From Deltaproteobacteria bacterium (GTDB lineage Bacteria > Desulfobacterota > Dissulfuribacteria > Dissulfuribacterales > JALVPX01), in the NCBI GenBank assembly GCA_027023445.1, contig JALVVK010000020.1, positions 1 to 60,595 of the forward strand: DNA of 60,595 nt, in the 5' to 3' direction. The first letter of the stretch is position 1. The number at the start of each line of letters is the position of its first letter. The notes under the pieces are model-generated. The model saw nothing but the letters and a program-made list of their open reading frames with translations. It searched no databases and had not been told where the DNA came from. A program made the translations under genes and the position numbers. Positions 1 to 60,595 of this stretch are shown here, in pieces.

Positions 1-109
1 TTGAAATTAACCTGCCACTTTAATCCGGCATCACGTACATCCCCAGGAGGATGATATACGGCCATCAACCCGGATTATGCGGACAGCAACTTTACAGAAT
101 CCGGGATCA

Positions 110-1999
110 TCAATCCAGCCCCTTTTTCCTGAGATAAATCCTGAGAGCGGTTATGGCTGCCGGGGTAATGCCTGAAATCCTTGAGGCGCGCCCAAGAGAA
201 TCCGGCCTCTGCCGCGAGAGTTTCTCCCTTATTTCCGTGGAAAGGCCTGGTATGACGCTGTAATCAAGGTCGTAGGGGAGCCTTACCGACTCCCACCTTC
301 TTAACTGTTCCACTTCATGGCGCTGTCTTTCCATGTATCCATGATACTTGGTCTCCACCTCCACATGAGAGGCAACTTCCGCGGGCCAGTCTTTTAGTTC
401 ACAGAATCTCTCCGAAACCCGCTGAAAATCAATCTCGGGTCTTCTCAGCAGATGCTCCAGGGTTACGGGTTGCCTGATTGGAGTCGAGCCAATGGAACTG
501 AGCCACTGGTTTGTTTCATGGTCAGGATACAGACGAATGGAACGAACCGTCTCCATGGCCATTTCTATTCCCTGCCTTTTCTCCTCGAAACGCTGCCAGG
601 AATCATCCCTCACAAGGCCTATCTTTCTGCCCAGGGGACGCAGGCGGATGTCCGCGTTATCCTCACGAAGAAGAAGTCTGTACTCCGCCCTCGAGGTAAA
701 CATCCTGTAGGGTTCCCTGGTTCCCCTGGTAACCAGATCGTCAATAAGCACACCAATATACGCCTCAGACCTGCTGAGAATCACCGGATCCAGGTCCTGA
801 ACCTGTCTTGCCGCGTTGATGCCTGCCATAAGTCCCTGGGCGCCAGCCTCCTCGTAGCCCGACGTGCCATTGATCTGCCCGGCAAAATACAGGCCGCGCA
901 CCAGGTGAGTTTCAAGTGAGGGCCTTAGCTGCACCGGATCCGCGTAATCGTATTCTATGGCGTAACCAGGCCTCAATATGCGGGCATTCTCAAGCCCCCT
1001 GATGCTTCGCACCATGGCAAGCTGGACGTCAATGGGCAGACTCGTGGCAATGCCGTTTGGATATATTTCAACTGTATTCAAACCCTCAGGTTCCAGAAAA
1101 ATCTGATGCCGGGGCTTTTCTGAAAATCGATGCACCTTGTCCTCGATAGAGGGACAATACCGGGCGCCAACTCCCTCTATGACCCCTGTAAACAGAGGGG
1201 AACGATCCAGCCCGGACTTTATTATCCGGTGGGTGCGCTCATTGGTGTAGGTAATGTAACACGGGACCTGGGGCTGGCGGATTGGTACCGGATCAAAGGA
1301 AAATCCTCTTGGCTCGGCCTCTCCATGCTGGGCCTCAAGGCCTGAAAAATCAATGGAATCCCGGTGCAGTCTGGGTGTGGTGCCGGTCTTCAGCCTTCCA
1401 AGCTCGAATCCCAGCTCACGCAGCGAATTGGAAAGCCTGTTTGATGGCGGATCCCCGAGGCGGCCGGCAGGGAACCTGCAAAGCCCGATATGGATAAGCC
1501 CTGTCAGGAATGTACCGGTTGTGATTATCACTGTTCGCGATTGAATCTCCTCGCCCACAGTGGTTTCTATGCCCGTCACCCTGCCATCCCTAGCCAGTAT
1601 CCGGCCGGCCATGGCCTGATAGATGTCAAGCCGTTCCTGCCTCTCAACCACCTCCTTCATCCTGAGCCTGTAAAGCAGCATGTCCGCCTGGGCCCTTGAG
1701 GCCCTGACAGCGGGTCCCCTGGAGGTGTTAAGACTGCGGAACTGTATACCGGTCGCGTCTATATTTTTTGCCATTTCTCCACCAAGGGCATCGATCTCCC
1801 TTACGAGATGTCCCTTGGCAAGGCCGCCAATGGCAGGATTGCAACTCATGGCGGCAATACAGTCCAGGTTTATGGTGAGAAGGCACGTCTCGGCTCCGAG
1901 ACGCGCGGCGGCCAGCGCGGCCTCACATCCGGCATGCCCCGCGCCTATAACCAGCACATCATATTTTTTTGGATAAACCGACATATGAAAAAATATCAA
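110..1999 (-). CDS. mnmG: tRNA uridine-5-carboxymethylaminomethyl(34) synthesis enzyme MnmG (GidA)
   Basis: 629 aa; N-terminal FAD motif [54 protein letters not shown]-terminal MnmG helical domain. Confidence 0.97.
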
Positions 2000-2787
2000 C
2001 CATCTTCATTCTTGGCATGTTCCCATGCGCTGTTCATCTCGTCCAGGGAACAGGACGCAAGGTCCCTGTCCTCACGGGCAAAGCCCCTCTCCATTGCGTG
2101 GAATCTGCGCACAAAACGGTTATTGGTCTCCTGGAGGGTCTCTTCCGGGTTGATCCCCAGTTTTCTGGCAAAGTTGGCAAGGGTAAAAAGCAGGTCTCCG
2201 ATCTCCATGCCAACGGCATCCTTCTGATCCCGCTTCAGGGCATCCCGAAGTTCTTCCGTCTCTTCATTCAATTTTTCAAGAACGTCCCTGGCCTCCTCCC
2301 AGTCAAAACCGACCCTTGAGGCGCGCTCTCCCAGCCTGAAGGCCCGCTGCAACGCGGGCATGGACCTGGGAAGGTTGCCGAGAACACTGTGTTCTTCACC
2401 CTTGTCAGCCGCCTCCCTGGACTTGATGGCCTGCCAGTTTTTTATCACGTCATCAGTGCCCGAAATCTTGAGCCCTGCAAAAATATGGGGATGCCGCCGG
2501 ACCATCTTTTCCGCCGCCCCCCTGAGCACATCCTGCAAGTCAAATTTACCCTGCTCCTCATACATGCTGCACACAAAAAGAAGCATGAATAAAAGATCCC
2601 CCAGTTCCTCGGCCACCTTTGAGGCGTTCTCCTGATCTATGGCGTCCAGCAGCTCATATGCCTCTTCCACTATATATTTTTTGACGGAAAAAGGCGTCTG
2701 CTCACGATCCCAGGGGCAGCCGTCAGGTGCCCTGAGCCTGCTTATGATGTCCCTCAACTCGGGAACAGTTCCATTGATTTTTTTCAT
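1996..2787 (-). CDS. mazG: Nucleoside triphosphate pyrophosphohydrolase MazG
   Basis: [36 protein letters not shown] repeated twice; overlaps mnmG by 4 nt. Confidence 0.95.
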
Positions 2788-3006
2788 AATAAACCCCTTT
2801 TGAATGATGACGGATATTAAACATTACACCCGGATTATGCACCTGCCAATTTCGACCTTATTTTCCATTTTCCATGAAATTGGCAGTCCCTTGTTGTCTC
2901 AATCAGGCCAACAAATTTATCAAGGGTACAATTTTAAACCTGTCTGTTATTCCTGGCGATAAGTAAAACAGAAGAAGTTTATTTAATTACAGCAGGGAGG
3001 CTACAA

Positions 3007-3411
3007 ATGGATAGTAAAGGCATGGAATTCCCAGGTTTGAGTCCCCAGCTGCCACCTCAAATCAATATGGGAAGGCAATCTGTATCCGTAGTAAAACCAG
3101 TGGAAAAGACAGAAGGCGGAAGGCTGAAATCGGTCCTGGAACGCAACAGGGAGCCCGCCTTTAATCAGGACAAACCCAAAGGCACCAATGACGAGGAATC
3201 CGCCAGACTTGCGGCCGAATTACTGGCCCAGGAGGTTTCCGATTCATCCCGATTTGAAATTTCATGGGCGGTTAACGACAAAACAGGCACCCTGTTTGTT
3301 GAAGTTAAAGACAAAAATACAGGCGAGGTTCTCCGCCAGATCCCACCGAACGATATTCTAAATGAGGGGCGTTCGGACCTGTCCGGCATACTGCTGGACA
3401 AAACCGCGTAA
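3007..3411 (+). CDS. FlaG-like flagellar protein
   Basis: C-terminal FlaG signature: NDKTGTLFVEVKDKNTGEVLRQIPPNDIL; good RBS (agcagggagg). Confidence 0.7.
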   Translation: MDSKGMEFPGLSPQLPPQINMGRQSVSVVKPVEKTEGGRLKSVLERNREPAFNQDKPKGTNDEESARLAAELLAQEVSDSSRFEISWAVNDKTGTLFVEVKDKNTGEVLRQIPPNDILNEGRSDLSGILLDKTA

Positions 3412-3496
3412 CCCGTCCAGAACCTGTCAGGCCTGGCCATCCTGATATCTGCTTAATGCCTGTCCCGCCCTACAGCAGAACTTCGTTCAGGATTAT

Positions 3497-3586
3497 CCCG
3501 GATTATGCGTCTCGCAAATTTACCGAAGACGCAAGGCGGAGGGCACACATATTTCAGGCAGTTGAAGCGCATAATCTGGATTAAAG
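3497..3586. repeat. Family A palindromic intergenic element
   Basis: cccggattatgcgtctcgcaaatttaccgaagacgcaaggcggagggcacaca...gttgaagcgcataatctggatt. Confidence 0.8.
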
Positions 3587-3606
3587 CTCCAAGGCGGAAA
3601 TCATCT

Positions 3607-4599
3607 TTAGGGGGTGCCTTTGCACCCCAGAAGCTTCATGAACAACTCGGGATCCAGACGGGTCCCCAGCAGGCTGATTCCCCAGTGAAGGTGAGCACCC
3701 GTAGCCCTTCCCGTTTTCCCGGACAGACCAAGTATCTCCCCTCGTTTGACCATTGTCCCCTGCTTAATCCGAACCTCTGAAAGATGGGCATACAGGGTAT
3801 AAAGCCCGCATCCATGATCAACCACCATAGTCCATCCACTGAGATAACAGTTTCTCACGAGGGCCACCCTGCCCGAATTGGCGGATCTTACAGGCGTGCC
3901 CTCAGGGGCACGGAGATCCACTCCTGAATGCGGACTCCGGGGCTGCCCGTTGAATATCCGCCTGAGCCCAAAGGGACTAAGAATCCTGGAATTAACCGGC
4001 CAGACAAAAGAAGACTTCCAGTATCGGCGCGGGGTAACCATGTTACAGACCTTTTGAACCGCATGTTGATCCTCCCGCACCTTTTTTAATATCCGGGGCG
4101 GGAACTCTACCATTTTACGGGCCACCACCAGCCTTTCTTCGGGAAACTTCCTGTATTTTACGTCAACGGAAATGGTACTGACATTCAGGCCTTCAGGCCC
4201 GCCCCACCTTATGATAAGCGCATGCCGGCCCGGAGTTACCGAAAGCCCGGCACCCAGGATCGCCTCAAAACCCTTATGCTTCTCCCTGGGGAAAAAGGGA
4301 ATCTCCCTGCCGAGAAACGAGATTCCCTGTAGCCAGGTCCCGGACGGAAGCACCACATCCAGGAGAGCCAGGCCTCCCAGAGGAATGGTCCTGGGAGTAA
4401 GGGACATAACGGGTTCCTTGTTGGATATGGACGCCATAGACATGGACGTCAGGGAAACCAGAAGCAAGAAAAAACAGGCGGCCATCAACAAGACACATGG
4501 CGTACGTGAAGCTGATATCTGATTAATTTTATATGAAATCAAACACATGCCAGACGTCCATAAACAAACGAATTTTACCTGCAAATCACCATTTATCAA
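3607..4599 (-). CDS. M23 family metallopeptidase (LytM-like) with N-terminal membrane anchor
   Basis: C-terminal RSPHSGVDLRAPEGTPVRSANSGRVAL...VVDHGCGLYTLYAHLSEV...TGRATGAHLHWGI. Confidence 0.9.
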   Translation of the reverse strand: MINGDLQVKFVCLWTSGMCLISYKINQISASRTPCVLLMAACFFLLLVSLTSMSMASISNKEPVMSLTPRTIPLGGLALLDVVLPSGTWLQGISFLGREIPFFPREKHKGFEAILGAGLSVTPGRHALIIRWGGPEGLNVSTISVDVKYRKFPEERLVVARKMVEFPPRILKKVREDQHAVQKVCNMVTPRRYWKSSFVWPVNSRILSPFGLRRIFNGQPRSPHSGVDLRAPEGTPVRSANSGRVALVRNCYLSGWTMVVDHGCGLYTLYAHLSEVRIKQGTMVKRGEILGLSGKTGRATGAHLHWGISLLGTRLDPELFMKLLGCKGTP

Positions 4600-4605
4600 C
4601 CACCC

Positions 4606-6006
4606 TTACCCGGTGGATTTTACCTCGCATTCAATATACCCCCTGGCGGGTCTGACTGTAATCCGGTCCCCGGGCCGGACATCCTCCGAGGAACTGACAA
4701 GTTTTTTGTCTTCCGTATATACAAGGCTGTATCCCCGGGCCAGTATCCCGAGAGGGCTGACCGCGTCCAGGGAAGCGCACGTGTTACCCAGGCGTGAACG
4801 TCTCCTCTCAAGATAAATTCCGGCGGCCCGTTCAAACCGGGAATGCTTCTCCGACAGGTCCTTTCGGGCCAATCTTACCATGGTGCCGGGATGGTGCCTT
4901 GAAAGCACCTGCTCGGCATATGAAATCTTTTGCCTTTCCGAGGTAAGCCTGGCGGAAAGCAGGCGCGTCAGTTCTGAATTAAGCTCATCCGTTCTGAGCC
5001 GCCTGTCCGCAAGTCTTCGCCTTGGGTCAACAAGTCCGGCCCGCAGAGCCTGGAGCCTGTGCCTCTGATTGGAGAGGGTTCTTGAAATCAGCAGGCGGAG
5101 ATGTTGCACCATATCTTCCATCCGGCCTGAAAGAACCTTTTGGTCGGGCACGACAAGCTGCGCTGCGGCAGTGGGAGTGGCCGCCCTTAAATCCGAGACA
5201 AAATCCGAGATGGTAAAATCGATCTCATGGCCTATGGCAGAAACCACGGGATATGGAAAATCAAAGATTCTCCTGGCCAGCCCCTCATGGTTAAAGGCCC
5301 ACAGGTCCTCCATGGAGCCTCCTCCCCTGGTGATTACCACCACGTCTTCCGCGCGTGCGGTCAATTCTATGAGATCCAGGGCATTGATGATGTCCCACGG
5401 GGCCTCTTCTCCCTGGACCCTGACCGGGCAGAGGACCATGCGCACCCCTGGAAATCTTGCGCGCGCCGTACGGATAAAGTCCCTCACAGCCGCCCCGGTA
5501 GGAGAAGTAACCACAAAGATCCTGCCCGGTAAAAAGGGAATCGCTTTTTTATGGCTCCGGTCAAACAGCCCTTCGGCCTGAAGCCTTGTCTTCAGCTGCT
5601 CAAAGGCAAGCCTGAGAGCACCCTCACCCACCGGCTCCACGGATTCAACAATAAGCTGAAGGTCACCCCTGCCGGGATAAATATTTATTCGTCCCAGACA
5701 CAGGACTTCTTGCCCTTCTTCAAGCTCAAAGACAAGGCGACGCGCCTGAAACCTGAAAAGCACCGCCCTTACCTGGGACTCCGCGTCCTTCAGCAGAAAA
5801 TAAAGATGACCTGAAGAAGGACGGCGCAGGCTGGAAACCTCTCCCCGCACCCATATACTGGAAAAATCAATGTCAATCCGGCCCTGGAGGGCATCCAGAA
5901 GGCCGCTCACCCCGTAAACAAATTTTTCCCCGGCCCTTCCGGGCACGGCATCCGGCCCGGTTTCTTCAAGTACCCTTGATGGGAATAAATCATCCAGATT
6001 TGTCAT
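4606..6006 (-). CDS. xseA: Exodeoxyribonuclease VII large subunit
   Basis: 466 aa; OB-fold N-term WVRGEVSSLRRPSSGHLYFLLKD, ITRGGGSMEDLWAFNHE, SAIGHEIDFTISDFVSDLRAATPTAAAQL. Confidence 0.96.
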   Translation of the reverse strand: MTNLDDLFPSRVLEETGPDAVPGRAGEKFVYGVSGLLDALQGRIDIDFSSIWVRGEVSSLRRPSSGHLYFLLKDAESQVRAVLFRFQARRLVFELEEGQEVLCLGRINIYPGRGDLQLIVESVEPVGEGALRLAFEQLKTRLQAEGLFDRSHKKAIPFLPGRIFVVTSPTGAAVRDFIRTARARFPGVRMVLCPVRVQGEEAPWDIINALDLIELTARAEDVVVITRGGGSMEDLWAFNHEGLARRIFDFPYPVVSAIGHEIDFTISDFVSDLRAATPTAAAQLVVPDQKVLSGRMEDMVQHLRLLISRTLSNQRHRLQALRAGLVDPRRRLADRRLRTDELNSELTRLLSARLTSERQKISYAEQVLSRHHPGTMVRLARKDLSEKHSRFERAAGIYLERRRSRLGNTCASLDAVSPLGILARGYSLVYTEDKKLVSSSEDVRPGDRITVRPARGYIECEVKSTG

Positions 6007-6508
6007 ACCATGAATATATTGCCTGTTGGTGATGGAGGCAAACTTAAAACACCCGGGAGGCTACCTGGTTTTTCGTGCATCCTTCTGACAGATGTGCGGC
6101 AGACCCGAAAAAATCACAGCAGACGCCCAGAAAAAAGAACCTTGATTCCACTTTGAACACTTATTTTAATCCCGTCCCTGAGGGTAGCCAATGGAAGCGT
6201 TTTTGGGTAATGTAAAATTTGTTTGTGAAACTAAGGAGAAGGCAGGAAAACCGTTAGATGCCTTCATTAGAATTAAACTGCGGTCCGAGAAGTTTTATGA
6301 GACAAATTATCTCAACATTCAACGAAATGCGACGTGATATCAGACGATATTGAGCAATGCGGATTGATCTGTTTTCTTGGTAGAGGCACCATAGGCGTTG
6401 CCATGCCGAATCAAATACCCCAATAGGTTCTGGATCTGTCATTTTACCTTGAATGAACATTTATATAAGACTCATTTCTGATTATTGCACTTAATAGGGA
6501 CTTTAGCC

Positions 6509-7285
6509 ATGAAGGTAGTAATTCTTGCGGGAGGTTTTGGTACCAGAATAAGCGAAGAATCGCATTTAAGGCCAAAACCGATGATAGAGATAGGCGGACG
6601 CCCCATACTCTGGCATATCATGAAAATTTATTCTCATTTCGGCTTCAATGATTTTATTATTTGCCTGGGATATAAAGGATACTACATCAAAGAATATTTT
6701 GCGCATTATTTCCTTCATGAATCTGACATCACCTTTGATTTCAGGAATGGAAACCACCAGATCATTCATAATCATAAGGCCGAGCCCTGGCGGGTAACCT
6801 TGGTAGATACTGGTCTCAATACTATGACTGGCGGCCGTGTCAAACGAATCCAGCCATACATAGATAATAAAACCTTCATGTTGACATATGGTGATGGGGT
6901 AGGAGACATAAACATTAAGAAGCTTGTCAGCTTCCATATGAACCACGGCAAACTTGCCACGGTAACATCAACGCAGCCAAGCGGCAGATTTGGCGCATTA
7001 AAATTCGGCAATGATAATCATGTAAAATCCTTTCAAGAAAAACCAGAGGGTGACGGAGGCTGGATCAACGCCGGTTTCTTTGTCATGGAGCCGGAAATCT
7101 TCAACTATATTGAAGGAGATTCAACGGTTCTTGAAAAAGGGCCCCTGGAAAACTTGGCCCGTGACGGGCAACTGGTAGCATACAGGCATCGCAGATTCTG
7201 GCAACCAATGGATACGCTGAGGGATAAAAGAATACTTGAAGATCTTTGGGGGTCAGGAAATGCTCCATGGAAGATCTGGGAATAG
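6509..7285 (+). CDS. rfbF: Glucose-1-phosphate cytidylyltransferase
   Basis: MKVVILAGGFGTRISEESHLRPKPMIEIGGRPILWHIMKIYSHFG...YGDGVGDINI...WQPMDTLRDKRILEDLW; ATG at 6509 preferred over the ORF-track start at 6485. Confidence 0.93.
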   Translation: MKVVILAGGFGTRISEESHLRPKPMIEIGGRPILWHIMKIYSHFGFNDFIICLGYKGYYIKEYFAHYFLHESDITFDFRNGNHQIIHNHKAEPWRVTLVDTGLNTMTGGRVKRIQPYIDNKTFMLTYGDGVGDINIKKLVSFHMNHGKLATVTSTQPSGRFGALKFGNDNHVKSFQEKPEGDGGWINAGFFVMEPEIFNYIEGDSTVLEKGPLENLARDGQLVAYRHRRFWQPMDTLRDKRILEDLWGSGNAPWKIWE

Positions 7286-7311
7286 TCCCTTGCAAGCCGA
7301 ACACCATATAT

Positions 7312-8394
7312 ATGTTTGACATTTTTTTCAAAAACAGGCGTATTTTCATTACAGGACACACAGGATTTAAAGGATCCTGGCTATGCCTGTGGCTGCAGAG
7401 ACTGGGCGCAAAAATTACCGGTTATGCCTTGGAACCACCAACTGAACCCAACCTTTTTGATCTATGCAATATTAGTCAATTTATCGATTCCATACATGGG
7501 GATGTCAGAAACCAAAAGACGTTACAAACCGCCATGGAATACGCCGAGCCCGAGATTGTCATCCATATGGCTGCCCAACCATTGGTACGTAATTCATACA
7601 AAAAACCTGTAGAAACCTATGAAATCAATGTGATGGGAACGATTAATCTCTTTGAGGCCGTCCGGCAGGTTGACGGCATCAGGGCCGTCATTAATGTCAC
7701 CACCGACAAGGTCTATGAAAACAAAGAATGGATCTGGGGCTACCGGGAGAATGAACCACTTGGCGGTTATGATCCTTATTCGAGCAGTAAAGCCTGTTCA
7801 GAACTGGTTACTTCCGCCTACCGAAATTCTTTTTTCAACCCACTCAAATATAATGATCATGGAGTGGCAGTGGCAAGCGTCCGGGCAGGCAATGTTATCG
7901 GCGGGGGCGACTGGGGGACAGACCGGCTCATACCCGACTGTGTCCGCTCACTCCTGACAAATCAGCCTGTTATGATCAGGAATCCCGATGCGGTAAGGCC
8001 CTGGCAGCATGTCCTTGAGCCCCTGCGAGGATACCTGATGCTGGCACAAAAAATGTGTGAAGAAGGACCGCGCTATTCACAGGCGTGGAACTTCGGCCCG
8101 TACGAATCTGACGCCAGACCCGTCAAATGGATAACCCAGAGAATTTGCTCCCTGTGGGGCAGTGATTCATCATACAATATTGATCCGGGCAATCACCCTC
8201 ACGAGGCCACCTATCTGAAACTGGACTGTTCAAAGGCTGCCAAAGAGTTAGGTTGGCGCCCCATATGGACCCTGGATGAGGCATTGAAGAAAATCATAGA
8301 ATGGACACTGGCCTATCAGAACGGGGAGGACTTGAGAGAGATCTGTTTAAAGCAGATCATGGAATACATGGCAGCCTGGAACCGCCAAGCATGA
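7312..8394 (+). CDS. rfbG: CDP-glucose 4,6-dehydratase
   Basis: NRRIFITGHTGFKGSWLCLWL, NVTTDKVYENKEW, YDPYSSSKACSELV; ATG at 7312 preferred. Confidence 0.93.
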   Translation: MFDIFFKNRRIFITGHTGFKGSWLCLWLQRLGAKITGYALEPPTEPNLFDLCNISQFIDSIHGDVRNQKTLQTAMEYAEPEIVIHMAAQPLVRNSYKKPVETYEINVMGTINLFEAVRQVDGIRAVINVTTDKVYENKEWIWGYRENEPLGGYDPYSSSKACSELVTSAYRNSFFNPLKYNDHGVAVASVRAGNVIGGGDWGTDRLIPDCVRSLLTNQPVMIRNPDAVRPWQHVLEPLRGYLMLAQKMCEEGPRYSQAWNFGPYESDARPVKWITQRICSLWGSDSSYNIDPGNHPHEATYLKLDCSKAAKELGWRPIWTLDEALKKIIEWTLAYQNGEDLREICLKQIMEYMAAWNRQA

Positions 8395-8417
8395 GCCACG
8401 AAGACCGGAGATGTTCT

Positions 8418-8633
8418 ATGCAGGTAATAAAAAAAATAGTGAAACGGGAAAGCATAAAATCTGTTTTCATTCCGGAAGAATTTGGTGACCAAGTGGAAAT
8501 TATCATATTGCCTGCTGGGGATAAAACAGCCATCTCTTCTGATCCTGATAAGTTAATGACGTCCGAAGAAATAACCGGCTTTGCGTCCAAGGTGTTGGCA
8601 AGCGAAAGCGAAAATGTATGGGATGAAATCTAA
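8418..8633 (+). CDS. Small putative type II antitoxin upstream of the PemK/MazF-like domain
   Basis: 71 aa from ATG 8418 (MQVIKKIVKRESIKSVFIPEEFGDQVEIIILPAG...); stop overlaps the next start (ATGAAATCTAA), typical toxin-antitoxin spacing. Confidence 0.55.
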   Translation: MQVIKKIVKRESIKSVFIPEEFGDQVEIIILPAGDKTAISSDPDKLMTSEEITGFASKVLASESENVWDEI

Positions 8634-10242
8634 ATATACTGGTATCATATTTAAGATTCCTTTTCCTTTTACTGACCCTGACAGCCCCAAGGGACGGCCT
8701 GCCCTGGCAATATCCGAGCCGGATGAATATGGGGATATTGCCTTTTTGTTTATTACAACCAAACAAACCCGTGTTTCCGCACATACGCTGGATATTCCTG
8801 CCGGGATTCTGCCGTTTCCATCCCATATCCATCTCGATAAAATCTTTCTATTTAACAGGAAAATCATACAAAAAAAAATTGCCGGGCTCAACATTGATTT
8901 TCTGGACAAGGTATTAAGAAATCTGACCTTTCTTGATGTTAATCGGTATTTCAATAATATTAAAAAACCGCGCCTCAGGGCTACTTTCATTCCCGGCCAA
9001 TCCCGGGTTAACTACGCAGGCCGTGTTTATGATGAAAAAGAAGTGATCAACCTTGTTGACTCTTCCCTGGATTTCTGGCTGACGTCTGGACGCTATACAA
9101 ATAGATTTGAAAAAGAATTTGCCGGCTTTTTGGGAATTAAATATTGTTCTCTCACAAATTCCGGTTCATCAGCCAATCTCCTCGCATTCATGGCCCTGAC
9201 ATCGCCCAAACTTGGTGAACGACGAATTAAAAAAGGGGATGAGGTCATTACCGTTGCCGCTGGCTTTCCAACCACGGTAGCTCCAATAATCCAGTACGGC
9301 GCCATCCCTGTATTCGTTGATATCAAACTGCCGACCTACAATATTGACTGTTCCCAACTGGAGGACGCCCTTTCCGGAAAAACAAAAGCGGTTATGCTGG
9401 CCCACACCCTGGGAAATCCATTTGATCTAAAAAAAGTGAGGGAATTTTGCCATAAAAATAATCTCTGGCTCATCGAAGACAACTGCGATGCCCTTGGTTC
9501 AAGATATTTTTATGATGGAACGTGGCGTTATACCGGAACAATAGGTGATATCGGCACTTCGAGCTTTTATCCGCCCCACCACATGACCATGGGAGAAGGC
9601 GGAGCAGTATATACGAATGACACCCAGTTAAAACGACTTATTGAATCCTTCCGGGACTGGGGGCGGGACTGCTGGTGTGCTTCAGGAAGAGACAATACTT
9701 GCGGGAAACGATTCAGCCAGCAGTTTGGGGAACTACCCTTTGGTTATGATCATAAATACGTCTATTCCCATTTTGGTTACAACCTGAAAATAACTGACAT
9801 GCAGGCGGCCATTGGCTGTGCCCAGCTTGAGAAATTGCCCCAGTTTATCAAGGCGCGAAAGGCCAACTGGAAAAGATTGCGTGAAGGGCTTGCTGCCATT
9901 GAAGACAGGTTTGTCCTGCCGGAGCCAACTCCAGATTCAGACCCAAGCTGGTTCGGCTTTTTGTTGACAGTGCGGGAAGGTGCTGGAGTTACCCGGGACA
10001 AGGTGGTTGGTTACCTGGAGAAAAACGGTATCCAGACCAGGATGCTCTTTGCCGGAAATCTGTTGAAACACCCCTGTTTTGATGAGATGAGGGCCTCCGG
10101 AACCGGGTTCAGAATCGCAGCTGATCTCAAAAATACCGAGCTGGTGATGAATAATACATTCTGGGTGGGGGTGTATCCAGGGATGACAGAGAAGATGATG
10201 GATTATATGATTGAAAAACTAACGTATTTTACCTTGAAATGA
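8623..10242 (+). CDS. rfbH: Fusion: N-terminal PemK/MazF-like toxin domain + CDP-4-keto-6-deoxyglucose 3-dehydrase (DegT/DnrJ aminotransferase family, RfbH/DdhC)
   Basis: N-term GIIFKIPFPFTDPDSPKGRPALAISEP...GDIAFLFITTKQ...HLDKIFLFNRKIIQKKIAGL (PemK-like); from about residue 112 FIPGQSRVNYAGRVYDEKEVINLVDSSLDFWLTSGRYTNRFEKEF...TNSGSSANLLA...VITVAAGFPTTVAPIIQYG (RfbH); uninterrupted frame. Confidence 0.8.
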   Translation: MKSKYTGIIFKIPFPFTDPDSPKGRPALAISEPDEYGDIAFLFITTKQTRVSAHTLDIPAGILPFPSHIHLDKIFLFNRKIIQKKIAGLNIDFLDKVLRNLTFLDVNRYFNNIKKPRLRATFIPGQSRVNYAGRVYDEKEVINLVDSSLDFWLTSGRYTNRFEKEFAGFLGIKYCSLTNSGSSANLLAFMALTSPKLGERRIKKGDEVITVAAGFPTTVAPIIQYGAIPVFVDIKLPTYNIDCSQLEDALSGKTKAVMLAHTLGNPFDLKKVREFCHKNNLWLIEDNCDALGSRYFYDGTWRYTGTIGDIGTSSFYPPHHMTMGEGGAVYTNDTQLKRLIESFRDWGRDCWCASGRDNTCGKRFSQQFGELPFGYDHKYVYSHFGYNLKITDMQAAIGCAQLEKLPQFIKARKANWKRLREGLAAIEDRFVLPEPTPDSDPSWFGFLLTVREGAGVTRDKVVGYLEKNGIQTRMLFAGNLLKHPCFDEMRASGTGFRIAADLKNTELVMNNTFWVGVYPGMTEKMMDYMIEKLTYFTLK

Positions 10243-11159
10243 GCCCTCATACGAGAATTTTATTGACAGGCGCTACCGGTTTTTTAGGAAGTCATCTTGC
10301 TCATGGCCTAATTGCTGCCGACTATGAAGTTATAGCGTATAGGCGTAATACCTCAAACTTATGGAGGGTCGCTGATATTGAAAGAAAAATTGCCTGGTAT
10401 GACGTCACTGACCTCGAATCTCCATTTAGGGAACATGGAAAGATAGATCATGTTATCCATACCGCGACAATTTACGGACGCAACAATGAAAAAAACAGCC
10501 TTCTGGTAGATACCAACCTTTTATTTCCCCTTAAATTATTTGAAATCGCAAGTTCTTTCAAAGCAAACACCTTTTTGAATACTGACACAATCTTATATAA
10601 AGATATTAATGGGTACTCTCTTTCAAAAGGACAATTACGAGAATGGCTTAAAATGGTTGCCGGTCAAACAAAAGTGATAAATGTCAAGCTTGAACATATA
10701 TATGGCCCCAAGGATGATGATAGTAAATTTGTTACCTCAATTATAAAACAATGTCTGTCTAATATCCCTGAAATCAAACTCACAGAAGGTGAACAGAAAA
10801 GGGATTTTATTTATATATCAGATGTGGTTGAGGGTTATCTCTGCCTTTTAAAACATCATCTTGATCTATGCGAGCCGTATCTTGATGTGGGCATGGGCTC
10901 CGGATATTCGATCCCTATTAAAGATCTCGTCAGGCATGTAGCTGAATTGACCGGCACTCGAACCAATTTTTTATTTGGCGCGCTACCTTACAGGGAAAAA
11001 GAAATAATGGATTCAAAGGCGGATATAAGCCTCCTGAGGGGATTCGGCTGGCGACCGCGCATAGGTTTAAAAGATGGGTTGAGAATGACTATAAAAGCAG
11101 AAAAAAGGTTAAAACATGAGATACTTGATAACCGGAGGCTGCGGTTTTTTAGGCAGTAA
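10239..11159 (+). CDS. NAD-dependent epimerase/dehydratase, probable CDP-paratose/abequose synthase-like reductase
   Basis: SDR Rossmann [18 protein letters not shown]; position between rfbH and rfbE; ATGA overlap with upstream gene. Confidence 0.7.
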
Positions 11160-12138
11160 TCTGGCTGAAGACGCCCTGAAGCGCGGTGATGAGCTGCTCA
11201 TCTTCGACAATTTGTCTCGAGATGGAGCATGTGAGAATCTGGCTTGGCTGCGGGCTAAAAGCAAATTCACATTTGTACATGGGGACCTGCGCAATCAAAA
11301 CGATGTCACGCGGACAATCAGGGACTTTAAACCGGATGTCATATTTCACCTGGCTGGGCAGGTAGCCATGACCACTTCAATCTCGGATCCCCGTAAAGAT
11401 TTTGAGATTAATGCCCTGGGCTCGCTCAACGTGCTGGAAGCCGTGCGCCACCATGTCCCGGAGGCAACGGTCATCTATTCCTCTACCAATAAAGTGTATG
11501 GTGATCTGGAACAATACACTTACCGCGAAACGGAAACCCGCTACGAATGCGTAGAATTTCCGAATGGGTTTAATGAATCGGTGCCGCTGGACTTCCATTC
11601 TCCGTACGGTTGTTCAAAGGGCGCGGCTGATCAATACATGCTCGATTACGCCCGAATCTATGGTTTAAAAACAGTGGTATTTCGGCATTCATCCATGTAT
11701 GGAGGCCGTCAGTTCGCAACTTATGACCAGGGCTGGGTGGGCTGGTTCTGCCAGAAAGCAATTGAAACGAAAAAAGGAATACTCAGGGAGCCGTTTACCA
11801 TTTCTGGAACAGGGAAACAGGTACGTGATGTGCTACACGCAAAAGATATGAAAGACCTGTACCAGAAGGCAGTCAACAACATTGAACAGGCCAGGGGACA
11901 TGTATTCAACATAGGTGGCGGTATTCAAAACAGCCTTTCCTTACTTGAGCTGTTGAATCTTCTGGAAGAACTCGTAAAAATAAAAATGAATTTTATCCAC
12001 CTACCGGCCAGAACGAGTGACCAGCGAATATTTGTGGCGGATATCACCAAAGCAAAACGGCTTCTCGGATGGAAGCCTGAAATTTCTTCGCATGCAGGGG
12101 TCCGGCAAATGGTAGAATGGGTCCGGCAAGCATATTGA
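11116..12138 (+). CDS. rfbE: CDP-paratose 2-epimerase (CDP-tyvelose epimerase)
   Basis: [43 protein letters not shown]...[14 protein letters not shown]...[26 protein letters not shown]. Confidence 0.9.
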
Positions 12139-13451
12139 ATCAAACTATTTCTCAAGAGCGCACAGCCAATTACTTTCGCCAAATCAAAGGTTCCCTTACG
12201 TTTAAACTTCTGGCGGTTGGGGCATCTTTTGTGGCTCTCCCCATTATGATTCGTTACCTGGGGCAGGAAAGATTTGGCGTATGGTCAACCTTACTCAGCA
12301 TAGTATCATGGGTTGTTTTTTTTGATCTCGGAATTGGTAATGGACTTCGTAATAAACTTGCAGAGTCATTGGCAAAAGAAGAGCATGATAATGCGGCGGG
12401 ATATATTTCATCTGCATATACGTTGGTTGGCTTAATTTCCTGTCTTATATTCACCCTACTTGCTGTTCTATCATTTTTTATCCCTTGGCAAACTGTATTT
12501 AATACACATGCTATATCCGAAAAAATACTTAAAATAACTGTTTTATTAACTGCTTTTTTTGTCAGTTTAAATTTCTGTCTTGGCCTGATTAATCAGGTAT
12601 TAAATGCTGTACAAAAAACTTCTGTTACGGTATTTGGCCAATTTTTATTTAATCTCTTTTCTTTAGTAGGAATCTATATTCTTTTTATAACTACACATGG
12701 ACGCATAATATATATTTCTCTGATCTATGGCCTTTCTCTGATTTTATCTAATATTATCTTAAGTCTTTATTTTTTTAGACAACATCCTGACTTGATACCA
12801 CATCTATTATTAGATCATATATGGATTCGCCCATTAACGTCTCTTGGATTTCAATTTTTTATAATTCAACTTGCAGTCATTGTTATTTTTATGACTGATA
12901 AAGTTCTTATTGCTCAGCTTTTTAATGCAACATATGTTACGCAATATGATGTAATATTTAAGTTATTTGGGATAATAAGTATGTTGCATACCATGATATC
13001 TGCACCATTATGGCCAGCTTATTCCGATGCCTATCATCGTAAAGATATAGAATGGATTAGGTATATACTAAGACGACAATTACAATTATTTGTTATAATT
13101 GTTATTGCATGTCTCTTGATGCTTTTAATAGCTAAACCCTTAATCGTTTTTTGGATTGGTTCTGATTTTAAGGTCTCTACATCTCTTATTGTTGCAACTT
13201 GTGCATTCGTTATTATTTCTATCTGGAATAATATATTTTCTTTTTTAGTAAACGGAATTGGTGAGATTAAATTACAGATGTTCACAGCCTTAATAGGCAT
13301 GATTGCCAATATACCACTTTCGATTCTATTAGTAAAATACGCCGGTTTGGGCGTTGAGGGAATCGTTTGGGGAACCGTGGGATCATTATCACTTTTTGCC
13401 TTAACAGCACCTTTTCAGGTTCGAGTCTTAATCGGAAGGGAACTTAGATGA
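12117..13451 (+). CDS. Wzx-like oligosaccharide flippase / polysaccharide export membrane protein
   Basis: 444 aa, about 12 hydrophobic helices; [43 protein letters not shown]. Confidence 0.85.
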
Positions 13452-14440
13452 AATCACCGCTCGTCAGCATTTTGATACCGGTGTATAATCAAGAAAAATA
13501 TATTGGTGAATGTATACAATCAGCTTTCAACCAAACATATCCAAATTTTGAGATAATAATAGTTGATAATGCAAGTTCGGACCATACATGGGATATATGT
13601 AAAGGGTATGCCGCCATTGATCAACGCATTCGCATCTTTCGAAATTATTCAAATATAGGACCGGTTCGTAATTGGATGCGCTGCTTTGACAAAGCAGTCG
13701 GAATATATGGCAAAATTTTATTTAGCGACGATCTTATAGCGCCCGATTGTCTCGAAAAAATGGTTCCATGCCTGGAAGATCATGATGTAGGGCTGGTCTT
13801 TTCATCAGTTGAAATCGGTCCGGAACCAGGAAAAGGAAAGCTATTTTATTCTGTTCCCCACGATATCGAAAAAATAGATAATAATAGATTTATTTATAAC
13901 CTATGTGTGGGTAACCTTGGATTACTTTCACCTGGCGCCGCATTGTTCAGGCTACAGGACCTGAAAACAAATTTAATTCTGGAGATTCCTTCTCCATCCA
14001 TAAATGATTTTAATGACCATGGTGCAGGCCCAGATCTGCTTCTATATCTTCTCACGGCGACTAAATATCCGTTTGTTTTGGGCCTGAAAAACACCTTAGT
14101 TTTTTTCCGGAGGCATGAGGCCTCAATATCGTGTAAGCACCAAAAGGATTTTATTTCAGCCAGATATGACCAGGCTAAGGTTTGGTTTGCAAATCATATT
14201 TCGGACAGCATGCTGCTTCTTGATCTATTGACAAAAATATGGATGAAGCAATGCATAAAGGGGAAAAGGCCTGTATCTTTTCGCAAAGTATGCAATCAAT
14301 ATTTACCGTCATCTTATATGCAGGGTAAGATTTCAATTATCAAATTGTTGTCCTGCTTAATAAGGGTAAGTAAAGAAATTATAATAAATAATATTGTGTC
14401 AAAGGCAAAAGATAAGGATAAAACATGTCTTCTCAGATAA
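13448..14440 (+). CDS. Family 2 glycosyltransferase
   Basis: VSILIPVYNQEKYIGECIQSAFNQTYPNFEIIIVDNASSDHTWDI. Confidence 0.88.
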   Translation: MKSPLVSILIPVYNQEKYIGECIQSAFNQTYPNFEIIIVDNASSDHTWDICKGYAAIDQRIRIFRNYSNIGPVRNWMRCFDKAVGIYGKILFSDDLIAPDCLEKMVPCLEDHDVGLVFSSVEIGPEPGKGKLFYSVPHDIEKIDNNRFIYNLCVGNLGLLSPGAALFRLQDLKTNLILEIPSPSINDFNDHGAGPDLLLYLLTATKYPFVLGLKNTLVFFRRHEASISCKHQKDFISARYDQAKVWFANHISDSMLLLDLLTKIWMKQCIKGKRPVSFRKVCNQYLPSSYMQGKISIIKLLSCLIRVSKEIIINNIVSKAKDKDKTCLLR

Positions 14441-14483
14441 AAGGGGAAATATTCATGTTATCTCCACAAAAAACGATTGAAAT

Positions 14484-15251
14484 ATGAAATTTTCGATTAT
14501 TACTCCATCCTTTAATCAAGGGAAATTCATACAAAGAACCATCGAAAGTGTACTTGGTCAAAGGGGAGACTTTGAACTGGAATACATTATTGTTGACGGA
14601 GGGTCAACAGACAGGACCCTGGATATTATCAAAGGCTATGGGGACAAGATAACCTGGATTTCAGAAAAAGATCATGGACAGTCTGACGCAATCAATAAAG
14701 GTTTTGCCATGGCATCGGGAGATATTCTCGCCTGGCTGAACTCCGACGATACATATGAACCAGGGGCATTGGCCAGCGTTGCGGAAGGATACAAGAGAAT
14801 CGCATTTAAATGGTGTATGGGAAAATGCAGGATTATCAATGAACATGATTTTGAGATACGTAAATGGATAACACTATACAAATCGTTCAAGTGCGCAATA
14901 TATTCCTACAAACGACTGTTAGCCCAAAACTTTATTTCTCAACCGGCTGTATTCTTTACAAAAAAAATATACAAAGAGATGGGGCCGCTTTGCCTTGATT
15001 GCCGTTATGCCATGGATTACGATTACTGGTTACGCATTGGTCAAAAATATAACCCCTTATATATCAATAAGTATCTGGCCAACTTCCGATGGCACAGCGA
15101 ATCGAAATGCGGCAAACATTATAGAGATGCCGCTTATGAGGCTTATTCCACGGCACGAAAATACGCCATGGCGCATGATCGTCTTTCCATTGTGCGCCAA
15201 TACATTCATTACAGGCTCCTCAGCCTTATATACAGGCTATTGGACACTTAA
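14484..15251 (+). CDS. Family 2 glycosyltransferase
   Basis: FSIITPSFNQGKFIQRTIESVLGQ...YIIVDGGSTDRTLDIIKGY...LAWLNSDDTYEPGAL. Confidence 0.9.
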   Translation: MKFSIITPSFNQGKFIQRTIESVLGQRGDFELEYIIVDGGSTDRTLDIIKGYGDKITWISEKDHGQSDAINKGFAMASGDILAWLNSDDTYEPGALASVAEGYKRIAFKWCMGKCRIINEHDFEIRKWITLYKSFKCAIYSYKRLLAQNFISQPAVFFTKKIYKEMGPLCLDCRYAMDYDYWLRIGQKYNPLYINKYLANFRWHSESKCGKHYRDAAYEAYSTARKYAMAHDRLSIVRQYIHYRLLSLIYRLLDT

Positions 15252-15316
15252 ACACCAATATAGACGGCGTGTTCATGAAGCATCAATACACCATCAGAGA
15301 GTGAGGAAACCGCTAT

Positions 15317-16516
15317 TTGAAAAATTTATTACGCGGAAAATTCCTGTCAGACCGATATGAATCTGTTGACATAAGGGTCCGATTGTTCCTGCTTATTGTG
15401 GATTTTGTTGGATCTATCCTATTCTCTCCCCTGAAGATACTTAACAAATTCAAACACTACGATCCACAAAAAATACGGAAGATACTCATTCTGAGGCTCG
15501 ATGGTATTGGTGATGTGGTTATTTCATCGGCAGCACTCCGGGAGATCCGCAGAGGATTCCCAGGGGCCGAGATCACGTTGGTAGTCGGCCCTTGGGCAAA
15601 ACAAATAGCGGAATGTATCCCTTTTTATGATCGCCTTATTGTTCACGATTCCTTTCTTTTCAGTCTGTTTCGGGGTAACAGGAAATTTATTCCGCACAAG
15701 GAACTTAACTTCATAAAAGAACTGCGAAAAAATAAATATGACCTGGGAATTGACCTGCGCGGCGATCTCCTCAGTATCATACCGCTGTTCCTGTCCGGTG
15801 CGCCCTTACGATTCGCGAAAGACACAAGGGGAGGAGGCTTTTTGTTGACCCATGTGGTTCAATGGAACAGGGGAAAAACAACTCATGAAAAAGACAAGGC
15901 GCTCAGACTCGTAGAATCGCTCGGCGTTGAAATAAGGAACAGAGATACTGAATTGCACATTCCGCAAACAGATGCCGACTATGTAACAAGCTATCTGGCC
16001 CAAAAGGGGGTGAAAGCGTCTGATAATGTCGTTACTATTGCCCCCCGTGCGCTGTATCCCTGGCGATCATGGCGACCGGAACGCTTTGCGCGTGTTGCCA
16101 GATCTATCGCGAAAAAATTCAATGGGAAAATAATATTGATAGGAAGTCATGATGACAAAAATGTGCTGGAAAGTATCAGCGCTCAAACCGGGGGGAAAGC
16201 GATAAACAGCGCAGGCGACCTGAGCCTGGGACAGGCGGCGGCACTGATTGGTCGTTCGACCGTATTTATCGGGCATGACAGCGGGTTGATTCACATAGCA
16301 GCCGCCCTTCAAACCCCCATGATTCAACTGTTTGGCCCGGGCGAGCCTGAAAAATTCGGATATACCGGAGAAAAAAATATTATCTTGATGAAAACTGATT
16401 GCCCATACCACCCCTGTTCGCAAAGGAGCTGTAAGTATAAAGAAGGATGGTGTATGGACAACATATCGATCGATGACGTCATAAAGGCATTCGAAAAATT
16501 GACGGACAGTGGGTAA
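15317..16516 (+). CDS. Family 9 glycosyltransferase (heptosyltransferase-like)
   Basis: KILILRLDGIGDVVISSAALREIRRGFPGAEITLVVG...FIGHDSGLIHIAAALQTPMIQLFGPGEPEKFG; TTG start. Confidence 0.9.
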   Translation: MKNLLRGKFLSDRYESVDIRVRLFLLIVDFVGSILFSPLKILNKFKHYDPQKIRKILILRLDGIGDVVISSAALREIRRGFPGAEITLVVGPWAKQIAECIPFYDRLIVHDSFLFSLFRGNRKFIPHKELNFIKELRKNKYDLGIDLRGDLLSIIPLFLSGAPLRFAKDTRGGGFLLTHVVQWNRGKTTHEKDKALRLVESLGVEIRNRDTELHIPQTDADYVTSYLAQKGVKASDNVVTIAPRALYPWRSWRPERFARVARSIAKKFNGKIILIGSHDDKNVLESISAQTGGKAINSAGDLSLGQAAALIGRSTVFIGHDSGLIHIAAALQTPMIQLFGPGEPEKFGYTGEKNIILMKTDCPYHPCSQRSCKYKEGWCMDNISIDDVIKAFEKLTDSG

Positions 16517-16570
16517 GAAGAACAATCCGGTTAAATTCAGATCATACTTCTATCATCGACCGCATAAGCT

Positions 16571-16727
16571 TTTACCGTGAAAATACAATGTTAAATGGTA
16601 AATTGTGAATGTTAAATTAAGGTACTAAGTTGTTATAGTTTTCTGAATTTAATAAAAATTTGTTCGCCGCAATTTACAACTAACCATTTATCATTCAACA
16701 TTTTCATGCTCAGGGGTACGAAGCACC
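16571..16727. repeat. Heptamer-type intergenic repeat (family B, copy 1)
   Basis: accgtgaaaatacaatgttaaatggtaaattgtgaatgttaaattaag...ttatcattcaacattttcatgctcaggggtacgaagcacc; near reverse complement of 48675-48840. Confidence 0.8.
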
Positions 16728-16765
16728 GTTCAGCATGAAAGTTTGAGGAGGGATCCACAGGAAAT

Positions 16766-17716
16766 ATGGACCGCACTTGTTGTAACCCAAAGCCCATATT
16801 GGTCACGGGAAGTCATAGATGCGGATCTACATGGGTGAGCAAGATTCTCGCCCTTGCTAAAGGCGTGGCCTTTATTGATGAAATCTTGAATATTGAAAAG
16901 GGATTACTCAGGAAAAAACAACTTTTCAGGTATTGGTTCCCCTATATTACCGAGGAGACAAAAAAGCAGGAATACATAGAAGCCATCAGAGATATCATGA
17001 ATCTTAACCCTGCAAAGAATATCCCCGAGTTCATCCATTTGGTAGGCTCTTTTTACAGTCACTCGCGGCCTATCATGAAAAACATGGGGATCTTTGCACA
17101 TCTGGTATACTCTCTTTTTGATTACTCGCGCCCACTTGTAAAAGACCCGATCGCCGTATTTTCTTCTGAGTGGCTCGCGGCACAGTTCAACATGGAGGTC
17201 GTCATGCTCATACGGCATCCCGCCGCATTCGTGAATAGCCTGAAGCGTCTCAACTGGCGATTCGATTTTACACATTTTCTTGAACAAAAACGGCTTATGG
17301 CAGAACATCTTGCACCTTACAGCGAAAAAATGAGCCGGGGCACCACAGACATTGTGGAGGAGGCTTCGCTGCTGTGGCTATGCATATATTCTGTTGTTGA
17401 TACCTATATTCAAAGACATCCGGAATGGATCGTGAGAAGGCATGAAGATATTTCGTTCAATCCCACAGGAGAATTCAGAGATATCTATCAGAGGTTAGGG
17501 CTTAGATGGACAAAAGATATAGAGAGACAGATAATCAGGCTTTCTTCTCCTTCGAATCCGGCCGAAGCCCCGAAAAATTTGATTCATTATCAATTAAGAG
17601 ACAGCAAAACGACCGCGAAGGCGTGGAAGCAACGGCTGTCGGATGACGAAATCGAACGCATAAGAGATGTTGTTGAGCCATTATCAAGCAGATTCTATGA
17701 CCAATCAGACTGGTAA
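16766..17716 (+). CDS. Sulfotransferase family protein
   Basis: PAPS-binding-like ILVTGSHRCGSTWVSKILA; VVMLIRHPAAFVNSLKRL. Confidence 0.78.
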   Translation: MDRTCCNPKPILVTGSHRCGSTWVSKILALAKGVAFIDEILNIEKGLLRKKQLFRYWFPYITEETKKQEYIEAIRDIMNLNPAKNIPEFIHLVGSFYSHSRPIMKNMGIFAHLVYSLFDYSRPLVKDPIAVFSSEWLAAQFNMEVVMLIRHPAAFVNSLKRLNWRFDFTHFLEQKRLMAEHLAPYSEKMSRGTTDIVEEASLLWLCIYSVVDTYIQRHPEWIVRRHEDISFNPTGEFRDIYQRLGLRWTKDIERQIIRLSSPSNPAEAPKNLIHYQLRDSKTTAKAWKQRLSDDEIERIRDVVEPLSSRFYDQSDW

Positions 17717-17797
17717 CCCCAGCACAAATGGTCCCGCCCTTTTGACATTGCATCATTTGGAATACTGGCCTGCAACGGAGAAAACTCATATAGAAAG

Positions 17798-18712
17798 ATG
17801 GCACCTGTGATTTCTGTCATAACTCCTTCCTTTAACCAGGGAAATTACATAGAAGAGACGATTGCAAGCGTGCTCAGTCAGGACTATCCGCACATCGAAT
17901 ACATGGTGGTAGACGGCGGGTCAACGGATAATACTTTGAACATATTGAGACAATACAGGGGGAAAATACGATGGATCTCCGAAAAAGACAACGGACAGGC
18001 CGACGCTATCAATAAGGGCGTCCGGATGACAAAGGGGGAAATTGTCGCATGGCTCAACTCGGACGACATTTTTTTGCCTGGTGCTATACAAAAGGTTGCG
18101 GAATACTTTGACAATCATCCAGATGTTCAGATGATATATGGCAAGGCCTATTTTATTGATCCGGCAGGAAAAATCGTGGGAAGATATCCCACTGAACCCT
18201 TTAATTTTGAACGATTGGCGTCATTCAATTTTGTTTGCCAGCCATCTGCCTTTTTCAGGAGAGAAACCTTTTACGACGTGGGCGGTCTGAATCCAGAACT
18301 GCACTATTCCCTGGATTATGATCTTTGGATAAGAATTGCCCAAAAATTTTCTGTTCGGTATTTCCCCGTTTTTTTGTCAGGTTACCGATTGCATGAAACG
18401 TCAAAAACCGTTGGTTATGACCACGCCCTGCCCAATCATAAAGAAGGATTGAATATAACACTGAAGTACTACAAGTGGGCACCGGCGAACAGGGTATACG
18501 GCTATTATTATCACCTGACAGAACTCAAGCTGCCTCGGTTCCTCAGGAAGATGAGGCCGGTCACAGTTATATTGGGTCTCCTGGTTTCGATAGTGAAATA
18601 TATACAACTCAATAAAGGAATAAGACGTAAGGATATTAAAGCACTTACTCCCAAAAATTTAAAAAAACTCTTTATCCCGTGGGGTGATCTTTACAAAACC
18701 TATCGAGACTGA
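17798..18712 (+). CDS. Family 2 glycosyltransferase
   Basis: ISVITPSFNQGNYIEETIASVLSQDYPHIEYMVVDGGSTDNTLNIL...VAWLNSDDIFLPGAI. Confidence 0.9.
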   Translation: MAPVISVITPSFNQGNYIEETIASVLSQDYPHIEYMVVDGGSTDNTLNILRQYRGKIRWISEKDNGQADAINKGVRMTKGEIVAWLNSDDIFLPGAIQKVAEYFDNHPDVQMIYGKAYFIDPAGKIVGRYPTEPFNFERLASFNFVCQPSAFFRRETFYDVGGLNPELHYSLDYDLWIRIAQKFSVRYFPVFLSGYRLHETSKTVGYDHALPNHKEGLNITLKYYKWAPANRVYGYYYHLTELKLPRFLRKMRPVTVILGLLVSIVKYIQLNKGIRRKDIKALTPKNLKKLFIPWGDLYKTYRD

Positions 18713-18760
18713 ATATTGTCTCTCTGCGCAATTTGCTCTTGTAAAACCAAAAATATAACT

Positions 18761-19123
18761 TCAATCAACTAAGTGTTCTGATTGCATTTCTTCCATCTCA
18801 TGGCGCAGGATAGCAAGTTCCTGGGCCAATTTCTTATTCTGGTCGGCAAGGGATGATATCTTAACTGAAAACTGCAGAGAAATTAAAAGAAGAAAAACAA
18901 GACTGAAGATAAAAAGGGTGGTAGTGGGCACCACCGCACCTATAAAATGACTCACGAAAAGCAACAGGTCGTACCATACCGCCAACACGATAATCCCCAT
19001 ACCTGTTAACAACCACAGCCAGGAATATTCCTCACGCAGCTTTTTCCTGCGCACCATCTCTAAAATAAAAAGAAAAACCGAAATGCCAACCACCAGGGCA
19101 AATATCTTCTGTCTTAAGGGCAT
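18761..19123 (-). CDS. DUF2304-like small membrane protein
   Basis: 120 aa, three hydrophobic segments, MVRRKKLREEYSWLWLLTGMGIIVLAVWYDLL; sits beside a dolichyl-P-mannose-synthase-like GT2. Confidence 0.7.
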   Translation of the reverse strand: MPLRQKIFALVVGISVFLFILEMVRRKKLREEYSWLWLLTGMGIIVLAVWYDLLLFVSHFIGAVVPTTTLFIFSLVFLLLISLQFSVKISSLADQNKKLAQELAILRHEMEEMQSEHLVD

Positions 19124-19148
19124 GGGTTCCTCCTGAGGTTATAAAAAT

Positions 19149-19871
19149 TCAGAACATGTCAGCCTTTACCGTGTTCTTACGCAGCAAAGTGACAAATATA
19201 GACAAAAACATCTTAAAAATATAATAAAGGGGTTTAAGGCCGGAATGCATTGACCTGCCGGTAGTGCTGGAATGCATGGTTACCGGGACTTCCTTTACCT
19301 TCAAACCAGCCCTGTGAAGCATGATGATGACGTCCGCGTCAGGAAAATCCACCGGATAATAATCGCTCGCATAAAACATAAGCCCACGCCTGTTCAGTGC
19401 CTGATATCCAGAGGTAGGATCCGTGATCCTCTGACCTGTAAAAACAGAGGCAAGGAAACTGAAAATAAACATGCCGAGCCTTCTCAGGGCCGGGATACGA
19501 TAGGAATTACCCTCAAGAAATCTTGATCCGATGGCCACGTCCGCCTCCCCGCTCTTTACTGCCTGCAAAAGGCTCAAAATGTCCCTGGGATCATGCTGAC
19601 CATCCGCATCCATCTGAACCGCATATTCATATCCCCGTCTCAAGGCATACTTAAAGCCTGTCTGAAGGGCCACGCCATATCCCATGTTAAAGGGGAGACT
19701 GATAACCTGCCCGCCGGATTTCCGGGCTATTTCCCCTGTACGATCCTGCCCTCCATCGTTTACGACCACGATATCGGCATCAGGGACAACTTTTTTTATC
19801 CCAAGTACAACCCCCGCGATATTTTCTTCTTCATTATAGGCGGGAATAATTACAATGTTTTTTACTCCCAT
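19149..19871 (-). CDS. Polyprenyl-phosphate glycosyltransferase (DPM1-like GT2)
   Basis: IVIIPAYNEEENIAGVVLGIKKV...VVNDGGQDRTGEIAR...AVQMDADGQHDPRDI...GSRFLEGNSYRIPALRRLG. Confidence 0.9.
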   Translation of the reverse strand: MGVKNIVIIPAYNEEENIAGVVLGIKKVVPDADIVVVNDGGQDRTGEIARKSGGQVISLPFNMGYGVALQTGFKYALRRGYEYAVQMDADGQHDPRDILSLLQAVKSGEADVAIGSRFLEGNSYRIPALRRLGMFIFSFLASVFTGQRITDPTSGYQALNRRGLMFYASDYYPVDFPDADVIIMLHRAGLKVKEVPVTMHSSTTGRSMHSGLKPLYYIFKMFLSIFVTLLRKNTVKADMF

Positions 19872-22078
19872 TAATTTCCCTGTTCAGTTTTGACGATTTC
19901 CTGATTCCTGCCCTGGTCTCCAGCATTAAAGGATTCACCCCTTACCTCCCAGATTTGATGAGAAGGAGAATTCAATACCACAGGAATAAAATATTTCCTG
20001 TTGGCCTGATGCCTCAAAAACAACTTATTAAACACGGAATCGGCCATCGTCTGGTCCATAAGGGCCCCAAAATGGGCTGGCACAAAATATTCAAACCTGA
20101 TCCCCTTGTCTCTTTTGTATATGCGCCTCTCTATCCTGTGGAAGGTACTTACAAGGAACTCTTTAATGGGCATTCTATCGCCGTCACCCATCGTGAGGAT
20201 GCCGTTATCAAGATCTATTACCAACCCCCGGGACCCCCATAGCCTGTTACCCTGCACCCTGATGTCATAAAAAGCCTGATACATTGGATGAAATCCCTTA
20301 TGCATCTCAACATCCCAGGAGCCGAGCCAGAACCACCAGTATGCAGTAATAGTCAGACGCCAGTCCAGAAACAGATACACGGGTCTGGTCTTCTTTGGGA
20401 AAAAGAACTCCAGCCATTGATTAACATCTTGTGTTCCGCCTGTACCCCGCAACCCGGCATTCCGCAGGATGTCCCGTGCCCTTACCGGACCGGCTGATAA
20501 TATCTTTTTTATCAGATCCAGCCCCCGACCACGATCACCTCCAACAGCGTCATAAAATTTGTGAATGCCGGATATCCCCCGCTTCACATAAAACTGCATG
20601 AAATTAGCCGCAAGACGCTCATCGCTGGTTGCCATGGGAATGCCATTGTAAACCGTCCTTTCGCCTCCATGCACGGCACCGTCAGTTATTACAGCCCTGC
20701 GTGCCCAGTAAATCATGGGATATCCGTGATCCCACCAGGCCCAGATCACGGCGTTTCTGGGTGTTACCTTTGAAGCTATGGCCATGCCGTTTACCAGGTG
20801 TGGCGGTTCCTTGGGCCAGAAGGTCTTGGCCATGTCTTCTTTATAGGACGGATAGGCAAGCGCAAGCACCAACACCATGGAAGCCACTAATATGGGACGG
20901 AATCGGGAGGTAATACGCCAGACCTCGGACGCAAAAAAACCAATCCCCAAGGCGATTACCGGAGCCATAAAGATGAGAAACCTTATGGCAAAGAAGAAAG
21001 ATAATGCGCCAAGGGCAACTGCAACTGATAAAAACAGACTCTCTTTGGTTTTTTTTAAAAAAAGCAGCCCAAGGCCAAGTATCCCCACAATAAAAGCAGG
21101 GAGACTATCCGTGGTCTTCACGACTATTGTGTTAAAATGAGGACGCTCCTGTTCAGATATAGTAACCCCTATACTTGGGAAATCCCCCGTATCTTCCTTT
21201 GCAACGCTTTTGTATTTATGGGTTACGTCCTGAAATACATGGACAGGGAAATCAATTCCCTTCCAAAAAAGCAAACCGACAAACAATACAGAGATAATTC
21301 CGATAAAAATCAATCCTTCACGCCTTGTAGGCCTGTAAAAAAACAACAGAGATACCGCAAGGGGAACAAGACAGATAATGGCTGCTATGTCTGATGCGGT
21401 ATTCCACCACCACACAAACAGGGCTGAAACCACGACGCCTGCCCCAAAATAGACATATCGCTTCTTTGACTCTTCAAGACCGAATTTCAGGAAACAATAC
21501 ACGGCTGCCGTTGCCCAGGTAACATTCATGCAGTCCGTATCAAACCAGCCAAGGCTACTTCGATAGACATAATAATTGGATAAAAGGCCGAACAGGGCCG
21601 CAACAAGGCCCATAACAGGCCCCCCATAAAACCGCCCGAGCGCGTAAAGAGGAACAGCCAGCAGGACGCCTAATATGGCCGGCATAAAGACGCCTATCCA
21701 GTTGAGTGACATATGTGTGGCCCTGGCAATAGCCGCAGCTGTAACGGACAGTAATGGAGGAGGTTCAGGCCTGGGCATACCATCCGGCACCGCCCTTTTC
21801 ATGTCTATCGAGGTATAGGTACCCTCTACCAGGTCCCTGGCAAGGGAAAGGTAATAGTAGCCGTCAAACGTGGTCAGCAACGGCTCTCCCTTATAAAAAG
21901 CGCGATTCGGCTGGGCCTTCCAGTCGTGATAATCCTCAAGGCGCACAAGGAGGCCTATTCCGATAATAGCAATGAAAATCAGAGCTTCGATTAAAATATA
22001 TACGGCCCTGGTTCGATTATTCTTTCCCCGTGATTTAAAGTTATTCATCGTGCCATCCTGTTTTAAAGACATGCCCAA
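19871..22078 (-). CDS. STT3/PglB-family oligosaccharyltransferase
   Basis: 735 aa, polytopic; TFDGYYYLSLARDL, SSLGWFDTDCMNVTWA (DxD), TISEQERPHFNTIV (TIxE-like), WWDHGYPMIYWARR (WWDYG variant). Confidence 0.85.
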   Translation of the reverse strand: MGMSLKQDGTMNNFKSRGKNNRTRAVYILIEALIFIAIIGIGLLVRLEDYHDWKAQPNRAFYKGEPLLTTFDGYYYLSLARDLVEGTYTSIDMKRAVPDGMPRPEPPPLLSVTAAAIARATHMSLNWIGVFMPAILGVLLAVPLYALGRFYGGPVMGLVAALFGLLSNYYVYRSSLGWFDTDCMNVTWATAAVYCFLKFGLEESKKRYVYFGAGVVVSALFVWWWNTASDIAAIICLVPLAVSLLFFYRPTRREGLIFIGIISVLFVGLLFWKGIDFPVHVFQDVTHKYKSVAKEDTGDFPSIGVTISEQERPHFNTIVVKTTDSLPAFIVGILGLGLLFLKKTKESLFLSVAVALGALSFFFAIRFLIFMAPVIALGIGFFASEVWRITSRFRPILVASMVLVLALAYPSYKEDMAKTFWPKEPPHLVNGMAIASKVTPRNAVIWAWWDHGYPMIYWARRAVITDGAVHGGERTVYNGIPMATSDERLAANFMQFYVKRGISGIHKFYDAVGGDRGRGLDLIKKILSAGPVRARDILRNAGLRGTGGTQDVNQWLEFFFPKKTRPVYLFLDWRLTITAYWWFWLGSWDVEMHKGFHPMYQAFYDIRVQGNRLWGSRGLVIDLDNGILTMGDGDRMPIKEFLVSTFHRIERRIYKRDKGIRFEYFVPAHFGALMDQTMADSVFNKLFLRHQANRKYFIPVVLNSPSHQIWEVRGESFNAGDQGRNQEIVKTEQGN

Positions 22079-22131
22079 TCAATAATCCATTTTATCCCCA
22101 CTCAAAAGCTGTTTTTTTCGGAAATACACAC

Positions 22132-22905
22132 CTATTCTATGCCAGTTTCCCCGCCAAGATAAGCTGCTATCACCTGGGGATTTCTCTGGATTTCACGAGG
22201 CGTCCCCTGAGCAAGACAGCTGCCGTAATTCAATACAAACACCCAGGATGATACATCCATAACCAACCCCATATTATGCTCTACCAACAGTACTGTAACC
22301 CCTGTTTCACTGATCTTTTTGATCAGTTCGCACATCTCAAGTGTCTCTGTATCATTAAGCCCCGCAGCCGGCTCATCAAGCAACAGCATCCTGGGTTTTG
22401 CCGCCAGCGCCCTGGCTATTTCGAGTTTTTTCAGTACCCCATAGGAAAGCTCTGATGACCGGGCCTGGGCGAGATCTTCCATCCCGCAGAAAGCAAGGGC
22501 CTCATCAGCCCAGGTCCTTATCCTCCTTTCCTCGGCTAACAGGCTGGGAAGACGAAGGGCAGCGCTCCATAATCCGGAACACCCCCTGAGATGACATCCG
22601 ACCATCACATTTTCTATAACGGTCATATTGTGGAATATCTGTAGGTTCTGAAAGGTCCTGGACACACCACATGCAGCAACCCGATGAGGAGGCCTGCCGA
22701 CAAGCTCATACCCATCCAGGTTAACTGATCCGGTATCAGGCGTGTCCACACCTGTGAGGAGGTTAAAAAGAGTGGTCTTACCCGCTCCGTTAGGCCCTAT
22801 CACAGAAAACACCTTGCCCTTTTTTACATCAAAGGAAAGATCATTTATGGCCCGCACCCCGCCATAGGCCTTTACCAGGCCTGAGACCTGGAGAAGGACT
22901 CCCAT
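22132..22905 (-). CDS. livG: Branched-chain amino acid ABC transporter ATP-binding protein LivG
   Basis: GPNGAGKTTLFNLLTGVDTPDTGSV, LSYGVLKKLEIARALAAKPRMLLLDEPAAGLNDTE. Confidence 0.9.
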   Translation of the reverse strand: MGVLLQVSGLVKAYGGVRAINDLSFDVKKGKVFSVIGPNGAGKTTLFNLLTGVDTPDTGSVNLDGYELVGRPPHRVAACGVSRTFQNLQIFHNMTVIENVMVGCHLRGCSGLWSAALRLPSLLAEERRIRTWADEALAFCGMEDLAQARSSELSYGVLKKLEIARALAAKPRMLLLDEPAAGLNDTETLEMCELIKKISETGVTVLLVEHNMGLVMDVSSWVFVLNYGSCLAQGTPREIQRNPQVIAAYLGGETGIE

Positions 22906-23868
22906 TTATGTCTCCCTGATACCCTGCCGGAAATAGCCCGCAAACATGGGGCCTATCCGGTCTGCCATAGTAACAAAAAGTCCTCTGGGAAGGAAAATCA
23001 TGATCAACATCAGTATTGCGCCATAAATCAGCATCTGAAAATCCTCAAAAACCACAAGAAATTCGGGAAGAAAGGTAAGAATTACCGCTCCGAAAACCGC
23101 ACCAAAGGTAGATGCCAGGCCGCCCAATACCACCATTGTTACCAACTCAATGGAAAAAAAGAAACTGAAGGAATCAGGGCTTACAAAGGCCTGCTGGTGG
23201 GCAAACAGACTGCCTGTCAACGAGGCCATAAGAGCCGAAAGCACGAAAACCCGGACCTTGGTTCCGGAGATATCAATTCCAAGGGTGCTTGCAGCAACCT
23301 CGCTTCCGTGAACTGCCCTTAATGCCCGCCCCTCTCTGGAATCAATTATATTCAAAGAAAGCCAGACATAGAGAAGCATCACCGCCCCTGCAACCACGTA
23401 CCAACGCAGATCGGAATCTACATGCCAACCGAAGAGGACAAGACCAGGAATCCCGGAAAGCCCGTCCGGCCCCCCGGTGAAGGCATCCGCCTGAACCAGA
23501 ACAATGTGAATTATTATACCGAATCCAAGGGTGGCCATGGCAAGATAATGGCCCTTCAGCCGGAGTATGGGCCTTGCGATCAGGTTGGCAATCAACCACA
23601 CCAGAACAAGACCAGCCGCCATTGCCACCCATGGATTCCAACCATAACGTACTGTGGTTACAGCGGAAACATAGGCGCCTATACCAAAAAATGCCGCGTG
23701 TCCGAGAGAAATCTGGCCTGCGTATCCCATGAGAAGATTAAGGCCCACTGCCAACATGATATTAAAAAAAGCTGTTACTCCTACCACCGTTACGTAGTAA
23801 TTATCAGGAAAAACAACCGGCAACAGGGCCACCAGTGCGGCGAACAGGTAAAAACCGGCAAGCCTCAT
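22906..23868 (-). CDS. livM: Branched-chain amino acid ABC transporter permease LivM
   Basis: MRLAGFYLFAALVALLPVVFPDNYYVTVVGVTAFFNIMLAVGLNLLMGYAGQISLGHAAFFGIGAY; start at 23868 overlaps the livH stop (TGATG). Confidence 0.9.
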   Translation of the reverse strand: MRLAGFYLFAALVALLPVVFPDNYYVTVVGVTAFFNIMLAVGLNLLMGYAGQISLGHAAFFGIGAYVSAVTTVRYGWNPWVAMAAGLVLVWLIANLIARPILRLKGHYLAMATLGFGIIIHIVLVQADAFTGGPDGLSGIPGLVLFGWHVDSDLRWYVVAGAVMLLYVWLSLNIIDSREGRALRAVHGSEVAASTLGIDISGTKVRVFVLSALMASLTGSLFAHQQAFVSPDSFSFFFSIELVTMVVLGGLASTFGAVFGAVILTFLPEFLVVFEDFQMLIYGAILMLIMIFLPRGLFVTMADRIGPMFAGYFRQGIRET

Positions 23869-24752
23869 CAAACTCTCTCCGCCTGTGCACTTCCAAACAA
23901 ACCACCGGGCCTGAAAAAAAGCACCATCAATATGACGACAAAGGCAATTGCGTCTTTGTAACCAGAGGAAATAAATCCGGCGCCAATACATTCCAGCAAG
24001 CCAAGAAGCATGCCGCCTGCAACAGCTCCCATTGGATTGCCCATACCGCCAAGAATGGCGGCTGAAAACCCCTTCAACCCCAACATCACACCAGAATCGT
24101 AGGTAATGTATGTAATGGGCGCTATGAGAATACCGGCCAACGCGCCAAGCCCTGCAGAAAGGCCGTAAGAAATAAGCAGCATTTTCCTTACATTGATACC
24201 CACCAGGCTGGCGGCCTTCATATTATATGAACAGGCAAGTATGGCCTTACCCGTGGCGGTTCGGTTGAAAAAATACCTGACAAGCAGGACTGAAGCCGCT
24301 GTGCCGGCCATAACCCAAATATTCTGGGGAAGCATGGTAGCGTTTCCAACGTGAATAGGTTTTTCCCCTGAAAAAGGAGGCATGGCATATATGTCCTTGC
24401 CCCAGACGATCAAGGCCATTCCCCTGAGAAAAATCGACGCCCCGATGGTGATTATAATGGTACTCACAACGGTTGCGTCCCTTGCCTGTTCTATGGCAAA
24501 TTTTTCAAGGGCAAGCCCCACGCATACAGTTATTGCCACCGCGGCTGCAAGCGCAACGCCATATGGGATACCCATATCTATAAGGGATATGGCACTCATG
24601 GCGCCGATCATTACAAATTCACCCTGAGCGAAATTTACCACGTCGGAGGCATTGTAAATAATGGCAAACCCCAAGCCTACAAGGGCATAGGCAGCCCCCA
24701 CGGTTATTCCGGTTATAAGAAACTGGATCAACTGATCTAACATGGTGTTCAA
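23868..24752 (-). CDS. livH: Branched-chain amino acid ABC transporter permease LivH
   Basis: LITGITVGAAYALVGLGFAIIYNASDVVNFAQGEFVMIGA; KGFSAAILGGMGNPMGAVAGGMLLGLLE. Confidence 0.92.
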   Translation of the reverse strand: MNTMLDQLIQFLITGITVGAAYALVGLGFAIIYNASDVVNFAQGEFVMIGAMSAISLIDMGIPYGVALAAAVAITVCVGLALEKFAIEQARDATVVSTIIITIGASIFLRGMALIVWGKDIYAMPPFSGEKPIHVGNATMLPQNIWVMAGTAASVLLVRYFFNRTATGKAILACSYNMKAASLVGINVRKMLLISYGLSAGLGALAGILIAPITYITYDSGVMLGLKGFSAAILGGMGNPMGAVAGGMLLGLLECIGAGFISSGYKDAIAFVVILMVLFFRPGGLFGSAQAERV

Positions 24753-24832
24753 CCGGCTTCAGACATAATCAACCCCCCACGGGGATACCCAAGGGGGGCA
24801 CATAAAATCAATCCAAAAATTGAATTCTTGGT

Positions 24833-25981
24833 TTAAATAAGTTCCCAGGTGCCGTTTCTAATCTCGAGCATTTTAAACGCATCCAGGCCAAGCCCAAGGT
24901 GATCCTCAGGACTCATATTGAAAATTCCGCCGGTTCCCACAAACCCTTTGGTCTTTTCGATTTCATCCCTGATCTTTGCCTTATCCAGACATCCAGCCCT
25001 TCTGATGGCCCCGACAGTAATAAAAAGGGCGTCATAGGCATGACCGCCAAAGGTGGAAACAGGGCCATATTTAGCCTCATACATATTCCTGTATCCGAGC
25101 AGAACCTTTTTCTGTGGATCGCTGTCCGGCAACTTATCAGCCACAAGCAACGCGGCGGCCGGCAGCCTTATACCCTCGGCAGCGTCTCCGGCAAGAGCAA
25201 TAAATTTCTTGGAGGCGACGCCATGAGATTCATAAAGAGGAAGCCTGATCCCTAACTGTTTGACATTTTTTGCCACGATGGCAGGGGCCTTTCCAAATCC
25301 GAAATTCAGTATGGCCTGGGCATCCGTGGCCCTTATCTTCGTAAGCTGTGTGGTCATATCCGTATCCGCGTTTCCATATGACTCATCCGCAACGATTTTA
25401 ATGCCATATCTGGGGGCAAGATCCAGACACTGCGCCCTGCCGGATTTATCAAACCCGCCATTGCCTGTTATAAGGGCGATTCTCGTGATATGACGTTTCT
25501 TCATATCTTCAAATATCTTGGCGGCAGCCATACGATCTGTGTGGGGAGTCTTGAATACCCACTTCTTAACCGGCTGGACAATTTTTATAGAACCTGCCAG
25601 TGAAATAAACGGAATTTTTCTGGCCTGAACTATGTCAATTACGGCAAGGCTGGTCCCAGAAGTAGAACCTCCTATAATAACGTCTACACGATCTTTCTGT
25701 ATAAGACGTTTTACTATATCCTTGGCGCTTTTTGCATGACCCGCCGTATCATAATAAACAAGCTCCAGTTTTTTGCCGAGTACTCCACCCTGACTGTTTA
25801 TCTGATCAATATACATCTTCAGTGTCTTCAGCTCGGGATCACCAAGAAAAGAAGCAGGTCCTGTCAAAGCGAGAAACGAACCGATCTTGATTATTCCGGA
25901 TGCATGGACAATGGGAACGAGGGGTGACATGTTAAATAAGAGTATGAAAATAACGGTCAGAAACAGTTTAAGCACCTTCAT
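24833..25981 (-). CDS. ABC transporter substrate-binding protein (LivK-like)
   Basis: Signal peptide; IKIGSFLALTGPASFLGDPELKTLKMYIDQINSQGGVLGKKLELVYYDTAG. Confidence 0.9.
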   Translation of the reverse strand: MKVLKLFLTVIFILLFNMSPLVPIVHASGIIKIGSFLALTGPASFLGDPELKTLKMYIDQINSQGGVLGKKLELVYYDTAGHAKSAKDIVKRLIQKDRVDVIIGGSTSGTSLAVIDIVQARKIPFISLAGSIKIVQPVKKWVFKTPHTDRMAAAKIFEDMKKRHITRIALITGNGGFDKSGRAQCLDLAPRYGIKIVADESYGNADTDMTTQLTKIRATDAQAILNFGFGKAPAIVAKNVKQLGIRLPLYESHGVASKKFIALAGDAAEGIRLPAAALLVADKLPDSDPQKKVLLGYRNMYEAKYGPVSTFGGHAYDALFITVGAIRRAGCLDKAKIRDEIEKTKGFVGTGGIFNMSPEDHLGLGLDAFKMLEIRNGTWELI

Positions 25982-26066
25982 CCAGCACTCCTCCTACTCA
26001 TTGAAATTTTTACGAATCCTAAGGGAATTAAACGGATCTGTCAAGAAATCAGGATGGTAAGATGAC

Positions 26067-27206
26067 CTAATCCTTTGATGTATGACATATTGCGCAGCCG
26101 TTGGTCCCGGATGCAGGCCACGACTTATAATCCCAGCGAAGCAGCGCAGCGTTTGGACTGCCATGTGCCCTGTGACATGAAATACACGTGACAATGGCAT
26201 CACCGGCCCCTGAAAGTACGGTACTCCGCACACCGGCTGTCAAATCACTACTGCCCACGGGCGCGATCAAGCTGTATGTGTGAGAACCATCGCCGGGATA
26301 TTGACCATATTCCTTGGTAGAGACATTGTTCATATCATAGTCAGTCGGGTGACGAAGCCAGGGAGACGCTGTGCCAACATTTGATGAGCCGCTGCTGGCA
26401 TGAAAGGTACCATGACATTCGGCACAAAGATAGCTTATAGTCTCAGTGGTGGTACTGAGAGCTCCATCCACTGCGTAATACTGATTATGATCGCTCGGTG
26501 ACGCGGTATACTCCCAGTCAGGATCTTCTATGCCTTTTATGCCATAAAGGAAACGATAACTTGTGGCAACCGTATACTCCCCCCCACCGTTGCCATCCAC
26601 GATGCCGTTTCCATCCGGATCATCATTCCCGTGATGCGCGCCGCTGATGGCAGCAAAGGTGTCTGTGGTGGTATGCACGCCGTGACAACCATATGTGCCG
26701 GCACATGTAAGCTGGTGAGACCAGGTTGACTCACCATTTGCCACCTGCCCATTGCCGCTTATGCTGTTATCCCATCCTGGTGGTGTGAAAGAAAGAAGAT
26801 TACTATCCTGGCCGACCCCGGGGATGTTTGCCACGTTATGTCCACAGGCATCATTTCCGGCAGCTACCCAGTAAAAATTCCCGCCCGCAAGGGTTTTTCC
26901 CGGGCCCTGCCCTCCAGGACTCTGCACATTATATACTACCGGAGTCAGGTTCACTGTGCCTTTATAAGGGGTTGAACCGGTATCTGAATGGCAACCCACG
27001 CAACTATAACGCAGCAATGCCCTGTTTGGACTTTGATTCGCGCTGTATGTGGCTCCATTAAAGGTTTCGGCCATGGGGCTGCCATTCTGGCTGTTATGCA
27101 TGGTATGACAATTAGAGCAAAGCCCTCTCACTTTGCCCCAACAGGTAGACCAGGGAAAACACACCAAACACAAAATTGCCAGACTCCAGGCTGTTCGTGC
27201 CCGCAT
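26067..27206 (-). CDS. OmcS-like hexaheme c-type cytochrome (copy C); candidate extracellular cytochrome-filament subunit
   Basis: 379 aa, signal peptide; CSNCHTMHNSQNG, CVGCH, CAGTYGCH (CX5CH), CAECHGTFH, LRHP, CISCHRAHG, CAICHTSKD end. Motif order resembles Geobacter OmcS as I recall it. Confidence 0.85.
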   Translation of the reverse strand: MRARTAWSLAILCLVCFPWSTCWGKVRGLCSNCHTMHNSQNGSPMAETFNGATYSANQSPNRALLRYSCVGCHSDTGSTPYKGTVNLTPVVYNVQSPGGQGPGKTLAGGNFYWVAAGNDACGHNVANIPGVGQDSNLLSFTPPGWDNSISGNGQVANGESTWSHQLTCAGTYGCHGVHTTTDTFAAISGAHHGNDDPDGNGIVDGNGGGEYTVATSYRFLYGIKGIEDPDWEYTASPSDHNQYYAVDGALSTTTETISYLCAECHGTFHASSGSSNVGTASPWLRHPTDYDMNNVSTKEYGQYPGDGSHTYSLIAPVGSSDLTAGVRSTVLSGAGDAIVTCISCHRAHGSPNAALLRWDYKSWPASGTNGCAICHTSKD

Positions 27207-27217
27207 AATTCTTCTCC

Positions 27218-28156
27218 CTATCTGTTAAATATCTCCACCCTTCCGTTTCCCTCCTCCACGATACAAAGACGACCCCACGGGTCAAAGGATATCTCCCAGG
27301 GGAAATGCAACCTGCCCTGAGCCTCACCAGGCTGCAAGAAACTGTATTTAAAGCGTCCCACAGGATCAAACACAACCACGTGATCGGCATGACGATCAAG
27401 AATGAAAAAATTGCCCAGGGAATCCACGGCTAAGGAACATGGAAATTCCATTTTTTTCTGTAGATGGATGACCTTCGCAGGAGAATCATCTCCCAGGCTA
27501 AACCTGTAAACCGATTGCTCAGCCTGGGCCAAGGCAAAAAGATCATTGCCGACTATCTTAAAATCCACAAAACCAAGCCGGCAACCATTGCAGGAAAAGA
27601 CTCTCTTTACCTTCAGATCCGCATCAAGGCAGAGGATATCACCATTGGCCTTATTCAATATATAAAACACGCCTCCATGCATTTTCAGACGATCTGGATA
27701 CACCGTCCTGCCATTAAAAGACAGGATATTGGGTACCACCTTCCTGGCCTTGAGATCAATACGGGTAAGGCTGTTTTTGCCTTTTTCCACCAGCCAGATT
27801 ATTCCACCTTTCTCTCTTACCATGTCGAACGGAATGGAAAGACGGCCCATGGCATTAAAGGAACTCAGAAATTTCCCGTCACGATCAAAGGACAAAAGAC
27901 GATTATTGGCAGCATCCACCACGTAATAACGGGACCGTTCCTTGTCAACAAAAAGGGCTGTCGGCATATTCATTGCCAGGCCAGAAGGCTCGCCCCTGAG
28001 GGTAAGAACATGATGCCACGGCACTGCCCACACCGGCACAGCCATGAAAAAAATGGCAAGTAATGCACCCAGGAACACCCGGGTGCTGACCACCGGTCTA
28101 ATGACCTCTCTGGCCCCCTGCTTAATTATCAATAATTGCGATGGCATTGGATACAC
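27218..28156 (-). CDS. NHL-repeat beta-propeller protein, exported
   Basis: N-terminal hydrophobic signal; repeats such as PTALFVDKERSRYYVVDAANNRLLSFDRDGKFLSSF, CSLAVDSLGNFFILDRHADHVVVFDPVGRFKYSF, WEISFDPWGRLCIVEEGNGRVEIF. Confidence 0.85.
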   Translation of the reverse strand: MYPMPSQLLIIKQGAREVIRPVVSTRVFLGALLAIFFMAVPVWAVPWHHVLTLRGEPSGLAMNMPTALFVDKERSRYYVVDAANNRLLSFDRDGKFLSSFNAMGRLSIPFDMVREKGGIIWLVEKGKNSLTRIDLKARKVVPNILSFNGRTVYPDRLKMHGGVFYILNKANGDILCLDADLKVKRVFSCNGCRLGFVDFKIVGNDLFALAQAEQSVYRFSLGDDSPAKVIHLQKKMEFPCSLAVDSLGNFFILDRHADHVVVFDPVGRFKYSFLQPGEAQGRLHFPWEISFDPWGRLCIVEEGNGRVEIFNR

Positions 28157-29313
28157 AGATCTTTCTCCCCGCTTAAAAGCAACTCATATTTGTAATCGGT
28201 TCCCATAGGCTTATGACAGCTGATACATGTCATTTTTTGCCCGGTCCTTGGATCCCTGACCTTGTCACCAAGAGGATGGGTAAACTTGCCCTGGGTCTCA
28301 TGGCACCTTTCGCAGACCGCACTTCCTTCACTCCTGAACATAGCCAGGCGGTTTGATCCATGGACATTATGACATTCCCCACAGTGCGACACCTTTGGAT
28401 GACGGTATATCTTGTCCTGATCCCGTTTGAAGGTATCCTCATGACAACTCCGGCATATCTGTGCCTGACGGCCCTTGAGCAACCCAGAGGTGTCCCCTGC
28501 ATGAGGGCTGTGACATATTATACAGCTGTTTCCCGTTGAGGAGGTAAAATGATTATGTAGGGTCAACACCTTCTTGCTGATATCCTTATGACATTTAAGA
28601 CAGACTTCCGTGCCCGGCTGTCCCCCGGAATGACACACCTTACAGTTGTTCTTCTTAAAGGGCTCATGAAGGAAATTACGAATAAGGTATTTTCTCTTGC
28701 TGCCATGGGGATTATGACATGAGAGACAGTCCTTGATCTCAACCGGATAGCCCTTGTGTGCTTTGTTTAGGGCCTTCCGCTGATGACACTTCAGACAAAG
28801 CTTATCAGGGGAAGTCCGTAACATCTGATAGTTATCCGCCACATGAGGCAGATGACAGACGATACACCGGCCTTTGGCGTATGGACTGTGCGTGGAACCC
28901 TCAAATTTTTTGGGCAAATCCTTATGACAGGCAAAACAGCGATCGGCCAGCTTTCCGTGCACCAGTCCCTTTACCTCGGACTTGTGAGGATCATGACACT
29001 TGAGGCACTGACCCTGGCGTACCGGTTCATGAATTACCCTGCCGCCGGCACCATTGCCAAGCCATTCCCTTTTTTTGTGACACGACTCGCATAACTGGCC
29101 ATCAGGCTTCTGAAGAAGGCCTTTATAACGGGCCACATGAGGATTATGACAGGATTCACATTTCCCTTGGGCAACCGGTCTATGTACTATTTTCGCTGAA
29201 AAATCAGCCTTTTTATGGCACTTAAAACAAACCGCAGACTCGGAAGCGGCATGGACAGCACATACAGGAGCAACCCAGAACAATAATGTCAGCCACAGAA
29301 CAACTCTTGACAT
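28129..29313 (-). CDS. 16-heme c-type cytochrome, paired CXXCH family
   Basis: 16 CXXCH motifs counted; pattern (H.P...G.C..CH.PH...LL....LC..CH); ATG at 29313 overlaps upstream TGA. Confidence 0.92.
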   Translation of the reverse strand: MSRVVLWLTLLFWVAPVCAVHAASESAVCFKCHKKADFSAKIVHRPVAQGKCESCHNPHVARYKGLLQKPDGQLCESCHKKREWLGNGAGGRVIHEPVRQGQCLKCHDPHKSEVKGLVHGKLADRCFACHKDLPKKFEGSTHSPYAKGRCIVCHLPHVADNYQMLRTSPDKLCLKCHQRKALNKAHKGYPVEIKDCLSCHNPHGSKRKYLIRNFLHEPFKKNNCKVCHSGGQPGTEVCLKCHKDISKKVLTLHNHFTSSTGNSCIICHSPHAGDTSGLLKGRQAQICRSCHEDTFKRDQDKIYRHPKVSHCGECHNVHGSNRLAMFRSEGSAVCERCHETQGKFTHPLGDKVRDPRTGQKMTCISCHKPMGTDYKYELLLSGEKDLCIQCHRNY

Positions 29314-31262
29314 CACTTGGCCCTCCCTGGATGACATGGAGCACAATTGCCCTTGGCAAACGGGCGATGACTCACCGGGTACAGCAATGATTTATCCGGA
29401 CCTCCATGAGGGTCATGACAGCCAAGACAGCCGCCGGCGGATGGTTTGATCCCTCCATGCACTTTCAAAAATCGCGCCGTGTCCTCCTTATGACAACCCG
29501 CGCAGGTATCCTGCAGGCTTTTTTTGCCCATTACCGGATGATTAGACGCGTGAGGATCATGGCACGTAGTGCAGCCCTTGACGGCCGGAGGATGACCGAC
29601 CCCGCTCTTCCAGTATCTGGCAACATTTTTATGACACCTGATACATAGTAACGGCTGAGTACTTAGAAGATCATTCGGATGAGATGAACCATGGGCCAGA
29701 TGGCATACGCTACAGTTAGGCACAGCCGCAGGCTTATGTTTTACCTTGCTATGTTCCAGAGTATCCTGAATCTTTTTATGACAACCAAGACAGATTTCTC
29801 CAGGCTGTTTTCTCATATTAAACTCATAGTCACCAGCGTGCGCGTCATGACATTCAACACATTTGCCCTCGGCATAAGGGGCGTGTTTGTGAATTTTGCT
29901 GCTCTCCTTGGAAAGTTCCCGCTTATGACATTTCATGCACAACTCACCCTTTTCCACGGGAAGAAGTAAAAGGTACGGCTGGGAGGCCTGATGCGGATTA
30001 TGACACCCGGTGCATCTACCCTTGGCAAAGGGGCTGTGAAGGCTGAACTTGCTCATCTGATCCTTTATGTCCCCGTGACATCTCACACAAAGATCCTTTT
30101 CCGGGGCCTTCAAAAGCCTGACCTGCGTTGATTCGTGAGGTGTATGACAGGAAAGGCATTCCCCCTTGTCAGACGGTGGATGATGTACAGGGCCGGATGT
30201 AAAATTGACCTTCTTATGACACTTAAAGCAGAGCTTGTTCTGGTTCTGTACTAAAAGTGAAGGTTCCGCTGACCCGTGACCACTGTGACATTCAAGGCAT
30301 TTGCCTTTTACTACGGGATCATGCCTGCTATGTGTGCCTTTTTTACGCCCCTGGTCGTGACATTTAAGGCAGAGGGTTTCAGGCGATGAGGAAAGCATAT
30401 AGGGGAATCTGCTGCCATGAACCGCATGACAATCCGTGCACTTATTCTGAGCAAAGGGTTTGTGTATATGATTAAAAGAGGCCTTGTCATACTTGTGACA
30501 CTTAACACAAAGCGTTTCCGGCTTGCCTCTTAAAACTATGCCCTTTTGAGCATCTATTTTGTGACACGAATCACATTGACCTTTGAGAACAGGTGGATGC
30601 ATCAAAGGCTTCATAAGCCCCTTGGAAGCAGATGAGTGCGGGCTATGACACTGCACACAGGCACTTTTGACCGGATATCCGAAATGGGCTTTTTTGAATG
30701 CCTTTGTACCAAGGGCATCCGCATGACATGTAAGACACGTCTGGTCTTTTCCCTTTTTCAGCAGATCAGGATTGTCTGACGCATGATTGTCATGACAGGT
30801 CTGACAGCCTTTGGCCAAGGGGGGATGCTTTACCTGTCTTTGGAAAGGAGCCTTATCGTGACATGTAAAACAGAAATCCCTGGGAGGAGCGGGCAACAGC
30901 CCTTTATACTGGCTGTTATGGGGGTTATGGCATTTTACGCATTTCCCCTCAGCGACAAACTTGTGAACAAATTTCTTCTTGTTCACCCCCTCCATATCCT
31001 TATGACAGGAAAAACACAGACCCGGCGGATCCTTTTTAAGATATACGCCGCCTATCAGGCCATGCGGCAGATGACAGGCTTCACAGTTGTTATCTTTTAC
31101 AGGGGCGTGAACAACCCCCTGATGATATTTAGCTGCCATGTCATGATGACAGTCCACGCAGCGTTTCCGTTTGGGCCTTGGCGATTGCTGAGGAAGGCAT
31201 GAAGATAATAAAAACGCCGCACACAAAAAGCCCAGAAATATACCAGGCCACCTACTTCTCAT
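29313..31262 (-). CDS. 26-heme c-type cytochrome lipoprotein, paired CXXCH family
   Basis: 26 CXXCH motifs counted in 649 aa; lipobox FLLSSC; 13 paired units. Confidence 0.93.
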   Translation of the reverse strand: MRSRWPGIFLGFLCAAFLLSSCLPQQSPRPKRKRCVDCHHDMAAKYHQGVVHAPVKDNNCEACHLPHGLIGGVYLKKDPPGLCFSCHKDMEGVNKKKFVHKFVAEGKCVKCHNPHNSQYKGLLPAPPRDFCFTCHDKAPFQRQVKHPPLAKGCQTCHDNHASDNPDLLKKGKDQTCLTCHADALGTKAFKKAHFGYPVKSACVQCHSPHSSASKGLMKPLMHPPVLKGQCDSCHKIDAQKGIVLRGKPETLCVKCHKYDKASFNHIHKPFAQNKCTDCHAVHGSRFPYMLSSSPETLCLKCHDQGRKKGTHSRHDPVVKGKCLECHSGHGSAEPSLLVQNQNKLCFKCHKKVNFTSGPVHHPPSDKGECLSCHTPHESTQVRLLKAPEKDLCVRCHGDIKDQMSKFSLHSPFAKGRCTGCHNPHQASQPYLLLLPVEKGELCMKCHKRELSKESSKIHKHAPYAEGKCVECHDAHAGDYEFNMRKQPGEICLGCHKKIQDTLEHSKVKHKPAAVPNCSVCHLAHGSSHPNDLLSTQPLLCIRCHKNVARYWKSGVGHPPAVKGCTTCHDPHASNHPVMGKKSLQDTCAGCHKEDTARFLKVHGGIKPSAGGCLGCHDPHGGPDKSLLYPVSHRPFAKGNCAPCHPGRAK

Positions 31263-32883
31263 TTCCGTCTCCCATTTCGCGCTCCAACTCGTTCCAAGCC
31301 GCTTTGTTAACCCTGATTTCAGACATATCCCTTAATTTCTTTTCGTAATTTGCCTTCAATTCCTGAAATTTCTGCTCTTCAAGCTTCTTTGCTATCCGCT
31401 GCCTTATCTGCTGCAGCGGAATTGGAAGGGCCGGGGTCCGATCCATCAGCTTTATTATAACCGCACGCCCGTTTATTTCTGTCGGAGGGCTTACCTCTCC
31501 CCTGGACAGCTTCTGAATAATAGCTTTTATTTTTTTATCCAGGTGATTAAAGGGGACTCTTTTGACAGGAATATCCCTCGAATAATATTTTTTGGCCGTG
31601 GCAAAAAAATCTTCCCCCCTGCTGATATCCGCCCAGATCTTCTCCAACAATTTCTGATCATCCTCAATTAACGCGAAACTCACGGTCTCCGGACGGGTGA
31701 ACTCGTTGATATGTTTCTTATAATATGCCCTGATCTCCTCATCAGAGACGGTTGCTTTGGGTTCAAATAACCTTTTTTCCAATTCTTTTATAAGTCGGTG
31801 TCCACAATAAAACCTGTAAACCCACTTGAATGGAGGCTTCTGTTCATAATGACGCTCAAGGGCCTCGATGGAAACAAGCGTCTGGGAAATTATCGTCTGA
31901 AGCACCCTGTTCTTTACTATATTAATATCCTGCTTCTTAAAGTGAAATTTTCTTCTGAATCTTAATTCCTTTTTAACCTGGTTCAGAAAAACCCCTGCTG
32001 TTATATTTCCCCTGTTAGTGGAAATCAGCACCTTATCCAGAAGTTCCTTTGGAGTATTGTTAAGGCTCAGTTTTTTGTAGAGATCCCTGTCCACTTTCAC
32101 ATGATATTTAGCCTTCAGACGTCTTACAAGATCAGCTGTAAGCCTTGCCTGCTCCTCATCCCATCTCTTTCTTTTTATTGCAATCTTTACCTTTTTAAAA
32201 TCCTTGTCATCAGGACCTTTTTTGTCCTTGATATGAAATATCACATAAAAACCATGCCAGGCTATCACATCAGAGGTCTGTCCCGGCACCATGGCATATA
32301 CCGTATGTTTCCATGCCTTGGGCATCCATATAGGCCGAACCCACCTTTGCTGATAAAAAAACCTGGATCTCGCCGCCTTATCCGCCTGTGAACGTTTAAT
32401 CAAACCGTCAAAAGTAATCTTGCCCTTAGCCAAATCCTGTACCGCCTTTTGGGCATCTTCTTTCTTCCTGAAGTAAAAAATCTGCATCAACCATCTGGGA
32501 CAATAGTCCTTACGATATATTTTCTTCAGGGTCTTGTCGCTGACATCTGTCTTATAATCCACCTCTTCATTTTTAAGGATCATAAGGGTCCTGACCTTGA
32601 GAAAGGTCGAAACCTTCTCACGATAGGTAGGATCCTTGTAAAGCTCCATGCGTTCCGCCTCGTTTACAAGAAGCTGCCAATTTATAAAGGGATCAGGGGT
32701 CTTGGGAAAAGGACTGTCCTTATCTTTATAATTCTCCCACCAATGCTTGAAATCCTCTACGGTGTAATTCTTCCCGTTTATTGAAACAAGAACCTTGTCT
32801 CCCCATGGCCATGCCATAAGAGAAGACGAGTACACACAGGGCAAAAACAGAAAAAAACAAAGAAACAGTGCTACTTTTCGCAT
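31252..32883 (-). CDS. SurA/PpiC-type peptidyl-prolyl cis-trans isomerase, exported
   Basis: 543 aa; signal peptide; ISRGEDFFATAKKYYSRD...KIKAIIQKLSRGEVSPPTEINGRAVIIKLMDRTPALPIPLQQIRQRIAKKLEEQK (parvulin-like); overlaps next gene by 11 nt. Confidence 0.8.
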   Translation of the reverse strand: MRKVALFLCFFLFLPCVYSSSLMAWPWGDKVLVSINGKNYTVEDFKHWWENYKDKDSPFPKTPDPFINWQLLVNEAERMELYKDPTYREKVSTFLKVRTLMILKNEEVDYKTDVSDKTLKKIYRKDYCPRWLMQIFYFRKKEDAQKAVQDLAKGKITFDGLIKRSQADKAARSRFFYQQRWVRPIWMPKAWKHTVYAMVPGQTSDVIAWHGFYVIFHIKDKKGPDDKDFKKVKIAIKRKRWDEEQARLTADLVRRLKAKYHVKVDRDLYKKLSLNNTPKELLDKVLISTNRGNITAGVFLNQVKKELRFRRKFHFKKQDINIVKNRVLQTIISQTLVSIEALERHYEQKPPFKWVYRFYCGHRLIKELEKRLFEPKATVSDEEIRAYYKKHINEFTRPETVSFALIEDDQKLLEKIWADISRGEDFFATAKKYYSRDIPVKRVPFNHLDKKIKAIIQKLSRGEVSPPTEINGRAVIIKLMDRTPALPIPLQQIRQRIAKKLEEQKFQELKANYEKKLRDMSEIRVNKAAWNELEREMGDGNEK

Positions 32884-33470
32884 CCTTTAAACCCCTTATC
32901 GAACCAGAGCGTCAAAATTTCCTGAGATACATGTTGAGCCAGAGATGTAACCGTGTTTACCATACCGAAGTGCATCACTTTCCTGTAGTCTGCCCCTTCC
33001 CTGTGATGATAGGTACTCCAGAGGATTTTCCCCGTGTGGGCATCCAGAATATTCACGTGCACAGCAAGTGAGGGATTCATCCCCAGAAATTGTCTTTGCT
33101 CCCCCATTGTTATCACTGAACCGGTGATAATGGCCTGAGCACCAAGACGACTTCCAAGAAGTCGAATCTGTTCAATGCTTGGCTGCTGCCCGGGTAACAA
33201 TTTTATCTGATCATATATATCACGGATGTCTCCCTCCTGCGCCACATCAAAATGGCCGGTCCTGATCATCTCAGCCATAAAAACACGGTAGAAAATCAAC
33301 CCACCAAGTGGGTACTGGCTTTCATTCGTAAAAGGAAGAACCGCTACCCGACATATTTCCTGCTTTGGAAGGGGAGAAAGGACCTGAAGAGTAGCCCCCC
33401 TTGGGCTACAGGAATAAAGAAATACCAGGATAATCGCCCCGATGACAGGGAATATACAGCGAATGCTCAA
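32871..33470 (-). CDS. Lipoprotein with CsgG/LpoB/GNA1162-like fold (putative)
   Basis: Signal + VFLYSC; CRVAVLPFTNESQYPLGG...RLGAQAIITGSV. Confidence 0.6.
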   Translation of the reverse strand: MSIRCIFPVIGAIILVFLYSCSPRGATLQVLSPLPKQEICRVAVLPFTNESQYPLGGLIFYRVFMAEMIRTGHFDVAQEGDIRDIYDQIKLLPGQQPSIEQIRLLGSRLGAQAIITGSVITMGEQRQFLGMNPSLAVHVNILDAHTGKILWSTYHHREGADYRKVMHFGMVNTVTSLAQHVSQEILTLWFDKGFKGCEK

Positions 33471-34957
33471 AATTCTGATTCCCAGGTCTCCTGTTTTTTA
33501 CCACGATTGCCGCCCGTTGAGGACTTGTTGGCCATACGCACCAGGTCCTTGATTTCTCTCCGGGCGGAATTACCCAATATATCCTTAAGCATTACCACAC
33601 ACTCAAGCTTCTTGTTCTTTGCCTCGGCAACATTTACACCGATCCGAGCAGGCAACTTCTCGCCTTCACTGGTCTTTACCACGCGTCCATCTTCGGAACG
33701 CACCTCTACGCACCAAAAGGAAATGGGCACCTCTCCCTTGTTCCCAAGATCCACAAACATGTTGCTCCCCTGCCGTTTTACCTGCAGGATCATGGAGGGT
33801 GGGGTCCTTCTAACGGCCACCTTCTGGATCGACTTGGCCATATTATCCGCCTTGTCCCACACACGCAACACCATACGGTAAACACCTTGGTTCACGCTGC
33901 TGCCGCCGCCAGTCTGTCCCTTCCACACAAAGCGGCTGGGAAGATTACCTGTACCATGCTCGCTGATAAGGGATTTGCCTTTTTCGTCTTCAATGGAAAT
34001 CTCCCACCTGGAAATCGGCTCGGGATGAATCAGCTTGGGCACAGCAAAGATACGGTCCCTGAAGGCCACGGAATCTCCCAAACGAACCCCACTTAGCCTC
34101 AAAGTAACGGCAGGTGGAACACTGTCCACGCAATACAGGCCAAGATACGTCTTTTCCGTGCGCCCTGACGACCAGTGAAACACTGCCTCTACAGGATATT
34201 TTCCATCCTTTACAGGGGCGAACCAGTCTGCCGTATATCCCCAGTGACCATCATTATACATGGGAACAGTGCCTATTCCCTTGATGTTAAGATAAAGATC
34301 GGGGGCCTTTCTGCCTATGGGGCGCAATTTCAGACGGCACTCTAACTTGTGACCTGGTTTTACATACAAGGGTCGCAATGATACCGACTGGATGGGGAAA
34401 AACGGGATCCTGCCAAGCACCTGTTCCATCTGATCAGGCCAAGAGGCAAATATATCCTGTGCCACGATGGGAAGCAGTTCTGCGGTCGAATGCGGCTGGT
34501 CAATACCAAGCAATCTCAGCATATCCGCTCTGGAAAGGCCCTCAACCCCAGACCACACGACTCTTGCGTCATCGGTTCTCAAAAGATACAGGGTAAGCCC
34601 CAAGGCACCGGGAGCCTTTTCCTCTTTCTGACAGATTGATCCTAACAAAACCAGGTCTGCTCCAAGCTGTTCGCGCATCCGCAGGACATAATAAGTACTC
34701 AAGGATCCCACCCTCCGGATGCGATGCCTGACCATGAAATTCATCATCTCCTTCTCAGGCACAACCTCAAGCCCCATGGACTTAAGCTCTTTGGAAAGAA
34801 GACGGGTGAAATTGAAATCCACTCCATTCACCCCATGAGACAAATCTTCTATGGGGAATACCGCAACCGTTGTGGCGTAAAGAGTGCCGGCCATAAAGAG
34901 GCCCAAGCAGAAAACCAGTATTGAAACACCAATTTTACGAAACATTTCAAACACCAC
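33467..34957 (-). CDS. Exported protein: FlgO/CsgG-like N-terminal domain plus Ig-like/FlgD-like C-terminal segments
   Basis: TTVAVFPIEDLSHGVNGVDFNFTRLLSKELKSMGLEVV...LGADLVLLGSI; FVWKGQTGGGSSVNQGVYRMVLRVWDKADN; ATGA overlap with the downstream gene. Confidence 0.55.
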   Translation of the reverse strand: MVFEMFRKIGVSILVFCLGLFMAGTLYATTVAVFPIEDLSHGVNGVDFNFTRLLSKELKSMGLEVVPEKEMMNFMVRHRIRRVGSLSTYYVLRMREQLGADLVLLGSICQKEEKAPGALGLTLYLLRTDDARVVWSGVEGLSRADMLRLLGIDQPHSTAELLPIVAQDIFASWPDQMEQVLGRIPFFPIQSVSLRPLYVKPGHKLECRLKLRPIGRKAPDLYLNIKGIGTVPMYNDGHWGYTADWFAPVKDGKYPVEAVFHWSSGRTEKTYLGLYCVDSVPPAVTLRLSGVRLGDSVAFRDRIFAVPKLIHPEPISRWEISIEDEKGKSLISEHGTGNLPSRFVWKGQTGGGSSVNQGVYRMVLRVWDKADNMAKSIQKVAVRRTPPSMILQVKRQGSNMFVDLGNKGEVPISFWCVEVRSEDGRVVKTSEGEKLPARIGVNVAEAKNKKLECVVMLKDILGNSARREIKDLVRMANKSSTGGNRGKKQETWESEF

Positions 34958-34966
34958 GCTTGGCGG

Positions 34967-35590
34967 TCAGGACTGGGCCCCCGCCGGTATAGTCGACAGC
35001 ATTTTGCGCACTACCCTGACCATTACCTGGAAGGAATCCTTGGCTGAAAGCCCAAAAAGCCTTCCAAGCACAGAATAACCACTGCCATGACCGGTTGACT
35101 GCCATATTACCATTGAGGTCTTTGCCTCAACCAGCCTAAGGCTCAAGGTAAATTCAGGATATGAAAAGGACCCTCTACGAGACTCTTCCATATTATCTAC
35201 CGATCCAAGGATAAATGCCTGAACACCGAGCCTCTGCCCCAGACGTCTAAGGGTAAGCTTGTCCAAAGGGGCCCCGGGATCAATGGCCTCTTCTCTTAAA
35301 ACGCTATCCACAATTCCCTTATCCACTACGTCAAAGAGTCCCATGGAAAGCACCTGGGTTATGGTTATCTCTCTGGCTCTTTCCGCTATAAACTGCTCTT
35401 TGGTATGGTTGGTAAATGGCAAAACCGCAACCTTTTTTATAAAGCCAAGCTGGACATCCTGCCTCAGAAAATGGTCCGAAGCCACATTGGCCCCGCATCC
35501 ATATAGAGACAAAATAATCGCCAGCATCAAAACCACAAGGAAGCCTTTCCGCATCCCTACACCCCCCGAAATTTTATTCCCCATGTTCAT
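34967..35590 (-). CDS. Lipoprotein with CsgG/LpoB/GNA1162-like fold (putative)
   Basis: LSLYGCGANVASD lipobox; VAVLPFTNHTKEQFIAERAREITITQVLSMGLFDVVDKG...RLGVQAFILGSVDN. Confidence 0.65.
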   Translation of the reverse strand: MNMGNKISGGVGMRKGFLVVLMLAIILSLYGCGANVASDHFLRQDVQLGFIKKVAVLPFTNHTKEQFIAERAREITITQVLSMGLFDVVDKGIVDSVLREEAIDPGAPLDKLTLRRLGQRLGVQAFILGSVDNMEESRRGSFSYPEFTLSLRLVEAKTSMVIWQSTGHGSGYSVLGRLFGLSAKDSFQVMVRVVRKMLSTIPAGAQS

Positions 35591-35624
35591 AAACTAACGC
35601 ACTCTCCCTCTTTATCCAAGCACA

Positions 35625-37700
35625 CTAAAAACCGGAAAACCTTGCTGTAAGCTGCCCGGAAACTGTCCACGAATTTTCGCCTGCCTCTGCTATCTTATAA
35701 GATCCATTTACGTTAGTTGAAAGATAACGGCTTATTCTCCAGCTCCAGAATGCGTTATACGTCTGCGTGGTCACTGTGCTGTACGCATATGAATAACCAA
35801 AACTTAACTGTGTTTTTTCCGTAGCAGCCCATGCTATAGTCAGGCTCCCGCCCCTGGTATTATCATGCCCGGATGCCCAGTTACTATAGCCAGAAGCCCT
35901 GAAAGACAAGACATCTGATGGTCTCCAACTAAGGTTCAGATTAGTATCAGTTGAATCTGTATCACCGGTATCGCTCTTACTGACAATATATCCTCCATAA
36001 AAATCCACGGTAATCCGCGGCGTAAGCCTTGCGGTCAGGTTAAGCCTTGAATTATAGCTGTCCGTATTGGTTCCGGAACTCAGATTATCCGCAGAGGTAT
36101 AAACAAGGTCAAGACCCGCATTCAGATCCGGGAAAAGGGCGGCTGTGGTATAAATAGAATAGCTGTCGGTAGTGGCTGTCTTGGTTCCCCCTTCATAGGT
36201 CTCATTTCTCGTAACGCCTGTACTCACATCCAGCGTATCAAGAGGAAAGGTAATCACGTTGAGAGAATAGGCCCTTGTCCTGCTGTCGGGTTGCCCGCTG
36301 TCCTTCTGAAGGCTATCAGTTATACTCAGATTCGAGGTGATAGCTTCCTTGGGACGCCAGCTCAACGACCCGGTCTGATTAATCCTGTCAGTGTTGACGC
36401 CTCCAGACGGTCTGGCAAAATCCAAGGACAGGCTGTAGGCCAAGGTAACCTTGTCCATTGGTCGATAATTAACCGAGGCGTCAGTAGAATAATCTTTATA
36501 GGTACGGGAGGATGTCACCAGGCCGGAACCTGAAATCTCTTCATAGGCCTTTATCTCCGAAAAATTAACTGTGCTTGTAAGTGGCTGCACCGCGGCAAGC
36601 TTGATATACCTGGCCTTTATCCCGGAAACCGGAATTTCAAAACGTCTGGACGAACTATTGTAGGAATAGGCCTGCGCTGTCACCTGCTGGGTCCATGTAT
36701 TTCCGTCCGGGCTTGTCCACACTCCCCATAGGAAGCCTGAAGCATTTGTCGCGCCCAGATCAGTGGTTGTATAAAGATATATTCGATCGACCCGAATAAA
36801 ATCCATTCTGATGGCAATGTTGGTCGTCTCACCGGGTGCCGCGCTGTATGCGATGTCCGTGGTACTGTCATTGGTAAGTCCTGAATTGACTGCGGGCAGA
36901 TCGGTATTTGGCGTAGTATCGTTCCCTGCATAGGCCTGAACTATATTATCCTCAATAAGAGCCGTGCCGGTTGCGCCCGTGTGGGCCGTGGCCTCTGTGA
37001 GATAATAGCTGAAATTTTGGGATAAAGATACGTTTAGTCTGTTATCCAAAAAACCCTTGGCCGCCCTGGCCGAGACCATGTGTCGGCTGGTGCTGGACTT
37101 TGAATCGTTCACCTTGTCCTTACTATCTGAATAATAATAGCTGTAGGCAGTCTTAAGCACACCCCAGCTCCAGTCCGCGTCTATTCCGTTATAAAAGGAT
37201 TCCGTATCCGTTGTCTTTGGCCTCTGGTCATCCGTAGACCAGGTCTGCCCGAAATAACCCCTCAGTGCGGGCCACAGAGGCTTATCCCATTTGCTTTTCC
37301 AGTTAGCCTGCCATGTCTTGCTTGAGGTATCCGGGCTGTCGGATAATCTCTGTTCAACGGCAGTAGCGGAAAGGCCTAAATCAAAAATGTCGTTTCTGGT
37401 ATTCAAACTTACAACAGGTGTATAAAGTTCAGATAACCTTCCATTGTTCCAATTTCGCGTATAACGGAAAGAACCCGACCAATCCATCGACTCAGAAAGA
37501 TCATATCCGAAATCAATATTGTAATACTGAAGTAAATTCTTACTGGTAGTGCCGTCGCCTGTTCTGGTATACAACCAGCTGCCGCTAAGCCCTATAGGCC
37601 TTGACCACGCCACAGCAGATGTAAAAGATAATGACAGCATAACCATTACCGCGACAAATTTCCGGTATTCGATTCGTAGCCGGCTCCCTTCCCTACCCAT
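35625..37700 (-). CDS. Large outer-membrane beta-barrel protein with embedded discoidin (F5/8 type C)-like segment; candidate porin of an electron conduit
   Basis: 691 aa; signal peptide; alternating amphipathic strands; ends ...WTVSGQLTARFSGF (C-terminal aromatic); insertion IRVDRIYLYTTTDLGATNASGFLWGVWTSPDGNTWTQQV...ARYIKLAAV...VNFSEIKAYE. Confidence 0.8.
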   Translation of the reverse strand: MGREGSRLRIEYRKFVAVMVMLSLSFTSAVAWSRPIGLSGSWLYTRTGDGTTSKNLLQYYNIDFGYDLSESMDWSGSFRYTRNWNNGRLSELYTPVVSLNTRNDIFDLGLSATAVEQRLSDSPDTSSKTWQANWKSKWDKPLWPALRGYFGQTWSTDDQRPKTTDTESFYNGIDADWSWGVLKTAYSYYYSDSKDKVNDSKSSTSRHMVSARAAKGFLDNRLNVSLSQNFSYYLTEATAHTGATGTALIEDNIVQAYAGNDTTPNTDLPAVNSGLTNDSTTDIAYSAAPGETTNIAIRMDFIRVDRIYLYTTTDLGATNASGFLWGVWTSPDGNTWTQQVTAQAYSYNSSSRRFEIPVSGIKARYIKLAAVQPLTSTVNFSEIKAYEEISGSGLVTSSRTYKDYSTDASVNYRPMDKVTLAYSLSLDFARPSGGVNTDRINQTGSLSWRPKEAITSNLSITDSLQKDSGQPDSRTRAYSLNVITFPLDTLDVSTGVTRNETYEGGTKTATTDSYSIYTTAALFPDLNAGLDLVYTSADNLSSGTNTDSYNSRLNLTARLTPRITVDFYGGYIVSKSDTGDTDSTDTNLNLSWRPSDVLSFRASGYSNWASGHDNTRGGSLTIAWAATEKTQLSFGYSYAYSTVTTQTYNAFWSWRISRYLSTNVNGSYKIAEAGENSWTVSGQLTARFSGF

Positions 37701-37745
37701 TCCGAATCCCTCTTAAGAGCCCCTTGAATATTCGTGCACTTATTT

Positions 37746-37788
37746 AAAAAAAAGGCCCTCTTGCCGGATTTACGATCAGGAGGACCTT
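37746..37788 (-). terminator. Intrinsic terminator downstream of the heptaheme cytochrome gene
   Basis: Minus strand AAGGTCCTCCTG-loop-CAAGAGGGCCTTTTTTTT. Confidence 0.85.
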
Positions 37789-37811
37789 AAAATTGTTCTA
37801 TTTTCTATTCC

Positions 37812-38912
37812 CTATTCATCCTTTGAGGTATGACAGACAAAGCATCCACAACTAGCGTTGGCACTCCCCGCGTCACACGCAGAATAATCCCAGCGTAGCA
37901 TATCCCTGTAGGGTGTACCATGCGCACGATGACAGGAAAGGCACATTACCTGATCACCCTCTGCCTGACCCGCAGCAACGTATACGGTAGCGCTCGACCC
38001 TGTCATGGTAGCCAGTCTGGCCTGATCTCTTGCCAAGGGAGCAAGGGGAGAATATCCCGCACCCCCATTATAGTTATGATACTCCTTACCTGCTGCCGTA
38101 TCAGAAAGCGCATAACCGGTCGGATGCAGCAACCAGGGGGATCCGCCATTAGAGGTATCAGTGCTTGTGTTCACATAACCATGAAAATTGCTGTGACAAC
38201 CAGCGCAATAAGCGCTCATTGAATAGTCGTCCGAAGATAGATTCACGCCTGAATGAACCGGGTCCGTGCATCCTGCATACTCATTATGATCTGAGGGACT
38301 CACTGTATATTCCCAGTCATCATCCTCAATACCTTTAACGCCAGTCTCATTGTTACCGTGAGCGCTTGAATTCAAAAACCTGTAAAAACCACCGGCAGCC
38401 CCGACTACCGCAGTCTGGGTATCATCTGCATGGTGCCTTGGAGTATGACAACTCTCGCAGTTATCAATGCGGTCATGACATCCCGCACAGGCACCTCCTG
38501 ATACAGGCCCCCCCGGAGCCGTGGTAAGGTTACCATCAGGAGTCATACCAGGAACATTAAGACAATTATGTCCCTTTGATCCATCCAAAGTTACCCAGTA
38601 AAAATTCCCGCCAGCCAAGGTATCTTTACCATAGGTAGGTGGAATATTGCTGAAAACATATGGAGTAGTTCCATTTGAGGACCCGCCACCCTTATTTGTC
38701 CCTGTATGACAGGCAATGCAGGGATCGGTCCCCACATTCAACAGGTACTTGTTCGGCCCATCGGGATCCACAACACTCCCGTTCTGTGAATTATGCATGG
38801 TATGACAGTTGACACACGGCCCGGAAACCCGGGCATAAACAGACGGTATAAGCGCAAGCGACAATATAATTATTAAAAAAACTGAAAATTGACACCATCC
38901 TCCCTTTAACAT
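37812..38912 (-). CDS. OmcS-like heptaheme c-type cytochrome (copy B); candidate extracellular filament subunit
   Basis: 366 aa; CVNCHTMHNSQNG, CIACH, CAGCH, CESCH, CAGCHSNFHG, LLHP, CLSCHRAHG, CFVCHTSKDE = 7 hemes. Confidence 0.85.
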   Translation of the reverse strand: MLKGGWCQFSVFLIIILSLALIPSVYARVSGPCVNCHTMHNSQNGSVVDPDGPNKYLLNVGTDPCIACHTGTNKGGGSSNGTTPYVFSNIPPTYGKDTLAGGNFYWVTLDGSKGHNCLNVPGMTPDGNLTTAPGGPVSGGACAGCHDRIDNCESCHTPRHHADDTQTAVVGAAGGFYRFLNSSAHGNNETGVKGIEDDDWEYTVSPSDHNEYAGCTDPVHSGVNLSSDDYSMSAYCAGCHSNFHGYVNTSTDTSNGGSPWLLHPTGYALSDTAAGKEYHNYNGGAGYSPLAPLARDQARLATMTGSSATVYVAAGQAEGDQVMCLSCHRAHGTPYRDMLRWDYSACDAGSANASCGCFVCHTSKDE

Positions 38913-38935
38913 GTCTTACCCCTCACTCCAACTAT

Positions 38936-38972
38936 ATCGCACCTGTCCCCCCCCAAGGAAGACAGGTGCGAT
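38936..38972 (-). promoter_or_regulatory. Perfect 12-bp stem hairpin between the two OmcS-like genes (attenuator/mRNA-stabiliser or terminator)
   Basis: ATCGCACCTGTC-ccccccccaaggaa-GACAGGTGCGAT; no T-tract. Confidence 0.6.
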
Positions 38973-39000
38973 TCGATCATAAACAATGCCCGTACCCTAA

Positions 39001-40101
39001 CTAATCCTTATTGGTATGACAGGCAAAGCACCCACAGGATGCATTGGCTGAACCAGCATTACAGGCAGAATAATCCCACCTGAGCAGATCAGCATGGTTA
39101 GTACCATGGGCGCGATGGCAGGATATACAGGTAACGATATCATTGCTGTTGGGCGTAATCACAGAGGTTGTGGTGTCAGGATTAATGGCGCCGACAGGAG
39201 CCGTCACATTGTACGTTGTATAAGCGCTATAGCCTGCACCGGACGCACTTCCCAGAGAAAAATCTGTGGGATGGCGCAGCCAGGGGGATGCCCCAGCACC
39301 CTGATAACTGACATTGCTTATAGCTGAAGAGGCGTGGAAATTGCCATGGCACTCGGCACAAAGATAACTGATCGTGTTGTTATCCGATGTAGTATAGCCG
39401 TTGGCCCCCTTATATCCGTTATGATCGGTGGAGCTGACCGTATATTCCCAGTCAGAATCCTCGGCACCCAGAATACCATTAAGGAAGCGGTAACTGGTAG
39501 CCGTTGTTAATCCGTCTATTGTACCATTGTCTCCATGGTGAGCACCACGGATGGCGGCATAATTATCAGTTGACGTATGGCTTCCATGGCATCCGTATGT
39601 GCCCGCACAGGTAAGCTGGTTTGTACCCCAGTCAGCGGCACCATTGGCTATACCGTTTGAAGTAGTGGCATTCCATCCGGGAGGTGTATAGCCGAGATTT
39701 GAATCAACACCGGCTACGCCCTTCACATTATGACCACAGGTATCATTGGCACCACCGCTGGTAGCCACCCAGTAAAAGTCACCACCCGCAAGGGTAAGCC
39801 CATTGCCCTGTCCCCCCGGATCAACAGTTCTGATCACAACCGGGATATTGTTGTTTGACCCCTTGAGCGCGGTTGCACCACTATGACAGCCGATACAGTC
39901 ACCCCTTGTAAGGGCCCTGTTTGGTGTTGTGGAATTATTAAATGCCATTGGAGCCCCATTCTGACTATTATGCATGGTATGACAGTCAGAACATGGACCG
40001 GACACTCCGGCTGACGCCGTGCCGGGCAGCCAGCTCACAAGGCCGATTGCCACGCAACCGACCAGTCCCTTGATAATTTTTGATTTTTTAAGATTAAACA
40101 T
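39001..40101 (-). CDS. OmcS-like hexaheme c-type cytochrome (copy A); candidate extracellular filament subunit
   Basis: CSDCHTMHNSQNG, CIGCH, CAGTYGCH (CX5CH), CAECHGNFH, LRHP, CISCHRAHG, CFACHTNKD; ATG at 40101 with RBS ggga preferred over 40125. Confidence 0.87.
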   Translation of the reverse strand: MFNLKKSKIIKGLVGCVAIGLVSWLPGTASAGVSGPCSDCHTMHNSQNGAPMAFNNSTTPNRALTRGDCIGCHSGATALKGSNNNIPVVIRTVDPGGQGNGLTLAGGDFYWVATSGGANDTCGHNVKGVAGVDSNLGYTPPGWNATTSNGIANGAADWGTNQLTCAGTYGCHGSHTSTDNYAAIRGAHHGDNGTIDGLTTATSYRFLNGILGAEDSDWEYTVSSTDHNGYKGANGYTTSDNNTISYLCAECHGNFHASSAISNVSYQGAGASPWLRHPTDFSLGSASGAGYSAYTTYNVTAPVGAINPDTTTSVITPNSNDIVTCISCHRAHGTNHADLLRWDYSACNAGSANASCGCFACHTNKD

Positions 40102-40398
40102 AGCCATCTCCCTTAAAGCATGCACTTAAACGCAACATTAACACTGGTATTAAAGACCTATACCAATATCCCTGAAACAATTTTGGAATTCTAAGATGAG
40201 AATACCTTCCGCTTATCACCCCCTTGCGAAATCCCCTGAAGCAACCTTCTGATACCAATAACTTTTATTCGAGATACTTCCCCCAAATATCTCGCCCTCG
40301 AAGGCCCCAGAAGAATTCAAAAAATTAATATTAAAAAAATTAACGCAATTGCACATTCTTTCTATTTATAATATCGACCATATTAGGAATCAAAATTA

Positions 40399-40426
40399 AT
40401 TTTAGTTCAAAAAAAAACTATGTCAA
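40399..40426 (-). promoter_or_regulatory. Sigma-70-like promoter for the minus-strand cytochrome/porin cluster
   Basis: Minus strand TTGACA (40426-40421) - 16 nt - TAAAAT (40404-40399); about 290 nt leader to the ATG. Confidence 0.5.
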
Positions 40427-40538
40427 CCATGTCAAACAAACTTATTTCAGTGGATTTATTTTGCATTTTACATGCCAGAGCCTTCCTGAAACCCAGACCC
40501 AAACCCCCCTATATTAAACCATCTTTACCTCTTTCAAT

Positions 40539-40573
40539 CTTATAATGAAAAAAATTTCACTTTTTATTATAAG
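40539..40573. promoter_or_regulatory. AT-rich inverted repeat
   Basis: CTTATAATgaaaaaaatttcactttttATTATAAG. Confidence 0.5.
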
Positions 40574-41004
40574 AAAAAAATTCATATATGAAAAAAATCA
40601 CCCCTCAGGGCATGGGAAACAAAACCATTGAACTTTTTATATTGACTGAACAAGGTGGTTTGATAGAACAGAAAAAGCAAAGTCATCGGACGTGAAGGAA
40701 AAAGGCAATACCAGGGAGGACCGGCGACCACCCTGCCTCAAAAACAGGCAGCAAGGATTCTTAGCACCACAGAAAAATAAGACCCTGCCTGCACCGAAAA
40801 AATCAAGATATTATCCATTAACGCCCAGAATGATCCTGAAGAAACCATAAAGGAAACGAGACGGAAAGCGGAATCCCCCAACTGATAACGAAAAGGAAAC
40901 AACATAGGGGCGGCGGTAAATACCACGACCAAAACAAGCTTTTACGCAAAACGCACACTTTGAGACATTTATCACCTGGTTGACATGACAGGACATCCAA
41001 ACAT

Positions 41005-41022
41005 GGTCGTCCCGGGACGACC
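41005..41022. promoter_or_regulatory. Perfect 18-bp palindrome in the divergent intergenic region (possible operator)
   Basis: GGTCGTCCCGGGACGACC equals its own reverse complement. Confidence 0.5.
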
Positions 41023-41286
41023 TGAGACACAGGAACATAATTTGCTTGCACAGACATTTCAAAATACGGGGAGAGCCCAACAATGCCGACAGAAATCTTT
41101 TCCCACAAAATCCACAAAACAGGACCTTGTGCGCCAGGGGCTGCAATCCGATGATTTTCAGAGGTAGGGAATTTATGTTTCAGGCCTAAACGGACGAACT
41201 ATTCTATGAAGCCTGAATCCTTCAGTATAAGTGAAAGAGACCATGTCTCAAGCAAAAACAACCAACCATGGAGGGGAGGTTCTTAA

Positions 41287-42732
41287 ATGAAAACCGACAG
41301 ATTTCATCAGGGATCCAAAACACAGGCTTTACTTGTCACATTCCTTTTCACGGCCATGGCCGCCATTCTGGTCTCAGGTTGCACGCCGGGAAACAACCTT
41401 AAAAGCACCATTAAAAATTTTAATAATCAGCCATGCAAAGTATCCGTTTTTTTAAACCTTAAACGTCCTGACTGCCAGAAGATATGGACGAAGATATCTT
41501 CAGTGGAAATCCTGTCTGAAAACCAGCTCTGGATTCCACTTGAACTCTATTCTGACGAACTGGTCACAGGAACCATAAAAACCGGCCAAACCCTCCTTGC
41601 AAGAGGAGGATTGCCCGCAGGCGTCTACACAAAAATCAGGCTCAGGATTGGCAAAGCGGCACTGGTAAGGGGTAAAAGCAGGTTACTGCTCGCCCTGGAT
41701 ACCCCGGAAATAGTCATGAGTCTCTCAAAGCCACTGTATTTATCCAAAGGAGACAGCACATGCGCATTTATCAACTGGGACGTGGATGCATCCCTTACCG
41801 GTTCTGCCATACTCAAACCAGTCATGAAGGCAAGCCCTCAGGCGATCCCTCTGGTATCTGACCTGGCCTACGTGGCATGCCCGGAAATAGACACCGTTTA
41901 CCAGATAAGAGCTGACAAAAACTGGGTATGCGGCTCTGTGGGGATAAGCGGTTTTCCCACCTATCTGCAGGCCAATTCATCGAAAAAAAAGTTATATGTA
42001 TTGGCTGCAAACGAGGCATCCATAAAAATATTGGATTCATCAACCAATCATCAGATAGATGTCCTGCAGATCCCTCTTATCCAGGAACCAAAGCACATGA
42101 TCCTTGGACCTGACGCAGAATATATTTACCTGATCGACAGGTGGACCAATCAGCTTATCAAGGTAAACCTGGAAAACGGCAGCATGGAAGGACAGGTGAG
42201 GGTCGGGGACAGGCCTGAATACATGCTGTATATTCCCGATCGGGACAGGGTGGCTGTATCGTCTGAACTGTCACAGGCGGTGTCTCTCGTGGATCCTTCG
42301 TCAATGAAGGTTACCGAGACCATAATGACGGGCGGGGTGCCACAGGGGCTACTTGCCTACAATGGGAAACTATATATCGCGGAAGCAGACTCCAACATGG
42401 TCTGCGTATATAACCTGCAGACAGGCAGGATCCTAAAAAGAATCAATGTGGGGACCGGCCCGAGACGACTGATTGAAAACAACGAACACATATATGTCAC
42501 AAATTACGACTCACGTACAATTTCCGTGCTCCTTCCGTCCCAGCTGAATGTACAAAAAGAAATATATCTCAAGGGAAGACCCCTTGAGATGGCCATATTG
42601 GACAAAAGACGCTGGCTCTATGTTGGAGACGGTGATTCCCTGGGCATATGGGTAATTGACCTGACCTCAAACAGGACAAACGGTTTTATAACATTAGGCT
42701 CCAAGCCCATGGGAATAGCGGTAATCCAGTAG
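41287..42732 (+). CDS. Lipoprotein with DUF4382-like N-terminus and YVTN-type beta-propeller
   Basis: Lipobox ILVSGC; WTKISSVEILSENQLWIPLELY...GGLPAGVYTKIRLRIGKA; repeats such as IYLIDRWTNQLIKVNLENGSMEGQVRVGDRPEYML, LYIAEADSNMVCVYNLQTGRILKRINVGTGPRRLI. Confidence 0.82.
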   Translation: MKTDRFHQGSKTQALLVTFLFTAMAAILVSGCTPGNNLKSTIKNFNNQPCKVSVFLNLKRPDCQKIWTKISSVEILSENQLWIPLELYSDELVTGTIKTGQTLLARGGLPAGVYTKIRLRIGKAALVRGKSRLLLALDTPEIVMSLSKPLYLSKGDSTCAFINWDVDASLTGSAILKPVMKASPQAIPLVSDLAYVACPEIDTVYQIRADKNWVCGSVGISGFPTYLQANSSKKKLYVLAANEASIKILDSSTNHQIDVLQIPLIQEPKHMILGPDAEYIYLIDRWTNQLIKVNLENGSMEGQVRVGDRPEYMLYIPDRDRVAVSSELSQAVSLVDPSSMKVTETIMTGGVPQGLLAYNGKLYIAEADSNMVCVYNLQTGRILKRINVGTGPRRLIENNEHIYVTNYDSRTISVLLPSQLNVQKEIYLKGRPLEMAILDKRRWLYVGDGDSLGIWVIDLTSNRTNGFITLGSKPMGIAVIQ

Positions 42733-42824
42733 AATAAAGACCCTGTACCAATACTGAATAAACGCCCCGAAAACCGTTTAACAGGGCAGAGGAATTTTGT
42801 GCTCAAAATCAGGAGGAACATCAC

Positions 42825-43997
42825 ATGGCCGGAACATGGAAAAAACTGATCCTGTATCTTATCATCGCATCCGCCATGACATCCGTGGCCTGTACGGGCA
42901 CCTGCCATGCAGCAAGCCGCTGCGTAAAATGTCATGAAAAACTGTTCAACACAAAAATATCAGAACATACGGTGCACAGACCCTTTATGGAACAACGATG
43001 CGATGTGTGCCATGAACAGAAACTCCCACAACAAGCGGCCCAAGAAACAACGACCTGGAAAATGTCCGGCGAACTTAACAAGGGCACTAACCTTATTCCC
43101 CTAAGCGCACTGTGGCAAAACTATGAAATAGTAGTACGCCTTCAGGACATGAGCGGCTTATACAGAATTGACAAAAAGCTGATCTTTGACCGACTTGAAG
43201 GGCTAAAGACCACAAAATACATGTCGCAAAACGAGATACTGAACCCACAGGTCAATGACGTCCACAGGGACATATTCATAAGCGCGTCCCTGACATGGGA
43301 CACCCCCTGTCCCTCCCGCTGCGAAATTCATTACGGCACAGATGGAAGCCCGGACGAGATACTTTACGAAACGACTTACTCTATTCATCACCACATAGAA
43401 ATTCAGGGCCTAAAAAAAGGCAGAGAATATCATGCCTTCATACGCGCTGAGGGTATAAACCATGAGACAACCGAATCCCAGCAGGTCTCTTTTAATACCA
43501 AAAAAGAAACGGTGGCCTCCTCGCATCCTTCAAAGGGAGGTAAGCCTGCTGGCAATAGCGGCTTAACAATAAATAAGGCAGCATTGGTTAAAATAGGATC
43601 AAAACCTTTCCTGATGCTCGATTTAAACAGGAACGCCCTTGTGAGGCTGGGCCTCAACAATTCAACACATATCAGCCATGACGTATCAGATACGGTTACG
43701 AGCGCAAGGGCATGGCATCCAAAATTGCTCTCACTCTATGAAGCAGGATATCTTAACTGCAAGAAATGTCACAAAAACAGTGACCGGGACAGCCATCCGG
43801 TGAACATAAGGCTGCTTCCCGAAATGAATCCTCCGAAAGACTTTGTGACTGCAATGGGCAAGGTGACATGCGTGTCATGCCATGACCCCCACGGCAGCCA
43901 ATACGCATTTAGCCTTCGACGGAACAACACGGCCCTTTGCCAGGGATGCCATAAAGCCACCCAGTATGCGGCCAATAAATATCAGGTACCAAACTAA
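42825..43997 (+). CDS. Pentaheme c-type cytochrome with central Fn3-like domain
   Basis: CVKCH, CDVCH (N-term); CKKCH, CVSCHDPHGS, CQGCH (C-term); between them SASLTWDTPCPSRCEIHYGTDGS...YHAFIRAEGINHETTES. Confidence 0.85.
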   Translation: MAGTWKKLILYLIIASAMTSVACTGTCHAASRCVKCHEKLFNTKISEHTVHRPFMEQRCDVCHEQKLPQQAAQETTTWKMSGELNKGTNLIPLSALWQNYEIVVRLQDMSGLYRIDKKLIFDRLEGLKTTKYMSQNEILNPQVNDVHRDIFISASLTWDTPCPSRCEIHYGTDGSPDEILYETTYSIHHHIEIQGLKKGREYHAFIRAEGINHETTESQQVSFNTKKETVASSHPSKGGKPAGNSGLTINKAALVKIGSKPFLMLDLNRNALVRLGLNNSTHISHDVSDTVTSARAWHPKLLSLYEAGYLNCKKCHKNSDRDSHPVNIRLLPEMNPPKDFVTAMGKVTCVSCHDPHGSQYAFSLRRNNTALCQGCHKATQYAANKYQVPN

Positions 43998-44065
43998 ACC
44001 TTCATACAGGATTATACTTTCAAGAACAAACTTGCGAACTACATAATCAGGCTTCGTGCCACGTC

Positions 44066-44202
44066 AAGTAGTGCTTCGCCCTCCTGAGCATGAAAATTGC
44101 CTCAAAGCGCAAAATCGAAAGCTCAAAGTGATAAGGCAAAAAATCATATCTTTAATCTTTTGCATTGAGCCTTGAGCTTTCAGCTTTGAGCTATTTTCAC
44201 GC
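44066..44202. repeat. Heptamer-type intergenic repeat (family B, AAAGCTC core)
   Basis: caagtagtgcttcgccctcctgagcatgaaaatt...cgaaagctcaaag...ttgagccttgagctttcagctttgagctattttcacg. Confidence 0.75.
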
Positions 44203-44203
44203 T

Positions 44204-44782
44204 TTATCTGCAGAACAAAAAAATCTCCACGCTCTCTGATCTTGAACTCTTTGGTTTGAAGACACTTACCTTTTTAAAAACCTGGGAACATCTCCTGCGG
44301 AATTGAGGGAAATCCTCCCCCTGGAAGACCTTGCAAAAAAGTGCCCCTCCCGGATAAAGAACCATAGTTGCAATATCAAGAGCCCGGTCTGCCAGGGCCA
44401 CCTGCCTGAGATGGTCCACATCGCGCCTGCCCGTAGTCTTTGGTGCCATGTCGCTGAGCACCGCATGAAAGCCCGGACACCCCCCTGGCAGTAATTCATC
44501 TGGTTGCAGATCAAAGATATCCCTTTTAATAAAAGTACAATTGGGCAGGCTTACTGAAAGCGGATTCAGATCCACTGCCACCACATGACCACTCCTGCCC
44601 ACTGACTGTGAAGCAAACTTCGTCCATGCCCCGGGGCAGGCACCAATATCCAGGACCCTCATGCCCCTTTTCAAAAAGCCATACCTGGCCTGGGCCTCCT
44701 TGAGCTTGTACACAGATCTTGCCGGATATCCCTCACTTTTGGCCTTCTTAAAGTAATGATCCCGGACCTTTTTCATAATCAA
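44204..44782 (-). CDS. rlmE: 23S rRNA (uridine-2'-O-)-methyltransferase RlmE (FtsJ)
   Basis: YFKKAKSEGYPARSVYKLKEAQARYGFLKRGMRVLDIGACPGAWTKFASQ; DMAPKTTGRRDVDH. Confidence 0.94.
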   Translation of the reverse strand: MIMKKVRDHYFKKAKSEGYPARSVYKLKEAQARYGFLKRGMRVLDIGACPGAWTKFASQSVGRSGHVVAVDLNPLSVSLPNCTFIKRDIFDLQPDELLPGGCPGFHAVLSDMAPKTTGRRDVDHLRQVALADRALDIATMVLYPGGALFCKVFQGEDFPQFRRRCSQVFKKVSVFKPKSSRSESVEIFLFCR

Positions 44783-44809
44783 ATCTTGTCAATTCACATA
44801 TTCAATATT

Positions 44810-46015
44810 TCAATCAGCCACAAGGGCTTCGGCGGGATGTATTACCACGGGCATATCCGGATCTCTGGGCAGCCTTGAACGCCACTGCAACAGGCAGCCT
44901 GAACACGTGGTAAACAGCACCCGGGGCCGGATCTCCCTGACCGCCTCCATCCTTTTCTGAAAAATCAGCGAGGACAGCCGGGGATTTCCAAGGGAAAAGG
45001 CCCCGCCATGTCCGCAACACTCCCCAAGCATTGAAACCATACCCGGGTACAGCCCCTCCATCAAGGCCAGGGGAGCCTCCCTGGAACAGGCATCGTAACG
45101 CTGGTGACAGGGCAGATGGAGTAATGCGGGCCCTGGATGGAGGAGTTCAATTTTTTCCGGGACAACGTGAAATCTTACCACCGCCTCGGTGAATTCGACC
45201 ACCTTGCGCGCGGCATCTTCCGCCCGTTCTCTCATTGGATCACCGGGTTCAAAAAGCAGGGGCCATTTTTTTATCATGGACGCGCAGGATGCGCACCCGG
45301 TAAGGATAAAATCCGTACGCGTATCAGCAAAAGCCATAAGGTTCGTCTCGGCCAGGGATCTTGCCAGGTCAACATCGCCGCTGGAAAAAGCGGATAATCC
45401 GCAACATACCTGCCCGGAAGGAACAAAAACCCTGTTGTTAAACCAGCGTGCCATCCCCCGCACAACGTTCGGGAACATGTAATTCTGCACACAACCCACG
45501 AAAAGGGCGCCAACCGCCCCCCTTTCCCTGTCTCCTGCAAGAGACCTGATGTCATCGGCAAGCAGGGCGGGCACCGGGGCTATTTCCGGCATTTCACCCA
45601 GATCAAGCCCCTGTGCAGCCAAACCGAGAACGCGGTTCAAAAGACCGGAAGATCCGGGGAGCTTCATCATGGCGGAAGAGACGCCAGGCATGGAGGCCGC
45701 GGCCCGGAACGATCCCCTGAGCCACCACGGAAGCCCTGTATGAGAAGTTGTCTGCCGCCTGACCTGCCAGACCAGATCATCCACCCTGACGCCTGCCGGA
45801 CATACTGCCGAGCAGGCATGACATTGAAGACATGCCTTCAGGGTCTCCAATAACCCCTGGCATCCGGCAAGCCGGCCGCCCCGGGACAGCAGCCACCCTA
45901 AAAGGTCCTGTTTTCCCCTGGGAGAGAACCGCTCATGCGCCGTAACCTCGTAAACAGGACAGACGGAAAGGCAGGCACCGCAGCGGACGCATTTTGCCTG
46001 GTCTTCATTCCCCAT
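44810..46015 (-). CDS. (Fe-S)-binding protein, glycolate oxidase iron-sulfur subunit GlcF-like
   Basis: CVRCGACLSVCPVYEV, CLQCHACSAVCPAGV, two CCG domains (VCCGLSAFSSGD, CCGHGGAFSLG); start 46015 preferred. Confidence 0.85.
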   Translation of the reverse strand: MGNEDQAKCVRCGACLSVCPVYEVTAHERFSPRGKQDLLGWLLSRGGRLAGCQGLLETLKACLQCHACSAVCPAGVRVDDLVWQVRRQTTSHTGLPWWLRGSFRAAASMPGVSSAMMKLPGSSGLLNRVLGLAAQGLDLGEMPEIAPVPALLADDIRSLAGDRERGAVGALFVGCVQNYMFPNVVRGMARWFNNRVFVPSGQVCCGLSAFSSGDVDLARSLAETNLMAFADTRTDFILTGCASCASMIKKWPLLFEPGDPMRERAEDAARKVVEFTEAVVRFHVVPEKIELLHPGPALLHLPCHQRYDACSREAPLALMEGLYPGMVSMLGECCGHGGAFSLGNPRLSSLIFQKRMEAVREIRPRVLFTTCSGCLLQWRSRLPRDPDMPVVIHPAEALVAD

Positions 46016-46625
46016 CCGGCCCCTGATCTCCAATAAGCTCTGACATCCACCACGCCGCCCAGTGCTCACTCAGCATGGCCTCGGCAAGAACCATGGCCTC
46101 GGGCGTCTTCAACCTTGCCTTCACGTGTGGAATCCATATCCTGGCATCATCACTGCCGGTATCCATCTGTTCCTTAAGGGACAAAAGCATGTCAAGCTGA
46201 TCCGCATCCCTTGCCACCCTGGCCTCAAGGCTTTCTCCCTCCTCAAATTCCCTCAGGAGCTCCCGGATCTCGCCTCCAACCGGCAAATCCCTGACCATGT
46301 CCTCCACGGCCAGATCCTCGTCTATGGTAACGTAGCGTTTATGAACCGCGTTTGCATCCCCGGTTCTTGCTTCCGGCAGGTCGTGGACCATGCAGAGGCG
46401 GATTACCCGGTCAAGATCCACTCCTCTTATCCTGCTGGCAAGAACAAAACCAATGAGCAGAACCCCGAAGGTATGAGCCGCCACAGTCTCTTTGCCCTTG
46501 CCCAGGAATGAATAGCCTGTCCTGTACGTCCTCTTGAGCATGGCCCCTTCGTATAAAAAACGGGCGATTCTCTCCCAGCTCCAGGTGTTGTCTTCCACGG
46601 GGATCCCCCTTTCAGCCATGAACAA
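46005..46625 (-). CDS. HD-domain hydrolase (YfbR/HDDC2-like)
   Basis: TVAAHTFGVLLIGFVLA...VIRLCMVHDLPEARTGD...RDADQLDMLLSLKEQ. Confidence 0.82.
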   Translation of the reverse strand: MFMAERGIPVEDNTWSWERIARFLYEGAMLKRTYRTGYSFLGKGKETVAAHTFGVLLIGFVLASRIRGVDLDRVIRLCMVHDLPEARTGDANAVHKRYVTIDEDLAVEDMVRDLPVGGEIRELLREFEEGESLEARVARDADQLDMLLSLKEQMDTGSDDARIWIPHVKARLKTPEAMVLAEAMLSEHWAAWWMSELIGDQGPDGE

Positions 46626-47784
46626 TTCTCAGAATCAAGGATTCAAGCACCATGTCCGCGGCCCTGGAGCCGCCTTTCAGGGCAAGATCCGTTTCCACCA
46701 TATCCTGTAACACGGAAAGCAGAAAGGATTTATCAAAAGAGCCTGCCGTCTGGAACATCTTATAAACCACGTACGGGTGGATACCCTTGAGCACAGAGGG
46801 TGGCGGGTCGCCCCAGTAACGCTTCATGGATGGAAGCAGGTTCTTTTGAAAGGCCTGATATGAAACAGAGCCGGGCGGCAATGCCCCTTTTATGCCCTCC
46901 AGGGCGTCCTTCACCAGGATCAGCCTCTGGATATATGAGGCCACAATCTGGAATACGGCAATAGGATGGACCCCCTGCGCCAGGAGGTGGCGGAATTCCA
47001 TAACACAGGACTTCAGATCCTTTTTATCAATGGCGCCTGTCAATTCATAGAGCTCATGATCCCTTCCTGTAGCGACCAATCTCTCCACGTCGGCAAGCTC
47101 AATGGTATCCCGGTCTCCAATACCAGACAAAAGCTTGCTTATCTCTGTCTCAAGGGAATAAAAATCCTGGCCCACCCTTGCGAACAGGAATTCAAGGGCC
47201 TGGGGCGAAATGGCCTTGCCCGCGCTGGAAACCCACTTCCTGGCCACCTCCCGGAAGGCATCCCTTGCGCCGCGCCTGTCCGAGGCCTTAACCTCCAGAT
47301 CCGTAACCGCCCCCAGGGCGGCCAGTTGCTTATATGCCCTGGAACGGCGATCAGCAGTACAGGTCTGAATCACCAGCACGAAGCGCCTGGGATCAAGGCC
47401 TTTCTTAAGACGCGAGAGCAGGGTCTGTTCCCCTGACCCGGCGGAATCCACCCCCTGGGCCTTCCCGGACGACGATTTCCCCCTGACCCCTGCCTTTCCC
47501 TTTGAGGCTGCCAGGAAGGGAGGATCCCTGAGCAGAACCACCTTCCTTTGCCCGAAAAACGGCATGGTTCCAAGGGCTTCAATCACGGCGCCATCTGAAT
47601 ATGATTCCCGGGGAATAACTTCAAGATTCATCTCCCTGGCCCGGGAGGGCAACAGGATATCCAGCAGTTTATTGACAAGGGGGGTAATAACCGGCCCATC
47701 CCCTATAAAAAGATAAACCGGAAGAACTTCGCCCCTTCCGGCCTTTCTGAGAAACTCATCCCTACCGACACCGTGAATCTTCAA
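46612..47784 (-). CDS. holA: DNA polymerase III subunit delta
   Basis: YLFIGDGPVITPLVNKLLD...ALGTMPFFGQRKVVLLRDPPF...DFYSLETEISKLL...YELTGAIDKKD. Confidence 0.88.
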   Translation of the reverse strand: MKIHGVGRDEFLRKAGRGEVLPVYLFIGDGPVITPLVNKLLDILLPSRAREMNLEVIPRESYSDGAVIEALGTMPFFGQRKVVLLRDPPFLAASKGKAGVRGKSSSGKAQGVDSAGSGEQTLLSRLKKGLDPRRFVLVIQTCTADRRSRAYKQLAALGAVTDLEVKASDRRGARDAFREVARKWVSSAGKAISPQALEFLFARVGQDFYSLETEISKLLSGIGDRDTIELADVERLVATGRDHELYELTGAIDKKDLKSCVMEFRHLLAQGVHPIAVFQIVASYIQRLILVKDALEGIKGALPPGSVSYQAFQKNLLPSMKRYWGDPPPSVLKGIHPYVVYKMFQTAGSFDKSFLLSVLQDMVETDLALKGGSRAADMVLESLILRIVHG

Positions 47785-47786
47785 TA

Positions 47787-48623
47787 CTACTTCCCCAGTT
47801 CCCTGGATCGCGCAGTCGCCCTGTGTACCGCGTCCATGATGACCCCTCTGAGCCCTCCCTTCTCCAGGGCGTAAAGACCCTCAATGGTGGTCCCTCCAGG
47901 ACTTGTAACCATGGAGGTAAGCTGGGACGGGTCCTTACCCGTCCGGGCGCACATTGCCGCTGCTCCGAGCACCGTCTGAACGGCCAGGCCGGATGCCAGA
48001 GGCCTTGGCAGCCCTTCCCTCACCCCGGCGTCAATCAGTCCCTGTATAAAGGAAAAGACATAGGCCGGACCACTGCCGCTGAGCCCGGTTACGGCATCCA
48101 TGAGTTCCTCATTAGTTACCACCACAGCCGTTCCCACGGCCTGGAATATCTTCCGCGCAAGATCAAGGTCCGCCTTGCCTGCCGTCTTCCCTGGACATAA
48201 CACGGATGCTCCGTGCTGAACCAGGGCGGGGGTATTGGGCATGACCCTTATCACCCTGACACCAGGAGAGAGAACTTCCTCCAGGCTCTTCAGGGTAACC
48301 CCCGCGGCAATTGAGACCACGAGATGGTCTCTTATCACCTGATCCCGTATATCCTCCAGGACAAGCCCCATTATCTGGGGTTTTACCGCCAGAAGCAGTA
48401 CATCGCATTTTTTCACCACATCCCGGTTGGAACGGGACACCGCCACATTAAAGGCATTCCTCATGTGGACCCTGCGCTCATCCGACGGATCGGCGCAGCT
48501 TATCTGCCCCGACTTCAGAACCCCCTTTGACAACAGGCCCTTTATAAGGGCCTCAGCCATCTGCCCGCCGCCTATAAAGCCGAGACGGGACTCCAGCGGA
48601 CTAATATCTTCAAAAGAATTCAT
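47787..48623 (-). CDS. proC: Pyrroline-5-carboxylate reductase
   Basis: LGFIGGGQMAEALIKGLLSKGV...VIRVMPNTPALVQHGASVLCPG...GLSGSGPAYVFSFIQGLIDAGVREGLPR...VTSPGGTTIEGL. Confidence 0.96.
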   Translation of the reverse strand: MNSFEDISPLESRLGFIGGGQMAEALIKGLLSKGVLKSGQISCADPSDERRVHMRNAFNVAVSRSNRDVVKKCDVLLLAVKPQIMGLVLEDIRDQVIRDHLVVSIAAGVTLKSLEEVLSPGVRVIRVMPNTPALVQHGASVLCPGKTAGKADLDLARKIFQAVGTAVVVTNEELMDAVTGLSGSGPAYVFSFIQGLIDAGVREGLPRPLASGLAVQTVLGAAAMCARTGKDPSQLTSMVTSPGGTTIEGLYALEKGGLRGVIMDAVHRATARSRELGK

Positions 48624-48674
48624 TCAAATCTCCTGATTAAGGAAATAACGGTAACCATATTATGGTATTTCATA

Positions 48675-48840
48675 CTAAGTGGTGCTTCGCCGCCTCGAGC
48701 CCCTGAGCATGAAAATTTTGAATGATAAATGGCGAATTGTAAATTATGGCAAACAAATTTTTATTAAATTCAGAAAGATAAACTTAGTACCTTAATTTAA
48801 CATTCAGGATTTACCATTTAACATTGTATTTTCACGGTGA
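48675..48840. repeat. Heptamer-type intergenic repeat (family B, inverted copy of 16571-16727)
   Basis: taagtggtgcttcgccgcc...ctgagcatgaaaattttgaatgataaatggcgaattgtaaattatgg...cattcaggatttaccatttaacattgtattttcacggtga. Confidence 0.8.
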
Positions 48841-48844
48841 ACCA

Positions 48845-49543
48845 TCAGTTACACAGGCTGACCATGACCTTCTTCGCAAGCCCCTTGCCCAAGGCGAGCC
48901 GGCATCCCTTGACATTTATTATGTACGGCCCGGCATTGTTTAATACCTCGACAACATCTCCAACCACTATACCCATAGCAGCAAGTTTACCCTGCATGGC
49001 ATGACCACCCTGGAACCTCACCACGCGGACTTTCTCACCCCGGGCTGCCATACACAGAGGCATTGCCGGCCCCTGCTGCCTGCTGCGGCATCTTGGGCAA
49101 AGACCAAGAACAGTCATTCTATGTACAATGGGCTGGAAATTATACCCCTGGGCCACCTTCTGTCCGGCAAGTTTCAGGTCCGGGTCCCTGAATTCAACCA
49201 CCCGACCGCACTTGACGCACATGAGGTGATCGTGGTCCGCCCCAAGGTGCAGGTGCTCATACCAGGCGCCACTGCCATTCAGAACCACCTTCTGGGCCAT
49301 ACCATAACGGCACAGCAGAAGCAGCACGCTGTCCACGGTCGAGGAATCCACTCCCTCGGGCGCCAGCTTTTCCTTGAGATAATCAGGGGAGACATGGCCA
49401 TCCGTGCCTATAAAAAGATCCAGTACCTTCTCGCCATCTCGAGGCAGTGATTCCCCGGTCTGTTCCAGCAACCGGAGAAATTCTGATTTTTCCCTCGCGT
49501 GAAGGGAATCCATGTGAGGAGAATTCCCTGATTTTTCTTCCAT
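48845..49543 (-). CDS. Fur-family transcriptional regulator fused to a C-terminal FeoA domain
   Basis: Fur: YEHLHLGADHDHLMCVKCGRVVEF...CPRCR; FeoA: VRVVRFQGGHAMQGKLAAMGIVVGDVVEVLNNAGPYIINVKGCRLALGKGLAKKVMV. Confidence 0.85.
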   Translation of the reverse strand: MEEKSGNSPHMDSLHAREKSEFLRLLEQTGESLPRDGEKVLDLFIGTDGHVSPDYLKEKLAPEGVDSSTVDSVLLLLCRYGMAQKVVLNGSGAWYEHLHLGADHDHLMCVKCGRVVEFRDPDLKLAGQKVAQGYNFQPIVHRMTVLGLCPRCRSRQQGPAMPLCMAARGEKVRVVRFQGGHAMQGKLAAMGIVVGDVVEVLNNAGPYIINVKGCRLALGKGLAKKVMVSLCN

Positions 49544-49738
49544 ATTCTCTTGCCTCTTTCAACATTAAGAACATTTATTCAGGGTTATATTCAAAAATAG
49601 CCAACCACCCGCTCCCTTTGGTCACTCGAGACACAGAATGCGCGGGAGAAAAAACGAAGCTGCCCTCGGGGGCTTTATACTTGCAACTGAATAACGAGAA
49701 ACCCCTGACATGTCAACTCGGACCAAAGAGCGGAAGGA

Positions 49739-49874
49739 CGATGATCCTAACGAAACAAAGCGAAGTGATAATCCTAAGTCGCGCCAGCGACTGGTAATCC
49801 TAGCGAAGCGGTAATCCTAGTGAACCAAAGGTTCACGGTAATCCTATCGATGCGCCAGCGAGCGGCAATCCAGG
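49739..49874. repeat. Array of six degenerate GGTAATCCTA units separated by short hairpin-forming spacers
   Basis: gatgatccta/gataatccta/ggtaatccta x3/ggcaatcc with spacers agtcgcgccagcgact, gcgaagc, gtgaaccaaaggttcac, tcgatgcgccagcgagc. Confidence 0.75.
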
Positions 49875-49880
49875 CTTCCC

Positions 49881-50951
49881 TCAGACCAATGCCCTGAGCC
49901 TTTCAAGCAATATATCGTTATCTCTACGCCCCCTCAGACCGATTCTTATAAAATTTTGATCCAACCCCCTGAAATTACTACAATCCCGAACCAGGATTCC
50001 CTCGGATTTCAGTTTATTACACAAATCTGTTGAACTCAGTGAGGCTGAAAGCCTGATTAAAAAAAACGGGGTAAAACTCTCCAGCGGGTCCAGGCCGGGA
50101 ATGGACCTGAGCGCATCAAAAAACCGGCGTTTTTCAGCGGAGACGAACCCGCGAACCTGTTCCTCAATCCCCGGATGCCGCACAAGGTATTCACCCGCGA
50201 GCTGAGACAGTCTGCCCACTGCCCAGGGAATTCCCTGGGACTGGAAAAAACCGCTCAGGGCCGATCCAGCGGCATAGCCCAGACGAAGCCCGGGAACGCC
50301 GTAGATTTTTGAAAAGGAGCGAAGCACGATGAGATTAGCCAACGACGGCAGAGAAAGCAGGGAAGTCGTCTCATCAGGCCCTGTAAACTGCGCGTACGAC
50401 TCATCAACCACCCATACGGCATCAGGCGCATGCCGGATGATGTCATGAAGTTCTCCGGGTGGGAGAAACCGCCCTGTGGGGTTATTCGGATTACACAAAA
50501 AAACCAGAGAGCCTGGAGTCGCCCTGCGCCGGAGATCATCAAAAAAGGCCGGGGTCTTTTCCGTATCCGCGTCCGGCCACGGGCCCGAGTGTTCCACCCG
50601 GAGTCCATAACGAAGGGCCGCATCCTCGTAGTCCGAATAGGTGGGTATGGGGATTACCGCCTTCCTGCAGCCAGCCACCCTCGGAAGGGCGAAAATCCAC
50701 TGGGTGGTTCCGGAACCGACCATTATATCATCCGGGTCAAGACCATATCTTTCAGAGATGGCTGCCCTCAGGCCGGCGCTGTCCACCTCGGGCAGAAGAT
50801 GAATCTGGTGTATGTGATCCCTTAGAAATTTTATAAAATCGTCTGATAAAGGCAAAGGACTTACATTGGAACTGAAATCCAGAATATCTTCAACAGGCCT
50901 TTCAAGTTGACGGGCGAGTGAGTAGACATCACCTCCGTGACCATACAGCAT
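49881..50951 (-). CDS. Class I/II PLP aminotransferase, HisC/CobD-like
   Basis: HGGDVYSLARQL...LDFSSNVSPLPL (CobD-like N-term); NPNNPTGRFLPPGEL; RSFSKIYGVPGLRLGYAAG. Confidence 0.85.
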   Translation of the reverse strand: MLYGHGGDVYSLARQLERPVEDILDFSSNVSPLPLSDDFIKFLRDHIHQIHLLPEVDSAGLRAAISERYGLDPDDIMVGSGTTQWIFALPRVAGCRKAVIPIPTYSDYEDAALRYGLRVEHSGPWPDADTEKTPAFFDDLRRRATPGSLVFLCNPNNPTGRFLPPGELHDIIRHAPDAVWVVDESYAQFTGPDETTSLLSLPSLANLIVLRSFSKIYGVPGLRLGYAAGSALSGFFQSQGIPWAVGRLSQLAGEYLVRHPGIEEQVRGFVSAEKRRFFDALRSIPGLDPLESFTPFFLIRLSASLSSTDLCNKLKSEGILVRDCSNFRGLDQNFIRIGLRGRRDNDILLERLRALV

Positions 50952-50952
50952 T

Positions 50953-51147
50953 TCAATTCCCCCTGTTCGCGTCCTCCGCCCTTTCCTGCACCTCAGACCT
51001 CAGGTCCAGAAGCCTTCTGTAGACCTGTTCAAGAAGTTCTGTAACCGGTCCGTGCTTATTCTCTCCGGACTGGGCATAGGCCTTGGCCACCTCAACTGCC
51101 TGCCTGAGACATTCTTCCTTTACATACGATTCAAGCCTCATTTCCAC
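50953..51147 (-). CDS. Small conserved-looking protein, unknown
   Basis: 64 aa between cobD-like gene and rdgB, same strand, tightly packed. Confidence 0.5.
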   Translation of the reverse strand: MEMRLESYVKEECLRQAVEVAKAYAQSGENKHGPVTELLEQVYRRLLDLRSEVQERAEDANRGN

Positions 51148-51150
51148 ACC

Positions 51151-51753
51151 TCAATTGACTGACCGCAGAAACGCGGGCATCTTTTTCTTCAGTTCCCTGA
51201 GGGCGATTCCCCTGTGGCTGATCCTGTTTTTTTCATCAGGCTCAATCTGTGCCATGGTTTTTCCTGACTGCGGCACGTAAAATACAGGGTCATATCCAAA
51301 ACCGAGAGATCCGCTGGGCACGGTGGCTATGGTTCCCTCGCAGGAGCCCTCGGCGCTGATCCATTTGCCAGACGGATGATAAAGCACCATAACGCAGCGG
51401 AATCTTGCGGATCTTTTTCCCTCAGGTATATTGGCCAACTTACGCAGAAGTTTTTCGTTATTCTCCGCGTCAGTTGCCTCAGCACCTGCAAACCTGGCTG
51501 ACCTGACACCTGGAGCACCGTCGAGCGCGTCCACCTCAAGGCCTGAATCGTCCGCCAGGGCCATGATACCCGTGGCCTCGGCGACCGTTCTGGCCTTTTT
51601 CATGGCGTTCCCCAAAAAGGTGTCCGCGTCTTCCAGCACCTCCGGGAGATCTCCCATGTCGTCCATGGACAATACCCTTATATCCATATCCTTCAGCAGC
51701 CTTCCCAGTTCGGCCACCTTGCCCCTGTTCTTCGTTGCAAGTATCAGATCCAC
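51151..51753 (-). CDS. rdgB: RdgB/HAM1 non-canonical purine NTP pyrophosphatase
   Basis: LILATKNRGKVAELGRLLKD...ALADDSGLEVDALDGAPGVRSARFAG...GSLGFGYDPVFYVPQSGKTMAQ...ISHRGIAL. Confidence 0.96.
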   Translation of the reverse strand: MDLILATKNRGKVAELGRLLKDMDIRVLSMDDMGDLPEVLEDADTFLGNAMKKARTVAEATGIMALADDSGLEVDALDGAPGVRSARFAGAEATDAENNEKLLRKLANIPEGKRSARFRCVMVLYHPSGKWISAEGSCEGTIATVPSGSLGFGYDPVFYVPQSGKTMAQIEPDEKNRISHRGIALRELKKKMPAFLRSVN

Positions 51754-52646
51754 TATCCTGTTCCCTTCCCCTGTTCAGGCCGCTTCACTGTGGTCATCAG
51801 GCCGAAATCCATCCCCACGGCCCTGGTAGGGCATATGGACACGCATTTAAGGCACCTTACACAAGCGGCAGAATTTATGTTATCTCTCCCGTCAAAAAAA
51901 GAAACCTCAGTAGGACATACGGTTCTGCAGGCCTTGCAGCCTACACAGCGATCAGCGTCAAAGGTGAGCTGAAACCAGCTAAAATGGTTTAAAATACCAT
52001 ACAGGGCGCCTAAAGGACATATCATCCGGCAAAATGGACGGGAAATAACAACGCTTGCCCCAAGGATCACCAAAAGCACAATCAGCTTGTGCACAAAAAG
52101 CCAACCCAAAGCCCGCCTTAATCCAGGCCTCATCAGTATAAGGGGCAGGCCTGCTTCAAGGGTCCCGGCAGGGCAGACGTATTTACAGAACCAGGTTGAG
52201 CCATACCCCATAGAATCGACAACGGTAAGTGGAAGGACAATTACGAAAAGACCTAAAAAAACATACGGGCCCCACCTCAATGGCCGCCAGGGAGAATATC
52301 TCAGGGGAGATAAGGAAAAAAGCAGCTCCTGGATCAGGCCAAAGGGACATATCCAGCCACAGGGCATTCTCCCCACTGCCGTCCCCGCCAGGCCAATGGT
52401 GCCAAGCACATAAGAGCCAAAATGAAACTGGCCCGAAGACAGGCTGACACGCAGGGTAGCCAGGAAATTCTGAAGCGCGCCCAAGGGACAGGAGGTGATG
52501 GCAGCGGGACAGGAATAACAGTTCAGACCCGGGAAGCATACGTGTTTCAACACTCCCTGGTATATGGCCGTCCTCCAGGGGAAAAGCCAATAGCTGTTTG
52601 CCATAAGGGCAGAAAGATACTGGCTAAGACGCCTCAATTTCTGCAT
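51753..52646 (-). CDS. 4Fe-4S membrane protein (NapH/MauN/CcoG-type)
   Basis: GRMPCGWICPFGLIQELLF, CKYVCPAGTLEAG, CRMICPLGALYG, CVGCKACRTVCPTEV, CVRCLKCVSICPTRAV. Confidence 0.85.
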   Translation of the reverse strand: MQKLRRLSQYLSALMANSYWLFPWRTAIYQGVLKHVCFPGLNCYSCPAAITSCPLGALQNFLATLRVSLSSGQFHFGSYVLGTIGLAGTAVGRMPCGWICPFGLIQELLFSLSPLRYSPWRPLRWGPYVFLGLFVIVLPLTVVDSMGYGSTWFCKYVCPAGTLEAGLPLILMRPGLRRALGWLFVHKLIVLLVILGASVVISRPFCRMICPLGALYGILNHFSWFQLTFDADRCVGCKACRTVCPTEVSFFDGRDNINSAACVRCLKCVSICPTRAVGMDFGLMTTVKRPEQGKGTG

Positions 52647-52849
52647 CAGCCCACCCCTATACAGCTAAGACATATGGTAACAGCCTTCTGCCACACGGCG
52701 GCGGGCTCCCCTAAATAGATGCCCACGGCCAGAAGCGCCACTGAAATTGCCAGCAGAATCAACGGGGAAATGCGCACTCTAATCCAGCCTTTCAAGAACG
52801 GATCCTGTCTTTTGCCCCAGATGGACAACCTTGTCACGCCGGTCGTCAA
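52646..52849 (-). CDS. Small membrane protein, unknown (C-terminal CLSCIGVG)
   Basis: 67 aa upper limit; hydrophobic segment LILLAISVALLAVGIYLG; start uncertain because it overlaps the MTH1187-family gene. Confidence 0.4.
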   Translation of the reverse strand: MTTGVTRLSIWGKRQDPFLKGWIRVRISPLILLAISVALLAVGIYLGEPAAVWQKAVTICLSCIGVG

Positions 52850-53078
52850 TCTTGATTACTGTGTACACCCTTGCTGCACCCTTTGAAAAGGCGCTTTCAT
52901 GAAGCTGTCTCGCAACGTCCATCAGAAGCTCCATGTCACCCTCAACCTCAGTACCCATGTCAGTGAGCTCATAGGCAAGTCCCATGTCCTTTAGAATCCG
53001 CTGGGTGGCGACCACATATTCACCCACGCTGGTAGACCCTGTACCAATGGGAACCACTGTTATCTCCATTAAGGCCAT
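52779..53078 (-). CDS. MTH1187/YkoF-type thiamine-binding family protein
   Basis: MEITVVPIGTGSTSVGEYVVATQRILKDMGLAYELTDMGTEVEGDMELLMDVARQLHE; RBS ggaaaggagg before ATG 53078. Confidence 0.88.
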   Translation of the reverse strand: MALMEITVVPIGTGSTSVGEYVVATQRILKDMGLAYELTDMGTEVEGDMELLMDVARQLHESAFSKGAARVYTVIKIDDRRDKVVHLGQKTGSVLERLD

Positions 53079-53176
53079 GCTGCCTCCTTTCCCGGAGTGT
53101 ATCATCCGGTCCTTAACCGTTCCCTGACTCTGGATTATACAATCGTATTTTTTTATGCAAAGAGATGCTTCTAAAA

Positions 53177-53380
53177 AAGCTCAAAGCTCAAGGCTGAAAG
53201 CTCAAAGTAAAAGATTTAAACCCGGATTATACAGCTCGCAAATTTGCCGAAGATGCAAGGAGAAAAGGACACGCAGACGTACTTGTAGGCATTTGAAGTG
53301 CGTAATCCTGGTTAAAGATAGGATTTTTAGGAAATGATTTCCTGTCTTATCCTTTTGAACTTCCGACTTTGAGCCTTGCT
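53177..53380. repeat. Composite intergenic repeat: family-A palindromic element (53221-53316) lying between arms of an AAAGCTC heptamer (family B) element
   Basis: Left arm gctcaaggctgaaagctcaaag; internal cccggattatacagctcgcaaatttgccgaagatgcaagg...gcgtaatcctggtt; right arm ccttttgaacttccgactttgagccttg. Confidence 0.65.
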
Positions 53381-53390
53381 GGGATAACCC

Positions 53391-54866
53391 CTACACAGCC
53401 CAACGCCACCTGGGTCTGCGGAGATCCTTCCAGTAAGAAGGCAGAAACAGAACGGCTATGGTATAAAGCTCCAGCCTCCCGGCCACCATGCACACTATGA
53501 GGACACACTTGGACAGATACGGAATATGGGCGAAATTCTGAGCCGGCCCCACACCGGCAAGCCCCGGGCCTATATTGTTCAGGGTGGCTATGACAGAGGT
53601 GGCCCCGGTAATAATATCAAGCCCCTGGGCGGTGACTATTATGGTGGCCGCGATAAAGACCACCATGTACAGTGACAGGAAACCCAGGATCGACTGCATT
53701 ACGTCTGCCGGCACCCGGCAACCCTCGAGTTTTATTGCCTCAACAGACCTCGGATGGATAAGTTTTCTGAATTGGACGCCTGTAAATTTATAGAACAGGA
53801 GGACCCTTACCTGCTTTATGCCTCCGCCCGTTGAGCCTGCCATCCCGCCCACAAACATAAGCGTAACCAGTATCATCTTGCACACCGGCGCCCATGAATC
53901 GAAATCAGCGGTTCCAAAACCCGTGGTAGTCATGATGGACCATACCTGAAAGGCGCTGTATCTCAGGCTGTCTCCCCACGTGGAATAGGTTTTGCTTAAC
54001 AGGTTTACCGTGGTTATCAATAAGGTGGCTCCAAGGCCAATGCCCAGATAAAACCGCAGTTCCTCGTTTTTGAAAAAGGACTTGATCTCACCTGTAAACA
54101 GCCGGTGATGAAGGGAAAAATTCATGCCGGCAAGAATCATAAATACGATTATAATCACGTCCACCCACATGTTATGGAATCCGCCAACGCTTGAGGTTAT
54201 GGTGGAAAACCCCCCTGTTGCCATGGTGGCAAAGGAATGACACACGGCGTTGTAAAAATTCATGCCGGCAAGCATGAGCAGTGCCACTTCCGCCATGGTA
54301 AGAACCAGATATACGCCCCAGAGGATTCTGGCCGTGTCCTGGATCCTGGGAGCAAGGCGGTCCTTTGTGGGGCCGGGCATCTCCGCCTGAAAAAGCTGCA
54401 TCCCTCCAATACCCAAAACCGGCAATATTGCCAGGGAGAGCACAATAATCCCCATGCCGCCCAGCCAATGGGTCAGGGCACGCCAGAAAAGGAGGCTCGG
54501 CCCCAATGCCTCGACCCGTTCAAGGATGGTGGAACCGGTGGTTGTAAACCCGGACATGGATTCAAAATACGCGTCAATATAATTTGGAATGGTACCGGAA
54601 ATCCAGAAAGGCAAGGCACCTACAGCCGCCACAAAAATCCACCCCAGGCCCACAATAGCAAAGCCTTCCCTGTGGCCGATCTCCTCTTCCGGGGCAAAGG
54701 CCCAAGCCATCAGGCCACCTGTCAGAAGCCCCACGCTGCTTGAGGTTAAAAATACCGGCCAGAGCCCGTCTTTGTAATACAGGCTGAACCCGATCGGCAG
54801 AAGGACGGCCAGGGAAAGAAACACCAGAAGCCACCCGAGTATGAACCCGACCGTGCCAAGCCTCAT
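53391..54866 (-). CDS. trkH: Trk-type K+ transporter membrane subunit TrkH
   Basis: SMSGFTTTGSTILERVEALGPSLLFWRALTHWLGGMGIIVLSLAILP; MTTTGFGTADFDSW; GGMAGSTGGGIKQVRVL. Confidence 0.95.
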   Translation of the reverse strand: MRLGTVGFILGWLLVFLSLAVLLPIGFSLYYKDGLWPVFLTSSSVGLLTGGLMAWAFAPEEEIGHREGFAIVGLGWIFVAAVGALPFWISGTIPNYIDAYFESMSGFTTTGSTILERVEALGPSLLFWRALTHWLGGMGIIVLSLAILPVLGIGGMQLFQAEMPGPTKDRLAPRIQDTARILWGVYLVLTMAEVALLMLAGMNFYNAVCHSFATMATGGFSTITSSVGGFHNMWVDVIIIVFMILAGMNFSLHHRLFTGEIKSFFKNEELRFYLGIGLGATLLITTVNLLSKTYSTWGDSLRYSAFQVWSIMTTTGFGTADFDSWAPVCKMILVTLMFVGGMAGSTGGGIKQVRVLLFYKFTGVQFRKLIHPRSVEAIKLEGCRVPADVMQSILGFLSLYMVVFIAATIIVTAQGLDIITGATSVIATLNNIGPGLAGVGPAQNFAHIPYLSKCVLIVCMVAGRLELYTIAVLFLPSYWKDLRRPRWRWAV

Positions 54867-56209
54867 GATGTAAGAAAACGCTCCACCTTTGATACGGCCT
54901 TCTTCATGCTGAATATAACAAGACGGTCACCTGCCCTGAGCATTGTATCCCCGGATGGAATAATGACCTCTTTTGTACGGATGACTGCCCCAACTACGGC
55001 TCCCTGGGGAAAATCTATGGCCTTTAGCGCCTTATCCAAGTAAACCCACCGTTCGGAAATTACATATTCCACAACCTCCGCGTCACTCCCAAGAAGCGTT
55101 GCCACGGACAATATGGCCCCCCTGCGCACAAAACGCAGTATCATATTGGCAGCCACAAGACGGGAGCTCAATGCCACATCTATACCCAGTTTCCCCAGCA
55201 GTGGTATAAAATCAGGACGGCTTATCCGGGTAATACACCTTTTCGCCCCGTGGTGCTTACCAAGCAGGCTCGCCAGTATGTTCGTTGTATCTCCGTTGGT
55301 AACGGCTATAAACAGATCAGCCGTGTCTATTCCCTCTGAAGTAAGTTCCCGGGCGTCCAGGCCATCAAAATTCAAAACAACTGTACGGGCCAGGCTTTCG
55401 GCCAGTGCCTCGCATTTCAATGCATTTTTCTCTACAAGGTACACATCGACCTTTTTTTCCTCAAACCCCCTGGCGACCAGGCAACCAACCTGACCACCAC
55501 CCACAATAAAGACCTTTTTAGGCGCCCTGCTACGAAGATTAAGGAGATCCTCAACCGCCCCCATGTCCTTCCTGTTAATCACCAGATAGATCCTGTCCCC
55601 AGGGTGTATTAAATCGCTTCCCCTGGGAATTATGGTCTTCCCTTCCCTGACAATGGCGACGACAACATATTTATACAAGGTTCGCAGATCCCTGAGCTCC
55701 GCCAGGGTTATACCGCAGGCAGGATTGCCTTCCTTGATCTGGTAACCTACAAAAACGACCTCCCCATGGGCGAAATCCACGACCTCAAAGGCCTCGGAAA
55801 TCTGGCTCATGCGTAAAATCTCCTGGGCCATGGCATGATCAGGGTTGATTATGAGATCTATTCCCAGCCTGTGCTCATTAAGAGGGGAACTCGCCAACAG
55901 GTATTCCTGATTTTTAACCCTCGCTATCCGACGGATCACTCCGTATTCCTTGGCAAGGATGCAGGAAATCAGGTTTACCTCGTCTATATCGGTGACCGCG
56001 ATAAAAAGATCCGCCTTTGAAACATCGGCCTGCTCAAGGGTCTTTGCCGAGGCCCCGTTACCATGGATCGCAAGGATGTTTAAATCCCTTTCAATCCGGC
56101 GCAAGTGATCAACATTGCGGTCAATGAGAACCACATCGTGGTCTTCCAGGGAGAGTTGCTGACACAGATGCCTTCCAACCTCACCCGCACCTACTATTAC
56201 AATTCGCAT
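54863..56209 (-). CDS. trkA: Trk system potassium transporter TrkA
   Basis: Two NAD-binding RCK domains: MRIVIVGAGEVGRHLCQQLSLEDHDVVLIDRN; VFIVGGGQVGCLVARGFEEKKVDVYLVEKN. Confidence 0.95.
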   Translation of the reverse strand: MRIVIVGAGEVGRHLCQQLSLEDHDVVLIDRNVDHLRRIERDLNILAIHGNGASAKTLEQADVSKADLFIAVTDIDEVNLISCILAKEYGVIRRIARVKNQEYLLASSPLNEHRLGIDLIINPDHAMAQEILRMSQISEAFEVVDFAHGEVVFVGYQIKEGNPACGITLAELRDLRTLYKYVVVAIVREGKTIIPRGSDLIHPGDRIYLVINRKDMGAVEDLLNLRSRAPKKVFIVGGGQVGCLVARGFEEKKVDVYLVEKNALKCEALAESLARTVVLNFDGLDARELTSEGIDTADLFIAVTNGDTTNILASLLGKHHGAKRCITRISRPDFIPLLGKLGIDVALSSRLVAANMILRFVRRGAILSVATLLGSDAEVVEYVISERWVYLDKALKAIDFPQGAVVGAVIRTKEVIIPSGDTMLRAGDRLVIFSMKKAVSKVERFLTS

Positions 56210-56234
56210 AATACCCTAAGGATGAAATCTCTAT

Positions 56235-56308
56235 CCTTTAACTTACAATTCACCACTTATCATTCAGCATTTTCATGCCCAGGTGTGCGAAGCAACAAAG
56301 CACCACTC
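56235..56308. repeat. Half copy of family B heptamer repeat
   Basis: cctttaacttacaattcaccacttatcattcagcattttcatgcccaggtgtgcgaagcaacaaagcacc; matches 16670-16727. Confidence 0.65.
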
Positions 56309-56426
56309 CGCCAACCCCTCGTTAAAAATAATAAATTATCATGTGAATACGCAAAAACGCAAAATTTTTCTTTAATGATTACGCATTACCCTTACTGACC
56401 TTGAACCTTTGCGTAAAAAATCCTAC

Positions 56427-56462
56427 CAAAAAAAAAGGATTGCTGCCTACGGCCCGCAATCC
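56427..56462 (-). terminator. Intrinsic terminator after tRNA-Cys
   Basis: Minus strand GGATTGC-gggccgtaggca-GCAATCC followed by T-tract. Confidence 0.85.
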
Positions 56463-56473
56463 AAACATATAAA

Positions 56474-56550
56474 TGGAGGCGGCGCCCGGACTCGAACCGG
56501 GGAATAACGGTTTTGCAGACCGTCGCCTTAGCCACTTGGCTACGCCGCCT
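56474..56550 (-). tRNA. tRNA-Cys(GCA), CCA encoded
   Basis: Minus strand AGGCGGCGTAGCCAAGTGGCTAAGGCGACGGTCTGCAAAACCGTTATTCCCCGGTTCGAGTCCGGGCGCCGCCTCCA; anticodon GCA, paired acceptor ends, TTCGAGTC T-loop. Confidence 0.96.
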
Positions 56551-56614
56551 TTGTTAGCACGAAATCATTAACATAAGGTCGGGATATTGGCAAGCCCTGT
56601 TTGATACTGGATTG

Positions 56615-57622
56615 TCAAACCATGATGTTCATGGCCCTTAATCCATTGACCAACTTCTCGAATTCAGCAGGCGGAAGGGATTGAGGACCATCCGAGAGAG
56701 CCTGCTCAGGGGCGGTATGCACTTCCACAATAAGCCCGTCCACACCCACCGCAGCAGAGGCCCTGGCAAGTGGAATCACCTGGTCCCTGCGGCCGGAGGC
56801 GTGACTTGGATCCACCACTATGGGAAGATGGCTTTCATTCCTAATATATGGAACCGCGTTAAGATCCAGGGTATTTCTGGAATGCCGGGTAAAGGTTCTT
56901 ATGCCCCTTTCACACAAAATAACCTGGGAATTGCCTTCTGACATTATATATTCGGCTGCCATCAGGAATTCGTCCACCGTGGCCCACATACCCCTCTTTA
57001 GCATTACAGGTTTTTTCGCCTGCCCCGCCCTTAGAAGCAGCCTGTAGTTCTGCATATTCCTGGTGCCGATCTGTATGATGTCGGCATATTCTTCCACCAG
57101 GTCCAGCACCTCGTGATCAGTGGCCTCCGTTACGATAAGAAGCCCTGTCTCCTCACGCACCCTGGCAAGAATCTCAAGCCCTTTTATCCCAAGCCCCTGG
57201 AAGGAGTAGGGAGACGTCCTCGGTTTAAAGGCCCCTCCCCTGAAAATGCTTGCCCCTGCCTCCTTCACGGCGTGGGCGATCTCCATTGCCCGCGCCTCGC
57301 TCTCAACCGCGCAAGGACCGGCCATGATAACCAGCTTTTCACCGCCTATCACAACAGACCCGTCTCCCACACTGACCGTGGTATTCTCAGGGTGCATTTC
57401 ACGACTGACCAGCTTATAGGGTTTAGATACCGGGATAGCATCCCTGACCCCGGACATGCCCAGGAATATGGCCGGATCTACGGCCCCCTGATTCCTGAGA
57501 ATGCCGATCGCGGTGCGTTCACCACCTGGAATCGGCTTGGGCTCCCATCCATGAACCAGGATGGTTTTAATTACCCTGTCTAGATCCTCCTGAGTAGCAT
57601 TTCTGTTCATTACAATCAGCAT
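56615..57622 (-). CDS. aroF: 3-deoxy-7-phosphoheptulonate synthase (AroF/AroG family with N-terminal regulatory domain)
   Basis: LVIMAGPCAVESEARAMEIAHAVKEAGASIFRGGAFKPRTSPYSFQGLG...KRGMWATVDEFLMAAEYI...PSHASGRRDQVIPLARA; start 57622 (MLIVMNRNAT) preferred because a terminator lies within the longer ORF. Confidence 0.94.
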   Translation of the reverse strand: MLIVMNRNATQEDLDRVIKTILVHGWEPKPIPGGERTAIGILRNQGAVDPAIFLGMSGVRDAIPVSKPYKLVSREMHPENTTVSVGDGSVVIGGEKLVIMAGPCAVESEARAMEIAHAVKEAGASIFRGGAFKPRTSPYSFQGLGIKGLEILARVREETGLLIVTEATDHEVLDLVEEYADIIQIGTRNMQNYRLLLRAGQAKKPVMLKRGMWATVDEFLMAAEYIMSEGNSQVILCERGIRTFTRHSRNTLDLNAVPYIRNESHLPIVVDPSHASGRRDQVIPLARASAAVGVDGLIVEVHTAPEQALSDGPQSLPPAEFEKLVNGLRAMNIMV

Positions 57623-57666
57623 ATCTATACCCCAAAAACGGTCCCCAGAACCGGATATATGTTCAT

Positions 57667-57707
57667 GAAAAATCAAAGGCCGTGGAGCAGCAGATCTCAC
57701 GGCCTTT
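57667..57707 (-). terminator. Intrinsic terminator downstream of the FmdB-type gene
   Basis: Minus strand AAAGGCCGTG-agatctgctgctc-CACGGCCTTTGATTTTT. Confidence 0.8.
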
Positions 57708-57740
57708 GACAATCAAAAGCATTAAATGTATTTATGCACC

Positions 57741-58019
57741 TTAAGATTCTGTTTTTGCAGAAGAATCCTTTTTCTCGGAAACCTTGGATGTCTTTTTGTC
57801 ATTAGGACCGGCAGATGATGTTGATCCACCTCTTTTACCCGCGTAATCAGTAACATACCATCCGGTCCCCTTCAAATGAAACGACGATCTTGAAACAAGC
57901 TTGTGCATCTTGCCACCGCATTTTTCGCATTTATCAAGGGGCGGATCAGAAAACCGCTGCCAGCTTTCAACAACCTCACCACAGGATTCGCACTCATATT
58001 CATAAATTGGCATACGCAT
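57741..58019 (-). CDS. FmdB-family zinc ribbon protein
   Basis: MPIYEYECESCGEVVESWQRFSDPPLDKCEKCGGKMHKLVSRSSFHLKGTGWYVTDY. Confidence 0.93.
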   Translation of the reverse strand: MRMPIYEYECESCGEVVESWQRFSDPPLDKCEKCGGKMHKLVSRSSFHLKGTGWYVTDYAGKRGGSTSSAGPNDKKTSKVSEKKDSSAKTES

Positions 58020-58050
58020 ACCTCCTGTATAATAATAAATTAAGTCATTC

Positions 58051-58572
58051 TTATGCCGACATAAATTGGCCCAGAATATCGTCCATGCCCTTTATGCGTG
58101 ATGAAGCAAGGATATCCCAGGTCAGCCGGTAAACCCTTTCCTCCTCAGCGTCCTTTTTCAGGCTGGCTGAAGGATGGGCATTAAAAAAAGAAAAACGAAC
58201 AATATGAATAAGTTCGTGTGTCATTACATATATGAGAAATGGGAACAGGATATCCTTCCTGCCCCTGTCAGTCTTTTTAAGGATGTTGTGGTCGTGCAGA
58301 CACACCCTGTAAAATGTTATACTGTCTGCGCCTGTCAACTTCGCCCCCAGAGGCCTGCAATACCTCACCAGGTGGGCGTAGGCGCTTCCAGGATATTCCC
58401 ACCTGTTAAGCTGATCCAGTGTTCTTATGTCATAAGGATTCCTGAGCCAATGCCTGCTGGAAAGGGAAAAATGATCACTCACCAGATCCTCTGCGATCAT
58501 AACCGCATCATCCAGCACGGGAATATGTGCGGGCTGAAAATACATTATTCTGGGGCGCATTTTTTGCTTCAT
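58051..58572 (-). CDS. Hypothetical protein with HExxH motif
   Basis: 173 aa; VMTHELIHIVRF zincin-like motif; otherwise unrecognised. Confidence 0.6.
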   Translation of the reverse strand: MKQKMRPRIMYFQPAHIPVLDDAVMIAEDLVSDHFSLSSRHWLRNPYDIRTLDQLNRWEYPGSAYAHLVRYCRPLGAKLTGADSITFYRVCLHDHNILKKTDRGRKDILFPFLIYVMTHELIHIVRFSFFNAHPSASLKKDAEEERVYRLTWDILASSRIKGMDDILGQFMSA

Positions 58573-58764
58573 TCACGCCACCTATCCTGGAAAACATCAA
58601 CGCTTTCCCCATTTTTACGTGCAAAATATGCCTTGTAACTACAGATGTCAAGAAAGGAAATTTGTCAAAAAAATGACATTGTAAACATGTTTCGGCAACT
58701 CGATCCTCCCAAAAGGGGAAAAACTCCCCACCTGGTATTTATTCCCTCAACTGAACCCCATGAA

Positions 58765-58873
58765 CCCGGATTATGCACTATCTGCTTTGTTGTCGGATAG
58801 TTGAAGTACCAAAGCACATCTGCGTGCCCTCCGCCTCGCATCTTCGGCAAACTTGAGGGCTGCATAATCCGGG
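58765..58873. repeat. Family A palindromic intergenic element (near-perfect terminal inverted repeats)
   Basis: CCCGGATTATGCA...TGCATAATCCGGG; internal tgccctccgcctcgcatcttcggcaaac shared in reverse complement with 3497-3586. Confidence 0.8.
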
Positions 58874-58926
58874 ATAAAAAACCGGAAAATCCTACCAAAC
58901 TTTCATGACATGGGGCCTGTCACCCC

Positions 58927-59029
58927 CTGACATGAAAGTTAGCTCAAAGCTCGAAGTCGGAAGCTAAAAACAAACATGGCTTCTTTGCTTTGAGCCTTGA
59001 GCTTTCAGCTTTCAGCTATTTTCACGGTA
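58927..59029. repeat. Family B heptamer repeat (AAAGCTC core)
   Basis: ctgacatgaaagttagctcaaagctcgaagtcggaagcta...ctttgagccttgagctttcagctttcagctattttcacgg. Confidence 0.75.
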
Positions 59030-59107
59030 AACAAAGTACAAACAAACGGAATAAATATTGCATAAAAAATAGAATTATGATATTAATTATCACTTAAGGA
59101 GAAAAAA

Positions 59108-59221
59108 ATGTATTGTCTCAAGACCCCCAACCGGCCGACACAGCCAGCCATATGCAGCAACTGCAAGCGCAAATGCGAACGGGCAGGAGGAAGAAAAAAG
59201 GGCAGAAAGGCAAAAAAATAA
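59108..59221 (+). CDS. Unlisted 37-aa Cys-rich basic microprotein (putative)
   Basis: RBS taaggag 5-6 nt before ATG; MYCLKTPNRPTQPAICSNCKRKCERAGGRKKGRKAKK*. Confidence 0.5.
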   Translation: MYCLKTPNRPTQPAICSNCKRKCERAGGRKKGRKAKK

Positions 59222-59243
59222 GTACTGGCAACCGCCCGCCGAC

Positions 59244-59933
59244 TCAAAAATTCCCATCCAGGAGGGCGTCTATGTCCACGTCCTCATCATCATCTGTACT
59301 GGAATCTGCGGAACGGTCTCCATTGCACAAAATTTCGTCTACGTTCTCCTGAACGCCTCTGGAATTGTCTGACTCAAAAGAATTCAGCCTTATAAACTCA
59401 GTCTGTTCCAGGTTCATCTCCACCTGAAATGCGTTATGATTTTCCGTCTTAAAGGAAAGCCTGCGACACTGCAACCTCTCCAGGGTTGAAGCGATGGTCA
59501 GGGTTATAGCCGTAGAAATCGTAATGGCCTTTGGCTGGTTACTGGCCGCACTCAAACCATATTCCGCCTCTACCATTCCCCTTGCCCGGCCGATAATCTG
59601 GTTTATAAGCTCCCCTATACAATTAGTCACCTCATCCGCGTTATGGTTCGTTGCCAGCTCTTCCTCCGGGAGCCCCATATACATCATGGACCTGCGGTAT
59701 ATCTCAAGGGCGGCCTCCCCGGTAAGATTCATGATAAAAAGACCGGAATAGTCCCCGTTGAACAGGACAAAACAGCCTATATCCGGCTTCATGCTTATGG
59801 ATGGAATCTTCTGAATGGTAGGAGCATAGGTTATTTTGGACCCTGTGGCCCCTTCCAATACATGCTGAACGGCCTCACAAAAAATTTTTGCGACCTGGCT
59901 TATAGTATCAAGCCGCTTTGTTCGTTTTGCCAT
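59244..59933 (-). CDS. DUF3334-family protein (CheX-like domain)
   Basis: ATGSKITYAPTIQKIPSISMKPDIGCFVLFNGDYSGLFIMNLTGEAALEIYRRSMMYMGLPEEELATNHNADEVTNCIGELINQIIGRARG. Confidence 0.7.
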   Translation of the reverse strand: MAKRTKRLDTISQVAKIFCEAVQHVLEGATGSKITYAPTIQKIPSISMKPDIGCFVLFNGDYSGLFIMNLTGEAALEIYRRSMMYMGLPEEELATNHNADEVTNCIGELINQIIGRARGMVEAEYGLSAASNQPKAITISTAITLTIASTLERLQCRRLSFKTENHNAFQVEMNLEQTEFIRLNSFESDNSRGVQENVDEILCNGDRSADSSTDDDEDVDIDALLDGNF

Positions 59934-59972
59934 AGCTCTGACACTCCTTTACAGTAATGGGTGCGAGCCGGC

Positions 59973-60251
59973 CTACTCCCCAAATTCATGATGCTCCAAT
60001 CCTGTATGGCCCTGTTCCCACCTGCGGCGCTCCCTGTAGTAGCCCCATAACATGGCAAGGGCGGTTCCAGCCGCAATCCCCAGCATACCGACCATTATTC
60101 CCATGGAGGCATCCGAACCGGAATCAGAAAGAGGCTCAAGCTCTCTATGACAGTATCGACAAACCAAGGCATTTTTCTTAATTCTCTCCTTGCAATAAGG
60201 ACAAATTCGACCAAAGATCATCCTTGCACTCCTTTCCGATACGCCTGCCAC
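59973..60251 (-). CDS. Zinc-ribbon membrane protein, unknown
   Basis: CPYCKERIKKNALVCRYCHREL followed by one TM helix. Confidence 0.65.
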   Translation of the reverse strand: MAGVSERSARMIFGRICPYCKERIKKNALVCRYCHRELEPLSDSGSDASMGIMVGMLGIAAGTALAMLWGYYRERRRWEQGHTGLEHHEFGE

Positions 60252-60288
60252 CTAACAAACAGACATAGAAATCCAAAACGCAACGGAC

Positions 60289-60595
60289 TCACACGCATAA
60301 TGGTATTTCCCCTTTAAAATTAAGGGATTTTCCATCATATCCTATCATAAGAACTATCACGTTAACACCTGAAGCCAAAGCCTCCCTGAAAATCCGGGCG
60401 AAACGCGGATCTATTCTATCATACGGGGCAAAACATCTCGCCTCGTCCCGAAAAACAAGCACAAGCAGAAGGGCGGAAGCACCGGTCCTCCGGATCCGGA
60501 TCAACTCCTCAAGATGTCTCGCGCCTCTCGCAGTAGGGGCATCCGGAAACAATGCCACCTCATCAAGCGCCATGGTACAGCCCTTAACCTCAACC
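60289..60595 (-). CDS. sfsA: SfsA family DNA-binding protein (partial, N-terminus outside window)
   Basis: VEVKGCTMALDEVALFPDAPTARGARHLEELIRI...FAPYDRIDPRFARIFREALASGVNVIVLMIGYD. Confidence 0.85.
   Translation of the reverse strand, partial: VEVKGCTMALDEVALFPDAPTARGARHLEELIRIRRTGASALLLVLVFRDEARCFAPYDRIDPRFARIFREALASGVNVIVLMIGYDGKSLNFKGEIPLCV

Follow-up and report, generated by a model that had tools for sequence, protein, structure and literature searches.

An oet/osc-type multiheme cytochrome cluster with a conserved CX5CH motif in a sulfur-metabolising member of the Dissulfuribacterales

The stretch of DNA analysed here (the window, 60,595 nucleotides of contig JALVVK010000020.1 from a bacterium of the order Dissulfuribacterales) contains a large multiheme cytochrome locus at positions 26067–43997. 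Judged from its sequence, the locus is a member of the known oet/osc kind of cluster, matching the published block in gene order and kind. It probably functions in extracellular electron transfer, with the export, anchoring and wiring roles proposed below. All 13 genes listed in a first-pass annotation of the sequence are present, eleven on the minus strand and two divergent genes on the plus strand. Six encode multiheme cytochromes, whose CXXCH motifs number 5, 16, 26, 7, 5 and 5 along the window and add up to 64; residue-shuffled cytochromes reach at most four. The genes at 26067 and 39001 each carry one additional CX5CH motif (CAGTYGCH). The 66 heme motifs counted in the first-pass annotation are obtained only when these two are included, which is probably right because CX5CH aligns with heme 3 of OmcS.

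Read in the direction of transcription, the minus-strand run begins with an OmcS-like cytochrome (39001–40125, omcS/omcT/oscC position, recognised by profile and fold) that has five CXXCH and one CX5CH (39586–39609). It is followed by an OmcS-like cytochrome with seven CXXCH, which has an extra CESCH beside the heme-3 site (37812–38912), and by a large predicted outer-membrane β-barrel of the OetI/OscD type (35625–37700). Next come an LpoB/CsgG-like lipoprotein with the lipobox LYGC (34967–35590, oscE position), an envelope protein with an Ig/FlgD-like region and a weakly LpoB-like N-terminus (33467–34957, oscF position), a second, LpoB/TolB_N-like lipoprotein with the lipobox LYSC (32871–33470, oscG position) and a SurA/PpiC-type peptidyl-prolyl isomerase (PPIase, 31252–32883, oscH position). 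The run continues with a 26-heme cytochrome lipoprotein (29313–31262, OetB/OscI), a 16-heme periplasmic cytochrome (28129–29346, OetA/OscJ) and an NHL six-bladed β-propeller (27218–28156, position of GSU2493), and it ends with another OmcS-like cytochrome with five CXXCH and one CX5CH (26067–27206, CX5CH at 26682–26705). The localisation of the two large cytochromes is read from sequence patterns, a lipobox (LSSC) in the 26-heme protein and a plain signal peptide in the 16-heme protein. The osc letters are given by gene order, and the likeness to osc rests on order, kind and heme count. The plus-strand genes encode a lipoprotein with DUF4382-like and YNCE-like β-propeller parts (41287–42732) and a five-heme cytochrome with an Fn3-like domain (42825–43997).

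The gene overlaps pointed out in the first-pass annotation are real and measure 4, 13, 11, 34 and 28 bp if the longest starts are assumed, although 29313 is a more likely start of the 16-heme gene than its longest start. Pfam confirms the SurA/PpiC isomerase (Rotamase_2, 5e-25), and the NHL propeller also passes the cut-off. The three CsgG/LpoB/FlgO-like proteins proposed earlier fare less evenly. The 34967 protein exceeds the LpoB threshold (25.2 vs 22.3 bits), but the 32871 protein has LpoB, TolB_N and GNA1162 matches that all fall below cut-off, and the sole Pfam match of the 33467 protein is a sub-threshold FlgD Ig domain. The divergent region (40000–41400) contains no GEMM/c-di-GMP riboswitch and no other Rfam element, and promoter- and terminator-like matches barely exceed those of shuffled sequence. 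Genes for a branched-chain amino acid type ABC transporter (22132–25981) lie on the same strand directly downstream of the cytochrome operon, and a Fur-type regulator fused to a FeoA domain is found at 48845–49543.

The source genome (2.24 Mb, 99% complete) encodes dsrA, aprA and a NiFe hydrogenase large subunit. Of its 26 paired-CXXCH matches, 23 fall in this locus, as do all three of its OmcS-like genes. The locus is at most a candidate for the self-contained system proposed in the first-pass annotation, since electron carriers of the inner membrane and small ones of the periplasm would need to be encoded in other parts of the genome. The window also contains a gene for an STT3/PglB-like oligosaccharyltransferase (19871–22078), near a run of glycan-synthesis genes (6485–18712). 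OmcS and OmcE wires are glycosylated, as reported.

The barrel assignment of the first-pass annotation agrees with the predicted structure of the 35625 protein, which has approximately 29 long strands (pLDDT of 90.6). Residues ~246–377 of the barrel (window 36570–36965) form an insert that resembles F5/8 type C (galactose-binding-like) domains. The barrel profile matches F5/8 type C and CBM32-like domains at profile positions ~252–394, and two homologues of the barrel match Pfam F5_F8_type_C. The fold of MtrB has the highest TM score among the matches listed (0.40–0.42, 6% identity). A profile search gave no MtrB match, so the barrel is not detectable as an MtrB-family member by sequence. Its gene adjoins those of periplasmic and surface-lipoprotein multiheme cytochromes, as localised by signal-peptide and lipobox patterns.

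The OmcS-like proteins are distant relatives of OmcS (identity of ~21%). A profile of 54 homologues has OmcS (PDB id: 6ef8) as its best PDB match (9e-27, positions 32–336 of 357), and the structure predicted for the 39001 protein has OmcS as its sole PDB match (E of 1e-5, probability of 1.00, modest TM of 0.40–0.43). Six putative heme sites are found in the same order as in OmcS, five being CXXCH and one a conserved CX5CH that aligns with the CSSCH of OmcS heme 3. Among 82 nonredundant homologues, 71 carry CX5CH here, mostly in the form C-[AS]-G-x-x-G-C-H; the other 11 have CX2CH (five, including the seven-heme protein of the window), CX4CH (four) or CX3CH (two). All spacings share one alignment column, in which both cysteines and the histidine are invariant. 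The 26067 and 39001 proteins therefore probably bind a sixth heme at the CX5CH site. The first heme has the motif CHTMH, as in OmcS, and its histidine, which we take to be the intersubunit ligand in the OmcS structure, is invariant in all 54 homologues of the profile.

Unusual heme motif spacing has precedents. Other outer cytochromes have noncanonical spacings, as at heme 1 of OmcZ, and CX3–5CH motifs have been predicted in further cytochromes by Shi 2014, where covalent heme binding by CX>4CH was left undetermined (PMC4245776). The exact term CX5CH was not found in text searches of the literature. We lean towards the view that in the majority of OmcS-family wire subunits of oet/osc loci the third heme is attached via CX5CH. 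If so, the CX2CH, CX3CH, CX4CH and CX5CH paralogues would be a natural test series for covalent binding at spacings above four and for the effect of spacing on the wire. No earlier description was found of the conserved CX5CH at the heme-3 site or of the F5/8 type C-like insert of the barrel, and both may be new. Homology to OmcS does not prove that these proteins form filaments, because among the Geobacter homologues of OmcS, OmcS alone is known to polymerise (PMC12977616). What cytochrome filaments do physiologically is itself under dispute (PMC11077965).

The core of the locus is an eight-gene block with the order barrel, LpoB-like protein, Ig protein, lipoprotein, PPIase, 26-heme cytochrome, 16-heme cytochrome and propeller. 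This order is kept within the Dissulfuribacterales, in another lineage of the phylum and in named loci of Desulfobulbaceae, Desulfuromonadales (Malonomonas rubra) and other Deltaproteobacteria; loci of Nitrospirota carry the core in a somewhat rearranged form. In all, ~35 named genomes from the Desulfobacterota and Nitrospirota yielded the block. Loci were gathered by alignment of the LpoB-like protein and scored for each gene only where the contig left room. With the figures thus conditional on the presence of the LpoB-like protein, the barrel gene is present in 42 of 43 loci, the PPIase in 37 of 38, the 26-heme gene in 33 of 35 (with exactly 26 motifs in 33 of 33) and the 16-heme gene in 31 of 32. 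Barrel and PPIase also co-occur across 59 relatives, ten of which have both the barrel and the PPIase, one only the PPIase, two only the barrel and 46 neither (Fisher p ~1e-8). A tree of the core genes places the window beside locus L061 with good support, and locus L053 (UBA3076, DFBQ), also from the Dissulfuribacterales, has the same gene order as the window with 47% identity over the core. A Poribacteria locus (L104) contains LpoB-like and PPIase-like genes and 14- and 19-heme cytochromes with no recognised barrel; it is possibly a distant variant of the cluster.

This gene set has been described before. The core of Skennerton 2017 comprises a six-bladed propeller, 16- and 26-heme cytochromes and a PPIase (PMC5539420). 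Murali 2023 named OetA, OetB and OetI, with OmcX/OmcS-like neighbours, modelled them as a conduit and found the Oet cassette in all four clades of ANME partners, including Seep-SRB2, of which DFBQ (UBA3076) is species 3 (PMC10553843). The 26-heme protein is periplasmic in one of these papers and a surface lipoprotein in the other (PMC5539420, PMC10553843). The window shares with oetABI the propeller, the 16- and 26-heme cytochromes, the PPIase, the barrel and the OmcX/OmcS-like cytochromes, all in one cassette. The window genome is from a different family within the Dissulfuribacterales, its core proteins are at most 47% identical, and unlike the ANME partners it keeps a NiFe hydrogenase gene; an ANME partnership is not indicated.

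The second close counterpart is the osc (omcS companion) operon of Geobacter sulfurreducens, GSU2504–GSU2493 (Shen 2025, as described in the citing papers PMC12977616 and PMC13194489), in which an OmcS-like gene precedes an eight-gene block that includes the 26-heme GSU2495 (oscI) and GSU2494 (oscJ). The eight genes GSU2500–2493, which lie downstream of the OmcS-like GSU2501, have been implicated in maturing and secreting OmcS nanowires and called a nanowire secretion cluster (PMC12977616), and roles are proposed for OscH in folding, OscE/F/G in secretion and OscD in morphology (PMC13194489). Compared with this operon, the wire-type subunits of the window differ in having CX5CH at heme 3 or seven hemes, and a further OmcS-like gene stands at the downstream end. 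OmcS itself, which is known to polymerise, has CSSCH at heme 3, whereas the candidate wire subunits encoded at 26067 and 39001 have CX5CH. The MtrCAB and Pcc (OmbB-OmaB-OmcB) complexes are likewise built from a large barrel and multiheme cytochromes in the periplasm and at the surface, but the window differs from them by the F5/8 type C-like insert of its barrel, a larger number of hemes and additional envelope proteins. The first-pass proposal of a nanowire combined with a conduit is supported insofar as OmcS-family cytochromes, the barrel, the lipoprotein 26-heme and the periplasmic 16-heme cytochromes are co-conserved; its claim that the combination is unusual does not hold, because the same gene set has been published as oetABI and osc.

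In the mechanism that we propose, the three OmcS-family subunits would be chaperoned by the PPIase, exported, and polymerised into heme filaments. The barrel, the LpoB-like lipoproteins and the Ig protein would export or anchor these subunits, and the propellers could serve as scaffolds. The periplasmic 16-heme and the lipoprotein 26-heme cytochromes would connect periplasm and filament by relaying electrons through the barrel or along it. Electrons may flow outwards to a mineral or a partner, or inwards from a partner.

The barrel block could instead mainly fold and secrete OmcS-type subunits, as in the osc view, with the 16- and 26-heme proteins aiding maturation or loading and no porin-cytochrome conduit being formed. 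With its LpoB-like lipoproteins, Ig protein and PPIase, the conserved block goes beyond what a porin-cytochrome complex requires, and the osc roles and the cluster name quoted above (PMC13194489, PMC12977616) point the same way. However, the exact counts of 26 and 16 hemes in nearly every homologue suggest a fixed electron path, and OetABI has been modelled as a conduit (PMC10553843). We regard a mainly folding and secretory role as a less likely but serious alternative.

Two further readings dispense with a surface structure or with a link between barrel and cytochromes. It is very unlikely that the role of the cluster is confined to soluble respiration or electron storage in the periplasm: the 16-heme protein does have a plain signal peptide, and the NiFe hydrogenase and dsrA/aprA products could use periplasmic cytochromes, but the 26067, 37812 and 39001 proteins belong to the extracellular OmcS family and are co-conserved with the large barrel and the lipoproteins. 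Still less credible is a nutrient or siderophore transporter standing among the cytochromes by chance. TonB receptors are indeed among the fold matches of the barrel, yet MtrB scores higher among the matches listed, Pfam and profile searches found no plug, no TonB family match and no known transporter family, and the barrel adjoins cytochromes in 42 of 43 loci and tends to be found together with the PPIase across relatives.

The oet/osc-type reading gives a clear example of such a cluster beyond Geobacter and the known ANME partners, in a sulfur-metabolising bacterium in which a single locus accounts for nearly all of the paired-heme cytochrome domains. The 26- and 16-heme partners with their fixed heme counts, the F5/8 type C-like insert and the CX5CH motif are handles for distinguishing a conduit from a wire exporter or from a system that is both. 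The conserved CX5CH is also a handle on heme binding by CX>4CH motifs, the question left open by Shi 2014 (PMC4245776).
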